Shown: positions 1 through 64,000 of the stretch, piece by piece
Position numbering within the stretch: position 1 is the first letter of the stretch
Layout of the letters: the number at the start of each line of letters is the position of its first letter
From: Alentia gelatinosa
Lineage: Eukaryota; Annelida; Polychaeta; Phyllodocida; Polynoidae
DNA length: 64,000 nucleotides
Assembly (NCBI GenBank): GCA_950022655.1
Contig: OX465587.1
Span: 34,723,716 to 34,787,715, forward strand
Reading direction: 5' to 3'
Made by a program: the position numbers and the translations under genes
Notes under the pieces: generated by a model
Database searches by the model: none
Told to the model about the DNA's origin: nothing
The model's input: the letters and a program-made list of their open reading frames with translations, nothing else

Positions 1-735
1 AGTTCTGAATAACTACTAGTTTTGTATAATACTATTGTTGATGGCTCGGATAATATCCTCCGTAAACTTAACATTTGTGTCCACCGTCGAGTGGCCAGGT
101 CTAAACCCGCCCGGTTCAGCAGTAAGTAGATTGTTAACCTCACAGTGTTCCATAAGTCGACGCTGTACAATTTTTTCTAGGAGTTTGCCTGGAGCAGGTA
201 ACAACGATATTGGGCAAAGATTAGATACTTGGTCGCTATTCCCTTCTTTCTTAAGTGGTACAATAAGGGCTTCCTTCCACTTAGACGGGAAGACGCCAGA
301 CGTCAGAGATAGTCGGAACAGTTTCAGTACTTTCGGTAAAACAGCCAGCAATGCTACCTTCAAAAATCTACTTGAGATTGCGGGTAAGCCCGAGGACTTC
401 CAAATATCAATTTTTTTTATCAAGTACATGAGTTCTTCCTCATCAGTATCTACATCGGTAACAAATTGATCCGAAATTGCTTCGTCATAAGCCCACGTAT
501 CATTAATTTTTTCGGCTAACTTGGGGCCAATCTCGGAAAAATAGGTGTTAATGTAGTCGGCCGTGAGGTGATTCGGTATTTTGTTACCGCTGGTGTTGTC
601 CACCAGATCAATGTGTGTGTTATCCTTTTTATTAGGTAGTAGTTTGTTGATTTCAAACCAAAATTGTATTGCATCTGATTTGTGATTGAGAAGGTTTTCT
701 TTAATATGATCTGATTTTGCGTTGATTATAGTTTT
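1..735 (-). CDS. LINE ORF2, reverse transcriptase part (partial)
   Basis: Continuation of ORF2 after the endonuclease. The translated region contains the endonuclease-RT linker and the first RT blocks: PISLLP, GKLLEKIV, RRL and GFRPGHST, the usual fingers motifs of non-LTR RTs. The catalytic YxDD block is not reached, because the frame runs off the left window edge. It is one frame away from the endonuclease ORF; the shift lies near the T-run at about 729-736, so a homopolymer indel is the likely cause. The product would nick the target and prime reverse transcription of the element RNA. Confidence 0.85.
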
Positions 736-1795
736 TTTTGGTGTAGTTAAGTAAGTATTTTGCTCTATCCCAGTCCTCAGGATTACCTGTTCTATGAGCT
801 CTACAGAGGGCACTATCCTTATCCTTTATGAGCTCAATGAGCTCGTTTGTAAGCCAAGGCTGTTTATCTTCTCTAACACGGAATTTTTTTGTCGGGCACA
901 TTTTATCTAGGTTTCTTATAAAGATGGTGTACATCAATTCCCAAGCTTTATCAACTTCAGTCTCCAGATCAAATTCTTGCCAATTATCGGCATCAACAAG
1001 CTGAGCATATAATGTTCCATCAAAATTTCTAGCTGATCTGCCATAGAAATCCTTTTTTTTAATTTTCTTTTTGTGTTTACCAAAAATTATATATGTTAAG
1101 CTATGATCACTCATGTTCTTTTTCTCCACCCCACAAGCTTTGAGGTCAGTTAAGTCAGTAACAACAAGGTCTATGCATGAAGAGGTGAGTTTCGTGACTC
1201 TTGTATACTCAGTAATTTGTTGTGAATACCCGTTTAATTTGACCCAGGTTTTGAGGTTGACTGTATCTTGGTGCTTAGTGTCAAGCCAGTTTATGTTAAA
1301 ATCACCAATATAGATAACTTTCTTAGTGCGCAGTTCTGGCCCATTAACGTCTATGAAATTCTGTAGTGTGTCCAGAAAAATATCTACATTACCATCTGGT
1401 GGTTTATAAACTGCTACATAAATAACATCTTTCTGATTCACTCTACTCAGGTGTAAAAATTGAGCTTCCATGTGTTTCGTTGAAATGTCAAACAAGCCAT
1501 TTTTAAATTTGGTCAGTTTCATGTCAGATCTAAAATAAGTACATATACCTCCCCCTATTTTTGGGAAATCACCATCATCCTCTGACCATGCTCTATCAAC
1601 TCTAAAATGACTATAGCCTTTCATAGCAATTAACTGGTCCGAGACAAGTTCGGTCAACCAACTTTCAGTGAAAGTCATTATATCAAAGAACTCAGCACAT
1701 TCGATTCTCACCATTTCGATTTTCCCAAGTAGACTCCAGATATTCAGATGTCCCACCCTCAACCCCTTCACGTGCACAATTTCCTCCATCGTCAT
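736..1795 (-). CDS. LINE ORF2, AP-endonuclease domain
   Basis: Starts at the methionine at 1795. The protein shows the exonuclease-endonuclease-phosphatase pattern: an HLNIWSLLGK start block, FTESWL, a YKPP block, IGDFNINW (metal-binding Asp/Asn block) and SDHSLTYIIF (catalytic SDH near the end). This is the nuclease that nicks genomic DNA for target-primed reverse transcription. The open frame continues to 701 but has already left the correct frame: the RT linker resumes in the neighbouring frame at about 736. The domain appears intact; only the frameshift afterwards would stop ORF2 translation. Confidence 0.85.
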
Positions 1796-2369
1796 TCAGT
1801 ACAATAATCATTGCAAAATTTGTCGGAACCTCTGGTATAGTAAAAGGTGTCAACCCTAGTTGGGTTGAACGTAAATAGGGAAATTATGCAATCTATGCAT
1901 TCCCTTGGGTTACTCATTATTCAGACACTTCAGATGGCGGTGAGCGAGTTCGAGTGACGCTCTCCCGCATGATTCAAAACATAGATCAAATTAATTAAAC
2001 TTAGTTAGGGTTCAGATATGTAAAGACGAGTTGGCCAAGAACTGCTTAATCAACAAACAAAAAAAGAACTTTTTTGTTCCATAGTCTCTCAGCTTTTCCC
2101 AGCCGGCGGGCTATCGAGATTGGTCGTCGACCCATCCTGAGTCGCCTCAAAACGTGCCAATTTGTTGTCAACACATTGGAAGGTATTTGTTGCCGACTGG
2201 GGCGTCCCTCGAGACGTGAAAAAAAAAAAAAGAATTTCTCCTTCTAAGATCAATTTTCAAATTTAGTTAGAGTTTAAATTTAGTTTAAATCACATTTTAA
2301 AATTGGGCAGGAAGGCCGTAGAGTCATATGACATGTACATACTCATGAACATTAGTTACAAATAGCAAA
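1796..2369 (-). other. LINE inter-ORF spacer
   Basis: About 570 bases between the end of ORF1 and the start of ORF2 with no sustained reading frame and several homopolymer runs, including a long A-run near 2220. I see no domain here. It may be real inter-ORF sequence or decayed coding sequence. Confidence 0.5.
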
Positions 2370-3028
2370 TCAGTGAGTACTAGCAAGTGCATTTACGTCA
2401 AAACACCGTAACGGCTCGGCGTACCAAAATTGAGCGAGATCGTCGGCCAAATGGATACCGTCATAAAGGTTGTCATACTTGTGACACACACTGAGTGATT
2501 CGTTGCTGTGATTATGTTTGGCCAGCCAGGGGGTTGACAGTCCTCTTAGTGAGTTCCACCCAGTGACAGCCTTGTTGAATGCCACCACTGCTTCATTTAC
2601 CATAACTTGTTGACTGTCAGTTGTGCCTGGCGCTACTTTAGCTAAGTTCAAACCAACCAGTGGGCACATTATGATTTTGGCATTGGGATGAATATGCTCT
2701 AACCAGTCTAAACCCACCTCTGCATATGCAATGAGTGAGTTTGCAAGGGCCTCAGCAGAATCCCAGTTAAATGAAACCTACGACCAACCTTATTTGTGAT
2801 GTCATTCACCCCTGCAATAATGTAAACATTGTCAGCTGGGTGGTGTAGCAGGTGGTAGTGTGCATTGACAATAACTTGTCTCAAACGTGATCCGCAGAAG
2901 AAGTACACGCTTGCGCGTCGACTCCTTGCCGGTTCTGTTGACATTAGGTTATCCAATTTAGCTCCTCGACTATCCATAAACATGGTATTTCGGGGTGCAG
3001 GTCTCCAATTTGGCCGATTTCGCTTCAT
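2370..3028 (-). CDS. SGNH/GDSL-hydrolase domain at the C-terminus of LINE ORF1
   Basis: Two overlapping frames together give one SGNH-hydrolase-like domain. The first half (3028 to about 2765) has MDSRGAKL at the position of the nucleophile block and VYIIAGVNDIT, the GxND block. After a frameshift near 2760-2770 the second half (to 2370) has PNAKIIMCPL and YDGIHL, the Asp-x-x-His block. The domain is in the same frame as the preceding NADAR region and separated from it by one TGA at 3053-3055. Esterase-like ORF1 domains are known in CR1-type LINEs; the combination with NADAR is what is odd. The substrate is unknown. Activity of this copy is unlikely given the frameshift. Confidence 0.75.
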
Positions 3029-3052
3029 TACGATAGATTTGTTGATCTTGAC

Positions 3053-4414
3053 TCAGTCTTCGTCGTCGCCGCGGTAGCTGTCACGGATTTCCGCCAAAAT
3101 GCGGCCAGCGTGGTTGTTGCCCGTAACGGACCGGGCGGAGATCGTGCGGGATTCCGAAATAAGTTTTCCACATCCCCAGAATTTGTCCTTGGTGGCTTCA
3201 TAGATAGGCCCTTGTATACGTTCTAACTTCTCGGGGAGGCTGTCATTTTGGTCAAATTTAGCCGTCATCAGTCTTTTCATGACATCACATTTACTGTTAT
3301 CCCAGGCCTTGCTAACTTGAACAGATTTGGCCAACCTTTTGGCTTCGTACCCGTCAGTGGAGATTCAAATTCTTTTCGCAACTTCGTACGCACCGTTGAA
3401 CCTAGCCAGAATAAAGCAGTAAAGCTGTTCGCAGCTGTCCCAGACCGTGTCTTCGTGTTTAATTTTGCACTGGTACATGTTCGACAGGAACGAGTAGTGC
3501 AATTGGAATGCCGTACCGTCAGGTGTACGGACCGTCTTCGCAGCTTCCATGGTTACTCCTTCTGGTAGTTTATTTAGATCTTCATGTTGAAATTGTTCGT
3601 CATCAACCACCAGTTTGGCCCCCTTAACTTTGGCGTTGTGGCCTAGATTTCTGGCCACAGCGGCCAAGCAGCGCAGCTCCTTCCTTTCACTTAGTTTGGC
3701 TGGCGACAGGTCGTCCGATACGAATACATTTTGCCACTTATCCATTCCTTTCAGTTTAGCAATGTTCTTATAGAGTTTACTCTTGGCGTGTGCAGTGCTG
3801 AACTTAACAAGAATGTTTCGCGGCCTGATATTCCCATGTCTTTTCGGCCCTAGTCTGAACGCGTATTCAATTGAGACTTCGTCGGTGATATCGATAGCCC
3901 CAATATCGGCAAACAGCTCAGCCGCAATATTTTTTACGTTTTTATTGGGCTTTTCTACCACTCCCTGCAGGATGACGTTTTTCCTCCTTTTTTCTTCCGT
4001 CAACTGGTTATTTTGTGCTTCAAGTGTTTCAACGCGTAGTGTAAGCCTGTCGATGGTGATTTCATTCAAATCCCGCTCCCGGTCCATTTCGGATACTAGC
4101 GCACTATACTCGTCCACTTGTTGTTCTGCTATCTTCAGTCTATCTTCTAGGCTATCTAATCTTTCATTCACGCCCTTCGCAACCTTGTCTACCTTCTCAT
4201 CCTGGGTGTCTAGATGATTATTTATGCTGTCCAGCTTTGTTCCAAGTGCGGTGAGTTCATCTTTGTTTGATTTCTTGAGCTCTCTTAACATGTCAATCAC
4301 TGTGCTCTGAGAATCATCCTCTCCATTATCGCTCTCACTGGCAGATTCCTTTTCCGACTTTTTTACTGACCGTGTTTTCGGTTTGCCGACAGGCATTTCG
4401 GCGGGCTTTGACAT
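3053..4414 (-). CDS. LINE ORF1: coiled coil, RRM-like domain and NADAR domain
   Basis: Starts at the methionine at 4414. Residues about 35-145 form a heptad-rich coiled coil (ERLDSLEDRL, QVDEYSALV). About 146-255 is an L1-ORF1-type RRM-like region with NVILQGV, GNIRPRNILVKF and a basic C-terminal half, expected to trimerise and bind element RNA. From about residue 298 a NADAR (YbiA-like) domain begins: FLSNMY, then a CEQLY block. It is interrupted by TGA at 3365-3367 and continues in the same frame with KFDQND, FWGCGK and GNNHAGRIL..IR, all NADAR signature positions. It ends at TGA 3053-3055 just before the SGNH domain. NADAR proteins are known to remove ADP-ribose from guanine; a role in the retrotransposon is inference. 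Confidence 0.8.
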
Positions 4415-5273
4415 CAGGCGGATTCTTGGTGGGTTGTTGTACGTACGAATATATGTCGTTGTCTTGTTAGGCTACAGAATCCCTTTTTTTATGATTTATA
4501 CGGGAGCTACGGCACACGCTCACTCACTCAGCCATTATGTAATTATGGTATTGTCTATGGGTAAAAAATACCAGGGGTGACATAACTAGGTGTACATTCT
4601 CCCTCGCAGATGTGCAAATCTAGCTGTCAAACCTCCTTACTGAAGTGTGTACCATGCTATTGACACTCCCTCACCTCCCTCCCTACCTCGCTGTCCATCC
4701 TATTGTACAGTCTCTCACTTCTCACAGTCACTCAATCTACACAGCCACCAAATGAACCATATCAGCAGGCCAGGTCAGGGAGGCCATCATCACAGTAATC
4801 AATGTAAACCACACAAGGCCTGCTGAGCCTGTACAACCTTGAGGAGACTGGAGCTGGTGGAGCAGTCAGTCCACACGCTGTCCCCACTGTATATATAGAT
4901 GGCTGCCCAGCAGGCTGGTAGTGATCACAGTCCTCCTGGTATTTGGCTGGATGTGTGGGATAGATTTTTTCTGCTACAGGCATAACCCTCTGGTAGCTGT
5001 GACCTTTGACCCGACAAGTATGGAAGTATTCCAATGAATTACCAATATCCCAAATTCCAAGGTCTTTCATTTATGGTTATGAACTACCCGTAGTTAATGG
5101 TATTGATGTTAGGGGGCGCCACATGAGGTTTCAGCTGGGGTTGCTGCAGGCACCCAAACCCACCTGGCTCGGTCACTCTGCAGCCACCAGGCCCCCAGGA
5201 AGGACCTAGCCTACGTGCTGAAAAGTTTTTTACTTGTTTGTCATTTCCCTAGGGAGAAAGTAATAAGATGTCA
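4415..5273. other. Non-coding stretch, no recognisable feature
   Basis: Contains the presumed 5' untranslated end of the LINE (to about 4480-4590) and then unassigned sequence. No ORF with family motifs is visible on either strand. Confidence 0.4.
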
Positions 5274-5978
5274 GACTAGGAGAATACGGAAGGGGGTCCT
5301 ACTGAAAAGAACTGTTCCGTCTGCAGATTACGGCATGTTGCTCCTTTCGGGAGATACTGCAAAAATCTATTGCCACGTGGACCACCGGTCGCGGAAAGTG
5401 ACCAGCCTTCTGGTCAGCCTTCAGACCAGCCTTCAGAGGAGCCCTCCCATAAAGAAATTCTCCTCATGAAAATCCCAAAACAAGAGGATATTAATTGCAG
5501 ACTCACAGAAGAAGACGAATTGGCTCAGTTGGAGCGAAAATTACGGGATTTAACTCTTAGAAATGAGAGTCACAAGGCTTCTCTGTTACACACAGGTGAC
5601 CAGATGGGTCCGTCAGAACGCAAGGTGCCGTCTCCACTCAGCCGTGATGCCGCACCCGTTGACCAGGCTTCAAGTCAACAAATCCTCCTGTCTGGCCTGG
5701 CCACAGTGGGTTTGGGCCCGAGTGCCCTGGGTAGTGAGGCTCTGGAGGGCCTGTTGTCTGTTTCAAAGCCACCAGAGGGAATACAGAAAGAGCAGGATTG
5801 GCTAGGTAATCTACATTTGCTTTCCGAGAGTTCTAAAAGGAAAAAATCTCGGCATTGGTTCCGGCCAGATTACCATGTGCAGGTGGACAAACGGTATGAA
5901 GATCTTTCAATGCCTGAGCTCCTTTTTGGAATGATTTGTGTTTTTAAATCCCATGCCTCATATATATACATCCTATAG
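5274..5978 (+). CDS. Gag-like ORF fragment of a retroelement (tentative)
   Basis: An open frame runs through this interval. Near its start is CSVCRLRHVAPFGRYC, a Cys-x2-Cys-x3-His-x7-Cys pattern, followed by a QPS-repeat linker, a charged helical stretch rich in Glu/Leu (EDELAQLERKLRDL), a leucine-rich linker, and a C-terminal block with KSRHWFRPDYH and RYEDLSMPELLFGM. The layout resembles the N-terminal gag region of invertebrate LTR elements, but I cannot name the family. No protease or RT follows. The 5' edge has a CAG that could be a splice acceptor, so a host gene exon cannot be excluded. Confidence 0.4.
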
Positions 5979-6241
5979 CATCCCTGATGCTATGTGTCTG
6001 TAGACTGCCCCATCTCTACCAATAACAGGCTGTAGACTTGTGGACTGGCAGACCTTTTAGAAGTATGTAATCTTCATGGAGCATGTCACCACACCTAACC
6101 TCCCCAGGTAGGTCCCTGGGAGAATTTGTGTTGTAATCTATATTCCTAAATCATATCCAGTATATATGTGTGATACAAGTGGTGTTAACAACAAACAAGT
6201 CTGGACAGGTGTCGAAATGAATGATAAGTTTGAATATTTAA

Positions 6242-6582
6242 CCCTTTAAGGACGGCCGCCTATGGCAGAACTACACACATGGGGACGGCAACTAGTGACT
6301 ATGTACAGTTCTAGGGGACGGGGACAATTTTCTCTGAACTCAAAATTCGAAGGTTTATCACATGATCTAATTTGTTATCCTTCATATTTCTATTTCCATT
6401 ATTTAGAATTCTAAAATATGAAGTTATACCTACATTCTTTGCAAATTTCAAGTTAATTGATAAAATATTTCCTTTTCAAAAGCAAAAATACATAATTTCA
6501 TAAATACCCAGCAAATGATGCCTTAAGGCATCATCCGCCCCCAGCCGGGTGATGCCTTAAGGCATCATCCGCCCTTAAAGGG
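6242..6582. mobile_element. piggyBac-type MITE
   Basis: Flanked by TTAA on both sides (6238-6241 and 6583-6586), with 14-base terminal inverted repeats CCCTTTAAGG(A/G)CGG that differ at one position. Length is 341 bases and there is no ORF. The right end has two copies of the perfect palindrome GATGCCTTAAGGCATC (6517-6532 and 6551-6566). The same palindrome core is found in the large piggyBac element at 18.9 kb, so the two probably share a transposase. Confidence 0.88.
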
Positions 6583-6586
6583 TTAA

Positions 6587-7417
6587 TAAACCTATTTAGA
6601 CACTTTTTTTGGTGCTATCACAATGAAGGTGCATGTTGTTAATCAACATGGGGCATTGTACAGTGGATGAGCACGTGTACATATATATATCTCCTATCTG
6701 GGTTACCTCAAATCAACACAAAAATCTATTTTTGCTAGTGTTCTTCATCATGGACAAACCTTCATGTGAAGTGTGTATGTGTGTGTATATAAATGTATAC
6801 TGTAAAAGGTGTGTGAGTCCTTTCTGCCCTAGTTTTGAGACATTCCCAGTTCCACGCTTGTTTGACCTCATGTGCATCTAGTTAACAAACTTACTCTTCT
6901 CCACTGCTTAAAAGATGCACTATGCTGTATGTGGGTAATTAGAACTGAGCAGAGGCTTGTATTACCAGGACAGTGTCAGCTGGTCCTACCAGCTTTTCTG
7001 TACGTGCTGCTTGAAAAGGAAATTGGACACAAATAGTGTATGTCCACCACCACAGTGCACAGCAATGCCCCAGGTGACCTCAGCGATGATTTAGTTGAAT
7101 TAGTAAATGCCTGTACATAGCCACCTGCCACCCTTGTCTGCAAATGAGTAGCATGGGGTGTGTGAACCCTGACCTTCCCCATGTGACCTGCCAACAGTTC
7201 TATACTGGCCCAGTGATGGACACTTTGCTTTGTAGAGGTTCTGTTCTTTGTTTTTCTTTGTCCATATTTTTCTGTCATCATCTCCAGTATATCTGCTTCT
7301 CATTATGTAGTAAGCTAAATAATGTGTCTGGTGTAAGCTTTGATATTTATTTGTAATGTTGTATACTTTGCCAGTTAATTATTGATGCAGGAAATGGTTT
7401 CCACCATCTTATGCCTG
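6587..7417. other. Gene-poor stretch
   Basis: AT-rich sequence with short microsatellite-like TG/TA runs. The ORFs here are short and without motifs. Nothing else seen. Confidence 0.4.
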
Positions 7418-7621
7418 AGACACACCAAGCAAGTAACAGCAATGATCTCTAGAATCACCAGCATAGATTTGCGTGTATGTGTGACGTTTATTTCATAGTA
7501 ATATCTTCCACCAATAATTTAGCTTCTCTGAAGCAATAATCAGGTGAAAGAACTCATATGTATACACATCATTTTGTGTTGGCGATTCCAGAAATCGCTG
7601 TGTTTCTCACTTGGTGTGTCT
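7418..7621. mobile_element. Small inverted-repeat element (MITE)
   Basis: About 38-base imperfect terminal inverted repeats face each other: the left end starts AGACACACCAAGCAAGTAAC, and the right end is its reverse complement with several changes. The total is about 204 bases with no coding capacity. No clear target-site duplication, so the superfamily is not assigned. Confidence 0.55.
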
Positions 7622-10289
7622 CCAGCTTCAGGATTTTCTGTATCTGGTGATTTTTATCATATTGGATAGTGTACTGAATCCTTTTTCCCTCCTGTATTGA
7701 TAGATGTTGTCGACTCGGTGAGAGAGGTTATAGGAGGGCTTAATAATGAAATACCTTCCATCTGTCCAGAACTACATATTTTTGTTTGTGGTGCACCTGA
7801 TATCCCACTTTTGAAGATGAGTAGTGTAGGCAGTTCTTGTTGACACTTCACATGCACCCATTGTTTGAATTGTGCACCAGCAGGAAGGTCAAGGTCAAAC
7901 TTCTTTTGGATTGATTGTCTTCTATTTTTTCAAAAATCACTTGTAGAGTTAATTGGTGGTGTCCTTACCACATAGGAATTATCTTTATCATCTTGTATTC
8001 CTGTATTTATAGATCTTACCAACAGTTTAAGCTGAACTTGGTTTCCCAGTTTTGTTTCTGAGGACAGAGTGTATAGAGAAACTGAGACTTATGGATGAAG
8101 CCAGCCTGTTTGTGCTTACCCTAGAGACAAATTGATTTTGAGTCGTTTGTTGAATGTGCAATCACCATCGCATTTAATTGATTTGAGAAAGGGAAAGTAT
8201 TGATATATATATTATAAAAACTGCATTAGTAAAATGTTCCTTTAGGAAACTTGCTCCTTTTCCCTCTTTTTCTATTCCTGAACTATAATTTTCTAGTTCA
8301 ATGTCAAAATGTTTGGTAATCACTGATGGATAAAAGATGTGGATAATTTCCAGACCTAAATTAGACAGTATTACATATATATTTTTCCTTTCCATTATAT
8401 ATTGTTATGGTACTCGCCTGAGGGTAACATCATCAAGTATATTTGCACTCCCTGTCAAAATATATCACTTTTCCTTTATTTGAGATGATCTTAAATGACT
8501 CATGTTTTGTTTGTTGTGTCACGATTTGCTTAAATTAGTGTCCATGGTATCTCAATAGTGAATGACTTTTGGTTTATGGAACGAGGTAATTATTGTAAAA
8601 AAAAACTGCTGTGAAAGGAATCTCGATTCCTGTCAGTGTAATTAGGTGTGGTATGGTTTGGGCAAACAGATCGGAACCTTTATCCCAAGTAGTACTGTTT
8701 GGCTACATAATTATAAGTTGTTATTTTGTGATCCCTTTTGACAATGCTTTGCCCCTGATATGTAAAAGTAGAGGTTCCTGTATATATCACCATTCAGAAT
8801 GAGGCTACAGGGGGACGTGTGGGACTGTGTCCTGGGATTGGGATAGAGAGGAAAGGGTGTGTATTTTCTAGAATTATCCCACTTCTTAATGAAACTCTAG
8901 GAAATTTGAGTTTTCCTGTTTTCATTGGTGAATAATAATAATAATGATTAATAACAGGTACTGGTTGTCAAATGTAAGATACTGTCAGTTAGTACTTTGC
9001 AGAGTGAATTGATTGAAACCAGCAGTCGGGCATGGACTTGATCGTATTCATAAGCATAAAATAGCTTCAAGATATAAAAACACATGATGTAGTGACTTGC
9101 TGCAAGCCACAACATTCCCACACTTGTAATCATATATTTAAATCACACTTCCTACCTTATTTTGAAAAGAGGTATACCTATATTTTTGTATAAATAGATA
9201 TGCAACATTGATTTATTACGTTGCGCTGATAACATTGTAGGTTTCCTGCTGTTGGGGAATCAGTTCAAATATTCTTTTGTATACCAGAGTTGTCACTAAT
9301 CTAACAACTGTTCCCTGTATTACAAAAACAAATTGTCCAGTTGTAAAAATGAAGCACTATGAAAAGCTCACCTACATCTGACACGGAGAGAGAAAAGGTA
9401 TGTTTAACTTGGTGCACACTAAAATTAAAACGTTTCATTAGCATTAAGGGTGCTTGAATTTTGATTAATATGTTCTGTTTGTATTCTATATATCTTTTCT
9501 TTGGTCTGACAGAATCAATGAAAAGCAGTGAATGAATGGATATCGCAGGATCTTTATTCAGTTCTAGGGTGAGTGCATAAAAGGATAGTATGATATCTCC
9601 CAAAGAGAGTAAACCTTTATATAGCTGGTGTCTGAATTTCTGAGAGTGACTATTTATGTGATTGTACCTGATAGAGATAATGACAGTTGAAAATGGAAAA
9701 GGTGATTGATATTATCAGTCATCAAAGTCTAGTGTGGTTTTGTGTCTTTCTTTCCAGACATTGTAAACCGTCACACTATTGTACTGACAAATGTCTTGCT
9801 TGGAAGATTCTGACATTTCAGTTTTCAGCATCTTTGGTCAGTTTCCCCCCCCCCTTTTTATGTTTTTTTTAGTACCCCCTATAGAACTGCATTGTCCAGT
9901 GTACAAACCAGTGTTGTCTGCAATGATGCGTGTTTCATTCTGTGGTTTTTGGCTGATATAATTTGATGTTCTCTGTAGCGCTGGTTGCCATACGTGATGA
10001 CTAACAGGTGAGATCTCTACGATCAGTCAGCCACAGCGCCCGACTAGCCTGGGAACAAGTGGGAGGGAAAAGTGAGGAAAGACACAAATTTTCAAAAAGA
10101 AAGAAAAAATAAATAAATAAAAGAAAGGATGAATTTGTTGTTTGTACCAAAGAAACCGTGTCCTGTTTTCTATTATTTTTTAAGACCTTTCCTGATTTAG
10201 TGTTATTGTTAGAACTGGCTTTACAGTCATCCACTTTACAGATAATTTTCAAGTGAAGGCCATTTTGTTTCAATACATTTAGAACCTTT
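7622..10289. other. Non-coding stretch, no recognisable feature
   Basis: AT-rich, with ATAATA and homopolymer runs. No exon-like ORF, no transposon ends and no RNA gene could be recognised on either strand. Confidence 0.4.
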
Positions 10290-11790
10290 ATTAGCGGGTG
10301 GATGATTTGTCTTTAGGTTATGGCTATAGCCTACTGTAGTACACCAGCTTGTAGAGTCACTAGGCGACCTGACCATATTTCTTCTTTATGAAGCTAAGTA
10401 CAGTTAGGAATAGGATTTTTGTTTTGAATAGAAGGTTTTTATGGCCATACAATATCTTACAGTTTTCGTTTTTAGTGTTTTGACACTGATTATTAGAAAA
10501 AAGAGATTTCAGTTTTGGGAGGACTTTTTGAGTCACAGGTCCATTGTTAAGAACACCTTTATGGACATATTTCTATGTGTAAATCAAGATATAATATGCC
10601 ATTTTTGAAAGAGAAAATATAACAGTAGGTGCTAGGAAGTGGAATTTTTTAAGTAGATTTTATTTTCACAGACATTCAAGTTTTTGTTAAAAGTAGGGGC
10701 TATTTGGGATGAAATGGGCATTCTAAAACAGGTGTTTACTCAATATTGATTACATTAAGCATTAGTGTAACATTTACCATAAGTGGCAATTAACAGTTGC
10801 TTACACCATAGGAAGTGTCATTATTTAGGTGAAATGGATATTTGATGTGCTATTGCTATATTTATGCCAAATCTCTTAATGGGAAGTGGGGGGGGGGGGG
10901 GGGAGAGTAGGTGTATGAGAGGATAGTTTTTTAGCATATTTACACACAAACAAAAGTCAAAATGATTCATAACTTTGTTCTAGGAACCAGTCCTAGTGAA
11001 ATGAAATTGGTTTGTAAAATTATTTACAATATCATTTACCACCACATTTTGGCTTGACCTACTTTATTGGTGTATAGATGAACAAAGTTGTGTACTCCAT
11101 TTTGGACCACATGGGCAGGCAGCATGCAGACAGATTTGTGTGCACTCATCCATGAAGGATCACCATGAGGCAACTGAAAATTTTTCATATGTAGGTGGGG
11201 CATTGCTGTGTGTCAATTGAATCTCCTACAGGTAGCTAAATATATGTGTGCATTCATCTATGAACTGCTTAGTTCACAGAGGGGTAGGGGTTTCAATATC
11301 CAATCAATGCAATCCCTAATCATGAAATTGAAAGTTGCTTACACAATAGGAAGTGTCATTATCAGCAGGTGGACGGTTGGTCTTTAGGTTTTGGTTAAGG
11401 TCTGCTGTTGTACACCTGCTTGTAGAGTCAGTAGGTGATCTGACCATTTTTGCCTTTGACAGCTAACTAAGTATAGATAGGAATATGATTTCTATTTTGG
11501 GCAGAAGGTGGTACAATGACTTGTAGTTTTAGTATTTTGGCATGGATATTTAGAAAATAGTGAATTCAATTTGGAGGGGGGACCTTTGGACTCACAAAAG
11601 GGGGGGGGGATTCTGGGTGAAATGGGCATACTTAAACAGAGGTTCACTCAATATTGATAAACATTGGTGTAACATTCACCATCTCGGTAAGTGGCCCTGA
11701 CAGTTGCTTACATCCTAGAAAGTATCACTATTTAGGTTAAACTTATATTTGGCATGATATTCATGTATTTTTTTCCTAATTCATAGCATG
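10290..11790. repeat. Diverged ~1.05-kb direct duplication
   Basis: The segment from about 10290 to 10900 (TCTTTAGGTT, CTTGTAGAGTCA, then further shared blocks such as CACCATA.GTGGC) recurs in the same order and orientation from about 11355 to 11790. The copies are strongly diverged, so this is an old tandem or segmental duplication. Each copy also carries a G homopolymer (near 10890 and 11605). No coding content. Confidence 0.5.
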
Positions 11791-12479
11791 GGGGGTAACA
11801 GCGATCTTTGCATTTTAATGCAGCCATGTTCCACCAGAGGACTTAGTGGTTCCTATCATTCTTCAAGCATATTTGCACATGCCTTATACCTATATCCTTA
11901 TAAAAATACTAAATATCTGGTTGAAGCTCAGCCTCACTTTAAACACAGAGCCTGTAGTATGGCCAACTATAATCCAGTCAAAATCAGCCAAAAAAGTGCC
12001 TAACCGGCCACAAAAAGTAATAGATTAAATTCTAGTGGCATTCATCTCAGAATACCCAATATAATGCCAGAGTGGTGGAATTAGGTCATAAATCCAATAT
12101 GGCCACCCCAAATATATGAAATTCCATAATTCTGGTTTGAATTGAGGTAGAAACATGAATTCTATGAAATACCATAATTTTGGTTTTAATAAAGATGGAA
12201 ACGTGAATCAAAATGCTAAACATATGTTTTCTGATGGGGAGAATTCATATAAATCACCAGAGAAGACCTATTCACCGAGTATATTAATGTAAATCCAATA
12301 TGGCTGCTTGAAATCTATGTTCAAAATACCCTAATTTGGGTTTGAATAAAGATATAAACATGATTTAAAATGTGAAATATATGTTTTCTGTCTCACTCTC
12401 CGATCATTTTTTAGATAGACGGGAAGCAGTTCTTTATCTACAACCAGACATCTAGAAATTTAGAAACATCACTCTCCGA
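11791..12479. other. Non-coding stretch with short direct repeats
   Basis: Between about 12110 and 12400 a roughly 60-base AT-rich segment (CCATAAT..GGTTT.AAT followed by AAACATGAAT) is repeated about three times with divergence. No gene seen. Confidence 0.35.
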
Positions 12480-13065
12480 TTATGTTTGGCCTGGTGGCAT
12501 CCATATGGCAGATCATGCCATTGAACCCCTCAAGGATCTGAAACATGGTGTGATGAAGGTAGTCAGTTATTGTAACTCCTCATCAAGTGGAATATACCAA
12601 AACCCCAAATTGGTATCTAGTTTTGTGAAGACTGCACTGTCTCATAGCTTTGATAGGTTTTCATTGACACTCTTCATGGGATGGACTTCTCTGGGGACAG
12701 CTTTGTTGAATGGAGTTAAGTCGACACATACTCTTACTCTTCCATTTTTTTTAAGGCCACACATCATACCTGAACACCAAGGTGTTGGTTAACTGACAGG
12801 TGAGATAGGTTCTTGATCCTGCATAGACTGTAGCTCCTTCTAGACCTGGTTAAGAAGTGGGTGTGGTACCTTTCTTTCGGTGTAGAGGCAAATTAGGCTA
12901 GTATCTGGCATCAGTGAGATGTGGTGTGAGATGTGTTTTGGAATCTCTAACATGAAGTCCTGTGGAGACTGTCCATGCTGTAGATATCAATAGATGGCTG
13001 TAGAAGGTTGAGGTTTTTACATGCTTTTTTGCTAAGAAGGTTATGTTTCTATCCTTTCATGTAGA
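12480..13065 (-). pseudogene. Decayed Gypsy RT fragment interrupted by the Mag-like Gypsy
   Basis: Minus-strand reading in shifting frames gives clear Gypsy RT blocks: a PHPLLNQV..EL block near 12850 (template grip before RT) and a block of the type L-D-T-N-x-G-F-W-x-I-P-L-D-E near 12600-12700, followed by TTFITP. Frames are broken by stops and indels. The upstream part (protease end) lies at 17807-17945, on the other side of the 4.74-kb Gypsy insertion; reading continues across the 5-bp duplication. This is a dead host copy, older than the element inserted in it. Confidence 0.65.
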
Positions 13066-13214
13066 TGTTGAGAGCTGTATTTTGTCTTATTTGTGGGAGT
13101 GAGGAAGGAAGAAGACAGACACCATGATGCTGTAGAATACAGTGTGTGTATTCCCCTAGTTTCGGTTTCACCACATAGCTGTTAGGTCTCACAACATAAA
13201 ACAATAATATGACA
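13066..13214 (-). repeat. 3' LTR of Mag-like Gypsy
   Basis: 149 bases, starting TGTTGAGAGC on the plus strand and ending ATATGACA. Matches the other LTR except at two positions. Flanked on its outer side by GTAGA. Confidence 0.93.
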
Positions 13215-13228
13215 TCTCCCCCCTTTTG
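13215..13228 (-). other. Polypurine tract of Mag-like Gypsy
   Basis: On the minus strand AAAAGGGGGGAGA immediately precedes the 3' LTR, the expected position for the plus-strand primer of reverse transcription. Confidence 0.8.
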
Positions 13229-13505
13229 AGATATAGAAAATACTGTCTTTGGCAAGTTGGGAACAATACTGGTTATTTGACTTTTCTTTATCTATACTAG
13301 ATATATATATAATGAATAAACTAGAGGCTACGTTATATATGACAGTCCTTTGTCTGTAGCAAAGTCTTTGCGATTTCTGAAACTAAAGGACACTTGAGTA
13401 TTACTCATAATAGAAATGACACTTTAAAAGTCTCTCATAATCCTGAAAGGAAAATGTTTGTTAAAAATATGTATATAGGACATTTAGTAAGACAATCTAA
13501 CAAGT

Positions 13506-13928
13506 TCAGCAGTTTTCAATAAGCCTTTTTGGTTTGCATGAAACTCTTGTAGACTGTCTCTGTTTTACAGGTGTCGGGGCCTGTAATTTGACAGTCTCTG
13601 GAGTATTCTCTGGGGGTGTTTCAGGAATGGGCTCAGTCACTGAAGCATCAGGGACAGGTTCTGGTTCCCAGAGAATATCTTGAGATTTCATATCAGGTAT
13701 AGGCATTGCAGGTGCAGGCTGCAGATGGCGACGGTTCCTGCGTTTCACACCAGAAGGTGTCTGCACGATGTACAATCGTGGCGTGTCAGCTGCTGTTTTC
13801 ACGGTACCATGCTGTGACCAACCCTTTTCATTGTCCGTCTTGATGGTGACCTTCTGGCCTATTGGCAAGGGTGGTAATGCTTTCACACCATGGTGATCAT
13901 CATAGTTCTTGGCATAAGCTGCTTTCAC
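13506..13928 (-). CDS. Gypsy integrase C-terminal region and tail
   Basis: Continues the integrase in a neighbouring frame: KNYDDHHG, then LPIGQKVTIKTDNEKGW, the small beta-barrel (GPY/F-like) DNA-binding region, then a proline-rich tail ending near the polypurine tract. The frame differs by one from the main pol ORF, which stops at 13925. The shift occurs within the overlap around 13925-13935, so it is a one-base indel or an assembly error. Confidence 0.8.
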   Translation of the reverse strand: MKAAYAKNYDDHHGVKALPPLPIGQKVTIKTDNEKGWSQHGTVKTAADTPRLYIVQTPSGVKRRNRRHLQPAPAMPIPDMKSQDILWEPEPVPDASVTEPIPETPPENTPETVKLQAPTPVKQRQSTRVSCKPKRLIENC

Positions 13929-16087
13929 AGCTTGACGGTCTCTCGTTCAGGCCATCTTGGTTCTAGTGTTGATGGCAATACTGGAAGAATTGTCCTGAGA
14001 TTGCGTCCCATCATCAACTGGGATGGACTACACCCAGTTGCAGCAATTGGTGTATCACGGTACGTGAGCAGAGCTAACCATGGATCTGGCTGGTCCAACA
14101 GGTACTTTGCTGTCTGAACAGCATGTTCAGCTTCCCCATTGGCATACGGCAGGTGGGGACTAACAGTGACATGGCTGAAGTTGTACTGTTCGGCAAAGTC
14201 CTTAAAAGTTGAGGCAACAAACTGAGGACCATTGTCGCTGACCACTTCTTTTGGAATCCCAAATCGAGCAAAACAGTCCTTGACACGACTGACGACTGCT
14301 CGGCTAGTGGTTGAACCCAGGCTAAGAACTTCGATCCACCGAGAGTAGTAATCAACAATGACTATGAAGTCCTTGCCTTTAAACTGACATAAGTCCATGG
14401 CAACTCGTTGCCAGGGTCCCTGTGGAAGTGGAGTAGTCATGAGAGGCTCACGCCTCTGAGTTGGTCTCCTTTCATTGCATTGTTGGCAGTTGGCAATGAT
14501 GCGCTTGATGTCCGCAGTTTGGCCAGGCCACCATACACCTAACCAGGCTCTCTCAAGGCACTTAGTAATGCCCTGATGTCCTTCGTGGATACGTTCCAGG
14601 ATCTCTGCCCTCATAGACTCAGGCACTACAATCCTGCTGCAGTAAACCAACAGTCCATCAACAACGGATAGGAGGCTTCGGTGGGAGTATAAACTCTTGA
14701 GGTTGTCAGGTACATCCTTGATGTATCTAGGCCATCCTGTCAGGGTGTACATGGCAGCAGCCCTCAGGACTGGATCCTCTTGGGTGGCTCGCTTTAAGTC
14801 ACATTTCTTCTCTGAAGAGGCAGGAAAGGTGCTCTCGACGGCTTGTACATGCAGGTCAACATCAGCTGCAGTTGTACTTGTATCATGACTGACTGGACTG
14901 CGGGACAAAGCATCAGACACATACATTTCCTTCCCTGGTACATGTTTAGCGGTGGCGTTGTATCTCATAAGTCTCATGAGACGACGTTGGCATCGGAGTG
15001 GGACATTGTCCAAGTCCTTATCATTGATAAGGGGAACTAGTGGCTTGTGATTGGTAAATATACGGAAGCTTTCCAAGCCACACAGATAACGGTCGAACTT
15101 CTCACAAGCCCAGACGCTTGCAAGGCACTCCTTTTCAATTTGAGCGTATCGCTGTTCGGCTGATGTCAATGTCCTTGAATAGTAAGCGATAGGCCTCATC
15201 TGTTGATTCTGTTCCTGTAGAAGGACACCTCCCAGTCCATATGAACTAGCGTCAGCACTCACAAATGTCGGCTTGGTGACATCATAGTAGGCTAGTATTG
15301 GCGTTGATGAGATGCGAGTCTTTATCTCTTCGAAGGCCTGCTGTTGGGGCTTATCCCAACACCATACGCTGTCTGACTTCAGCAGATCATTTAGTGGTCT
15401 TGTGATCACATGAAGCTCAGGAACATATGACCCAAGGTAGTGAACCATGCCTAATATCTGTCGAAGTTGGGTAACAGATGTTGGAGCGGGCATGTTCTGA
15501 ATAGCGGCGACCTTGTCATTGTCTGCGGAAATACCATCTTTGGAGATATGATGTCCGAGAAACTTCAGTTCCGTCTGTCGGAATGAACATTTCTCCTTGT
15601 TGAGTTTCAAACCCATATGCTTCAGTCTGTCCAAGACTGATGCAAGTCTATCGTCATGTTCTTTAGCATCCTTCCCATACACCAAGATGTCGTCCATGTA
15701 GACGAAGATACCAGGAAGACTGTCCAGTACTTCAAGCATCTTCCTCATGAAGATCTCGGGTGCTGAGGAAATACCAAATGGCAGGCGACTGAAGCAGTAT
15801 CTGCCAAAGGGTGTGATGAAAGTTGTCAGTTCTTGACTTTCGTCATCAAGTGGAATCTGGTAGAAACCACTGGCAGCATCCAGGGATGAGAACATTGTTG
15901 CTCCTGCGAGTCTTGACGTCAGGTCATCTAAGGTCGGTAGGACGAATCTCTCGCGTCTGACATTTGCGTTCAACTTTTTAAGGTCCACACACAACCTGAC
16001 TTTTCCCGTCTTCTTCAGGATTGGCACCATCGGGGCACACCACGGGGTTGGCTTTAGTGATTTCCCGAATGACACCGGACTTGACAA
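13925..16087 (-). CDS. Gypsy pol: reverse transcriptase, RNase H, integrase
   Basis: 720-codon open frame. The order is: RT with LDAASGFYQIPL, RLPFGISSAPEIF and the catalytic FVYMDDILVYG near residue 130; RNase H with FVSADASSYGLGG and later the HKPLVPL and VSDALSR blocks; integrase with an H-H-C-C zinc region (HEGHQGITK ... CQQCNERR), then VDYYSRWIEV and FGIPKEVVSDNGPQF carrying core Asp residues. The enzyme copies element RNA into DNA and inserts it. The first RT residues are in the adjacent frame (15978-16250), so the true pol start lies upstream. Catalytic blocks look intact. Confidence 0.93.
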   Translation of the reverse strand: MSSPVSFGKSLKPTPWCAPMVPILKKTGKVRLCVDLKKLNANVRRERFVLPTLDDLTSRLAGATMFSSLDAASGFYQIPLDDESQELTTFITPFGRYCFSRLPFGISSAPEIFMRKMLEVLDSLPGIFVYMDDILVYGKDAKEHDDRLASVLDRLKHMGLKLNKEKCSFRQTELKFLGHHISKDGISADNDKVAAIQNMPAPTSVTQLRQILGMVHYLGSYVPELHVITRPLNDLLKSDSVWCWDKPQQQAFEEIKTRISSTPILAYYDVTKPTFVSADASSYGLGGVLLQEQNQQMRPIAYYSRTLTSAEQRYAQIEKECLASVWACEKFDRYLCGLESFRIFTNHKPLVPLINDKDLDNVPLRCQRRLMRLMRYNATAKHVPGKEMYVSDALSRSPVSHDTSTTAADVDLHVQAVESTFPASSEKKCDLKRATQEDPVLRAAAMYTLTGWPRYIKDVPDNLKSLYSHRSLLSVVDGLLVYCSRIVVPESMRAEILERIHEGHQGITKCLERAWLGVWWPGQTADIKRIIANCQQCNERRPTQRREPLMTTPLPQGPWQRVAMDLCQFKGKDFIVIVDYYSRWIEVLSLGSTTSRAVVSRVKDCFARFGIPKEVVSDNGPQFVASTFKDFAEQYNFSHVTVSPHLPYANGEAEHAVQTAKYLLDQPDPWLALLTYRDTPIAATGCSPSQLMMGRNLRTILPVLPSTLEPRWPERETVKL

Positions 16088-16300
16088 GACGATCGAGCTC
16101 CTCCTTAACCTTGCCCATCAGAGGAAATGGTATCCTATGAGCGACAGTAAGTGTGACCGGTTCGGCACCCTCATGAAGCAGAATCTTGACTGGATCTGTC
16201 TTCAGTCGACCGATGCTTTCAACCGAGTCAATGTGCGTGATGAGTCCCATCCGCGTAGCAACTCCACGACCGAGGAGACACTCGACATCATTTTCGATGA
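15978..16300 (-). CDS. Gypsy protease end and RT N-terminal region
   Basis: Bridges the gag-protease ORF and the main pol ORF in a third frame. It reads through the protease C-terminal GRG block near 16260 and then ILLHEGAEPV, VAHRIPFPL and VKEELDRLVKSGVI, the usual lead-in to Gypsy RT. One indel at about 16300 separates it from the protease start, another at about 16030 from the RT core. Confidence 0.8.
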
Positions 16301-17425
16301 CTAGGGTACGAAAATTGTATTTGTACCCTTGAACTTGGTTGTGGCGATGTACTGCCCTTTACAGTCTAACGGACCACCTGGACTGGACAGATTTGTAGTG
16401 ACATCCTTCAGCTTGGGCCTTGGCTTCAGGCGCAGATAATCAGTGTAAGACATAACCGACACATCTGCCCCAGAGTCAATCATGAAGGTAACCCAATTAT
16501 AACCAACTATGTCTAGGGTGACTTTCCACGCTGGGTCGCTGTCGTCACAAGTGACAGCACCGAAAAATAGTTCACGACTACACACACTTGCTGTCTCGTT
16601 GACTTCCTGTACTTTGCTTCTACAGACTGAGGCAAAGTGTCCGACTCTCTTGCAATTTTGACAAGTTTTACCGATGGCAGGACATGCGTCTTTGTTTGAT
16701 GATCTATGGATGTATCCACACTGACCACATTTAGGCTTTGAGCCTGACTGTTTTGAAGCTTGACCTTGACTTGAATTTTCATGGCGTTTATATGACTGCT
16801 TGCCCGACTTGTGGTGGTGTCTACCTTGACTAGCATCCTTCTTGACGAAGCTAACATCTGCGGCTGGCGTGTTTTGACTTTTCACCAACTCTGAGTGGAG
16901 TGCTCGAGTGACTGCGGTGGTGAGTGACAGGTCGTCTTGTTCCAGTTGAAGCTTTTCTGACATTTCTCGGTCCAGTATACCGCTGATGAGTCGGTCACGG
17001 ATGTGTTCATCCTGTTTCTCACCAAAGTCACAGTATGCCGACATCTCACGTAGATTTCGCACAAACACTTCTGTTGACTCACCAGCCTGCTGGGTACGCT
17101 GGTAGAATTTTGTGCGTTCATGAATTGTGTTTCGCTTAGGCACAAAATATGCATCAAATTTCTTAATAACAGTGTTATAGTCCTCTTTCGGGTCTACAGG
17201 GTTTGGCACATCTTGCGTAGCAGCTGGTCTAGCATCAAACTGGAAGGACTTAAAAATGTTCCCAGCTTCAGGACCCATGCAATAAATCAAAGAGTCAACC
17301 TGGAGGTCCCCATCTTCTTTGTCTATTTTCTCTATTTTTCCAAACCTCTCATATCTATGTTTCCACTCAGGCCAGGCTGTTGGCTTGTCAAATGTAAATG
17401 ACTTTGGTGTTTCGTATTTAGGCAT
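16301..17425 (-). CDS. Gypsy gag with zinc knuckles, fused to aspartic protease
   Basis: Starts at the methionine at 17425, 230 bases inside the 5' LTR. Capsid-like region with WPEWKHRYERF near residue 20 and a helical core to about residue 190, then a basic Ser/Lys/Gln-rich stretch. Two zinc-binding modules follow: CGQCGYIHRSSNKDAC and CQNCKRVGHFASVC (a canonical CCHC knuckle). The protease active site FMIDSGADVSVM is near residue 320. The frame ends at 16301 by a frameshift inside the protease. Gag would package element RNA and the protease would process the polyprotein. Gag and protease in one frame is common in Mag-like Gypsy elements. Confidence 0.9.
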   Translation of the reverse strand: MPKYETPKSFTFDKPTAWPEWKHRYERFGKIEKIDKEDGDLQVDSLIYCMGPEAGNIFKSFQFDARPAATQDVPNPVDPKEDYNTVIKKFDAYFVPKRNTIHERTKFYQRTQQAGESTEVFVRNLREMSAYCDFGEKQDEHIRDRLISGILDREMSEKLQLEQDDLSLTTAVTRALHSELVKSQNTPAADVSFVKKDASQGRHHHKSGKQSYKRHENSSQGQASKQSGSKPKCGQCGYIHRSSNKDACPAIGKTCQNCKRVGHFASVCRSKVQEVNETASVCSRELFFGAVTCDDSDPAWKVTLDIVGYNWVTFMIDSGADVSVMSYTDYLRLKPRPKLKDVTTNLSSPGGPLDCKGQYIATTKFKGTNTIFVP

Positions 17426-17639
17426 CTTGAACTAACTGGCTTATGACAGGATATCATACACTTGACTATGAGTATGACCAGCAGCACTTGATATAGACTA
17501 TAGCAATACTACAGGCTTAGAATGTTTAGTTCAGTTTGACTTGGACAGCACAGTCAAATGATACTGTAGTTTCACTTAGCTGACAGTTGGTGGTTGGTTC
17601 TTCAGATCCCCAAATACTTCTCCTCCCTCTTGTCCATGA

Positions 17640-17657
17640 GTTTTACTTCTGACACCA
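17640..17657 (-). other. Primer binding site of Mag-like Gypsy
   Basis: Directly inside the 5' LTR the minus strand reads TGGTGTCAGAAGTAAAAC, beginning with TGG as expected for pairing with a tRNA 3' CCA end. The tRNA is not assigned. Confidence 0.8.
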
Positions 17658-17806
17658 TGTTGAGTGCTGTATTTTGTCTTATTTGTGGGAGTGAGGAAGG
17701 AAGAAGACAGACACCATGATGCTGTAGAATGCAGTGTGTGTATTCCCCTAGTTTCGGTTTCACCACATAGCTGTTAGGTCTCACAACATAAAACAATAAT
17801 ATGACA
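17658..17806 (-). repeat. 5' LTR of Mag-like Gypsy
   Basis: 149 bases, two differences from the 3' LTR (A/T and A/G). Followed on the outer side by GTAGA, the target-site duplication. Confidence 0.93.
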
Positions 17807-17945
17807 GTAGACATCCTCTTTGATGGCCTTTTCCCAGAGAGTCAGCTGTGCATTAGAGATCTTGCCAACAACTAAATCTGTTAGGGGAATGCTACCTGGG
17901 CCTTGGGACTGTTTCCTTGTAGGTTCTATCTTTACATCTTAGAGT
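17807..17945 (-). pseudogene. Decayed Gypsy protease fragment (other half of 12480-13065)
   Basis: Minus-strand reading shows a short stretch typical of the region after the Gypsy protease, continuing on the far side of the Mag-like insertion into a block like LLSKKACKNLNLL near 13030. Together these show that the 4.74-kb element inserted into an older Gypsy copy. Confidence 0.55.
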
Positions 17946-18236
17946 ACAGGGGGCCGTTTCACTAGTTGGGTGGTAAAAGCGAGAGCTAGGACCGCAACAG
18001 TGCCAGCAACAGTGATACCAACAGTGACAATGACAAGATCCCATTTCATCAGTGCTCTCACTGTTGAGGTGGCACCAACTCTCACTGTTGGCATATTTTA
18101 CAGCATAGTGCACTTAGTGAGCACAGGGTCTCGCTATGCTGTCAAACCTCACTGTGTGTATATAGAGGATTTCCCAATTAATTCAGAATTAAGCAATGAA
18201 ATTTTAACACGAGGGGTACATATAACCTATAATCGT

Positions 18237-18473
18237 ACTATATATGAAGAAGAACGGCCGTACCGTTCCGAAGTTATCGGTGTTTGAATTTTTCACTCCC
18301 TCGTTGGTCGCTGTTGGTGCGGCGTAGTGCGGCGGAGTTTCGGCTGTTCTTTTTGTCTCCCCCCCAGAGGCCGGTGGGAATGGCTCGACACTGGCCACCA
18401 GAGCAGTATTTGCTATGACAAAATTCAAACGTCGATATCTTCGGAACGGTGCAGCCGTTTTCCTTCATATTCA
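18237..18473. mobile_element. Inverted-repeat MITE
   Basis: The left arm (ACGGCCGTACCGTTCCGAAG, then GTTTGAATTTTT) and the right arm (its reverse complement near 18425-18470) form terminal inverted repeats of roughly 45 bases with about 85 percent identity. About 235 bases in total, GC-richer in the middle, no ORF. Superfamily unknown. Confidence 0.6.
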
Positions 18474-18539
18474 GTCCCCACTTGCCACTGATCGGCAAGT
18501 GCTGGCTTGCAGCAAGCACCAGTAAACGAGGATGAGGAG

Positions 18540-18934
18540 GGCAATGACTCGCTGCTCACCTATGCCAAGATCAACTTTACTGAGTCAGAAGCGTTGCGAG
18601 CAGCCACCCCCCTTTCTCATTCAAATTCTCTCTGGTGCTCTGAATTCCAGTTCCATTCCACTTCCCTTTTTAGAAGTGTCCTCAGATGCTGTTTTCTCAA
18701 GGCCAAGTTTGGGATAAACCCCCCTCATGCAAAGTGCTCTCTGGACGTCTTCCTTGTTTTCTGGACTGTTGATCCCTAGAATAGCTTGAACTTTCGTTGG
18801 GTCATAGTCACACCTTTAGCTGTGAGTCTTTCACCGAAGAAGATAATGTCATTCCTGGAAAGTTCAATAATAAAGTTGAACTTCCTTATTCTCTGTTCAC
18901 CTTCTCCAGTGCTTGGTCATGTTCTTTCCTGTCT
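18540..18934 (-). pseudogene. Gypsy RT fragment, downstream half, split by piggyBac
   Basis: The minus strand reads, in broken frames, EHDQALE near 18920, then a block ending IIFFGERLTAKGVT, the Gypsy RT region after the YxDD block. It begins exactly at the TTAA target of the piggyBac element. The upstream part with the YxDD-region relic lies at 26785-26880; the two join in frame if the insert and one TTAA are removed. Frameshifts and stops show it was already decaying. Confidence 0.75.
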
Positions 18935-18942
18935 TTAACCCT

Positions 18943-19131
18943 TTTACGGCAGGAGGATGCCTTAAGGCATTACCGCTGAACGGCAGGAGGATGCCTTAAG
19001 GCATTACCGCTGAACGGCAGGAGGATGCCTTAAGGCATTACCGCTGAACGGCAGGAGGATGCCTTAAGGCATCTTTTTTTTTTTTTTTTTCAAATTCCTT
19101 TTTTTCATAGATTTAAGCACGAAAGGGTTAA
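18943..19131 (+). repeat. Subterminal palindrome array of piggyBac element
   Basis: A 34-base unit is repeated four times from about 18946; each unit contains GGATGCCTTAAGGCAT, a palindrome centred on TTAA. It is followed by a long T-run and GAAAGGGTTAA (19121-19131), which looks like a second piggyBac end. This segment could therefore be a 189-base MITE of the same family sitting at the element edge, or simply the element's subterminal region. Confidence 0.75.
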
Positions 19132-20051
19132 GAAAAGTTCCATATATAAATAAAACAGTTGAAAATCAATGTATTTGTGTGTTTTGAGTCTATTTAGTTA
19201 CATGGCGATGGTTATTTGCGAGTAGAAGTCGGAGAAAAATAAAACAATGCACAGATCGACTCGCGCCTATGGACGAGTGGAGTGCCTGACAGCGCATTTC
19301 CCGATATAGTGAAATGACGAACGAGTTTATATATATTTAAATGTGTACAATTGGGTTGTCTTGCTCGCACAAGTCGAAAATAGTCATATACCATCTAATT
19401 TGCGAGTTTTTAGGCAGTCTTACCCTTTCGTTTTCACTAATTTGCGAATTCTCCGCCGATGTTTACATTTTCTTCGTCTACCACAACAAACGCATTATCG
19501 GAGAGTTACACTTCCGGTCGCCCTAGTTTTACATTCCCGCCCCTACTACAGCAAGCCTCATACGATTCCTGCCTATGTAATATATATATATAGCATTGAA
19601 TCAGTCTCAGATCAACCACAGAAGTGTAGAAAATGGGTAATATATCTTATTAAATCTGAAATAAAACATGCCTATCTGTGTATAGCCAACACTGAATCAA
19701 TGGATATCAGCCAGAAACCATTCCTGCCTATTTCCGGTTTTTTTTGTTTTTTTTTGTTTTTTTACTCATTTTTTTCCCAATATATTCAATATATATTAAC
19801 CGAAATAACTCAGGTTATCAAGGGGGGTGGATATTATTAAGAAATATGGAGAAATAAATTGAATAAATCATATAAAGTTGCCATAGGAACGTTGACATCA
19901 TACTATAAATACTGGCGTTTCGCTCGATCGAGTCACTCACATATGTACCTTGCTTATGTGAGCCTGACAGCTCCTTGCTGGATATAACGAACATAAAATA
20001 ACTGAGAGCGAGTTAAAAATGAGCGATTCCTAGTGGGAAGACGACCTGCCG
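19132..20051 (+). other. 5' non-coding region of piggyBac element
   Basis: AT-rich leader between terminal repeats and transposase. Several ORFs occur on both strands, none with a motif. Probably includes the transposase promoter; a TATAAATACT-like site lies near 19905 and would fit, but is not proven. Confidence 0.4.
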
Positions 20052-20615
20052 TTGACAACCCTGAGGTTAATGGACGGTTTGGGGGAGGAATTTGACCAGG
20101 ACCTGCTAGAATCGGACGGTGCGAACTCGACGGATAGCGAGGAGGACAACGAACGCTTAGCTAGACGTGTGCCGCAACACACAACAGGAGGAAGAAAATG
20201 GGTGTACTTTCCTAAGTCACATGCCATGCCTACACGTCACGTAGATCACCTCAAAGCCCCAGGACTAGACGAGTCCATCGATGGTAGCAAGTTGAAGACG
20301 GTTCTGGATTACTTTCGTCTTTTTTTCACTCTTTCGTTCCTGACAAAGCTATGTAATCACACCAACAACTACGCGAGTGCGGCGTCACGGACAGGACAAC
20401 CAAAAAAAATGTCGGCCTGGGTCCCGGTCGTTCCTCTGAAGTTCATAGCAGTGACGTTTCTTATGGGATTAATACGAAAACCGAACATCGACCATTACTG
20501 GACGACAATCCAGGAGTACTCCACGGCAGGCATAAAAGATTTGATGACAAGAACCGCCGATACTGTATGTAGTGCTATGAAATTCGCTCAGTATTTCAGG
20601 AGAGGCCTTATCTAA
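20052..20615 (+). pseudogene. piggyBac transposase, N-terminal half
   Basis: Frame starts with an acidic Asp/Ser/Glu-rich segment (EEFDQDLLESDGANSTDSEEDNE) written here only to show composition in part, then the transposase dimerisation region: DYFRLFFTLSFLTKLCNHTN, then KFIAVTFLMGLIRKP and the YWTTIQEYS block. These are the conserved features before the catalytic core of piggyBac-derived proteins. The frame stops at 20613, and the next conserved part is in another frame at 20720, so the copy is broken. Confidence 0.85.
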
Positions 20616-20719
20616 ATTCGTTGAAAGTATCGTAAACATTCATTAATTTTTTCTGCCGCTATCTCCACTTTGGTGGACGCCAGACGCCCGACCAACCAGG
20701 AGACGCCGCTGCCGCCTCC

Positions 20720-21457
20720 GTGAACCCTGACCCCCAGAACGACCTCGACCCGCAAGCCCCGCCCCCAACTCGCAGATCACCTTTTCCGATGATTTCTTTC
20801 GTTTTTGACCACATGAATTCTGTTTGTAAATCTGTGTATCACCCGAGGAAGGAGTTAAGTGTTGACGAAACAATCGTTAAGCACAAAGGCAGAACTCGCC
20901 ACCGTCAGTACATGCCGAACAAACCCTGCAAGTGGGGACTAAAATGCTGGGTGCTGGCGGAGGCGGTGTCTGGCTTTGTGCTTCAGCTTAACCCCTTCTT
21001 CGGGCGAGATGAGGCTGGGGGGAAAACGACCACACAGGCTGTCGTTATTGATCTTTTAACTGGGGCGAATTTGACTTATGTCGGACATCATGTTTATTTT
21101 TATACAGGAGTTCAACTGATGGAGAAGTTATTTGAGTTGAAAACATATGCTTGTGGCACTCTGCGGTCGAACCGCACCGAGTTACCAAAAGATCTAATGA
21201 CTTGTACCCACCCAAGTTTGAAAAAGAAAGGCGATTGTTTTTTCTCCAAGTGTGGGAATCTTCTGTTGGCGTTATGGCTCGATAGGAAAATAATTCGCAT
21301 TCTAACTACGATACATTCATCTCTTATGACCACCACAAAACGAACCATTCGCGACGATAAAGGCAAATTTAGTAAGTCAGACATTCCCTGCCCCGAACTG
21401 GTTCGTTCGTATTGTAAATACATGGGAGGTGGCGATAAATCGGGTGGAGGCGGATAG
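20720..21457 (+). pseudogene. piggyBac transposase, catalytic core (degenerate)
   Basis: Catalytic-domain blocks in order: LSVDETIVKHKGR (first Asp present), MPNKPCKWGLKCWVLAE, a region where piggyBac proteins normally carry the second catalytic Asp (DNFYTS type) but this copy reads HHVYFYTGVQL, and LALWLDRK (third Asp present). With the second Asp lost and frameshifts on both sides, this transposase should be inactive. The end of the frame is low-complexity GGGDKSGGGG. The protein normally cuts and pastes DNA at TTAA. Confidence 0.88.
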
Positions 21458-21710
21458 GGTGCCAGCCTGGGGGGGGGGGCCTTGCAGTTTTTTACTTCCA
21501 CGATCATCTGGTGCACTAAACTGAGGGTGAAATCAACAAGAGACATTCGTTTGGGACAACTCAGGTTGAAAAGGATTTGCGAATTTACTTTCAGTACTTC
21601 AATGCAAAAGAAAAAAAGCTTCTTGGGCCATTTGCGACTCTTTCGCCCGAAATTATAATAGCCTGACATCTGGTCGCACAGATCTTAATAGTCGTTGTTT
21701 CCCCGATGAT

Positions 21711-21911
21711 TTGGGTAGAAAATCCTTTTGCAGGGTTTGCTACCACCGCCGCAAAAATGGCTTCGAATCATCGAAGAAACAAACTAAATTCGGGTGCAGG
21801 CAGTGTGGGGCCCATCTGTGTGTAGTTCCTTGTTTTCGTATTTATCACACTGTCACAAACTTTGATACCGCTGATTTGCAGTCTTCCTTGGTTAGTCTAT
21901 CCTCTGATTAA
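21711..21911 (+). pseudogene. piggyBac transposase C-terminal Cys-rich domain
   Basis: Separate short frame with the pattern CRVCYHRRK, then FGCRQCGAHLC and PCFRIYH, matching the C-terminal zinc-binding domain of piggyBac transposases that recognises subterminal DNA. It is out of frame with the catalytic core. All cysteine and histidine positions of the motif look present. Confidence 0.85.
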
Positions 21912-22199
21912 TTTGTTTCCTTAATCGCAAAGAGTTGCACAGATTATTTATTTCAATATTATTTGCATTATTTGTACGTATGGTATCTCCTAACGAGCTA
22001 TAACTCATTTTTCGTAATGTTTCATCGTACTAATTAGTTGTCCCTAGTCGCAAACTTGGTACCTCGGTGGGGATCGATAGCAGAGTTGTCTTTTTTTTTC
22101 TTTGTCATTCCAGCAATATCATTTCCCAGCCTGTATATATTGTGAATTAATCGGAATATTTTGTAAATATGCAGTGTAGATGTTCTGTATATATATATC

Positions 22200-23640
22200 G
22201 ATTCAAACCTGTAAATAAATCTTTATATCTCTTGGATAGTAATTGAAATTAAAGTAATTCATTCATAATTTCCGATCTATGTACTTCTTATTTGAATATA
22301 ATCTACGTTATCAATCTGAAACAAAGATCATAAATTCGCTATCGACCAAGAAAACTCGCTAAACATAGTGTCCTACTCGTTCCATCAGCATATTAACAAC
22401 AGAATTGTTCTACACTGATCTATGTATATCAACCTGACACATTCCTGCCTATGTAATCTAGCACGTAATGCTATTCTATGATTCAACTGAGAAGTGTACG
22501 ACCACGAACAATATTTTGGTTTTGTATCTAATCTACGGTATCAATCTGAAACAAAGTAATCCTGGGTGATCTATGAACCATCACGGTTCTCTACATGTAT
22601 ATTTTGTGAAAATATATCAACCAGAAATGGTCAAATTGATTATTAGATTGGAGAAAAAGCCTCCAGGTCCGACCACGTCGAGTGCCAGACAGACACTGAT
22701 CATATTACTTTGATGAATCTGAAATAAAATATCACTGCCTGTGTAAAGCTAACCTATGTACATATTGTGAATATGATGTTGAGTATTTCAATCTGAAATA
22801 AAAATCATTCTTGCCTGTGTAAGTTATATATATATATATATCATTCTGCCGACTATTGAACCCCCAGCCTCATATGTCTCTTCCTTTTCAGATTCTGAAT
22901 CTATTTATATTAAAATGAAAGCTTCCTGCCTATGTGATCTAGCATGACCTTCAAGGTTCTCCACATGTACATTTTGTGAAAATATATCGATCAGAAGTGG
23001 TTAGATTGATTATTATATCGGCGATAAAGCCCCCAGGTCCGAACATGTCAAGTGCCAGCTAGACACCGATAAATTCGAATATCAACCTGAAACATTCCTG
23101 CCTATGTAATTTAACACGTAATGCTATTCTATGATTCAACTGTTAGTGTGAATCGTTTTTTAGTCGCTAATCGATAAATTTATATCAACCAGAACCTTTC
23201 CTGCCTATGTAAACTAGCATGTAATGCTATTCTATCATTCAACTGTGAAGTCTATGGACACAAACGATATGGTTTTGTATCTAATCTACGATATCAACCT
23301 GAAACAAAGTAATCCTGGACGATCTATAGATCTTCAACATTCTCCACATGTACATTTTGTGAAAATATATCGACCAGAAGTGGTTAAATTGATTATTATA
23401 TCGGAGAAAAAGCCTGTAGGTCCGACCATGTTAAGTGCCAGACAGACACTGAATATATTTATATCTTGTGGAATCTGAAATAAAACATGCCTATCTGTGT
23501 ATAGCCAACACTAATCTATGTACATATTGTGAATACGATGATGACTGCTGCACCTGGAAATGTATCAAGCCTTGTCAACCTGTGTATATATATATATATA
23601 GTGAACAATATTGCTGAATAATTGATCTGAAAAAAAACTC
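22200..23640 (+). repeat. Diverged internal repeats in piggyBac 3' region
   Basis: Blocks such as CCTGCCTATGTAA..TAGCA, ACGTAATGCTATTCTATGAT and ATTTTGTGAAAATATATC..CC recur several times in the same orientation with a spacing of a few hundred bases. AT-rich, no ORF. Looks like a decayed satellite expanded inside the transposon. Confidence 0.6.
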
Positions 23641-24880
23641 CTCCTGGAGATGTCAATGCTGATTAGGCACAAGTCGAATTTTCCGAATTCAATATATCAG
23701 CCTGGACATTAAATCTATATGTAGATGATCCTTAGAGTGTGGGAAATAACCACATGTAGACTTGTAATGATCAAACTCCATTAGAATCCTTAGGCGAGTC
23801 CATAGTATAATCAATGGCGAAATAAGCCAATATAGTCACTGCTCGAATCTAATTTTCAAAAAACAATATCTAAGTCCCAACTTGTCCGAAATGGTCGAGA
23901 TATATATCAAATGAAAGCTGAGAGTATCTAATTTACGAATATTAATGTCTACAATCATATATTTCAAGTTAAATCATGAAAATAAATGATTTTCTAAATC
24001 GTGTCTTGCCCAGCGCCTAACTCCCCTACCGCACCCATAGTAAAGGCTCAGCTTAGATGACTGTTTTCGTTAATTAAATTCTAAATCATCCCCTGGCTCA
24101 AATTGAATGATATTTCATATAAACAAACCTCAGACAGTGTAGTTTACCCTGATATAAGTGCCCGTTCATAGATTCAAGGTTAAAAGCCTCAAAGAAATCA
24201 TTTTGTAGAAGATGTCTTAGAACCCAGCTATGGCGAAATAAGCCATTTTATTTACAGATTACTTTTAATCTTCTAAATTCAATATCTAAGTCCCACATTG
24301 TCCGAAATACAGAAATTATATATCAGGAGAAAGCTAAGAACCCGTAGTTTATGAATATTAATGTCTACAGTGATATATATCAAGATAGATACTCATAATA
24401 CATGATTTTCTAAATCGTATCTCGACCAGCGCACCACTCCCCTACAAATCCTATAGTAAAACTTTTAATACATTAAATTCGATAACTAAGTCCCAAATCG
24501 TCTGAAATACACAAAATATATATCAGGAGAAAGCTGAGAATCTGTAATTTACGAATATTAATGTCTCCAGTAAAAGAATCCAAGTTAAATCCTCATAATA
24601 AATGAATTTCTGAATCGTGCCTGGCCCAGATCCGCACTCCCCTACTGAACCTATGGTACAGTATAGAGAGTGCATATGGCGCATGTTGATATTTCGATCA
24701 CTTGGTCTCAAATCAACCAAAATGGACAATATTATAACATTATGAAGCTGAGAGTGTGTAGTTCACGTTAGAATATACGAAAATTCATTTATCTAAGATT
24801 TAAACCCCAAAATATATGATTTAGTTAGCCGAAACACAAAAATGCGTAATGCTGACTTTCTTTTTTCGATTATTATTTCT
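23641..24880 (+). repeat. Diverged internal repeats, second class
   Basis: The phrases AAGTCCCA..TTGTC.GAAAT, AGGAGAAAGCT(A/G)AGAA and TTACGAATATTAATGTCT recur about three times between 23860 and 24620. No coding content. Confidence 0.5.
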
Positions 24881-25700
24881 AACCTGATCTAACCTGGACA
24901 TTATTTACATAGAAAGGTAGCTTAGAGTGTGTAGATTATCAATATATATATGATTAATCATGAATCTAAAGTTTAAACCCGGTGCGAGCTGATTTCTAAT
25001 GACAGCTGGACCACCCTAACTACACAGTATAAGCAATGGCGGATCAAGCTAGGCCAAAATTCAACGTGCATAACTCGCATCTTAATTTATTAATATCTTG
25101 GTCTCTTCTCATCTAAATCTGATAAAATACATACTGGAACAAACCTGGGAGTCTATAGAATGTGAAAATACACTTCCCTGTGGTTAATTCTAATGTTTAA
25201 ACCCTATCTGAGCTGATTTTGTGATCATCGTATGAAATTCGACTGAACCAGCAAGCCGACTGCGTAATACCCAAGTTTAAATTTGAAATATTAAATCTGA
25301 ACTCGTCGAACCTGGACATTATTTACATAGAAAGGTAGCTTAGAGTGTGTAGAATATCAATATATATATGATTAATCATGAATCTAAAGTTTAAACCCGG
25401 TGCCAGCTGATTTCTAATGACAGCTCGACCACCCTAGCTACACAGTATAAACAATGGCGGATCAAGCTAGGCCAGATTTCAACGTGCCTATCGGAGCTGA
25501 TTTTGTGATCATCGTCTAAGATTCGACTGAACCAGCAAGCCGACTGCGTAATACCCAAGTTTAAATTTGAAATATTAAATCTGAACTCGTCAAACCTGGA
25601 CATTATTTACATAGAACGGTAGCTTAGAGTGTGTAGAATATCAATATATATATGATTTATCATGAATCTAAAGTTTAAACCCGGTGCGAGCTGATTTCGT
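24881..25700 (+). repeat. Three direct copies of a ~110-base segment
   Basis: The segment beginning AACCTGGACATTATTTACAT and running through TTTAAACCCGGTG occurs at about 24890, 25308 and 25595, nearly identical. The intervening sequence is also partly duplicated (ACTGAACCAGCAAGCCGACT appears twice). Confidence 0.7.
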
Positions 25701-26780
25701 ATTATAACTTGACAACCCTACTGTTCGAGCAGTGACACGGATTCCCATAGACTCAACCTTATAATCTAGACAGGACTCTATAGAGGCTTTGCCGATATTA
25801 GTTACAAAGCGCTAGGTTAATTCCACCGTGTCAAGTCTGACACCTTCGTATAGCTGCTGATCAGATGAACATAATGCTGGTCTCAGTTTACACTGTTGAC
25901 GCCATAGGATGATATAAATGGCAATTCTGTGTGTTGTCGCATCGACTTGTAGCAGACAGCTTAGCAGACATGGCGCTGTCACTGGACTTTACACCTATAC
26001 TCCCAGCCTCAGATCCGAAGTTATCACCGTATTAACCACACTTTCGATGGTTTTTCCGCCATAATATTTATATCCTTTTGTAGGCACAAGCCTTATCTTG
26101 AACGTGCTGGGTTCTATTTGTGTTGATAATCCGCTATTTGACGAAGGGGAATGATTTTACACAGCGTCCATTGCGTAGAGGAATCTGCTTAGCCATCCAT
26201 GTTTACACTGACACTCCCGCCCCCACCAACGGTTTTGCTATGTGCGCGAGTTCAAACTTTCAATATTGCTTAGATCACCTTAGGAGTCGTTTTATTTCAT
26301 AATACTTTAGAATCGTGTAGGTAGGGATCATATTTGAATGTGGATGGGGGATTCATCAACTTTAACGACAATATATATTGATGCGAACAAATCTGCTACA
26401 GTAGTATGTAGGGCCTTAGATAGGCGGGCGCCATGGACAGTTATTTTTTACATAGGCGCCTATTTAAGGCCAACTTCATTTCAGATTTAATAATATTCAA
26501 AAGTTGTTTATATTCAACAAATACATACACATACAAAGCTACAGGTCTTGTCGTTATAGTAATGGTCATCTTTTATTCATAAATCATTCATTTGCGGAGA
26601 AAATGGCGAATTTCTACCACTACCACCTTCAAAATACAGACGCCCGACGGCTAACAGCAAAACACGCCTGCCGTTCACGCGTTCACTATGTAACGTCTTC
26701 CTGCTTTTAGTATAGGGAAACGCCGCTGGTGGTGCTGCCGCTGCTTTCCCGCCCCGGTGAGGCGTGCGGCCGTTAAAGGG
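25701..26780 (+). other. Right end region of piggyBac element
   Basis: Non-coding; GC content rises towards the right terminal inverted repeat that ends CGTTAAAGGG at 26780. No gene seen. Confidence 0.45.
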
Positions 26781-26784
26781 TTAA

Positions 26785-27146
26785 CCCATATCAACAGGCC
26801 ATTCATACACACCCATACATTTGCAATACCTTCAAACATCTGTTCCATATAGGGTAAAATACCTCTGGACCAAAGCACAATCCATATGGAATCTATTGTA
26901 GGTGTATCTTACGTACAGATTGTTGAAGGTGGTTAGAATTGTACTGGCTTCAGCTAAGGGAACCTGCCAGAAAATTATGAACATTCCTTTTGTCAAGATG
27001 GGCTGGTCACTGTAATCAGCGAGAAGTATGTTGGTTGGATGAATTTTTGTTCTTGTCCCAAGAACACTGTAATCCCCATGACTCAGCAGATTTGCTCCTG
27101 TTTCTGTGTCTAGTCTGACGGGGATTACTTTGTCACCTATCTTCAA
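26785..27146 (-). pseudogene. Gypsy protease and RT fragment, upstream half
   Basis: Minus strand. The frame 27146-26832 begins a protease-like block: VIPVRLDTETGANLLS resembles the Asp-Thr-Gly-Ala active site with an inserted residue pair, then ILLADYSDQPI. The overlapping frame 26878-26785 reads FEGIANVWVCMNGLLIW, the degenerate YxDD region of Gypsy RT (both Asp codons altered). The sequence then stops at the TTAA of the piggyBac insertion. The short distance between protease and YxDD block means most of the RT fingers are deleted. Confidence 0.7.
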
Positions 27147-27334
27147 TGGTTGTATCCACTTGCTGTGCTAAGAAATCCAGACCTTATTGATGCTTTGTAC
27201 TACACCAATAAAGATCTTCCCCCACACTTTCCTTTTGCTCTATTCCTGATTCCTAGCTCTTGGTTCTACATAACTTCTCATAGTATCCTCTTTATCAACG
27301 TTCATTACACTTTGATCTGAATGTAGGACAACAT

Positions 27335-27445
27335 CGACTCGGGAGTCCCTGCGATGACGTCATCGCGCCCAAGGCTCAAACAGCCTCAGGGGGAATCCCC
27401 GGCACTCACACTAACGCCCAGTCGCCCCCTATCGCTCGTACAACA
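27335..27445 (-). repeat. Partial 3' LTR of gag-only element
   Basis: 111 bases identical to 32554-32664 except two transitions. On the minus strand it starts TGTTGTACGAGCG directly after a polypurine tract, as a 3' LTR should; it then ends abruptly at 27335, so the LTR is truncated. It contains TGACGTCA, a CRE-like palindrome. Confidence 0.75.
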
Positions 27446-27460
27446 CTCCTCCCCATTCTG
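27446..27460 (-). other. Polypurine tract of gag-only element
   Basis: On the minus strand GAATGGGGAGGAG abuts the TGTTG of the 3' LTR. Confidence 0.7.
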
Positions 27461-27635
27461 TTTATAAAAGGCCAGGGGCCAGCCTTCAGGTCTTCGAGGC
27501 GCCGGGCTTGAAGCCCAGCTTGACGGCCTAACTTTGGAGCCCGGACATTAAGCCCAGGTATGACTAACACAACTACATGGTCTACGAGCCGGACATTGAG
27601 CCCAGCCAACCCACTACAGGGCCCGAATTGAGGGC

Positions 27636-28395
27636 CTAGTGCTGAGGGCTGAAGAACACCTCAGCATTCCTCGCAGCCAACCTGAGGACAGTGCTATCAG
27701 GCAAGTTCCTTACCTCCCATATGTGCCAGGCTACCTCCAAGATGGATTCTGGACAGAGCTGGCGACAACACAATCCAGGGAGGCAGGGGTGTAGACTGTC
27801 TGTTTCCAGAAGCAGCCTGCCCAAGCACAGATTCTGCATTACCTCCTCCAGCTCTGCATGGTGATTGGGGCACAACAGCAAAGTAGAGACACTGAAGGAT
27901 ACCATGACATTATCCTTCACAGTTTGCACCGTGTGGGATTCTGTCAGGGGTTTCATGGTTCTTAGTCGGCCCTTCATCATGGTGGGTTCTGGGGGGCGAC
28001 CCTTGTCCGGGAATGGAGTCGGGTCGGTTGGTCCATTCCTGGCTAGTTTTTTGCTGTTTTTTGGTTCACTTTGCTTTGTGCACTCTCTTGAGGCTCCAGG
28101 GCTGTGTTCTGGGCTTCTTCCAGGGTTTGCGACTGGATAGGGGCTAGGAGCCCTAGACAGTTGCTGGGGTTGCAGGTGCTCAACAAGTACACTAAGGACA
28201 AGCTTCCTCATCTCATCCTTCAGTTCCCCCAACTTATCCTCTGCTCGAAGCACTGCAGAGGGTGCTGCAAGCTGTGCTTTGTCACATGTGGCAAAGGAGA
28301 CATTTCTCACTCTTTTGTCTCCTAAAATGAAGCAAGAGTTGTGGATAGAGTGCCTTACACTCTTCAGCACTTCTCTTATGGATTTGAGGTTCTTC
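27636..28395 (-). CDS. Gag C-terminal part (frameshifted)
   Basis: Continues gag in a neighbouring frame from about 28390: a SIREVLKSVRH helix, RVRNVSFA, a helical LGELKDEMRKLVLSVLVEHL segment, then a proline- and basic-rich linker and a Cys/Leu-rich tail. A typical CCHC knuckle is not visible; Cys residues are present but irregular. The frame ends at 27636, about 190 bases before the 3' LTR. Confidence 0.65.
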
Positions 28396-29649
28396 TCCCC
28401 CCGTAATAAGTGCAGCCCTCTGGTTGGAGCAGCCATGCAGGAATGCATCCATTGCCACCCTCTCAATGGTGCGCTCTGAATCTCCCCTGAAACCTTCGCG
28501 TGCCAGGTCCATGCACCTCTGCGCGAAGGAATCCAGAACTTCTTCTGGTTCCTGGTGCAGACCTTGAAGCTCCCTCTGTGCTGTTGCCGGCTGCTTCCTC
28601 GTACCGAACCGCTCCTTCAAGGACTTGGCTACCCTTTTGTAGTCACGCCTGGTCTTCTTTGGCAGGGAACCAAAGTGAATCAGGGCATCATCCCTGAGGT
28701 GCTGTACTAGGCCGTCCAGTTTTTCTTCTTGACTCCAGCTGGACCTCCGAGCCATTCGTGTGAACTGCTCCCTGTAGATCCCCAACTTCAGACGGCCGTC
28801 ATAAGTTGGGATCTTTCCTTGTTGGGGCTTGTTATCCCTGCCATCTCTTGGGCGGTGGACTGGATAATCCTCATCACTGCTGGTGGATGTTGTAGAACTG
28901 TCATCTGAATCCTCAAATTCAGATGCATCCAGTCTGTCAGGCCTCCGGCTCCTCACCAATTCCTGATGGGCATCAGTGTGATGGGGGATGGTTGCAGCTG
29001 TTTTCACCTGTCTGGCTGGCTCCAGCCCTTTAGGCCGGGCAGCCGGGACATACACGTCGTCCCTGACCTCACCTTGATGGACAGGTGTTGAGTGGTGTGG
29101 TGGGGCTAATGTTAGCCAACTCTCGTCCTGTCTTGGGCTGTCCAGCCCAGCCTTACCCAATGGAGATTTCGTCCCTTGGCTGAACTGGGGGTTTTGCCGC
29201 AGGAAGGCCTCCCATGTGCGGATAAAGATTTCTGTTGGGTCATCCACAGGCTTTTTCGGCTGGATGCCCGATCCCGAGGGTGGATTTTCGGTGACCCGTT
29301 TCTTCTTCTCCCCCTCCAGCTGTTTGACACGTGAGGCCAGCTTTTGCCACGAAGCCTTCAGCGCATCATAGTCTCGCAATGAGTCTATGTCAGGTGGAAG
29401 AGTCGGCCGCATGCCTTCCACGCCCTCGTCCTCCACGTTGAACACCATGTGGCCATTCACAACGGCCTCCTGAAGGATCCTGCCCACGTCCGGATTGAGA
29501 TGGGGCAGCATCTCTGCCACTGCCGAGAAAGGACCCCAATCCTTCAAGCAGTGAAGGATGTCCTGAGCGTGTCCAGCTCCAATACCCAGGACTGCCTTGA
29601 GGTCATCAAGGCTTGCTGCATTTATGCAAATCGCCTTGGGCCCAGTCAT
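28390..29649 (-). CDS. Gag with N-terminal helix-hairpin-helix domain
   Basis: Starts at the methionine at 29649. Residues about 6-60 match a ComEA-type double helix-hairpin-helix: INAASLDDLKAVLGIGAGHA, then WGPFSAVAEM and a second hairpin. A long linker with charged and Ser-rich parts follows (SDDSSTTSTSSDEDY), then a retrotransposon-gag capsid region near residues 300-420: IPTYDGRLKLGIYREQF, WSQEEKLDGLVQHLRDDAL and a region with LDSFAQRCMDLAREGF. HhH domains bind DNA or RNA backbone non-specifically, so it may act as an extra nucleic-acid-binding arm in a gag lacking a clear zinc knuckle. The capsid frame shifts near 28390. Confidence 0.85.
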
Positions 29650-30421
29650 TTTGTTGGCTTAGGTCAAGCACCCAAAAGCAGAAGAAAGAGGTTGGGATGT
29701 CTCAGTATGAAACCGAGAGGTTAGGTAACAAGGGCCAGGTGATATGTGTGAATGCAAAAAGCAGGACTACACAATCACTGACTTATTCTATGTTATCTGT
29801 ATTATACCCTCTTTACTTACTTTTCAGGATACTGTCTCAAGGTGTGATGTTAATGCAGTGTGTGCATGCAGGACAGTTAGATGTTATTTTCATTCAGTGA
29901 AATGCCAGATGTCATGCATTGGCTAACAATATTGTGTTAAGTTATGCCAGATATTAAAATATTGGCTCACAATATTGCACCAAGATATGCCAGATATTAA
30001 AATATTGGCCCAGTGTATCTTGGGATCATGCACAAAATATCTTGTTGCAGAAATATAGTCACAGTTCTCCAAATAGTATTTGCCAGATATTAACTTATAT
30101 TGGCCAGTTATGAACTAGATCTAGATATAGAAATGGTGGGGTCCAGCTGCCACACAAAATATGCTTCTAGAGGAAAATAATATATATCTAGATGATGTCC
30201 CTGTGTAAAGTTGCTGTGCCAGATATATAAATATATATTGGCCTATGCAGAACAATTTGTAGTCAAAGCAGAAACAGTGGAAGTTGCTATGGGTAGATGT
30301 TTTGCCAGATATATAATTATATTGGCCTATAGAGTAGCCTTGTTATCAAAGCAGAAAGAGTGGAAGTTGCTGTAGGTAGATGTTTTGCCAGATATATAAA
30401 TATATTGGCCTATACAGTATA

Positions 30422-31505
30422 TGGCCAGATGTCACGGATCGTCGTCAAATGCACAGGGACAGGGGTGAAAAATAAAGTCAGGAGTATGGTCAAAATCTTT
30501 TGTGTATAAGTAGTACAGTGAGTGGTGTATATGTTTGATGCATGAGGGTAGTTTAAATACCAATAGTAAATATACACTACAGGGCCAAAGTTGGGTAGTA
30601 CATTTACTATGTGGAAACGATTGACTCCCTCTTTCTGTACACTACAGAGATAATACTAATAAATATGATTTTGAAGGCTAATTGTCCAATTTGTCTTTTT
30701 TGTTTGTTTTGAACCTTACCAAGGGAAAATCAGCTAGGGGGTCAATCGTTTCCACAGGGAGTCAATCGTTTCCACATTCTCAGATATGGGTTCATGACTA
30801 TGTGCAGTGAAGGAGTACAAGAAATCTGGTACCATGTGAAGTTACCTTGATATAAGGGGGTATTTATATGAAAAGGACACTAGTTAAATAGAACATACTT
30901 ATTAGCTATCACTATAGGGTGGGAGTCAATCGTTTCCACACAAAAACTACACAAACATAGTTAATAGGCTCCCAGTGCTATCATAATATAGTTAGATATG
31001 ATTTTTTTCCATATATACATAGGCACATGTTAAGGCTTACCAGGACATATTTTATTCCTATCTGTGCTATTTGTAGATAAATTGGTAGGACTCCTTTTTT
31101 AGGGAGTCAATCGTTTCCACACTAAAACTACACATGCACATTCTGCCTTGCAGAGAGTATACTATCCTGCCAAAAAATGTGTAAATGGTCTGAAAAAAAT
31201 CCTTATCCTATAGGGGGCCACTTAAGAACAATAATTGTCAATATTATTATATTTTTCTACTACTCCTAACCATTGCAAGTATGGTATATTCATTCTATCA
31301 TGAAAAAACACCCTGTTTTGGGTGGTTTGGGCCCTTTAGCTTTGTTATTTATGATCCCACATACGCAAAACCATGGTTCTCCTGTAAGGTCTGACTGAGC
31401 CTGACCAGAATACACAATGAAATCATAGATCTCTATTAAATCTAGCGTTTTATTGAATGGAGAAGCAATACTGATCATTTGACGATGATCCGTGACATCT
31501 GGCCA
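30422..31505. mobile_element. Tc1/mariner-like MITE with repeated internal 20-mer
   Basis: Terminal inverted repeats of about 30 bases, one mismatch, starting TGGCCAGATGTCACGGATC, with TA on both sides (30420-30421 and 31506-31507). The tandem unit of the surrounding leader is restored if the element is removed, which fixes the boundaries. It is 1,084 bases long without a transposase. Inside are five copies of GGGAGTCAATCGTTTCCACA or its reverse complement. Confidence 0.85.
30611..31121. repeat. Five copies of GGGAGTCAATCGTTTCCACA, both orientations
   Basis: Copies at about 30611-30630 (reverse), 30737-30755, 30757-30776, 30921-30940 and 31101-31121. Near-perfect conservation in otherwise unconserved sequence suggests a protein-binding site or a captured repeat. 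Confidence 0.85.
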
Positions 31506-32397
31506 TATCTTGTAGTCAAAGCAGAAACAGTGGAAGTTGCTATGGGTAGATGTTTTGCCAGATATATAATTATATTAGCCTATAGAATAGCCTTGTTATC
31601 AAAGCAGAAAGAGTGGAAGTTGCTGTAGGTAGATGTTTTGCCAGATATAAATATATTGGCCTATACAGTATATCTTGTAGTCAAACAGAAACACTGGAAA
31701 TTATATTAGGTAGGTGTTTTGCCAGATATATGAATATGTTGGCCTAGACAGAACACAAAGAAGAATCCTCTTCTGTGAGATCCAAGATGAGACAATGTGA
31801 AGATAGGAACTTCCAGGAAATTACTTAGAATATGCCAGATATTATTTAACATTGGCCTATTGTTTAATAATCAAAAGTTGGGGGTGACAATTTGTCAAAA
31901 AGATAAGTGACTGCTATATTTAAAACATCCAAGATGGCCTCCAGGTCACATGTGAGAAAGGGGGTAAATAATTGAAGAACCCCTAATTATTTCTTGGCAC
32001 TATTACTAAAAAATAATAAGATAAAGATAAAGTGTCAATGTTGATAGGATGGCTTGGATTATAAAAAAGAATGTCAATCCAAGATGGCTAAACAGATTCC
32101 ACTAATCTCAGAAAAAGGTCACACTTGACCTAATTTATCCAAGATAACAGAATCCACTTATTTGTGTCCAAATCCTCTGATGAATGTAAATAAATGATGG
32201 CCTAATTATAATATGAAAAGAGTTCCAATGGAGAGTGAAAATATCCTGGAGAGTTTGAAGAAATTGAATCCCACTTCACTCACTGGAGGGATGAGCACAT
32301 GTCCCTAATTGGGGATCCCTTTCTTTTCTTAACAAAAAGTATTTAAAGTGTTCCTAAAATTGGTTTATAAACTATATAAACCAGACAGAATCCACAT

Positions 32398-32418
32398 AGG
32401 TAAGTACTCCTGGCACCA
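32398..32418 (-). other. Primer binding site of gag-only element
   Basis: Two bases after the LTR end the minus strand reads TGGTGCCAGGAGTACTTACC, starting with TGG. The tRNA is not assigned. It fixes the orientation of the element. Confidence 0.7.
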
Positions 32419-32420
32419 AA

Positions 32421-32664
32421 TGTAAGAATATTACATCTGAACCTTAATATCAGAGAACTTACCTTAGAGGATAATGAGACTTAACTCTTGGAGATGGTGT
32501 TGCCACTTCAAAAGTCCGAATCAGTCTGTCTTCCACGCCTCACACACGTGCGACGACTCGGGAGTCCCTGCGATGACGTCATCACGCCCAAGGCTCAAAC
32601 AGCCTCAGGGGGAATCCCCGGCACTCACACTAACACCCAGTCGCCCCCTATCGCTCGTACAACA
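32421..32664 (-). repeat. 5' LTR of gag-only element
   Basis: 244 bases on the plus strand from TGTAAGAATA to GTACAACA, so TG...CA in either direction. Its outer 111 bases match the truncated 3' LTR at 27335-27445. Contains TGACGTCA. Confidence 0.75.
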
Positions 32665-32919
32665 CATACACTCCTGCTCTCCCTTTTATCACAATGACTA
32701 CTGTATTTTCTTCAGGGTGAAGGGATTTTATTTGTTTGTGGGTAATTTAAGAGGTTTTATCGATAATTAGGTCTCAGGCAATCTGGGCTCACCTCGGAGA
32801 AAAACCTTCAAGGTACTTTTAATTCAGAAAAATGCAATAATACGAGTAAATTGAGATCACACCTAGAAACGAATACAGGGCTAACTAATGACCAATAGAT
32901 AATTAAGGAGGAAATTTGC
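32665..32919. other. Unassigned sequence
   Basis: Between the LTR and the L1-type remnant. Nothing recognised. Confidence 0.35.
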
Positions 32920-33325
32920 AATTTAAAGAAAAAGATATATTGTTCCGAAATCCAAGGGAATCAATTTTAGAGGAGGCCTTGAAAGAAATCATCAACAAAC
33001 TACCAGCAGATTTCTCTTCTCCACATGTAACAGAGATGGAGAAGCTTAGTTTGGATAGGGTAAAACAAGAGGGGAATTCTTAATAGCTTTGAACAAAAAT
33101 GAGGTAGGGGAAATGACCAGGGAATGATGGGATTTCAGTAGATTTTTATTTAGCCTTTTGGGATCATATCAAAGCCCCCTGTAGGAAAGTTTAGCTTTTG
33201 CCTTTGGTGTATTTAGTCCAGACCAGAGGCATGTGGGGATTATATTCCTGCCTAAAGATAAACACAACAGATACACTTTTATCGACCTGGCCTGCAGGGG
33301 TGGACAGCAATGATCTGTTCACCCG
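32920..33325 (+). pseudogene. L1-type LINE RT remnant
   Basis: Plus-strand reading in broken frames gives a pattern from before the RT fingers of L1-type elements: a helical segment, then LIALNKNEVG, a FWDHIKAPL-like block, FAFGVFSPDQRHVGIIFLP and KDKHNRYTFIDLACR. Several stops. The fragment is cut at its right by the tail of the minus-strand LINE. Confidence 0.55.
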
Positions 33326-33385
33326 CTTGATTTGTTTGGGTAGTTTAACGTCCAATTTGTTCAGTTAGACTTACTTTGGTTTACT

Positions 33386-33757
33386 TTACTCAAATTTGAA
33401 TATCCTGTTGGAATAACAAGCGATGCTGCCTGGTTGATCCAGGCATCTTATCTTATGGAAAATCTTACATTCCCTTAGGAAGTCAAGAAGTTCTTTCTTG
33501 CCAGTGTTATGGAAAATACTGCGCATTGTTGTCACATTCTTTAGGAATTTCTTCCTGCTCTCTTTGGTGGCCTGACAATGTAGCATGAGATGTTTTACAC
33601 TCAGCGGAGTGTTGCATGTCTGGCACACAGGTGCTACTTTACCTCTTAGGAGATGCCCATGTGTCAGTTTGGTGTTACCGGTCGGCAAACAAGACAGTTT
33701 CACCTGTTCGGTTTCTGTCAGGTTGTCTTTCCTAAAGTTTCGGCTAGTAGCCACCAC
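33386..33757 (-). pseudogene. LINE ORF2 C-terminal Cys-His region
   Basis: Frame with LTHGHLLRGKVAPVCQTCNTPLSVKHLMLHC (given here only as pattern Cys-x2-Cys ... His-x4-Cys), the zinc-finger-like end of I-type LINE ORF2. A frameshift separates it from RNase H. Confidence 0.75.
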
Positions 33758-33763
33758 AATTTC

Positions 33764-34270
33764 TCATAGTTTGTTGTCTCTGGTGCAAAGTTTCTGCCAA
33801 GTTTTATGAATATGCTCCTTGGCCATTGGTTTCAGGTCTGTATGTGGAATGGTATGCACTCCCACTTTTCTGCTTAATCCATTCTTGGCTGCTTGTTTTG
33901 CAGCTTCATTTCCTTCTAATCCGATATGACTCGACAGCCAACACATGGCCACCTCTTTGCTATGCTCTCTCTTTAGCTCTGTGTATGACAGTTTGATGTC
34001 TCCGATGACAGCATTCTTTGGATCATGCTGTCCAATGGCTTGTAGACAAGATTTAGAGTCTTAGTAGACTATAAATTTCTTGAGTTGTGACATTTTCATC
34101 CAAGTCAAGGCATGCAATATAGCATTGGCCTTAGCAGTGAAAATGCTGCTTTTGCCATGGAGGGCTTTCTTCAGATCACCGTATGGTGTGTGGACTCCAT
34201 AACCAATGCGGTTACCCTCTTTTAAGCCATCGGTGTACACCGGTACATGGTCTTTGAAACATTTCCTCAT
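33764..34270 (-). pseudogene. LINE RNase H domain
   Basis: Two frames cover the domain: VYTDGLKEGNRIGYGV (first catalytic Asp block) with IFTAKANAILHAL (Glu block, Ala-Lys replacing the usual Ala-Glu), an in-frame stop near 34060, and CWLSSHIGLEGNEAAKQAA, the last block, in which the usual catalytic Asp is Lys. It would degrade RNA in RNA-DNA hybrids when intact; here it is damaged. Confidence 0.75.
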
Positions 34271-34400
34271 GGTCTCGTAGTCCTTGAGAAAGTAGTTTCA
34301 GGGGTGTCACCTTTCTTGTTTTTTGCTAGGTCAAAGAGGATTAAGGGTGTTTCCTGATCCCATGGAGGGGATTCAGGTGGCCTCTCAGCTCTTAATATCT

Positions 34401-34874
34401 TCATTGGGATGCCTGCATCTTGGTACTGAGCTCGTGCTCTGACTGGGAATGGACTTTGGCATTTGGGTTGTCTTTAGACATTTGGTGATTCTCTTTGAAA
34501 ATCAAGTTGTAGGCTGGGTTTCTTGGGTTGGCCCTAACTCTCATAGAGTATTGTACAGACCGTCCCTCCCATCGCAGATGGATTGGGGGGATTCCTGCTT
34601 CAACATACAGGCTTTGGGCAGGTGTTGTTCGATATGGTCCTAAGCACAGTTGTATACCTTGGTTCTGGACAGGTTTTAACCTGTCCACGTACGATTTTGC
34701 TGCTGATTCATACACAACTGATCCATAGTCCAATCGTGATTGGATGTACATCTTGTACAGAGTCAGCAGTGTTTCACTGTTAGTTCCCCAGTCAGGGTGA
34801 CTGAGGACCTTCAGAAGGTTCATGGCTTTCTGACACTTTCTCCTCAGGTACTCAACATGTGGTTTGAAAGACAA
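34401..34874 (-). pseudogene. LINE ORF2 thumb/connection region
   Basis: Frame with KPHVEYLRRKCQKAMNLLKV, then LYKMYIQSRLDYGSVVY and the VQNQGIQLCLG block, the standard region between RT palm and RNase H in I-group and jockey-group LINEs. Confidence 0.75.
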
Positions 34875-34953
34875 TATGTCTGAGGAATTTGACTTCCTCT
34901 TGGACTGTCAGTTCCTTGTTCTGGAGACTGAGGGAAGGTTTGTCCACGCATCC

Positions 34954-35637
34954 TCATCTTCGACAGAAGTGAACTGCACATGTCTTTGTCTCGTAGAACT
35001 TGAAACCATTTTTGTCACTCCAAACATGAAGTTTGTCTAGAGTTTGTTGCAGTTTTCTTTCTGGCGTGTGCATGAATCTGCCCTTGTAGCAGATGACAAA
35101 GTCATCTACATAGAGGCAGCAGTTGACATTCTTCTTCAGTTGTTTCACGATGTCATTGATTTTAATGCCAAACAGGGTGACAAAGAGGACACAGCCTTGG
35201 GGCACACCCATTTCTTGGTCAACTCTCTGGGAGATTGCACTTCTGAGGCGAACATTGAATGTTCTGTTGCTCAAGAATCTTTCAATGAACCGTGTCAGTC
35301 TTCCTCTCAAACCCATTTGCTGCATGTCACTGAGGATGCCATGTTTCCAGGTGGTGTCATATGCCTTCTCCAGATCAAAGAAGACTGCCACGACATGTTC
35401 TTTGTTGGTAAAACCCTCACAGATCCAGCTTTCCAGATGGACTAAAGGATCAGTGGTGCTGCATCCTTTACGGAAACCTGACTGACAGGGAGTCAACAAG
35501 TCATTGGACTCAAAGTACCACACCAGTCTGTTGTTCACCAGTCTTTCCATGGTCTTTGCCATACAGCTGGTCATAGCTATTGGCCTGTAGCTCGAGGCGA
35601 TGCTGTGATCCTTCCCTGGTTTGGGGACTGGTATCAC
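34954..35637 (-). pseudogene. LINE reverse transcriptase
   Basis: 227-codon frame with IPVPKPGKDHS, SSYRPIAMTSCMAKTMERLV, QSGFRKGCSTTD, FFDLEKAYDTTW (first catalytic Asp), MGVPQGCVLFVTLFGI and CLYVDDFVICY (catalytic Asp pair). RT core itself is uninterrupted; frameshifts occur on both sides. Confidence 0.88.
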
Positions 35638-36810
35638 AGTAGCCTCAGACCAGGATGGTGGATAGTTGCCAGTTGTTCAAATGTTGTTGAACACCTCAAG
35701 GAGCAGGTTGAGAGCATCATCTGGAAGATGTTCTAACATTTGATAATGTATGTCATCAGGTCCAGGGCAGGAGTCCCTTGCCTGGGAAAGGGCATGTCTC
35801 AACTCCTCCATGGTGAAAAGCCTATTATAGGTTTCCCTGTTATTGGAGGTAAAGTCAAGCCTCCCTCCCTTTGTGCTCTAGAAAGGTGTTTGAGCAGTTA
35901 TTTGATGATGAGACATTGCTGAAGTGGTTTGCAAGGGCATTTGAAATGTCCTTGTTCTCTTCTAATATCTCTCCACCACTCTTGAGATGGTGAACAGTAG
36001 ATGAGGTGCCTCCGTTTAGTTTCTTCAACTCCTTCCACACTTTCCGCATTGGAGTTGTACTGGTGAGGGAGTTAACATATTTATGGAAGGACTCTTGTCT
36101 TTATGCCTTGTATATTTGGACTGTTTTTGCACAGGTTTGAAGGTATTCATGCATGTTCTCGCCTGTGATGTCATTGTTGAACCGGCGGAGAGCTCTCCGG
36201 CATTCTCTCCTGGCTTCACAGCATTTGTCATTAAACCAGGGAGGGGGTCTCTGCTTTTTTTCCTTGGGAGGTTTTCCCATACACATACTATTTACTTCCC
36301 TGAGGGTTTCTGTAAAGTACTGTGTGACCATGAACGGAAGGAGGTGTCACACAGGCCTTGGAACTGTTCCCAGTCAGCCTTATGTATCTTCCATCTTGGT
36401 GGTCTTTCCGTATTGTTGCCTCTTTTTTCTGTTTCCAAGATTATTGGAAAGTGATCACTGCCACATAGGTCATGGTACACTCTCCATTCATAATCTTGGA
36501 AGATTGTGGGATCAGTCAGTGTCAGGCCGATCGAGGAGAATGTGCCAGATGCAGGGTGATGATAAGATGGTGTTTTGTCATTGAAAAGACACAAGGATTT
36601 GCAGTCAATGACTCTCTCCCTTGAAGTCACCCATCAGGATGTATGGGGGTGGAAGTTGTTCTATCACAGGGGTGTTAATTTTGACACGGGCTGCAACAGC
36701 TTGAAGCTCTGTATTCAAAAAGATTTCACGCTGTGGATGCTGGGGTTTAATGAACATGGCCACTCCACCAGCAGGGAATAGGCCATCAGGGATTTTAGAG
36801 ACTTGAGCCA
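35638..36810 (-). pseudogene. LINE endonuclease end and EN-RT linker
   Basis: Several frames: 36811-36605 with GGVAMFIKP and ILMGDFKGE (GDFN-type metal block), 36630-36292 with SIGLTLTDPTIF and GSDHFPIILE (SDH-type block), then 36331-36101 with PWFNDKC..ARRECRRAL, and 36049-35855 with MRKVWKELKKLNG. The N-terminal half of the endonuclease is missing. Confidence 0.75.
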
Positions 36811-37110
36811 TCTGGCTATGGTGTCTTTAGAAGCTGGGTGTGGAGCCTTCCCTAAAGTAATCCACAGTTGTTTAGAGCTTCCTCTCCTTTCCTTAGTGAA
36901 AGAAATATAAAATTTCAGAGCTCTATAAGGACACACTCTCTTATCTTGGTACTTTGCAAGGTGTAACTGTTCCAAAGACTGCCCTTCTCTAGTGTGTTTA
37001 AGAAGGCACTTTAACAGTAAAATGACTTCCTCATCATTCCAAATGATTTCTTCAGTATCTAAGGCATGAAGTGTCTGAGTTCTTTGTGCTGTAGATAAAG
37101 CAATTAACAT
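36811..37110 (-). pseudogene. DIRS tyrosine recombinase fragment
   Basis: Frame with LIALSTAQRTQTLHAL, where the first catalytic Arg lies in the AQR block, then LRALKFYISFT-like and LWITLGKAPHPASKDTIARWLK, typical of DIRS/Ngaro recombinases up to the His-x-x-Arg helix. It is cut by the LINE, so the last catalytic residues and Tyr are missing. Confidence 0.75.
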
Positions 37111-38309
37111 CAGTGTTTTGAAGGTGAGTTTCCTTAAATCTAGTGAATGTAAGGGAGACCATTTCTTCCCTCATGTTGATTTCCCATCTTCCCAAACAGC
37201 TCCCCAACCTGTGTTTGAGGCATCAGTAGTCAAGGTATAGACTGGTGACTGAACTTTAATGTTCTTAAAGCCATGTTCAATGTTTTTCACCCACCAGTCT
37301 ATATCCTCCATACCTTTCTGGGAAATACTCATGGATTTTTCATAATCCCTTTTTTCTTCTTTAAGGCTTGAATCTTATCCCTTTCAAGCCTCCTGTAGTG
37401 GGCTTTCCCAAACTCAATTCATTTGGAATAGTCCACCCTCAAGCCTATGAGGCAAGCTACTTGTCTAATTTTTGCATTAGATCCTGAGCCAATAACTTTC
37501 ACCTGGTCTTTGAATTTAGAGACTTTACTGTCTGTAGGGGATGCTGTCATAGTGTCAGTATTAATCTCATATCCCAGAAAGGTGAGCTTTTTGTTGGGAC
37601 CAACACACTTTTGATTTCATGTACTTTGAAACCCAGAGAAACTAACAGTTTCAAGAGAACATGAATTGTTTCTGCACACTTTTTCTCAGTTTGCGCCATA
37701 ATGAAAGTGTCATCAATATATCCAAAGACTGAGTGTCATTTCTTTTACAAGTGTGCAAACACAGCCTTTAGTACTCTGGTGAACATCCTAGGTGCTTGAG
37801 CAAGACCATTAGGTAGGCAAGTGTACTGAAAGAGTTGCCCCTCCCACTGAACCCTCAGATATTTCCTATCTTCATTTCTGATTGGAATAGAATAGTAAGC
37901 ATCTGATAATTCCTGTGAGCCCATAAAGGCTCCTTCATGTACCATGTCAAATGCTGTTTTCAAAGTTTCCATTTTGAAATGTTTATATATGTCACTGAAT
38001 CATTCAGCACTGACAGATCAAGAATCATTCTGAATTTGGTTTAGGTCTGAGAAAAACATTAGAGATATATTGATTACTTGTCTTTGTACAAGTCTCAATA
38101 ATCCTTTTGTGTACAAGTTCCTTTATCAGACCTTTCAAGTTCAATCTTGACTCTTTTGACAGGACAAAAGTTCTTGGTAACTTATCCTGTACTGGTAAGT
38201 CATCAAACTCTATGGCAGCACCCTTAATAGTGTCAATGATGTATGGATCATGTGTAACACAACCAGTCAAGAACATGATATTTAGTCCCACCAGGCCTAA
38301 AAGTTCCAA
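37111..38309 (-). pseudogene. DIRS reverse transcriptase and RNase H
   Basis: RT parts: 38309-38025 with LPRTFVLSKESRLNLKGLI and VHKRIIE, 37972-37745 with AFMGSQELSDAYYSIPI and FQYTCLPNGLAQAPRMFTRVL. RNase H relic near 37190-37240 with TDASNTGWGAVWEDGKS. Frames are broken in between. The arrangement RT, RNase H, then recombinase is diagnostic for DIRS-type elements. Confidence 0.8.
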
Positions 38310-38311
38310 AA

Positions 38312-39400
38312 TCAGGTGAAATTTGAAAGGAGTGACTCACCTGCTGTTTGTCTACTGTGACCCCTTCCTGTGAAAACCCTGTTTCTGCCCTGAGTATCGT
38401 TTGTCTTTGGGTTTCTCACTTCTCCACTTTGGTTTGAAGTTTGGAGGATTCCTAGATTTATATCTCTGATCCTTCTTGTAGAAGTCGTTCTTGCCTGAAG
38501 GCCCCTCATACTTAGACTTCCTTGACATCTTATCAGCTAGCGAGTGTACCCGGCCCTGTCCCAAACAGGGCCGGGTTCCTCTGCCATAGAGCTCTCCACC
38601 GGAATCGTCATTTCATACTGCGCACACTCTGACATATATGAAAAAAAAAAGCGAATCGATAAATATATATCCATTTGTCTTTGCCAACCTTCATAACAGC
38701 TGTATCTTATGTTATATCTGTGTATTTAGACGTAATTTTCCAGTGAAGCTTGGCTGGTTCTCAGGTCCAGCCATTTTGATCAGTCTTCTTCGCTGGTTCC
38801 CTAACTGCAAAGAGCCTCGCCAATTAACATAGGACAGCTGTTCACCCCTAAATGGAGATCAGGGGTGAATTCTTTACCTACTTATCAGCCTGCCTGATCT
38901 CATCCTCAGCCCTTTTTATGGCTCCATTGATGTCTTTACCTCCCAATCACTCAGGAGTAGCAGGATTATCTTCGGACAGAAGATTGGCCCACTTGTTGTC
39001 TAGAGTCTGTCTCAGCAGAACCCTTCTTGTGTAGGTAGCATCCGACATTGCACAAGACAGAATCAAATTAGAGTTCATCAAACCAATATAGGCATTCGTG
39101 ATCATACTTGCTTTAGCCTGTATTTCATCATCCGGATTGTTTTTTGTCCAGTTTCAGTTCATAGAGCGATTGCGACTGAGTCGCTGTCGATGACATTGCC
39201 AATACCACATTCATTTGCACATCTGCAATATGCTTGTCCACCATTTGCGAATCTTTTGAAGTCACACGATTAAATACCTTCTTCAAACGAGGAACTTTAA
39301 ACATCGAAGCATTCAACGGTCGTGGATATAATTCACGTTTCTCCTTTAAGACATCCTTTCGATTCGGCGGCCCTTTGACACATGACATCATGCGTATCAC
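38312..39400 (-). pseudogene. DIRS gag-like ORF1
   Basis: Opens at 39400 with a basic region; broken frames follow through a helical region near 38870-39130 and end in a Lys/Arg/Gly-rich nucleocapsid-like stretch (KSRNPPNFKPKWRSEKPKDK). Several stops. No zinc knuckle. Confidence 0.6.
38548..38576. repeat. Perfect 12-bp hairpin
   Basis: ACCCGGCCCTGT, 5-base loop, ACAGGGCCGGGT. Lies inside the DIRS gag-like region. Confidence 0.8.
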
Positions 39401-39750
39401 CTGCAGTAAGACTCAGGTGTTTGTGTGACAAATTACTGTTTTATACACTTCATTGAAGCCTTACAATGTCACGTTGAGACTTAAAAGTTCATCAAATTTG
39501 TAAAATCCTCCAAATTGCGACAAGTTCAGCGAGCTGTGTATCTCTGTTGCTATTTAACTGACTGGAAACAAGCAATAGACTTAACACTCATATAACCAGT
39601 CCTCTAGTGCTAAAGAATGCATTGCCAGGTGTTTGTTTGGCTACAGGCATTGCATAACCAAGCAGATAAGGTGCGAAACCAGCCTGTGGAAAAAGGTCTA
39701 TCAAACCTCATGCTAATCGTCTCATTTCTAATCATTTTGTCTAAAATAAC
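39401..39750. other. Unassigned sequence
   Basis: No gene or repeat recognised between the DIRS remnant and the first hAT-like MITE. Confidence 0.35.
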
Positions 39751-40001
39751 AGGGATGTCAGTTTTGGGCCCAAAAAACAAGAGGACATTTTTCATGTGGA
39801 ATTTACAACTTCAGAAAGACAGAAAACATGGAAGACAGTTTTATACATGGAACAGGGCCGGGTTGTGTGGGAGGATTGAGCTACTGTTTAATGGTGTGAA
39901 TTATTCCCAGTTTATTCTCTTTTTCTACACAAGAAAAAACAATTTCAATAAACTGAAAATGAAAACCAGGATTTTCTTGAAAAATAGGAAAAATGCTGTC
40001 T
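39751..40001 (+). mobile_element. hAT-like MITE, copy 1
   Basis: Starts CAGGGATGTCAGTT (one base earlier counting the C) and ends GCTGTCTG. Flanks AAATAA and AATTAA resemble a decayed 6-base duplication. The 128-codon ORF across it is fortuitous. Related copies are scattered through the SETD1 introns. Confidence 0.7.
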
Positions 40002-40820
40002 GAATTAAAAAGAAAACACAAAGACATGTTTTTCTCATCACTCTGCTGTCACAGCACAGAAGTTTCATTTTATTGAAAACATGCTGCTGCACCTGGCGAT
40101 ATTTACACTAGATTGTCAAGTCTGGTAGGCGTGAAGCACCGCCCGGCCTACTCTCCCCGTTAAATATAGACAAATATATACTACTCTCAGGGAATACCAT
40201 CAGCGAGTTCCATTCTATACTACACGCCAACATCAAATTCACCCTGGCAGTTGGGAACTCGGGCCACACTCTCACATTAAGCAGAGATTTACACAATGAT
40301 GTAGAGTTATCATTATCCGCCCTTTGTGTGGATTTCATCCCTGCATTTTGTTTGTACACTTTCCTGACTTTTTATTCATTTATTTATTTATTCATTCATT
40401 TATTTAGAGAAATGATGAAGACTATTCCTGTCTTACGGTTCACTATTGGTATATACACGTGGTCAGAAACACTCACCAGATGTCTCTGAAGTGCGACTGC
40501 ACTTATTATATCGGAGTTTATCACTGTCATCGAGGGAAAGAATACAACTTAGTTCAGACCTAACTACCATCCAATCGCATGACCATGATGAAATGCCATT
40601 TAAGAACAAAAAAGAAAAACTGAAGGTAAACGCATGCTTGTGGGGTATCTTTTAAACCCCTGATGAGAAAAAAAAGCATTAAGGTAGAAATACTCTTAAC
40701 TGGACATACCGTTGAGAAGGTTCGCATTTTGAAACGTATACATTATACTGTATCTGTACAGGAAACCCATAAATGTATTTATTTATATATCTACACAAAA
40801 ATAGATAAATAAGTGCGCGC
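40002..40820 (-). other. SETD1 3' flank
   Basis: Contains the presumed 3' untranslated region of SETD1 next to the stop codon and a TTTA-repeat near 40370-40405. No other gene. Confidence 0.5.
40778..40783 (-). terminator. Candidate polyadenylation signal of SETD1
   Basis: AATAAA on the minus strand, 38 bases after the stop codon. Very close to the stop, so a more distal signal may be used. Confidence 0.4.
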
Positions 40821-40994
40821 CTAGTTGAGGGTGCCTCGACAGTTGGGGGCTCCGCACAGACACACGATCTTCTCGTCCTCGATGGGGAACTTGTAGTCGT
40901 ACGTTATCTCATCGTTCACGTTGATGTCCCGCTTTGAGTAGATGACGATTTTCCGTCTCGATTCCACCGAGATGATCTTGGCATAGCAGTTGGG
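40821..40994 (-). CDS. SETD1: SETD1 exon 16: SET end and post-SET
   Basis: 58 codons including the stop. [20 protein letters not shown], then [14 protein letters not shown] with the catalytic-site Tyr residues, and the post-SET zinc motif [13 protein letters not shown] at the end, as in SETD1 of other animals. The acceptor is AG before CCCAACTGC. Confidence 0.96.
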
Positions 40995-43900
40995 CTGTAA
41001 CAAGAATGGAGGGTGTTAGTTCATCAGCACAGACCCAATTCTTACAGTTAGGCTGTATCAAGAATGGAGGGTGTTAGTTCAACAGCATAGACTCAATTCT
41101 TACAGTTGGGCTGTATCAAGAATGGAGGGTGTTAGTTCATCAGCACAAACTCAATTCTTACAGTTAGGCTGTATCAGGAATGGAGGGTGTTAGTTCATCA
41201 GCACAGACTCAATTCTTACAGTTAGGCTGTATCAAGAATGGAGGGTGTTAGTTCATCAGCACAGACACAATTCTTACAGTTGGGCTGTATCAAGAATGGA
41301 GAGTGTTAGTTCATCAGCACAGACTCGATTTTTACAGTTGTGCTGTATCAAGAATGGAGAGTGTTAGTTCTCGACTCAAATGGAGGGTGTTAGTTCATCA
41401 GCACAGACTCAATTCTTACAGTTGGGCTGTATCAAGAATGGAGGGTGTTAGTTCATCAGCACAGACTCCATCCTTACAATTGGGATTTAACAAGAAAGAA
41501 TTAATCGGCACAGACTCAATTCTTACAGTATCAAGAATGAAGGGTGTTGGTTCATTAGTAGAAACTGAACAAGAGTTAGTAGTGTGAGTGTTTATCCCAC
41601 GACTGGCAGATTGTATTACAGCGCGAGGTAATAGCCGAGTGCAGTGAGTAGTCGACCTGACCAGAGCGCAATAAACACTCCCAGTGCTAACTTGAGTTCA
41701 GTTTAGCATTTATCCTACCCCATCTCCAAGATTTTAAAATAATAATTAGCCATTTTAGTTACAAGTTGCTAAAGCGAGTGAAGTTTGCGGCTGCCGATTT
41801 GCCAAGTAAGGCCAAAGATCGTCAACAATTCATAGACCATACAAGTGTGACGTCACTCACGTACTGGCCAATGATTGGTCTTTTTTTCTATTACACTGCA
41901 ATAAATAACACCTTACTGTAGGATCGCTGGAATACAGTGACCCAATGTTAAGCCTATGGCGTTCTTTGTTAGGGGTAAGATAATCAGTATAGACTCAATT
42001 CTTACAGTTGGGCTGTGAAAAGAATAAAGGGTGCCACCACACTTAATATCGCAGTTTTATATAATTTCTATGATCAATGTGAATCCTCATATCCCTATTC
42101 AATAAGACGAGAGAAAGCTGCTGGACTCACATTACAGCTGTGGTTGATGAAGCGCGCCAGGTTGCCACACTTGGTGGCGTCGATGACGTTCTCGCCGTCC
42201 ACTCTGAACAGGTAAGAGCTGCCGATGCCCACCGCCTCATAATTCTTCTCGCGGTTGTTGGCGATGGAGTGGCGGATGACCTGACCCACGTACTCGATCA
42301 CCATCTCCTCCGCCGCGATGGGCTCCAGCGCGAACAGACCCCAGTCGTGAATGCCCGACTTGGCGAACTTCAAGTGCTTCCTTCGGAACTGTGCAACAAT
42401 AACATGTTTAATCAGGAGAAGTTTTATTTCTTGTTAACATGTTTAACTACAGATCTTAAAAGTGTTTTAGATTTTTTATTTTTTTTTTTTTTTTTGTGTT
42501 GGTGGTTTTTAGGGTTAATTTACATGTTTAACTTCAAATTTTTTATTTTTTTTTATTTCGCAAACATACAATCTGTTATTGCAAGTTTTCATTGTAGTAC
42601 TACGGAGATACATGAGAATCTCCACATGTTTGCATCTAGCTGCAAGGCTGGAAAGAAAATGTGTTTTAGTTGCGGTTTTTTTGTTGTGGTGGTTTTTAGG
42701 GTTAATTTACAAACAAGGCTATCATACATGAAGTTGTTGACTCTGTTGCTACGATTATTATATGGACTTGGAAACTATATGAACAAAACAGATGTTATCT
42801 ATTTTTTTATCTGGATTGTGATTGGCTGATCTGGGTCACATGTTACAATACTATAAAAGGGTGACAGTTCCGAACTGCCACCCACTTTCACATTCATACC
42901 TACCATGTCTTTAATCGTAATCTCCAACAAGTTTGATACCTACCAGGTAGCAGTTCTCAGACTGCAGTGGTTTGTAGCACTGTTTTTTAATTACATCCTA
43001 CCTACAGTATCTTAAATAAGGTATTTTGATTGGGAAGTCTGGGCAGTTCACTGGTATTTAAGACTAGATGCAGAGTCAAGGTGAGCTTTAAGTGAGAGGG
43101 ACTGACCTTGAGCTGGTTGAACTTGAGCAGGTCGCTGACCTCCTCGCCTCGTGAACTGAGCACATTCTGGATGCGCCGCGTCTCGGAGCGCGCCTCTCTC
43201 GTCTGCTGCGCCTTCTTCTTCACCTGCTCGTTAGCGTCCTGCACCACAAACACAACAATGTCAGATTGTACGAGAGAGAATGGTAGTACATCCTTATTAC
43301 AGGGATTCCTGCACCACAGACACAACAATGTCAGATTGTACGAGAGAGAATGGTAGTACATCCTTATTACAGGGATTCCTGCACCACAGACACAACAATG
43401 TCAGATTGTACGAGAGAGAATGGTAGTACATCCTTATTACAGGGATTCCTGCACCACAGACACAACAATGTCAGATTGTACGAGAGAGAATGGTAGTACA
43501 TCCTTATTACAGGGATTCCTGCACCACAGACACAACAATGTCAGATTGTACGAGAGAGAATGGTAGTACATCCTTATTACAGAGATTCCTGCACCACAGA
43601 CACAACAATGTCAGATTGTACGAGAGAGAATGGTAGTACATCCTTATTACAGGGATTCCTGCACCACAGACACAACAATGTCAGATTGTACGAGAGAGAA
43701 TGGTAGTACATTCTTATTACAGGGATTCCTGCACCACAGACACAACAATGTCAGATTGTACGAGAGAGAATGGTAGTGCATTCTTATTACAGGGATTCCT
43801 GCACCACAGACACAACAATGTCAGATTGTATGAGAGAGAATGGTAGTACATCCTTATCACAGGGATTCCTGTACCACAACACAACAATGTACAGTGTCAG

Positions 43901-46900
43901 ATTACACTAGAGAGCTTGGAAGTAAATCTTTATCACAGGGATCTCAGTTGGAGTCAGGGGAAAAAGTGGAAATATTTTCATGTTGATTTTTCCGCCTCAG
44001 AAAGATCGGGAAAACTTGGATAATATGTCCCTGTCAATGTAAATGGAATGGGGCTGAGGGTCTGTGGGGAGGTTCAAACCACTGTTTTATTGGCGTAAAT
44101 GAGGCTAACTCAATATCATCTTTCTTTGAAACAAGGAAAAGTAATTAACTAAACTGAATATGAAAAAGTGGATTTCCACGGAAAAATAGAAGACTGATAT
44201 CTCTGTTTATTATAGGGATGTCAGTTGGGGGTCAGAAATATTTTTCATGTGGAATTTGTTGCCTCAGAGATGAAGAAAACATGTCGGTATTGACTCTGGC
44301 ATGGGTTGATGGTCTGTGATGAGAGGATCAAACCACTGTTTTATTGGCTTGATTGAGGCTCAATTCATATGACATTGTTTCACACAATGAAAAAGATTTT
44401 TGTAGAGTAAAAATAGAAAAGTGGATTTCCATAGAAACTGGAAAGCTGGCATCTCTTATGTTGAAAATTGTTTATCCTCCTACTGAAGATTAGTTGTATA
44501 ACGTGTATGTATTAGTTGCGATGAGTAGTTTGTTTGATTTTACGGCTAGTCAACTATTACAGGTCCTTCCAGACTTTCTCAAGGTTCAGCTTTTCTCACG
44601 GTTTTTACATGACTAGAGTGCTGATCAAATCTATGAGATGAATTTTGGTAGAAATCTCACCCCTACACATTAACCAAGGTGAGTTCTTTCACTTCCCACA
44701 CCACACAGACATGGTATGAGAAGGACTGGCATGCAATATAGCAGTAAATCTACTACTATTGGAGATGAAGGAGAAAAGTGTTTGTAGTTGGACTTGAACC
44801 CCAAAATCCCACAGCGATGTGCTGGAGCTGCATGCACTCACCAGCTGTCTTTGGTCTCCTTCAAGCTGACTCTCCGTCACTTGTACGCTGTGCTCGAGGT
44901 ACCTCAGTTTCTCTGCATGCGTGATTTTGTAGAAGCCTTCCGTGCGACTGCAGCCTGTTATGACAAGAATCACACAGACATTGAAAAAAATAATCCACAG
45001 CATCCAGGGATCTTTCATGTAGGGTTTACTATTGGGGTTATGTATAAAGTGTATGCTCGTCAAATCAATCATTAACTCTAAGTGGTACCTTTGGCTATAA
45101 GACGTAGCAAAACCCAAATTGGGAACTTCTTTCTTTTAGTTCGTTATAAATATCATCAAAGAAAGGAGGGGTTGCACTCCAGTACTAATGGTACTGACCA
45201 TCTTACTACAGGTTCCAGTGATATCTTTCTGTTAAAGTTAAAATTTTTTTGTTAATTCTAAACATTTTATATAAATCTCGGTGTTGAAAAGACACCCTAC
45301 ATCTGAACATACTGACGATACGAGTTATATCGAAAACTACTGACACTTTGGAGGTGACCGAGACCGACGTGGACCATACCCAAGCAGCTAATTGGCAATA
45401 TTTTTCTTGATTATTTACTCGTTTCTTTTTTTACATATATATACCTCATATAGTTACAAGTCATAATTGTCAAGTAAGTTATTCTTCATTGCTAAAACTG
45501 TCAATCATCCTTCTTAAACGATATAGGTACTAAGACTAAATGTAATGAGGCAAATAGCAGATTATATATTTGAGGCCCCAAATAAGATCTATGAATATAA
45601 ATCCTTCCCTTGTAAAGGGATCGTTTCACATATTACCAAAATAAGTTCTTTGTACTTTCCTACGAAAAAAGTACACATACAAGTCAATTATTGTACAATT
45701 CCTTAACAACAGTGATAAGAGCGAAACGCTACCTGTTTTGTGTTTCCTAAAGGGCTCCTCTGCCACACTGTGCTTGCGTTTTTTCTTTGGTGGGGATGGG
45801 TCTGGTATAAGTGTCAGTGGGTGGTCCACCCAGTGGATGTCGTTCAGCCAGTAGGACGATGGACTGTCGTCCTGCAACAATTCATCGTAGCGCCGCTTCA
45901 ACAGCGCGATGTCCTCCTCATCGATGCCCCGGATCAGGAAGTCGTACATGACCTGCATCTCCGCCTGCAGCGACCGAGGCTTCAGCTGTGGTTTGGGTTT
46001 CGGGGGAGGCGACACCTCCTCCTTTTTGATAATCTCACTGGTCAAGTTCGTCACATCTATCAACTTCTTCTCCTTCTGTTTCCTCTTCTCCTTCTTCTTT
46101 TTGGGCTTCTCTTCTTTGATTTTGATCTCGGGCAGCTCGATCTCGATGTCGTGGATGATGTTCTCGTCTCGCGGAGGAGTGACATGTGGCTCGATGTCAG
46201 CGACTGATGGGAGCTCCACCTCTGGATCTGGCAGTTTCTCGTTGTGTCGGATTCTTTTCGAAACAGATGGGTCCTGTGGGTGGTAACCCACACAGTAGTT
46301 ATGGTCTATTTGGATCTCCCGAGGCAGGGTGGCGATAAGATCCTGTTCCCCTTCAGAAGCCGAATCTGTGACATCCGAGTCATAAGGCACCATGTTGTCT
46401 GCTGGTGGCTTATCGGAGGGCTTGCCGAAGTAGTTATGGTCACTGAGCACTTCAGGCTCGGCTTTGATTTCTGTAGGTTCTGGTGATGCAAATTCTACAT
46501 TGGGGACAGTGACTGAGCGTGAAGGTTCATGCATCTGTAACAGTGCGAGAACAGCATCCTGTTCGAGACCAGAGTCGAGCTGGTGTGGCACCACCTCCTC
46601 CTCACCGACAGGTGATGCGAGAGGTGGTCTTTGGATCAGATCCTTCAGCACAGTATGCGACTCCGATGAAGATGGATGTCGCTCTCGGGGCTCCGGTGGA
46701 CGGTGATGGAGTTCCATGAGCATGTCGAAGGCGCCTCGCTCCTTATCAGTCAATGTATCTATACTTGTTGTACGCTCACCATCTTTACGTAAAGCTGTAT
46801 CCTCCTCTTCTTCAGCCTTTTCTTGTTCCTCTTCCTCCTTGTCTTCCTCCTCCTCCTTTTCTGGTGCAGTTTCGACTTGAGGAACACTGGCAGGTTTCTC

Positions 46901-49900
46901 TACTTCGTCGAGTTCTGTTTTAATAGGTTCGTAGGGTGACTCTTCTAGAGCGGGCTCGCTCAGTTTACTCACAACTGATGGCTCAGATAGGTTTTCTATC
47001 TTCTCGCTGCCCTCATCTGGTTTTTGGTCTACTTCCATCGCTTCTCCATCTTCATCTTCCTCCTCCTCTTCCTCCATTGCCTCTTCTTCTTCCTCCTCCT
47101 CTTCTTCCTCCTCCTCTTCTTCTTCTTCCTCCCCTGATTCTTTCTTAATCTCTTCTTCAGCTCTGTAAAAGTGAATAGCATTTAGTCAAATACATTGAAT
47201 TACGAATTGAATATTTGTTAGGTACAAGATTTTATCTCTTATAACTTATATAGAACATTGCCATTAAGAAAATGTTTTGAGAAAACACGACCTCATTATG
47301 TACTTATCTCAGCTAGCTTCAGATTGCAGTTTAATAAACAGTCCGTATCTCGTGATTGCCTACCTCACTTTAACTATCTATGTTCCTTTTTCAGCTATTT
47401 TACAAATCAAATAACTCAATTCAACTTCATTTCACTTTATGAGAAGTAGTCAATAAACAGAGAAATTTCAGCTATTCCCTTAGTTCTACTGAAAGTCCAA
47501 TCTCTATAAACAAAAGACAATGATGTCTCACCTCTCTGGCTCCTCGGCTTTGACTTCGGGCATGCCGGTTTCTGCTGACTCAGCGTTAACTGCTGCCTCA
47601 TCCGCTGAGCTGGCAGCTTCGTGTTCCACTTCTGCCGCCGTCGATTCTGACTCCAATTTCTCCTCCTTGACCGCAACTGCGGGCTCGACATCACTAGTAT
47701 CCATTGCACTGTCCTCCCTGTTTTAGGAAATAAATTTAAATGTAGGTAAATATACTGTGGTAATATACTCATCTAAATATACCTTCATTGGTTTTACTTT
47801 ACCTTATTAAAGATTGAGGTGTGGTTGGATCAACGCTTCAGGAACAGTGTATTGTTGTGCTTCATAAAATATACAATTACTGTCTGGTAATACTGATGGT
47901 AATAATACCAGGCATCTTTGTTTAAGGGAATGTTCACCAAGTGTAAGTGCTTAAATCAATAACTGAAGAACTGGTCTCCTTGAGTAATTACTACGCGATC
48001 AAACTAATGGTGTGTTAGACAGATCTAATCACTCTCATTGGTTTCTTCTACAGTATAGGGATTTATCCTACCCCTAATATAAAATCCCATAGGCTTAACA
48101 TTGGGTTTCCGTATGCCACGCTGACTGGCATACAGAGTTTTATATGCCACTAGTGGCATACAGCATTGTTTTCACGTAATATTCCAAAATCAAAGAGATA
48201 AGGTAGGATAAAATCAAAACCTGATTTGTTTTAATCTTGGCCACCGCATTCCACTCCTGAAGTTTTGGCTCCGGACTTCACTCGGCTTCGCCTCATGAAG
48301 TCACTTTGCCAAACTCCAGTCGTGGAATACGGTGGCCAAGATTAAACCTCATCCAGTTTTACGATAGTATGGTGCGGCCATGAAAAAAACAGAGAAAATA
48401 ATTTTCTGTGGAATTTCCTACTTCAGAGAAACTGAGAAAACATGTAATTCATATTGTTATTGGTCATGGAATGGGACTGGGGTGTTTGAGGTGGGTCGAA
48501 CCACTGTTTATTGGAATGAATGAGGCGCAATTTCTTCTCTCTTTGTTTTACAAAAGAAAAAAAAAAGAAATTAATAAACTGAAAATGAAAACAGGGATTT
48601 CCTTGGAAAAGAGAAAAACTGCTGTCTCTGACAGTAGAGACGAGAAGCGTACCTTTCTGTAGAGACTGCTGCCTTTGTTGTCGCGTCCTCCTCCTCTTCT
48701 TCGTCTGAGGATGACTCGCTGGCCTCCTCCTCAGAACTGCCCTCTTCGCTCTCTTCCTCCTCTTCCTCTTCGCTGCTTGCTGCACTGATTTCATCTTCTT
48801 CCTCCTCCTCTTCTGTAAGTCAATCCAAAAGCTGACATTAATACCATGTATAGGGTTTTCTATTCTTTATTGCTGATAGAAATAGTGAAATACACTTTCA
48901 CATCTGACTTGCAGGTAATATAGCAAGTGCAGCAACAATTAAATTCTTTCTCCTAAAGAAACCAGTTTTGAAATTCAAACCAAAAATAGATGCGAGGATA
49001 TATAACTAGTGATTATTGTGAGAATAATGACATAACTTGCTTTACTGTTTACATATATCTCCGTCTCATAAAACCTAACTTACATTATCTTATACAACCA
49101 ATGGCCAGGGATGTCAGTTGGGGTTGAGGAAAAAAGGTGGAAATATTTTTCAGGTGGATTTTTCTGCCTCAGAGAACAGGAAAATTTGGATACTATGTCC
49201 TTGAGAGCCATGGAATGGTGGCTGAGGGTCTGTGGGGGAGGTCCAAACCACTGTTTTATTGAAGTAAATGAGGCTAAATCAATATTATCTTTGTTTGATA
49301 GTAGGAAAAGCAGTTACATATATCGAATATGAAAAAGTGGCTTTCCACAGAAAAATGGAAAACTGACATCTCTGAATGGCAAGAGCATATCCCTGGATAA
49401 ATCTAAATGATCCTAATGCCTACAGGTAGAAAAGTGTGAAAAGTGATTACAAAAACAAAATGACCTTGATGAGGAACAATCTACCTCCCTTACAACATCA
49501 AATCTGTAAATCTGACCATGTGAGAACAGTAGTAACAGCCTGCAGCATGTTGATGTCTATTGTAAGGTATATAAATAACCATGTCTCTTCACCTTCAGAT
49601 TCTTTTTCCGACTCGCCTTTTTCGGACTCTGATTCACTGTCTTCGCTCTCCTCGATGACTCGTCTCCGGGCTTTACTCTTGGGCGTGCCTTCCTCTGCCG
49701 TGTCATCAGCATCGGACTTACCAACGGCGTCTTCCTCATCTGAACAAAAATACATAGACAAAGGCCAAATTATTCTAATGCTGGAAAAGAATGATTTAAA
49801 CTCACTGAGAATGACATTGTTTTTTGTTTTAATCTTTTATTTATACTGACCATAGCTCCGCGTATTATGAGACTCAAACTCGATGGGATACGAGCTCTGA

Positions 49901-52900
49901 CCCTAAACTTTCATAGGTTTCCTCTATAGTATCATGCAGGGAGATGGCAGTGAGACTGACCTGACTCAAGAGGGGGCAGTATTGTGTGTGTATCATGCAG
50001 GGAGATGGCGGTGAGACTGACCTGACTCAAGAGGGGGCAGTATTGTGTGTGTATCATGCAGGGAGATGGCAGTGAGACTGACCTGACTCAAGAGGGGGCA
50101 GTATTGTGTGTGTATCATGCAGGGAGAGGGCGGTGAGACTGACCTGACTCAAGAGGGGGCAGTATTGTGTGTGTATCATGCAGGGAGAGGGCGGTGAGAC
50201 TGACCTGACTCGAGAGGGGGCGGGCTGGGCGGGCGCATGATGTCCACGTCCTGACTCTCCTCGCCTTCAGGCGGTGGCGAAGGCGGCCGGAACTTTTTCC
50301 GCTGAAACACGACACAAAATACTGATTACTGATTGGTTACTTCCAGTAGGAATGAGTTGTGGAGAAGTCTACTTTCAGTAGGACCATTTCTAGGGATGTC
50401 TATTCAAGTAAGGACTATTTGTAATACTAGCTGTAGAAAAGGGTTTGTTCAGTGAAGACTATTTGCAAGGATGTCAGCAGCCCTTTGAAAAAACCCTTGA
50501 AGTCCTTTGCAGCAGCGACGACCTCCCCCCCCCCCTTTATTAACTGTTAAGCATTTACTCTACGGTTATATGACTTACATCAGCTTATATTGTGATATCT
50601 TATGTAAAAAAAAAAAAGAGGACAAATAGCGTAACTTGACAGCAAATTTATCTAGACTATCTGGACATATTATTAGAGCCTGTCGTAAATCCAAGTTCTG
50701 GAGTTCAAACCAAGGGCAAGTCCATGCTCAGTCTTCTTGTATTGTTTCAATATGGATTTAAAATTTGGAATAGTGGTTTTACATATTTACTCACTGTTTT
50801 TATGTTCTGACGGGAAATATGGTAGTACATCAGTTTTTGTAAGTTATAATGAGCAAGTTTACTGGGAATTCAAAAAGAATTTAAACTGTCTCCACTGGTG
50901 AGATGGACTAGTACTTGAGTATGCTCTCTCCAAGCAGAACCCCATCTTTTAAACCCTATTAATCTTAAACCAAATATCTGCACAGGAGAGTGCTGCATGA
51001 AGCTGGTTCCTGGTGTCACCTATGCATACAAAGTGATATGTATGGTAACTATCAGATGGTTTCGGAGATTTTAATGAAAACTCTAAAAGATCATGGCAGC
51101 ATAACTGTACACATTTACAGGGAAGTCATGTATATGGGGCTCTAGAGATAATATAAGGTTGACATACATCAGTTTTATCAAGGCCTTTAGATATTAGAAG
51201 AAAAAAAAAAAAAAATTAAAGATAATTAAAAGTATCATAAAAATCCCTGAATTCGATTATTTCCCTGAACATTGACATTCCTGTATTTGTAGAGGCGGAT
51301 GACTTACTCTGAAGGAGGGCAGTTTGGGGATGCCGCCGCGGATGCCGAGCAGTCCGCCCATGCCCATACCGAAGTTGTTGCTGCCCAGCCCGACTTCTTT
51401 GCTTTCAAACAGCTGAGAGATAGAGGAGCCGGAGTCTGCCTTGGAGGACAGCGGCGCTCCGGGCACGGCGTGGGACGCCGGTTTCCTGTCGAGAGGGCCA
51501 CGCGGGGTCTTCACCGGCGTGCGCTGAATACTGCTAGCACTACTACTACTACTCTCCAGTGACTTGGTTGGCTGTAATGAGAACAGATCCTACATGTGGT
51601 GATTCCCCAACAAACATTTTTTTAAAGGTAATGTTCATTCTGGAGGTTTTGTAGGCTCAAAATAGTGCCTATTTCCATAGTGCTCCAGCCTGGAAAATTA
51701 CATGCACTACTTTTGAGCCTAGATCCTGTACAACCAAACAAATGTCGTAGAGTGTACTGCATATCCACTATACAAGGTGTACTGTCGCCTCACTGTAGCA
51801 CAGTGGTTGTTCAAGTCTGCTAGAATATTGCACAGAACATATTACAGACAGACCTCCTACATCTGCTATCAGCATACACATACAGTGTCAACAACTACTG
51901 GGACCAGGAGGTCCAACAATCCACAACTATAAGTTTTTAAAAGATGTTTTATCATTATTCTCATTAGACTTAGTGGCTGTGGAATTATAGTATAGGAAAT
52001 TGTTGCATCATACATATCATTCTCTTAATCTTGGAGGAACCTGGCTTTGGTCAACTCTATTCTGTGTCATTCAATTAAGAAAGAAATTTAGATTTTCACT
52101 TTTTGATTGATCATTAGATAAACTTTGTGCAGAGATTTGGTATTTATATTGAACAACCTGACTATGCTGTATATGCTACGAAATGAGATGGAGAATTGTG
52201 CGAAGATAGTAATCCAGTTTCCTGATAAGATATAAATGTACTACCCTACCTTGACACGATTGGCTTCCATGTCCCACCATTGTTCAAAGCCCTTGAAGGC
52301 AGAACTTTGCACCATGCGTTTGCACAAATCCTTCTGCAGAATGTCTTTCATCTCTTTGATGACCTGTGAAATGCAACAAACATGAAGTGCACACATCCTA
52401 CATAAATGACAGTTCACTGGTGACGATGGTATTTTATTATCCATCGTATACAAAGTCTCCATTAAAAATGTATGGTGACTCAATAAACCACTATCTATCA
52501 TTTAAAAAAAACTGTCAGAGGCTATTGGTATTGTATACAGATTTCAAATAAATTTAATATAGATATCAAAATCGTTGTATACGGAAAATATACCCTATTC
52601 TATTCTATTTATTTGTATATACAACGCTATGCCTATGGTGTGAGAGCAAAAATTTAGTCCCAAATCATATAACCTATAATATGCTAATTCATCGGTTTGA
52701 TTTATCAAAGAAGATGGATAATACGAGAGGTTGACGTGTAGTAATGTTGCTGTTAATATCTAATCACGTTTTGTTTGATGTCCTCAAAATGTCAATATAT
52801 AAAAGATAATCGAGAGCAGGAATTATCAGTAACATCAATATTGAGCAAGACAATACATATTCACTGCTTCTCAGGGATGTCAGTTGGGGTCAGGGAAAAA

Positions 52901-55900
52901 GGGAAAATATTTTTCATGTGGACTTTCCTGCCTCAGAGAGATCGGGGAAACTTGGGTAATATGTCCTTGTCGGCCATGGCATGGGGCCGAGGGTCTGTGG
53001 GGAGGTTCAAAACCACTGTTTTATTGGCATAAATAAGGCAAAATCTATATTATCGTGGTTTGACGCATGGAAAAGAAATTATATATACTGGATACTGACA
53101 TCTTTGGCTTCTAGACTTCGTATTTAACTTGGAAATAAAGTACACTATAGAGGAAACCTATGAGAGTTTAGGGTCCGAGCTCGTATCCCATCGAGTTTGA
53201 ATCACATAGTAATTCACAAGGCGAAGCCGCGTGAATTACCCAGTGTTTCAGACGGGATACAAGCTCGGACACTAAACTTGAATGGGTTTCTGAATTTATC
53301 TCACCCTTAACATTGACTAATGGGCTATCATTTGTGACATAATCCCCCATTGGATATTTTTCCTAAATATCTAATGGGCGTTAGATACGAGTTCTCAATG
53401 TTAAGTCTATGGAGAAAAAATACCATGGGTGAGATAAAAGCTCTATTCACCACTCTTGTCATCAAGTTATTACAGTAAGAACCCTGTTAAGCAGGGCACC
53501 CTCTGTTCCCAGTCAAAATAATGCGATTCACAGGGTGCCCGCAGGAAACTATTTGCAGCAAATTGATCCGAGAGACAGGGCTGTCCCCAGCACAGGGTGC
53601 CCTGCTGATAGAGTTCTACTCTCACATCTCCTACCTGTTGTAAGACTCCTATGAAGGCCTCTTCCCGCAGCTCATCCTCAGGCGTCATGGTCACGGTTGG
53701 CTTCATGGGAGAATTGTTGAATGCCTGACCGAAGCCGGCACCCTGAGCACCAAAACTGTTGCTGAACGCCCCATTATAGTTACTAGGAAAGCCAGGCTGG
53801 GGTGGTTGCGTGCCCGGCCAGAAGTTGGGTGGGGGCCGAGAGAGGTCGGGGAAGCCAGGCGTGGGCTGAACATTGTATGGCAGCTGGTGCTCGGGTGGCT
53901 TGGGCACGTTCACCTCCAGTTTCTGCTCGCCACTACTGATAGAGGACAGACTCATCCGGTCATCATCCTCATCCTCCTTGTCGCTCTCCTCCATGGCACT
54001 GTCGTCCGGGACCGGTGTCTTGTCGGCAACCGGTGTGCCCAATGCTTGCGTGTCCGGGGTTGTCGCTGAGGCGTTATTGTTCAGAGCCGAGTCTGTGCTC
54101 TGCTCATGGCTGTCTTTAAGCAGGCCCTGTGGTAAGGGTGGTTGTGAGTCTGTGTACGTACTGGGTTGTTGTAAAGAGTAGGTGCCGTGCAGTGAAGGGT
54201 CAGATAGACTATTATTAGTATCACAGGTGGATATGGAGGGTTGTGGGGGTAGCCCCCCGCTGTTGTTGAGGTGTGCACTGGGTAGTGAGAGAGCAGCTGC
54301 TTCTGCTTCCATGTCTGGGGGAAGTGGCGGCAGTGGGGGCAGCTCCTCCCGGCTGGGGAGGGGTGGAAGAGTCTCCATGGGGGGTGGCAAGGGAGGTGGA
54401 GTTTCGAGGGGCAGGGGTGGCACACTCTGCTCTTGGGGGCAGGGTGGGGGAAGTGGCTCATAGAAGTCCTCCTTCCTTCCCTGGGATGAACCAGACTCCT
54501 GGGAGCACTCGTCGCCTGATCCAAACACAGGCACTGGAGGAGGGGGCTGTTCCTCCCGACCCCGTCGTAGCAATGACTCAATTCGTGACTCAAGGCTCAT
54601 CACACGCTGCTTTTCTGGTGGCTCCGGACTGGGCACACGGGGAGGGGGTGACCGGAAGCGGTCATGATTCCGCCGGTCCCTGTCTCGGTCCCTGTCCCGG
54701 TCTCTTTCTCTGTCCCTGTCTCGGTCCCGGTCCCGGTGGTCCCTCTCGCCTCGATCCCTACGTCGGTTTCGGTCCCCTCGGTCCCTGTCACCACGATCCC
54801 TTCGCCAGTCATCCCGGTCCCTGTCCCTGTACCTATCGCGGTCTCGGTCTCTGTCTCTCTCCTTGCGGTGGAAGTTTTGGTGACCGTGGACAGAGTTGTG
54901 CTGGTACTGGTTGTGATGTGGGATCTGATGGGGTGGGTTCTGTGGTACCTGGTCGTAGCCACACATAGGTGGTGGTGGCTGCTGAGGCGGCTGTTGGGGT
55001 GCAGGCGGCATGCCATACTGCCCCCCGTAGCCCTGGTTCATGTTGAGAGGCGGAGGGGGCAAACTGTGTGTCTGCATGTGGGGCAGTGGCGCCATCCCCG
55101 TCTGCAGGTTCTGGTTCACATTTGGGACACTAGGGTTAAGGTTCATATTATATCCCATATTCTGCTGCATACCAAACTGTCCATACTGATTTTCAGCGTA
55201 CGGCAGGTGTGGCGTTTGTGGGGTATGTGGTGTGTGTGGCGTATGCGGAGTCTGAGGGGTCGATATGAAACTGCTCTGCTCTGAATGTGAGCCAGAGAAT
55301 GGCGTCTCTGACATTGTGGACCCGTAACCGAGGTCGGACGACTGCGGTGTCTGTATGTAGTGATTATCTGTGTGGTGGGCACGCAGGTGGTCGTTGCTAC
55401 GGTGGTCATTGCCACGGTTGTAGCTGGACCGGTGGTCATTGCGGTGCTGGTCAGCAACCCGGTGGTCAGCCATGCTGTGGTCTGCCATGCCATGGTCAGT
55501 CCCACGATGGTTACTATGGAAGTCTGTTGCTCGGCTTTCGTTCCTTTGTGGGGGCGGGTGAACATCCATAAAGCTGGATCTAGGGTCACTCCGTCGGCGT
55601 GGCGTATCAGGAGATGGTGGTCGTATGGGGACTTGTTCAATCGTCAACTCCTCAAGCATCCGTTGTCGTTCTTTCCCTGATTAATAAGTACAGTTGTTAG
55701 TATAGCATAAATATCATTATTCTCCTTTCCTGTCACATATATACAAGCAAGTATATACACTGTTATACTGACATGGTTACTTTTATTTATGCAATAGACT
55801 CTTTTTACGTTAACTAAATGGTTTTAATGAAATGTAGTGTGCACAGGTTCTACATGTCTCGATTATTATAGTGATTCTTTTACATACAAGTTTGCTCTCA

Positions 55901-58900
55901 CAAATATGGCTGTTGGTAAGATAAGCTAGATAGAAAAGACCAAAACATTTTTATTACTGGCCAATGAGGCAGTGATGCCAATGAAAAAAAAAGTCACGAA
56001 AAAACCTAGGAATTATTTTTCATGTGGAATTGACTGCCTCTGAGAGACTTGATATAACATGCGAAATACACTGTTTTGGTCATGGAATGGGGATGGGTGA
56101 GTGGGGAGGTGTGGATGAGGCCCAGTGAATTCCCTATTTGTTATACACGAGAATTTTTTTTATAAACTGATAAATGGAAAAAAGGATTTCCTTGGACAAG
56201 AGGAAAACTGCCATCTCTGAATGAGGGATAAAAAGCAGTGTCAGGGATGTCAGTAATGTCTTACGTTGCCACGAGGCGGCGTGCTGGTTGTTTGAGTGGC
56301 GCTCTCTATGATCTCTAATAACTATCTGGCAGCAGAGTATCTTATAGAACTACGTTAGTTTTAGGATATATGGAAACCCTCTGACAGTTTCGCCATATAA
56401 TCAGGCTTAAGCCACCCCTGTTTGTATTAAGCTTTATAATATAAATGAAAATCCTGAAATTTTGGATATTTGTTTATCATTCCAAGGCCTGAATACTGAT
56501 AAAAGAAAAGGTGTTTTTTTTTTGTAAAAATCAAATAATATATTTAAAGACGAGAATGATATTTAAAAAAAGAAAAGGAAAGAAAGAAATGCCTGTTCGT
56601 TTTGTGGCCGCTTAGCTGGGTTTCCAAGGTATTGATTTATCAATGGTATTCAATTTCTCGAAGGGGCGTGCCCGATTTTAGGTGGACGGCACCCCGATTT
56701 TGAGGTGGGCGTGCCCGATTTTCAGAGGGTGGTGAACCGATTTTTAAGTAAGAATGTCTGATTTTCAAAACATTATTTGAGCTCAATCCAACTTACCCAT
56801 GGTGTCGACGAATACGGTCATTATCTTCCCCATTCTGGAGACTTGGTCGAGTTTTCCTGCACATGCACGGGCCGCCCTCGTCGACGTAAAAAGCACCTGG
56901 AAATTTTACAGCAATGGAATAAAATTCAAATCTCACGTACAAATGAAACTTTTTTTTCTTGTTCAAAACATCTCTGCTATTTCAAGTATTAATGCCTAAG
57001 TTAAAATATCGTTACGAGTGAGAAAGTCAAATTGTGGCAGTAATTAGAATTAACTCATTTAGATAATAAACATGTACCCACCTTTCCAATGCCCAAATGC
57101 TTCCGCGTCTTGGGGTGTGTGTATATTTGAACTTCTTCGATCGTTCCAAAAGATTTACACATATCTTCCAGGAAGTGACCGTTGATGTTGTCATTGAGGT
57201 TTGTGAAAGTTACCTCTTTTGGCAGTGGTGTACCGACATAGTAGATATCGTACTGGAAGAGGGGAGCAGATGTTCAGTTTAGTCAGACTTTACAGCTTAT
57301 AAACGTTTTCTTTCAGTTTTCAAATAATTTGTGATTTCCTGAATTTACATTGATAGGTCTGAGAAATTATGGTGTATGTTCCAGGTTTTCATTCAAGTAA
57401 GCCTAATTCTGACTAACATTCTCATTTACAACATCATCTCAAAGAATTAGGTTTATTTTCTAGAAAGTAATTAATTCGTCATTATACAAAGGTATTTCAT
57501 TCCGTCAGTTTTTCAAGTGTTCTTTCCTATTTTCTTGTATCATCCTCTGACAGCCCAGAAGGTTGTGTCTATCAGTTAAGGCCTGTCTCCACTGTGCAAC
57601 TGGAGGAGCTTGCGATCCTGTACCTCCAGTCTGAGACTGGAGGTACCGGCTTGGCGTACCGCATGTACCTCGGATCGCAAGGTATCATCGATTCTGTGTG
57701 AAGACACCCTCGCTTGCGATTCTAGGTACATTTTGTATGCCCAGTCTGAGACTGGGCGTACCAAATATCAAACATATTTGATATTTAAAAACGCTCGTGA
57801 TCCGGGGTACATGCGGTACCTCCAGTCTGAGACTGGGCGTACCCGGTACGCCCAGTCTCAGACTGAAGGAAAACTTGCTGTCTCCACTGTGCGTTTGCCG
57901 AGTTGCGATCCTGGAGGTACGCCCAATCTGAGATTGGACGTATCTATGTACCTAGAATTGCACAGTGGAGACGGGGCTTTAGTGGTACACTGCATGTTTA
58001 ACAGTGAGGGGGCGTTTCTCCTTCAAGGTGTTATTATCAGAATCTGGAGTTACTGATACATAAATAAATCACTCTGGCTTGTTCAATACGAGTAAGGACT
58101 GTAGAGTTCTTCCCAGTCACTATATTCTGATTGGCATGGAACTTGTTTTCAACTTCTTTGTAAAATGATTAACTACAGCTAAATGAGATAAAATGTAAAA
58201 TATTTACCGTGAATTTGGGGACGGGTATATTCGCCACCTCTCGCTTCAAATACCGCCTCAGTCTGGACCTTGGATCTCTGATCATGACAGGGGTGGGGTC
58301 CTTCAACACAAAATTGTTCACAATTAATATCAAATAATTTGTAAAGTACACCTAGTAAAACCGGAAACATCAATCAAGTTCCTCAATCCTCGACAATTCT
58401 ATCAATTTTGTTGAAGAATATATATATAACAAAGTTAAGTACATGTATTCACAGATATTATAAATTTGATCCAAGTATACACATAAACAATCCATACTCC
58501 CATCGTAACTCTGAAAACGATTAAAAACAAATTACATGTATTCACAGTTAGCAATTCCATAACTTTGAGTATTGCAGATGAATTCTGATGACCTTATTGA
58601 TTGCCAAAATTCAAAATATCGGGAGACTGTCATTGTCAGCCTAGTATTACATGTCCAATGTTCTTCAGAATACCACGAATCAAGTGGGCAGGTACATAGA
58701 CAATCTCTGAGCAAAACAATTACAGATCTTTCTTAAATGTTTCAGATAAAAACTTATTATAATCCAGCCTCGCTTCACATGTTGCCTCAGCAGACCAGAG
58801 CTGATTCTATGTTGACATTATCATGATGTAAATTATGCTGTCACATTAGATTATTGATATGCATTTGTCATATTCTATTTGACAGTGCAACTGACAACTC

Positions 58901-59140
58901 CCTCAAACTGTCAAATTACTCTACACACACAAAAATAGGATAACAACACTGTCAGCTGCATTAGTCAATGAAAAGGGAATCAAAGGATTCCATTGCCCCT
59001 CACCTCAGGCAGATCCCCATCAAATCTGTACAACTTATCAGACCCTCCTTTTAGCACTGGGTCAATAATGAGCTTATAATTTCGTCTGGATTTCTTGTCA
59101 CCACTGGTCTCTCCGAAAGGTCTCTTCATCCCGTTGTAAC
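40821..59140 (-). CDS. SETD1: SETD1-type histone H3 lysine-4 methyltransferase, complete 16-exon gene
   Basis: COMPASS catalytic subunit that methylates H3K4 at promoters. Exons (minus strand): 59140-59004 (ATG at 59129), 58300-58208, 57252-57082, 56896-56797, 55676-53635, 52363-52250, 51571-51308, 50301-50205, 49739-49593, 48812-48653, 47717-47532, 47162-45733, 44954-44842, 43238-43107, 42388-42131, 40994-40821. All introns are GT-AG and every phase matches, giving about 1,868 codons. Domain order is that of vertebrate SETD1A/B and fly Set1: DPR motif and RRM at the N-terminus, long disordered middle, Win motif, N-SET, SET, post-SET. One complete gene without a broken exon; the introns are full of transposons and minisatellites. 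Whether A- or B-like cannot be said; invertebrates normally have one. Confidence 0.95.
40987..41580. repeat. Minisatellite copying the SETD1 exon-16 acceptor (~58-bp unit)
   Basis: About nine units, starting with the real intron-exon junction at 40994 and running to about 41560. Each unit on the minus strand has ACTAAC (branch-point-like), a pyrimidine-rich stretch, TTGATACAG, the first exon bases CCCAACT, and then GTAAGA. An isolated further copy lies near 41990-42030. Units differ by a few substitutions. Confidence 0.9.
41590..42010. repeat. Foldback-like sequence in SETD1 intron 15
   Basis: Contains TTTATCCTACCCC near 41708 and GGGGTAAGATA near 41972 in inverted orientation, and CAATGTTAAGCCTATGG as in the element at 48060. 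The block around 41590-41690 (TTATTGCGCTC-type arms around AATAAACACTCC and GAGTGTTTATCCC) is a further inverted repeat. A decayed foldback element. Confidence 0.45.
42131..44954 (-). CDS. SETD1: SETD1 exons 13-15: Win motif, N-SET end, SET core
   Basis: Exon 13 (44954-44842) begins with [12 protein letters not shown], a WDR5-interaction (Win) motif with its key Arg, followed by KLRYLEHS. Exon 14 (43238-43107, 44 codons) ends the N-SET with [10 protein letters not shown]. Exon 15 (42388-42131, 86 codons) is the SET core: [53 protein letters not shown] with the Asn-His-Ser-Cys pseudoknot motif that binds AdoMet. The catalytic positions look intact. The introns on both sides carry the splice-site minisatellites. 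Confidence 0.95.
43239..43910. repeat. Minisatellite copying the SETD1 exon-14 acceptor (70-bp unit)
   Basis: About nine to ten nearly identical 70-base units from the exon-14 junction at 43238. On the minus strand each has GTGGTGCAG followed by GAATCCCT and GTAATA. The junction unit itself reads GTGGTGCAG then GACGCT (exon). Homogeneity near 98 percent suggests recent expansion or gene conversion. Confidence 0.92.
43937..44204 (+). mobile_element. hAT-like MITE, copy 2
   Basis: Starts AGGGATCTCAGTTGG and ends GACTGATATCTCT. In SETD1 intron 13. Closely followed by copy 3. Confidence 0.75.
44214..44456 (+). mobile_element. hAT-like MITE, copy 3
   Basis: Starts AGGGATGTCAGTTGGGGGTC and ends GCTGGCATCTCT. 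Same orientation as copy 2 and only ten bases away. Confidence 0.75.
44526..44841 (-). mobile_element. tRNA-derived SINE copy in SETD1 intron 13
   Basis: Minus-strand SINE. Head with a B-box-like GGTTCAAGTCC near 44792-44803, body ACTGCTATAT and CTTCTCATACCATGTCT identical to the copy at 63.4 kb, then GAACCTTGAGAAAGTCTGG, and a tail ending in a CAAACAAA-type repeat. The head begins immediately next to the exon 13 donor (GTGAGT at 44836-44841). Confidence 0.75.
45733..47162 (-). CDS. SETD1: SETD1 exon 12: acidic region and start of N-SET
   Basis: 1,430-base exon. A Glu-rich N-terminal half, with two short conserved-looking islands ([16 protein letters not shown] and [13 protein letters not shown]), a lysine-rich nuclear-localisation-like [15 protein letters not shown], and then the conserved N-SET region: [45 protein letters not shown] binds COMPASS subunits and supports catalysis. 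The exon ends RKHKTG at phase 1 and joins the Win motif exon. Confidence 0.93.
47532..52363 (-). CDS. SETD1: SETD1 exons 6-11: conserved helix, basic and acidic regions
   Basis: Exon 6 (52363-52250) reads [20 protein letters not shown] and FEQWWDMEA, a conserved SETD1 helical block. Exon 7 (51571-51308) is Ser/Gly-rich. Exon 8 (50301-50205) is proline-rich: [18 protein letters not shown]. Exon 9 (49739-49593) and exon 10 (48812-48653) are acidic with Ser: [18 protein letters not shown], then a Glu/Ser tract. Exon 11 (47717-47532) is Ala/Glu/Val-rich. Phases: 0, 0, 0, 1, 1, 2 on entry, all matched. Low-complexity acidic stretches are typical of SETD1. Confidence 0.88.
48058..48222. repeat. Foldback element with internal palindromes
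   Basis: TTTATCCTACCCCTAA at the left and AGGTAGGATAAA at the right face each other. Inside are the perfect palindrome ATGCCACTAGTGGCAT and the arms GTATGCCA and TGGCATAC. Same family signature as near 41700-41980. Confidence 0.55.
48237..48345. repeat. Inverted-repeat element, arms of ~22 bases
   Basis: AATCTTGGCCACCGCATTCC is matched by its reverse complement at the right with one mismatch; the middle has CGGCTTCGCC. Similar to the foldback at 53172. Confidence 0.6.
48385..48629 (+). mobile_element. hAT-like MITE, copy 4 (5' end degraded)
   Basis: Body GTGGAATTT.CT.CTTCAGAG and end AAAACTGCTGTCTCTG match the family. The left terminus is not clear. Confidence 0.65.
49106..49374 (+). mobile_element. 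hAT-like MITE, copy 5, with 6-bp duplication
   Basis: CAGGGATGTCAGTTGGGG to GACATCTCTG, flanked on both sides by AATGGC. The best-preserved copy; it defines the inverted repeats CAG(G/A)GATGTCAGTT. Confidence 0.8.
49850..49930. repeat. Inverted copy of part of the 53.2-kb foldback
   Basis: The run AAACTCGATGGGATACGAGC through TAGGTTTCCTCTATAGT is the reverse complement of 53140-53215. One arm only. Confidence 0.55.
49931..50204. repeat. Minisatellite copying the SETD1 exon-8 donor (61-bp unit)
   Basis: Five units at 49931, 49992, 50053, 50114 and 50175, the last ending in exon 8. On the minus strand each has CCCCCTCTTGAGTCAG followed by GTCAGTCTCAC; in the real junction the exon end is CTCGAGTCAG. 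A copied 5' splice site also preceded by a pyrimidine tract and CAG. Confidence 0.92.
52873..53106 (+). mobile_element. hAT-like MITE, copy 6, internally deleted
   Basis: CAGGGATGTCAGTTGGGGTC to GACATCTTTG, flanked by GCTTCT on both sides, a second 6-base duplication of the family. The segment before the right end is shortened. Confidence 0.8.
53140..53430. repeat. Foldback element with nested palindrome
   Basis: Arms GTCCGAGCTCGTATCCC and its near reverse complement around 53255-53272, with AATTCAC..GGCGAAGCC..GTGAATT in the centre. The sequence CAATGTTAAG.CTATGG near 53398 links it to the elements at 41.7-42.0 and 48.1 kb. Confidence 0.55.
53635..55676 (-). CDS. SETD1: SETD1 exon 5: disordered central region with Arg/Asp repeat
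   Basis: 2,042-base exon coding about 681 residues, all low complexity: His/Asn/Arg-rich block ([12 protein letters not shown]), Thr-Pro-His repeat, Gln/Pro/Met stretch, an RD/RE-repeat block near its centre ([17 protein letters not shown]), proline-rich region with PPLPP motifs, acidic Ser stretch ([17 protein letters not shown]), and a conserved end [18 protein letters not shown]. Large antisense ORFs exist here because of repeat bias. RD-repeat proteins often associate with splicing or transcription factors. Confidence 0.9.
55973..56221 (+). mobile_element. hAT-like MITE, copy 7
   Basis: CAGTGATGCCAATG to CTGCCATCTCTG, flanked by AATGAGG on each side. More diverged, in SETD1 intron 4. Confidence 0.7.
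56655..56768. repeat. Short tandem repeat next to SETD1 exon 4
   Basis: About four units of roughly 28 bases containing GTGCCCGATTTT or variants (ACCCCGATTTTG, GAACCGATTTTT, TGTCTGATTTTC). Confidence 0.6.
56797..59140 (-). CDS. SETD1: SETD1 exons 1-4: start, DPR motif, RRM
   Basis: Exon 1 (59140-59004) has the ATG at 59129 and [20 protein letters not shown]. An in-frame acceptor precedes it, so a 5' untranslated exon must lie upstream. Exon 2 (58300-58208) has [11 protein letters not shown]; the DPR motif is known to bind WDR82, which links the complex to RNA polymerase II. Exon 3 (57252-57082) starts the RRM with [18 protein letters not shown] and [13 protein letters not shown]. Exon 4 (56896-56797) completes it with [11 protein letters not shown] and [13 protein letters not shown]. 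The RRM in SETD1 is a non-canonical RNA/WDR82-related module. Confidence 0.93.
57579..57978. mobile_element. Harbinger-type MITE with internal palindromes
   Basis: Terminal inverted repeats of about 21 bases (AGGCCTGTCTCCACTGTGCA against AGCCCCGTCTCCACTGTGCA) flanked by TTA on both sides (57576-57578 and 57979-57981), the TWA target of PIF/Harbinger. Inside, palindromes of the type CCTCCAGTCTGAGACTGGAGG and GCCCAGTCTGAGACTGGGC recur four or five times. In SETD1 intron 2. Confidence 0.8.
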
Positions 59141-59825
59141 CTGTCAAGTAGAAACAAGAATATGCATTAGCCGTGACATCAGATAACGCACAACAAAACT
59201 TATAAACCGGTAGAAATGTAAACTCGAGGTTGTAAAAATGCATTGAAAAGAACACTGGAGTCGGCATGACTGTTGATGCTCACTCGGGGTATCGTTCTTC
59301 CAATAGGTATCCATTGTGAATTGCGGACGCCGGAGGCCTCAATTGTACACCAACGTAAAAAGCAGTGTGTTATAAACTATCGTAGCTGTCATAGAGGTGG
59401 TAAGGATGTCTTCCATATAGATAAACAACAAATATAGGAAAGACTTTCATCGTCGATGAACGACAACCTCACAAACCAAACTACCCTGATTACCCACAAT
59501 GCAAAATAAGTAGTTTTAGAGTAAACATTACCGTTCGGTTTCGAATGTAGAGGTTTTCGGAGAGAAAAACAAATAAACTTGTACGATAGTCATATGAATA
59601 TTACGAGTATACCTAGGATTGCCGTTCTGCTTTATATAGCTATATTTTGTAACGAGATTTTTATTTAAAAACATACTAAAACAATAGTAAATATCAGCAA
59701 TTTCCCTACCACACACGAAATAAAACGTCTGCTGATTGGTCTAGGGCCGCATTAATATAGTGGGCCTATGGGAGAAATTAGCCAATCAGCTTAAGCTTTA
59801 GTTTTGTCATGGCGAAGCCGACCGG
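59141..59825. promoter_or_regulatory. Presumed shared promoter region of two divergent genes
   Basis: Only about 690 bases separate the SETD1 start exon from the start of the plus-strand gene. The region must include a SETD1 5' untranslated exon (an acceptor directly precedes 59140) and both start sites. No TATA box was identified with confidence. The divergent arrangement is seen; the shared promoter is inference. Confidence 0.5.
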
Positions 59826-62800
59826 ATGCACATGGTGAGGACAAGCATGGCGCCGTCGGAGAAGAAGTTGGCCAAGAAGGCTCATAAATTCATACGTGTA
59901 TTGGCCAAAAGACTGAATGAAGGTAAAAAGCGTTGTATGTTGTGTAAATATGGGATATATTACTGTTGTGCCCATTTATATGGGTGATTTAGGTAAATGA
60001 ACCAAGATCGCTGTCCTATGGTGGTGGCTCGTTGACACCACAGTCCACTTGTCACTCACTGTCCAGGGGGTATCGTCCAGGGTGCTCTAGGACGAGAGAG
60101 TCACTAGATCTATACTCGTGGCGACCCAAACAGCTACGTTCCTTGTCGGACTCGGCTGCTCAGCAGTGAAATCATAACACACGGGAGTGAACAAAACTAC
60201 ATTTCTCCATTGAGTGTAGGTTAAACGTTCACGCCCTTATCTCATGTCATGTGGACAGGGCTGGTTACTTACACTGGCTACCAGGTAGATTGACTGAGTG
60301 GTGACCAGCTGTTTAACACATAGTATGTGATCCCTAGTCTTACCGGCCTCTGGGCGGTACCGGCCCCCTCTCGGCTTTCCTGGCCTCCTTATTTTTCCGC
60401 GCACGCGTTCACAGCTTTTTCCCCCGCAGATGTGAATGCATGAATGGCCGTTCAGTTTGAATACCGAAAAAAAAAGTGACAATTCAGAACAATCTAATTT
60501 TTTCTACACTAGATCTATGCACAACACTATTTAACCAAATTAACAAATATATCACATTAATATCTCTAGCTCTATACTACATTAGAAAATCTAATCAATT
60601 AGATTACATTTAAAATAGATTGACATTTCATTGATTTGAATTACCCCCTAAATTGTCCCAATCCCTCTCCAGTAGGCAGTACGTATAAATACTGGAGCTG
60701 TGAAAGATGTAGCACCTTTCGACAACTTCGAGACTGCTACACTTGTCTTTGAGTTGGCAGAGTGGCAAGCTCAATGTGAATCTTCCTGAACATCAGAATC
60801 AATGGCTGCAGCTGCCACTGGGGCAATCCAATTTACTACCTAACCATTAGGATTATACTTCTTAAATTAAAAAAAAACAACTTAGCTGTATGTAGGGGCT
60901 CAAATCCCATCCATTGAGAAAGACTGAACAAAATGGCTGGACTTGAGAAACAGCTTAGCTCCATTGAAAAACTACCTCTATACAAAGTTATAAAGCAAAA
61001 GACAACCGTTTTGAAGGTACTTGGCATTCAAAGACAAATATATGTTTATTGATTCTAAATTTGTTTCGTACATGTCAAAGTCCGCGCAATTAGAAATAAC
61101 GACCCGCTATTGCGCAGTATAGTGACATTGGCTTCCACACATAATTGTCACTATCTTCTGGCGAGATACTGTACACCTAATTTTGGCGTTGGTAGGTGTG
61201 GGTGTTGGGATTAGATCATGTCCATGTGGTTCTTTGTGGAAATGAGGTGTGGTGTTTGTGGGTGTAAGTGGGTGTGGATGTTGGGGTTAATGGATGTGAG
61301 TGTTCTTGTAGGTGTTGGAGTTGGAGGGTGTGAATGTTGGTGTTAACAGGTATTGTTGATGGGTGTAGGTATTGATCAGTGTTTGGGTTGATGAGTGTAG
61401 GTGATGGGGTGGGTAGGTTGGTGTGGATGTTGGTGTTGTTGTTAATGGGTACGAGTGTTGAGGTTGATGGATGTTGGCGTTGGTAGGTGAAGGTGTTTCA
61501 GGGTGTGGGTTTGTAGGTGTCAGTTTTATTGTTGGTGGGTGTGGACGGGTCTGAGTATTGGTTAGTGTTGGTGGGTGTCGATGTTAGGGTTTGTAGCTGT
61601 TGGTCAGTGTGAGTCTTGGTGGTGTTGGTGACTGTTGGTATAGGTTGGTGTTGTTGGGTTTTGATGTGGATGTATGTTGGTGCTGTGGTTGATAGGTGTA
61701 GATGCTGATTTTCCAGGTGTTAGCTATGGTGTTGGTGAGCATGGGTGTTGGTGTTGATGTTGGTAAGTGTTGATGGGTTTGGTGTTGGTAAGTGTAGGTA
61801 TGTGTGAGTGGGTGTTGGTGTCAAAGCCCCCAACCACAAACTCCCACACCAACCAAAACCCATACCTATCCACCCACATCCACTCATATCTTCAAACACT
61901 GAAAAATACCCGCATCAACACCCATTAACCCAAACACCCACATTCAACAGCGCCAAAACTCACACCCAGCAACACCCACACATCTGTATGAACACCCACA
62001 GGTCAGTCAGCTATATGGACAGTCAGGTGGGTGGGCAGTCAGGTAGATGGACAGTAAGATGGGGGTGCAGTCAGGTGGATGGGTAGACAGAGGAGTAGAT
62101 AGTCAAACAGGTGGGCAGCAAACAGGTGGTTAAACAGTCAGATATAAGAGCAGTCAGGTGGATGGAATGTAAGATGGAGGGCAGTCAGATAGGTGAGCAG
62201 TCAGGTCGATGGACACTAATATGGGTGGGCAGGGAGGTAGGTGGACAGCCAAGTGGATGGGCAGTGAGGTAAGTAGACAGTCAGGTGGATGAGCAGTAGG
62301 TGGGCTGTCAGATGAATGGACAGTCATATGTGTGTAGTGAAGTGGATGGGCAGCATTCTAATTTTTATCTGCCTGTTGCCCCAACGTAAAACATCAACGT
62401 CATCAATTATTCATCGTTAACACTATTTTCTTTTCAAACAGAACAATTTGCTGGCAAAAGGAAGAAGCTGAAGAAGTTATTCAAACGCGCGATACAGCAA
62501 TTACCAGAAGACCTTTTAAGAGCCACACTTCTAGGCGATTTACCTACTTACTTATCTACATTAGAACAGTAAGTATTTTCTTTTATTCGCACGGAAGTCT
62601 CATAGTTTTCAATTTCCAGTTAAATATGTCAGAGTACAGGATCAGGTGGCTCGGCAGAATGGACTGCCAGTTTCACTTTTATTCTTTGTTCTGTTTAACT
62701 CTATGGCAAAAACAAAAAATCTTTTTGAGCAGGTCACTAGAAAGCCATGTCCAATCTCAAAGAGATAATGTTCAGAATCGGTCCTTTTCGTGGGTACACT

Positions 62801-63218
62801 TTGGACACTTTGGGCTATCATAAAAGTAATAACTAAGATCAAACGCAATCTGTAAGTTCGGATTTCAATCCTCCAAGTGTTGTCTTCATTTGTCTGATGA
62901 AATGAGCTTTGCTTTTTCAGAAGTGTAAATGGGGAAACGGCCCCAGATGTGTTAACAGAAGTCAACGGAAACGAGGCTGACCCTCAGACACCAAGAGGCA
63001 AGAAGAAGGCAGCGGCCGCTCCGCAGGATGCAAGCGAACCGGCGAAAAAGAGGAAGATATCGCATGTGGATGTTTCTGACAGCTTCCACTTCAACCTGTA
63101 CCTGAATAAACGTAAAATCACCCGAACAGATTTATCAGAGACCCAACACAGGAAAGTAGGTACGTACCTTGATGTCCACAGGAGGAATGTGCTTATAGAT
63201 ATGTTACAAATACCATAA
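59826..63218 (+). CDS. Small lysine-rich protein of unknown function (3 exons)
   Basis: Exon 1 ends at 59922 (GAATGAAG before GTAAAA), with in-frame ATG at 59826, 59832 and 59847; the last gives MAPSEKKLAKKAHKFIRVLA. Exon 2 is 62442-62568: KRKKLKKLFKRAIQQLPEDL, then LLGDLPTYLSTLEQ. Exon 3 starts at 62921: DVLTEVNGNEADP, then RGKKKAAAAPQ, AKKRKISHVDVSDSFHFNLY and KRKITRTDLSETQHRK. It ends either at the stop at 63216-63218 (about 166 residues from the third ATG) or is spliced at 63155/63156 (GTAGGT) to exons outside the window. Basic clusters suggest nuclear or nucleolar location. I do not recognise the family. Confidence 0.65.
61160..61828. repeat. Degenerate GT-rich tract
   Basis: Nearly continuous variants of GGTGTTGGTGGGTGTGGATG. 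In the intron of the lysine-rich gene. Confidence 0.8.
61829..61995. repeat. CA-rich tract, complement of the preceding GT tract
   Basis: Variants of CACCCACACCAACACCCA. Strand composition flips at about 61825, so the two tracts form a large imperfect inverted repeat. Confidence 0.75.
61996..62350. repeat. Degenerate tandem repeat GGTGGATGGGCAGTCA
   Basis: About twenty degenerate units of 14-18 bases. No coding content. Confidence 0.75.
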
Positions 63219-63367
63219 AGAATACGTAAGTACAATAGTAGAATTATAGATTAGTTTATTTATATAACTATATCACCTGCAGGAATCTAAACCTAAACCT
63301 CTTGGTCGCCTTGCCTTCTCATAGTGCAGACCGAATATGCTTGCACGCAAGCATAACGAAAGCGACC

Positions 63368-63683
63368 GGGGTGGGGAGTTAGCTTAGTGGTAAAGAGCAC
63401 TGGACTTTGTTGATTTGAGTCCCACTGCAGCCACTGTTCTCCTTAACCCCCAGCAGTGGTAGATTTACTGCTATATCAAAGGCCAATCCTTCTCATACCA
63501 TGTCTATGTGGTGTGGGGAGTAAAAGAACTCTCACCTCGGTAAATGTGTAGGAGTGAGATTTCTACCTGAATTCATCACATAGATTCGATCACCACCCTC
63601 ATGGTGTAAAAGAACCTTGAGAAAGTCTGGTAAGGACCTATAATAATTAACTGGACGTTAAATCAAACCAAACAAACGAATCT
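63368..63683 (+). mobile_element. tRNA-derived SINE
   Basis: The head has an A-box-like TTAGCTTAGTGGTAAAGAGC (from 63379) and a B-box-like GATTTGAGTCC (63412-63422), spaced as in a tRNA. Body of about 200 bases, then the tail CTGGACGTTAAATCAAACC and AAACAAAC. Another copy is at 44526-44841 in the opposite orientation. Confidence 0.85.
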
Positions 63684-63773
63684 AAACCTAAAGCGCCTAC
63701 TAAGTTGATGATTACGATTGGACAAATGCCAAACGCTAAAAGATGATTTAATTGTTTGAAACATTTCTTGAAA

Positions 63774-63989
63774 AAGAGATGGCAGCTTTTCTATGGAAAG
63801 CCACATTATCATTGTATAAAATCCCCATTCCTTGTGTATATCAAAAGATAATTATACTAATCGTGTCTCATTCATGCCAACAAACCAGCGGTTAGGACCT
63901 CCCCACAGTATCTCAGCTCCATGCCATGGTACCCCAGCAAAATCCTCATGAAAAATATTTATTTGTTCTGACCCCAACTGGCATCTGGG
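63774..63989 (-). mobile_element. hAT-like MITE, copy 8 (inverted)
   Basis: AGAGATGGCAGCTTTT at the left and CCCCAACTGGCATCTGGG at the right, opposite orientation to the other copies, near the right window edge. Confidence 0.7.
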
Positions 63990-64000
63990 ACTCTTGTTCT

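Follow-up and report, generated by a model that had tools for sequence, protein, structure and literature searches.

The window (the whole 64,000-nucleotide stretch of Alentia gelatinosa DNA that was analysed) contains a dead copy of a LINE with three open reading frames: an ORF1 of the L1 type that ends in a NADAR domain, a separate ORF for an SGNH hydrolase just downstream, and an ORF2 with endonuclease and reverse transcriptase parts (Table 1). A sequence-only reading of the same DNA had described one ORF1 combining NADAR and SGNH domains. The NADAR domain does lie in an RRM-type ORF1 and the SGNH hydrolase is genuine, but the latter is encoded on its own.

Table 1. Features of the LINE copy in the window.
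Feature	Positions	Strand	Remarks
LINE copy	32..4544	-	5' end near 4524-4544; truncated at about base 32
ORF1	3053..4414	-	453 codons plus TGA; ATG at 4414; one internal stop; open in sister L034
ORF1 coiled coil	3986..4312	-	residues 35-143; AlphaFold2 helix 35-143
ORF1 RRM, LINE-1 ORF1p type	3707..3985	-	residues 144-236
ORF1 CTD-like domain	3551..3706	-	residues 237-288; fold alignments to 2yko/2ykp reach about residue 294
NADAR domain	3059..3547	-	ORF1 residues 290-452
TGA within NADAR	3365-3367	-	lesion of the window copy; sister L034 and relatives P0001-P0010 open there
TGA closing NADAR, natural ORF1 stop	3053-3055	-	same TGA in L033 and L034; relatives' ORFs end about there
SGNH-hydrolase ORF, separate	2370..3028	-	ATG 3026-3028; frameshift near 2777-2800 in the window copy; open in L033 and L034
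ORF2 endonuclease part	704..1795	-	ORF2 start 1795; PF14529 2e-6, 28.1 bits vs cut-off 27.4
ORF2 N-terminal reverse transcriptase part	19..825	-	other frame; PF00078 0.0035, below cut-off, partial stretch

On the minus strand, a frame running from 4414 to 2370 carries the coiled coil, RRM, CTD, NADAR and SGNH motifs, with two TGA codons and a frameshift in it. The sequence-only reading had treated all three as interruptions of one long frame. In two sister copies of the element, L033 and L034, which are 93-94% identical to it, the SGNH ORF is open. The first TGA is a lesion of the window copy, the sister L034 being open at that codon; the second TGA is shared by both sisters and is the natural stop of ORF1. 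The ORF2 of the window copy has one frameshift besides that in the SGNH ORF. Near full-length sister matches extended from query position 57 or 77 to 4569, corresponding to window positions 4544 or 4524 to 32. The breakpoint at about base 32 (query 4569) is the exact end of 20 of the 51 matches, and the window alone among the 51 crosses it, into foreign sequence; the flanking locus L012 carries a different LINE ORF2 (38% identity to the L034 ORF2). The surrounding window DNA is rich in repeats.

With a coiled coil followed by an RRM and a CTD, the window ORF1 has the order of an L1-type (type II) ORF1. Its RRM and CTD matched human LINE-1 ORF1p in profile searches (2yko/2ykp, E=1.2e-5) and the predicted fold agrees; together with the helix predicted by AlphaFold2, these matches bear out the earlier description of a coiled coil and an RRM-like domain. 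When 13 other ORF1s were combined in a profile, it too found 2ykp (E=1.3e-4), ranked under coiled-coil matches to dynactin, and a protein search with ORF1 residues 1-349 returned no matches. The NADAR assignment is far beyond what chance would give. PF08719 matched residues 306-446 at E=5.8e-20, with 72.6 bits where the cut-off is 35.1, all nine members of alignment A1 matched NADAR at E<=0.1 (best 2.3e-23), and the predicted structure of the window domain has the NADAR fold and matches an ADP-ribose complex. The ORF stops just past the NADAR domain in eight of eight outside relatives (P0001-P0008), P0006 alone having a longer, unrelated tail; P0011, whose frame is broken within that domain, was not included in the tree. 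A scan of IMG/VR gave three short NADAR frames only (146-167 aa), and the BFVD structure listing contained mostly viral NADARs.

A NADAR search of the genome (1.234 Gb, 101 contigs) yielded 3136 first-look candidates, of which 150 were scored, all of them over the Pfam cut-off. From these 150 listed matches we picked 20 loci of ~10 kb by hand for open frames of 565-1040 aa, and intact ORFs are therefore over-represented among them. All but one of the fetched loci (19/20) are LINEs. The exception, L027, is probably a host gene: no ORF2 accompanies its 1034-aa open frame (L027:742-3846), which combines long repeats and an LRAT domain (1.2e-6) with a NADAR at the C terminus (3.5e-30). This locus was excluded from the active-site table and the trees. 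The best NADAR match among those scored (3e-50) is a stand-alone, host-like frame of 242 aa at L004:1402-2130.

Active-site residues were taken from the ADP-ribose contacts in 8bau and mapped with a profile alignment and PMC11543638, from which the numbering also comes. The distal-ribose glutamates E43 and E125 are Glu in the window and L034, and K50 is Leu in both, so that the window family lacks this lysine. In the 19 other LINE loci of the genome, E43, K50, E125 and W133 are each present in all 19 and D130 in 17. The outside relatives P0001-P0010 have lost K50 in all ten cases and W133 in nine of ten, the W133 and D130 columns adjoining gaps there. NADAR activity is probably kept in the relatives of the window family in the same genome, as judged from these residues. 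It has probably been lost or altered in the window family itself, since the counterpart of K50 in the E. coli C7 NADAR is described as essential for efficient hydrolysis of guanine-ADP-ribose (PMC11543638). With the catalytic lysine gone, the window-family domain probably has weak activity, works on a different substrate or serves for binding. The loss of K50 in both this family and P0001-P0010, with that of W133 in nine of the latter, argues that these elements do not in general need to hydrolyse guanine-ADP-ribose.

What the three proteins might do can be approached from better-characterized relatives. NADARs of several organisms take ADP-ribose off guanine (PMC11543638), and the esterase of the LINE ZfL2-1 is active, with an action involving lipids and membranes proposed for it (PMC3905857). 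In the mechanism that we propose, the product of ORF1 would be an RNA-binding protein that associates with itself, like that of L1, and ends in NADAR; the second, free-standing ORF would supply an SGNH esterase, and ORF2 the two enzymes of target-primed reverse transcription, an endonuclease and a reverse transcriptase. In the families with a full active site, the particle-bound NADAR would free the guanines of LINE RNA or cDNA from ADP-ribose, or remove other adducts of nucleobases there, which would shield the element's nucleic acid from host ADP-ribosylation, and the esterase would aid trafficking or act at membranes. L1-type ORF1p packages the RNA of its element; from this, the guanine activity of NADARs and the action of a LINE esterase at lipids, we infer that cleaning or protection of nucleic acid with esterase-aided trafficking is the most likely role, and we put the chances of the proposed mechanism at about even. 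The active site kept in the 19 loci (D130 in 17), the fold match to an ADP-ribose complex and the report that six edible clams ADP-ribosylate guanine in DNA (PMC11209040) would fit a role against ADP-ribosylation. A genome search with PF22596 (guanine ADP-ribosyltransferase) found none, and its control likewise went undetected.

Two other roles for the NADAR domain have to be weighed. It could serve RNA processing, which has been suggested for retrotransposon NADARs (PMC12477816), or act on soluble ADP-ribose derivatives, suggested along with RNA-processing by-products as substrates of viral NADARs (PMC9503650), and in neither case would it counter a host modification. However, its joining to an ORF1 of RNA-binding type favours a substrate bound in nucleic acid, and we regard this alternative as conceivable but rather unlikely. 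Alternatively, the domain could be a non-catalytic module that binds nucleotides or RNA, its conservation reflecting fold or binding. Its retention in the window family and P0001-P0010 despite the residues lost there is what such a module would predict, but the four residues retained in every one of the 19 other LINE loci are not, and we consider it doubtful that the module reading applies.

By itself the window SGNH region matched PF13472 weakly, at E=0.0085 (joined pieces), below the cut-off, and its pieces gave HMM matches of 127 bits (win_0) and 56.5 bits (win_1); against the PDB their best matches (E=0.076 and 0.26) were to an unrelated kinase, an SGNH protein appearing only at 1.1. The expected catalytic blocks are present as DSRG, GVND and DGIH, providing the block I Ser, the block III G-x-N and the block V D-x-x-H. 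When four intact SGNH ORFs were compared with Pfam, one passed a curated cut-off (L013, PF00657, 1.4e-5; PF13472 at 2.5e-7 was just under its own), and PF13472 gave 1.7e-4 for L030, 0.078 for L031 and nothing for L014. A profile of 12 SGNH ORFs found the ORF1p esterase of the LINE ZfL2-1 (4c1b) at E=2.1e-4, with two designed proteins ranked higher. D-S-R, the block III Gly and D-G-x-H are invariant in all 12, and the block III Asn nearly so (L025 is without it). The SGNH proteins of these LINEs are thus divergent in sequence, with the catalytic blocks retained.

An intact SGNH ORF of 211-242 aa lies between ORF1 and ORF2 in 15 of the 19 LINE loci; L019 and L026 have SGNH remnants, and no SGNH was found within the fetched ~10 kb of the L1-like loci L015 and L017. 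At the extremes, ORF1 and the SGNH ORF overlap by 4 nt in L016 and lie 600 nt apart in L032, measured from the ORF1 stop to the SGNH start. Each SGNH ORF was read from its own ATG. A single fused ORF1 is ruled out by the TGA in both sisters, the eight relatives whose ORFs end past NADAR and these separate SGNH ORFs; the predicted linkage of the two domains in intact copies is tight, but in none of the 15 intact loci do they form one ORF. Nor is this an esterase-type (type IV) ORF1, in which the esterase is a domain of ORF1. The SGNH ORF would presumably be translated independently. Translation as a C-terminal extension of ORF1 through stop-codon read-through would make the earlier fusion partly real, and the frame does continue across one TGA in the window and in L034, where ORF1 and SGNH are both open; the two share a frame in 8 of the 15 intact loci. 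They are in different frames in the other seven and in the sister L033, whose SGNH ORF is open, and L018, L020, L021 and L024 have 297-327 nt between ORF1 and an SGNH ORF with its own ATG, which makes read-through highly improbable. The spacer from the SGNH stop to the ORF2 start (L013-L032) is long (420-1720 nt) in all of the 15 loci but L031, for which the ORF taken as ORF2 is probably another one.

Linkage was also evident from the SGNH side. A genome search with one SGNH protein gave 2119 first-look candidates, of which 150 were scored. For 29 of these 150 listed matches (two of the 29 are pieces in one place), a NADAR match from the other list of 150 precedes at a distance of 162-572 nt on the same strand; among the same two sets, neither the reverse order nor opposite strands occurred. 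When the upstream 1.9 kb of 20 SGNH matches drawn at random from the 121 unpaired ones was fetched, 18 had a NADAR in sense, and the two without (L036 and L038) are partial SGNH matches starting at residue 74 or 77. Chance nesting of an SGNH or NADAR piece in a LINE, which a repeat-rich window and a copy truncated by foreign sequence might suggest, is refuted by these counts and by the constant order and strand in 15 of the 19 fetched LINEs, and we give it practically no credence.

The ORF2 of the window family combines endonuclease and reverse transcriptase in about 960 aa and is not of the L1 type. The reverse transcriptase of L034 scored 1.3e-38; the endonuclease part of the window had no PDB match at 0.1. 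By comparison, the L015 ORF2 aligned with human LINE-1 ORF2p over nearly its full length (8uw3, E=2.8e-101), pieces of L017, L019, L026 and L030 had L015 as their best match, and the L014 ORF2 had no L1 ORF2p match at E<=0.01. In the ORF2 tree, a branch with support 100/100 separates L034, 14 fetched loci and the neighbouring LINE from the L1-like L015, L026 and L030. The earlier CR1/L2-like classification agrees with this tree as to the non-L1 type, and by its motifs the clade is probably CR1/L2-like (Jockey superfamily).

Approximately unbiased (AU) tests on the NADAR tree rejected the grouping of the 16 group-A NADAR rows by themselves as a clade (p 0.001). They did not reject group A together with P0001-P0010 (0.286), group A minus the window family (0.328), the NADARs of all LINEs as one clade (0.315), or the L1-like rows with the P relatives and the window family (0.248). 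The SGNH tree pairs L034 with the L1-like L030 (97/93), a pairing flagged as long branches meeting. We entertain only tentatively, as an unlikely extension, that NADAR and SGNH form a transferable counter-defence cassette common to the CR1/L2-like and L1-like superfamilies, with which the ORF1 particle would erase host guanine ADP-ribosylation from LINE RNA or cDNA, some lineages having lost catalysis after the host system changed.

Substitution rates support constraint on both NADAR and SGNH. In every one of the 12 pairs NADAR had a lower dN than the RRM region; compared with ORF2 its dN was lower in three of six, NADAR evolving faster than ORF2 in the other three. SGNH dN was below that of ORF2 in all five pairs and below that of the RRM region in seven of eight. 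All four dN/dS values could be obtained from one pair only, L018/L024 (NADAR 0.040, SGNH 0.041, ORF2 0.073, RRM region 0.111), with dS of 1.3-2.1, near saturation; most dS values were saturated, and NADAR dS was too high to compute in 9 of the 12 pairs. L018 and L020 share 99.7% identity across 7.26 kb, so that movement has been recent, provided that C71, the small contig carrying L018, is not a duplicate made in assembly. An SGNH match listed at 100% occurs at a third place, on C10.

A NADAR domain in a LINE ORF1 is already known, from the one mention that we found among open-licence PMC papers: several Tx1 LINEs of Crassostrea gigas carry NADAR within ORF1, as here, and RNA processing was suggested for it (PMC12477816). 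The window ORF2 is of another, CR1/L2-like type, a distinction drawn from the description of those elements rather than their sequences, and that description mentions no SGNH ORF. The L1-like loci L015, L017, L019, L026 and L030 may belong to the C. gigas Tx1 group. A Gypsy Pol of Ectocarpus is also listed as a retroelement protein with NADAR (PMC12477816), but the element is an LTR element and the domain lies in the N-terminal part of Pol. LINE-encoded SGNH hydrolases are likewise known from the esterase-type ORF1 of CR1/L2/RTEX LINEs such as ZfL2-1 (PMC3905857; 4c1b), where ORF1p contains the esterase as a domain along with a coiled coil; in the present element the esterase has an ORF of its own, next to an ORF1 with RRM and NADAR. 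Type II (L1-type) ORF1s of CR1/L2 lineages share the coiled coil, RRM and CTD, and the parts of PMC4120745 that report its survey of 448 Jockey-superfamily ORF1s record no NADAR. Bdelloid LTR and Penelope-like elements have a GDSL/SGNH accessory ORF3, but they are not LINEs, and NADAR is not among the ORF types described for them in the relevant part of PMC5408684. Neither NADAR in CR1/L2-like LINEs nor a LINE whose SGNH ORF stands alone turned up in our searches of open-licence PMC papers.

The element adds a three-ORF layout to the LINEs, with the esterase uncoupled from ORF1. We know of few biological roles for nucleic-acid ADP-ribosylation in animals. A large LINE population, recent at least in part, in which NADAR active sites are kept would point to host nucleic-acid ADP-ribosylation as a pressure on retrotransposons, and the full-site and K50-lost families of one genome provide natural pairs for testing such pressure.

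Elsewhere in the window, frames of 720 and 374 aa at 13925-17425 (-) have the look of Ty3/gypsy pol and gag-protease, and pieces at 20052-21457 (+) resemble what we take to be a piggyBac-type transposase. A second, different LINE reverse transcriptase fragment lies at 34401-35676 (-), with 35% identity to the window reverse transcriptase part over 91 residues. An exon-like frame at 45626-47077 (-) resembles what we take to be a SETD1-type histone methyltransferase, and 53470-55659 is a long low-complexity frame. Tandem arrays occupy 43237-43890 (70-nt unit), 40987-41370 (58), 49929-50221 (61) and 18946-19072 (34); the 34-nt unit contains the palindrome ATGCCTTAAGGCAT, which is present too near 6520-6565.
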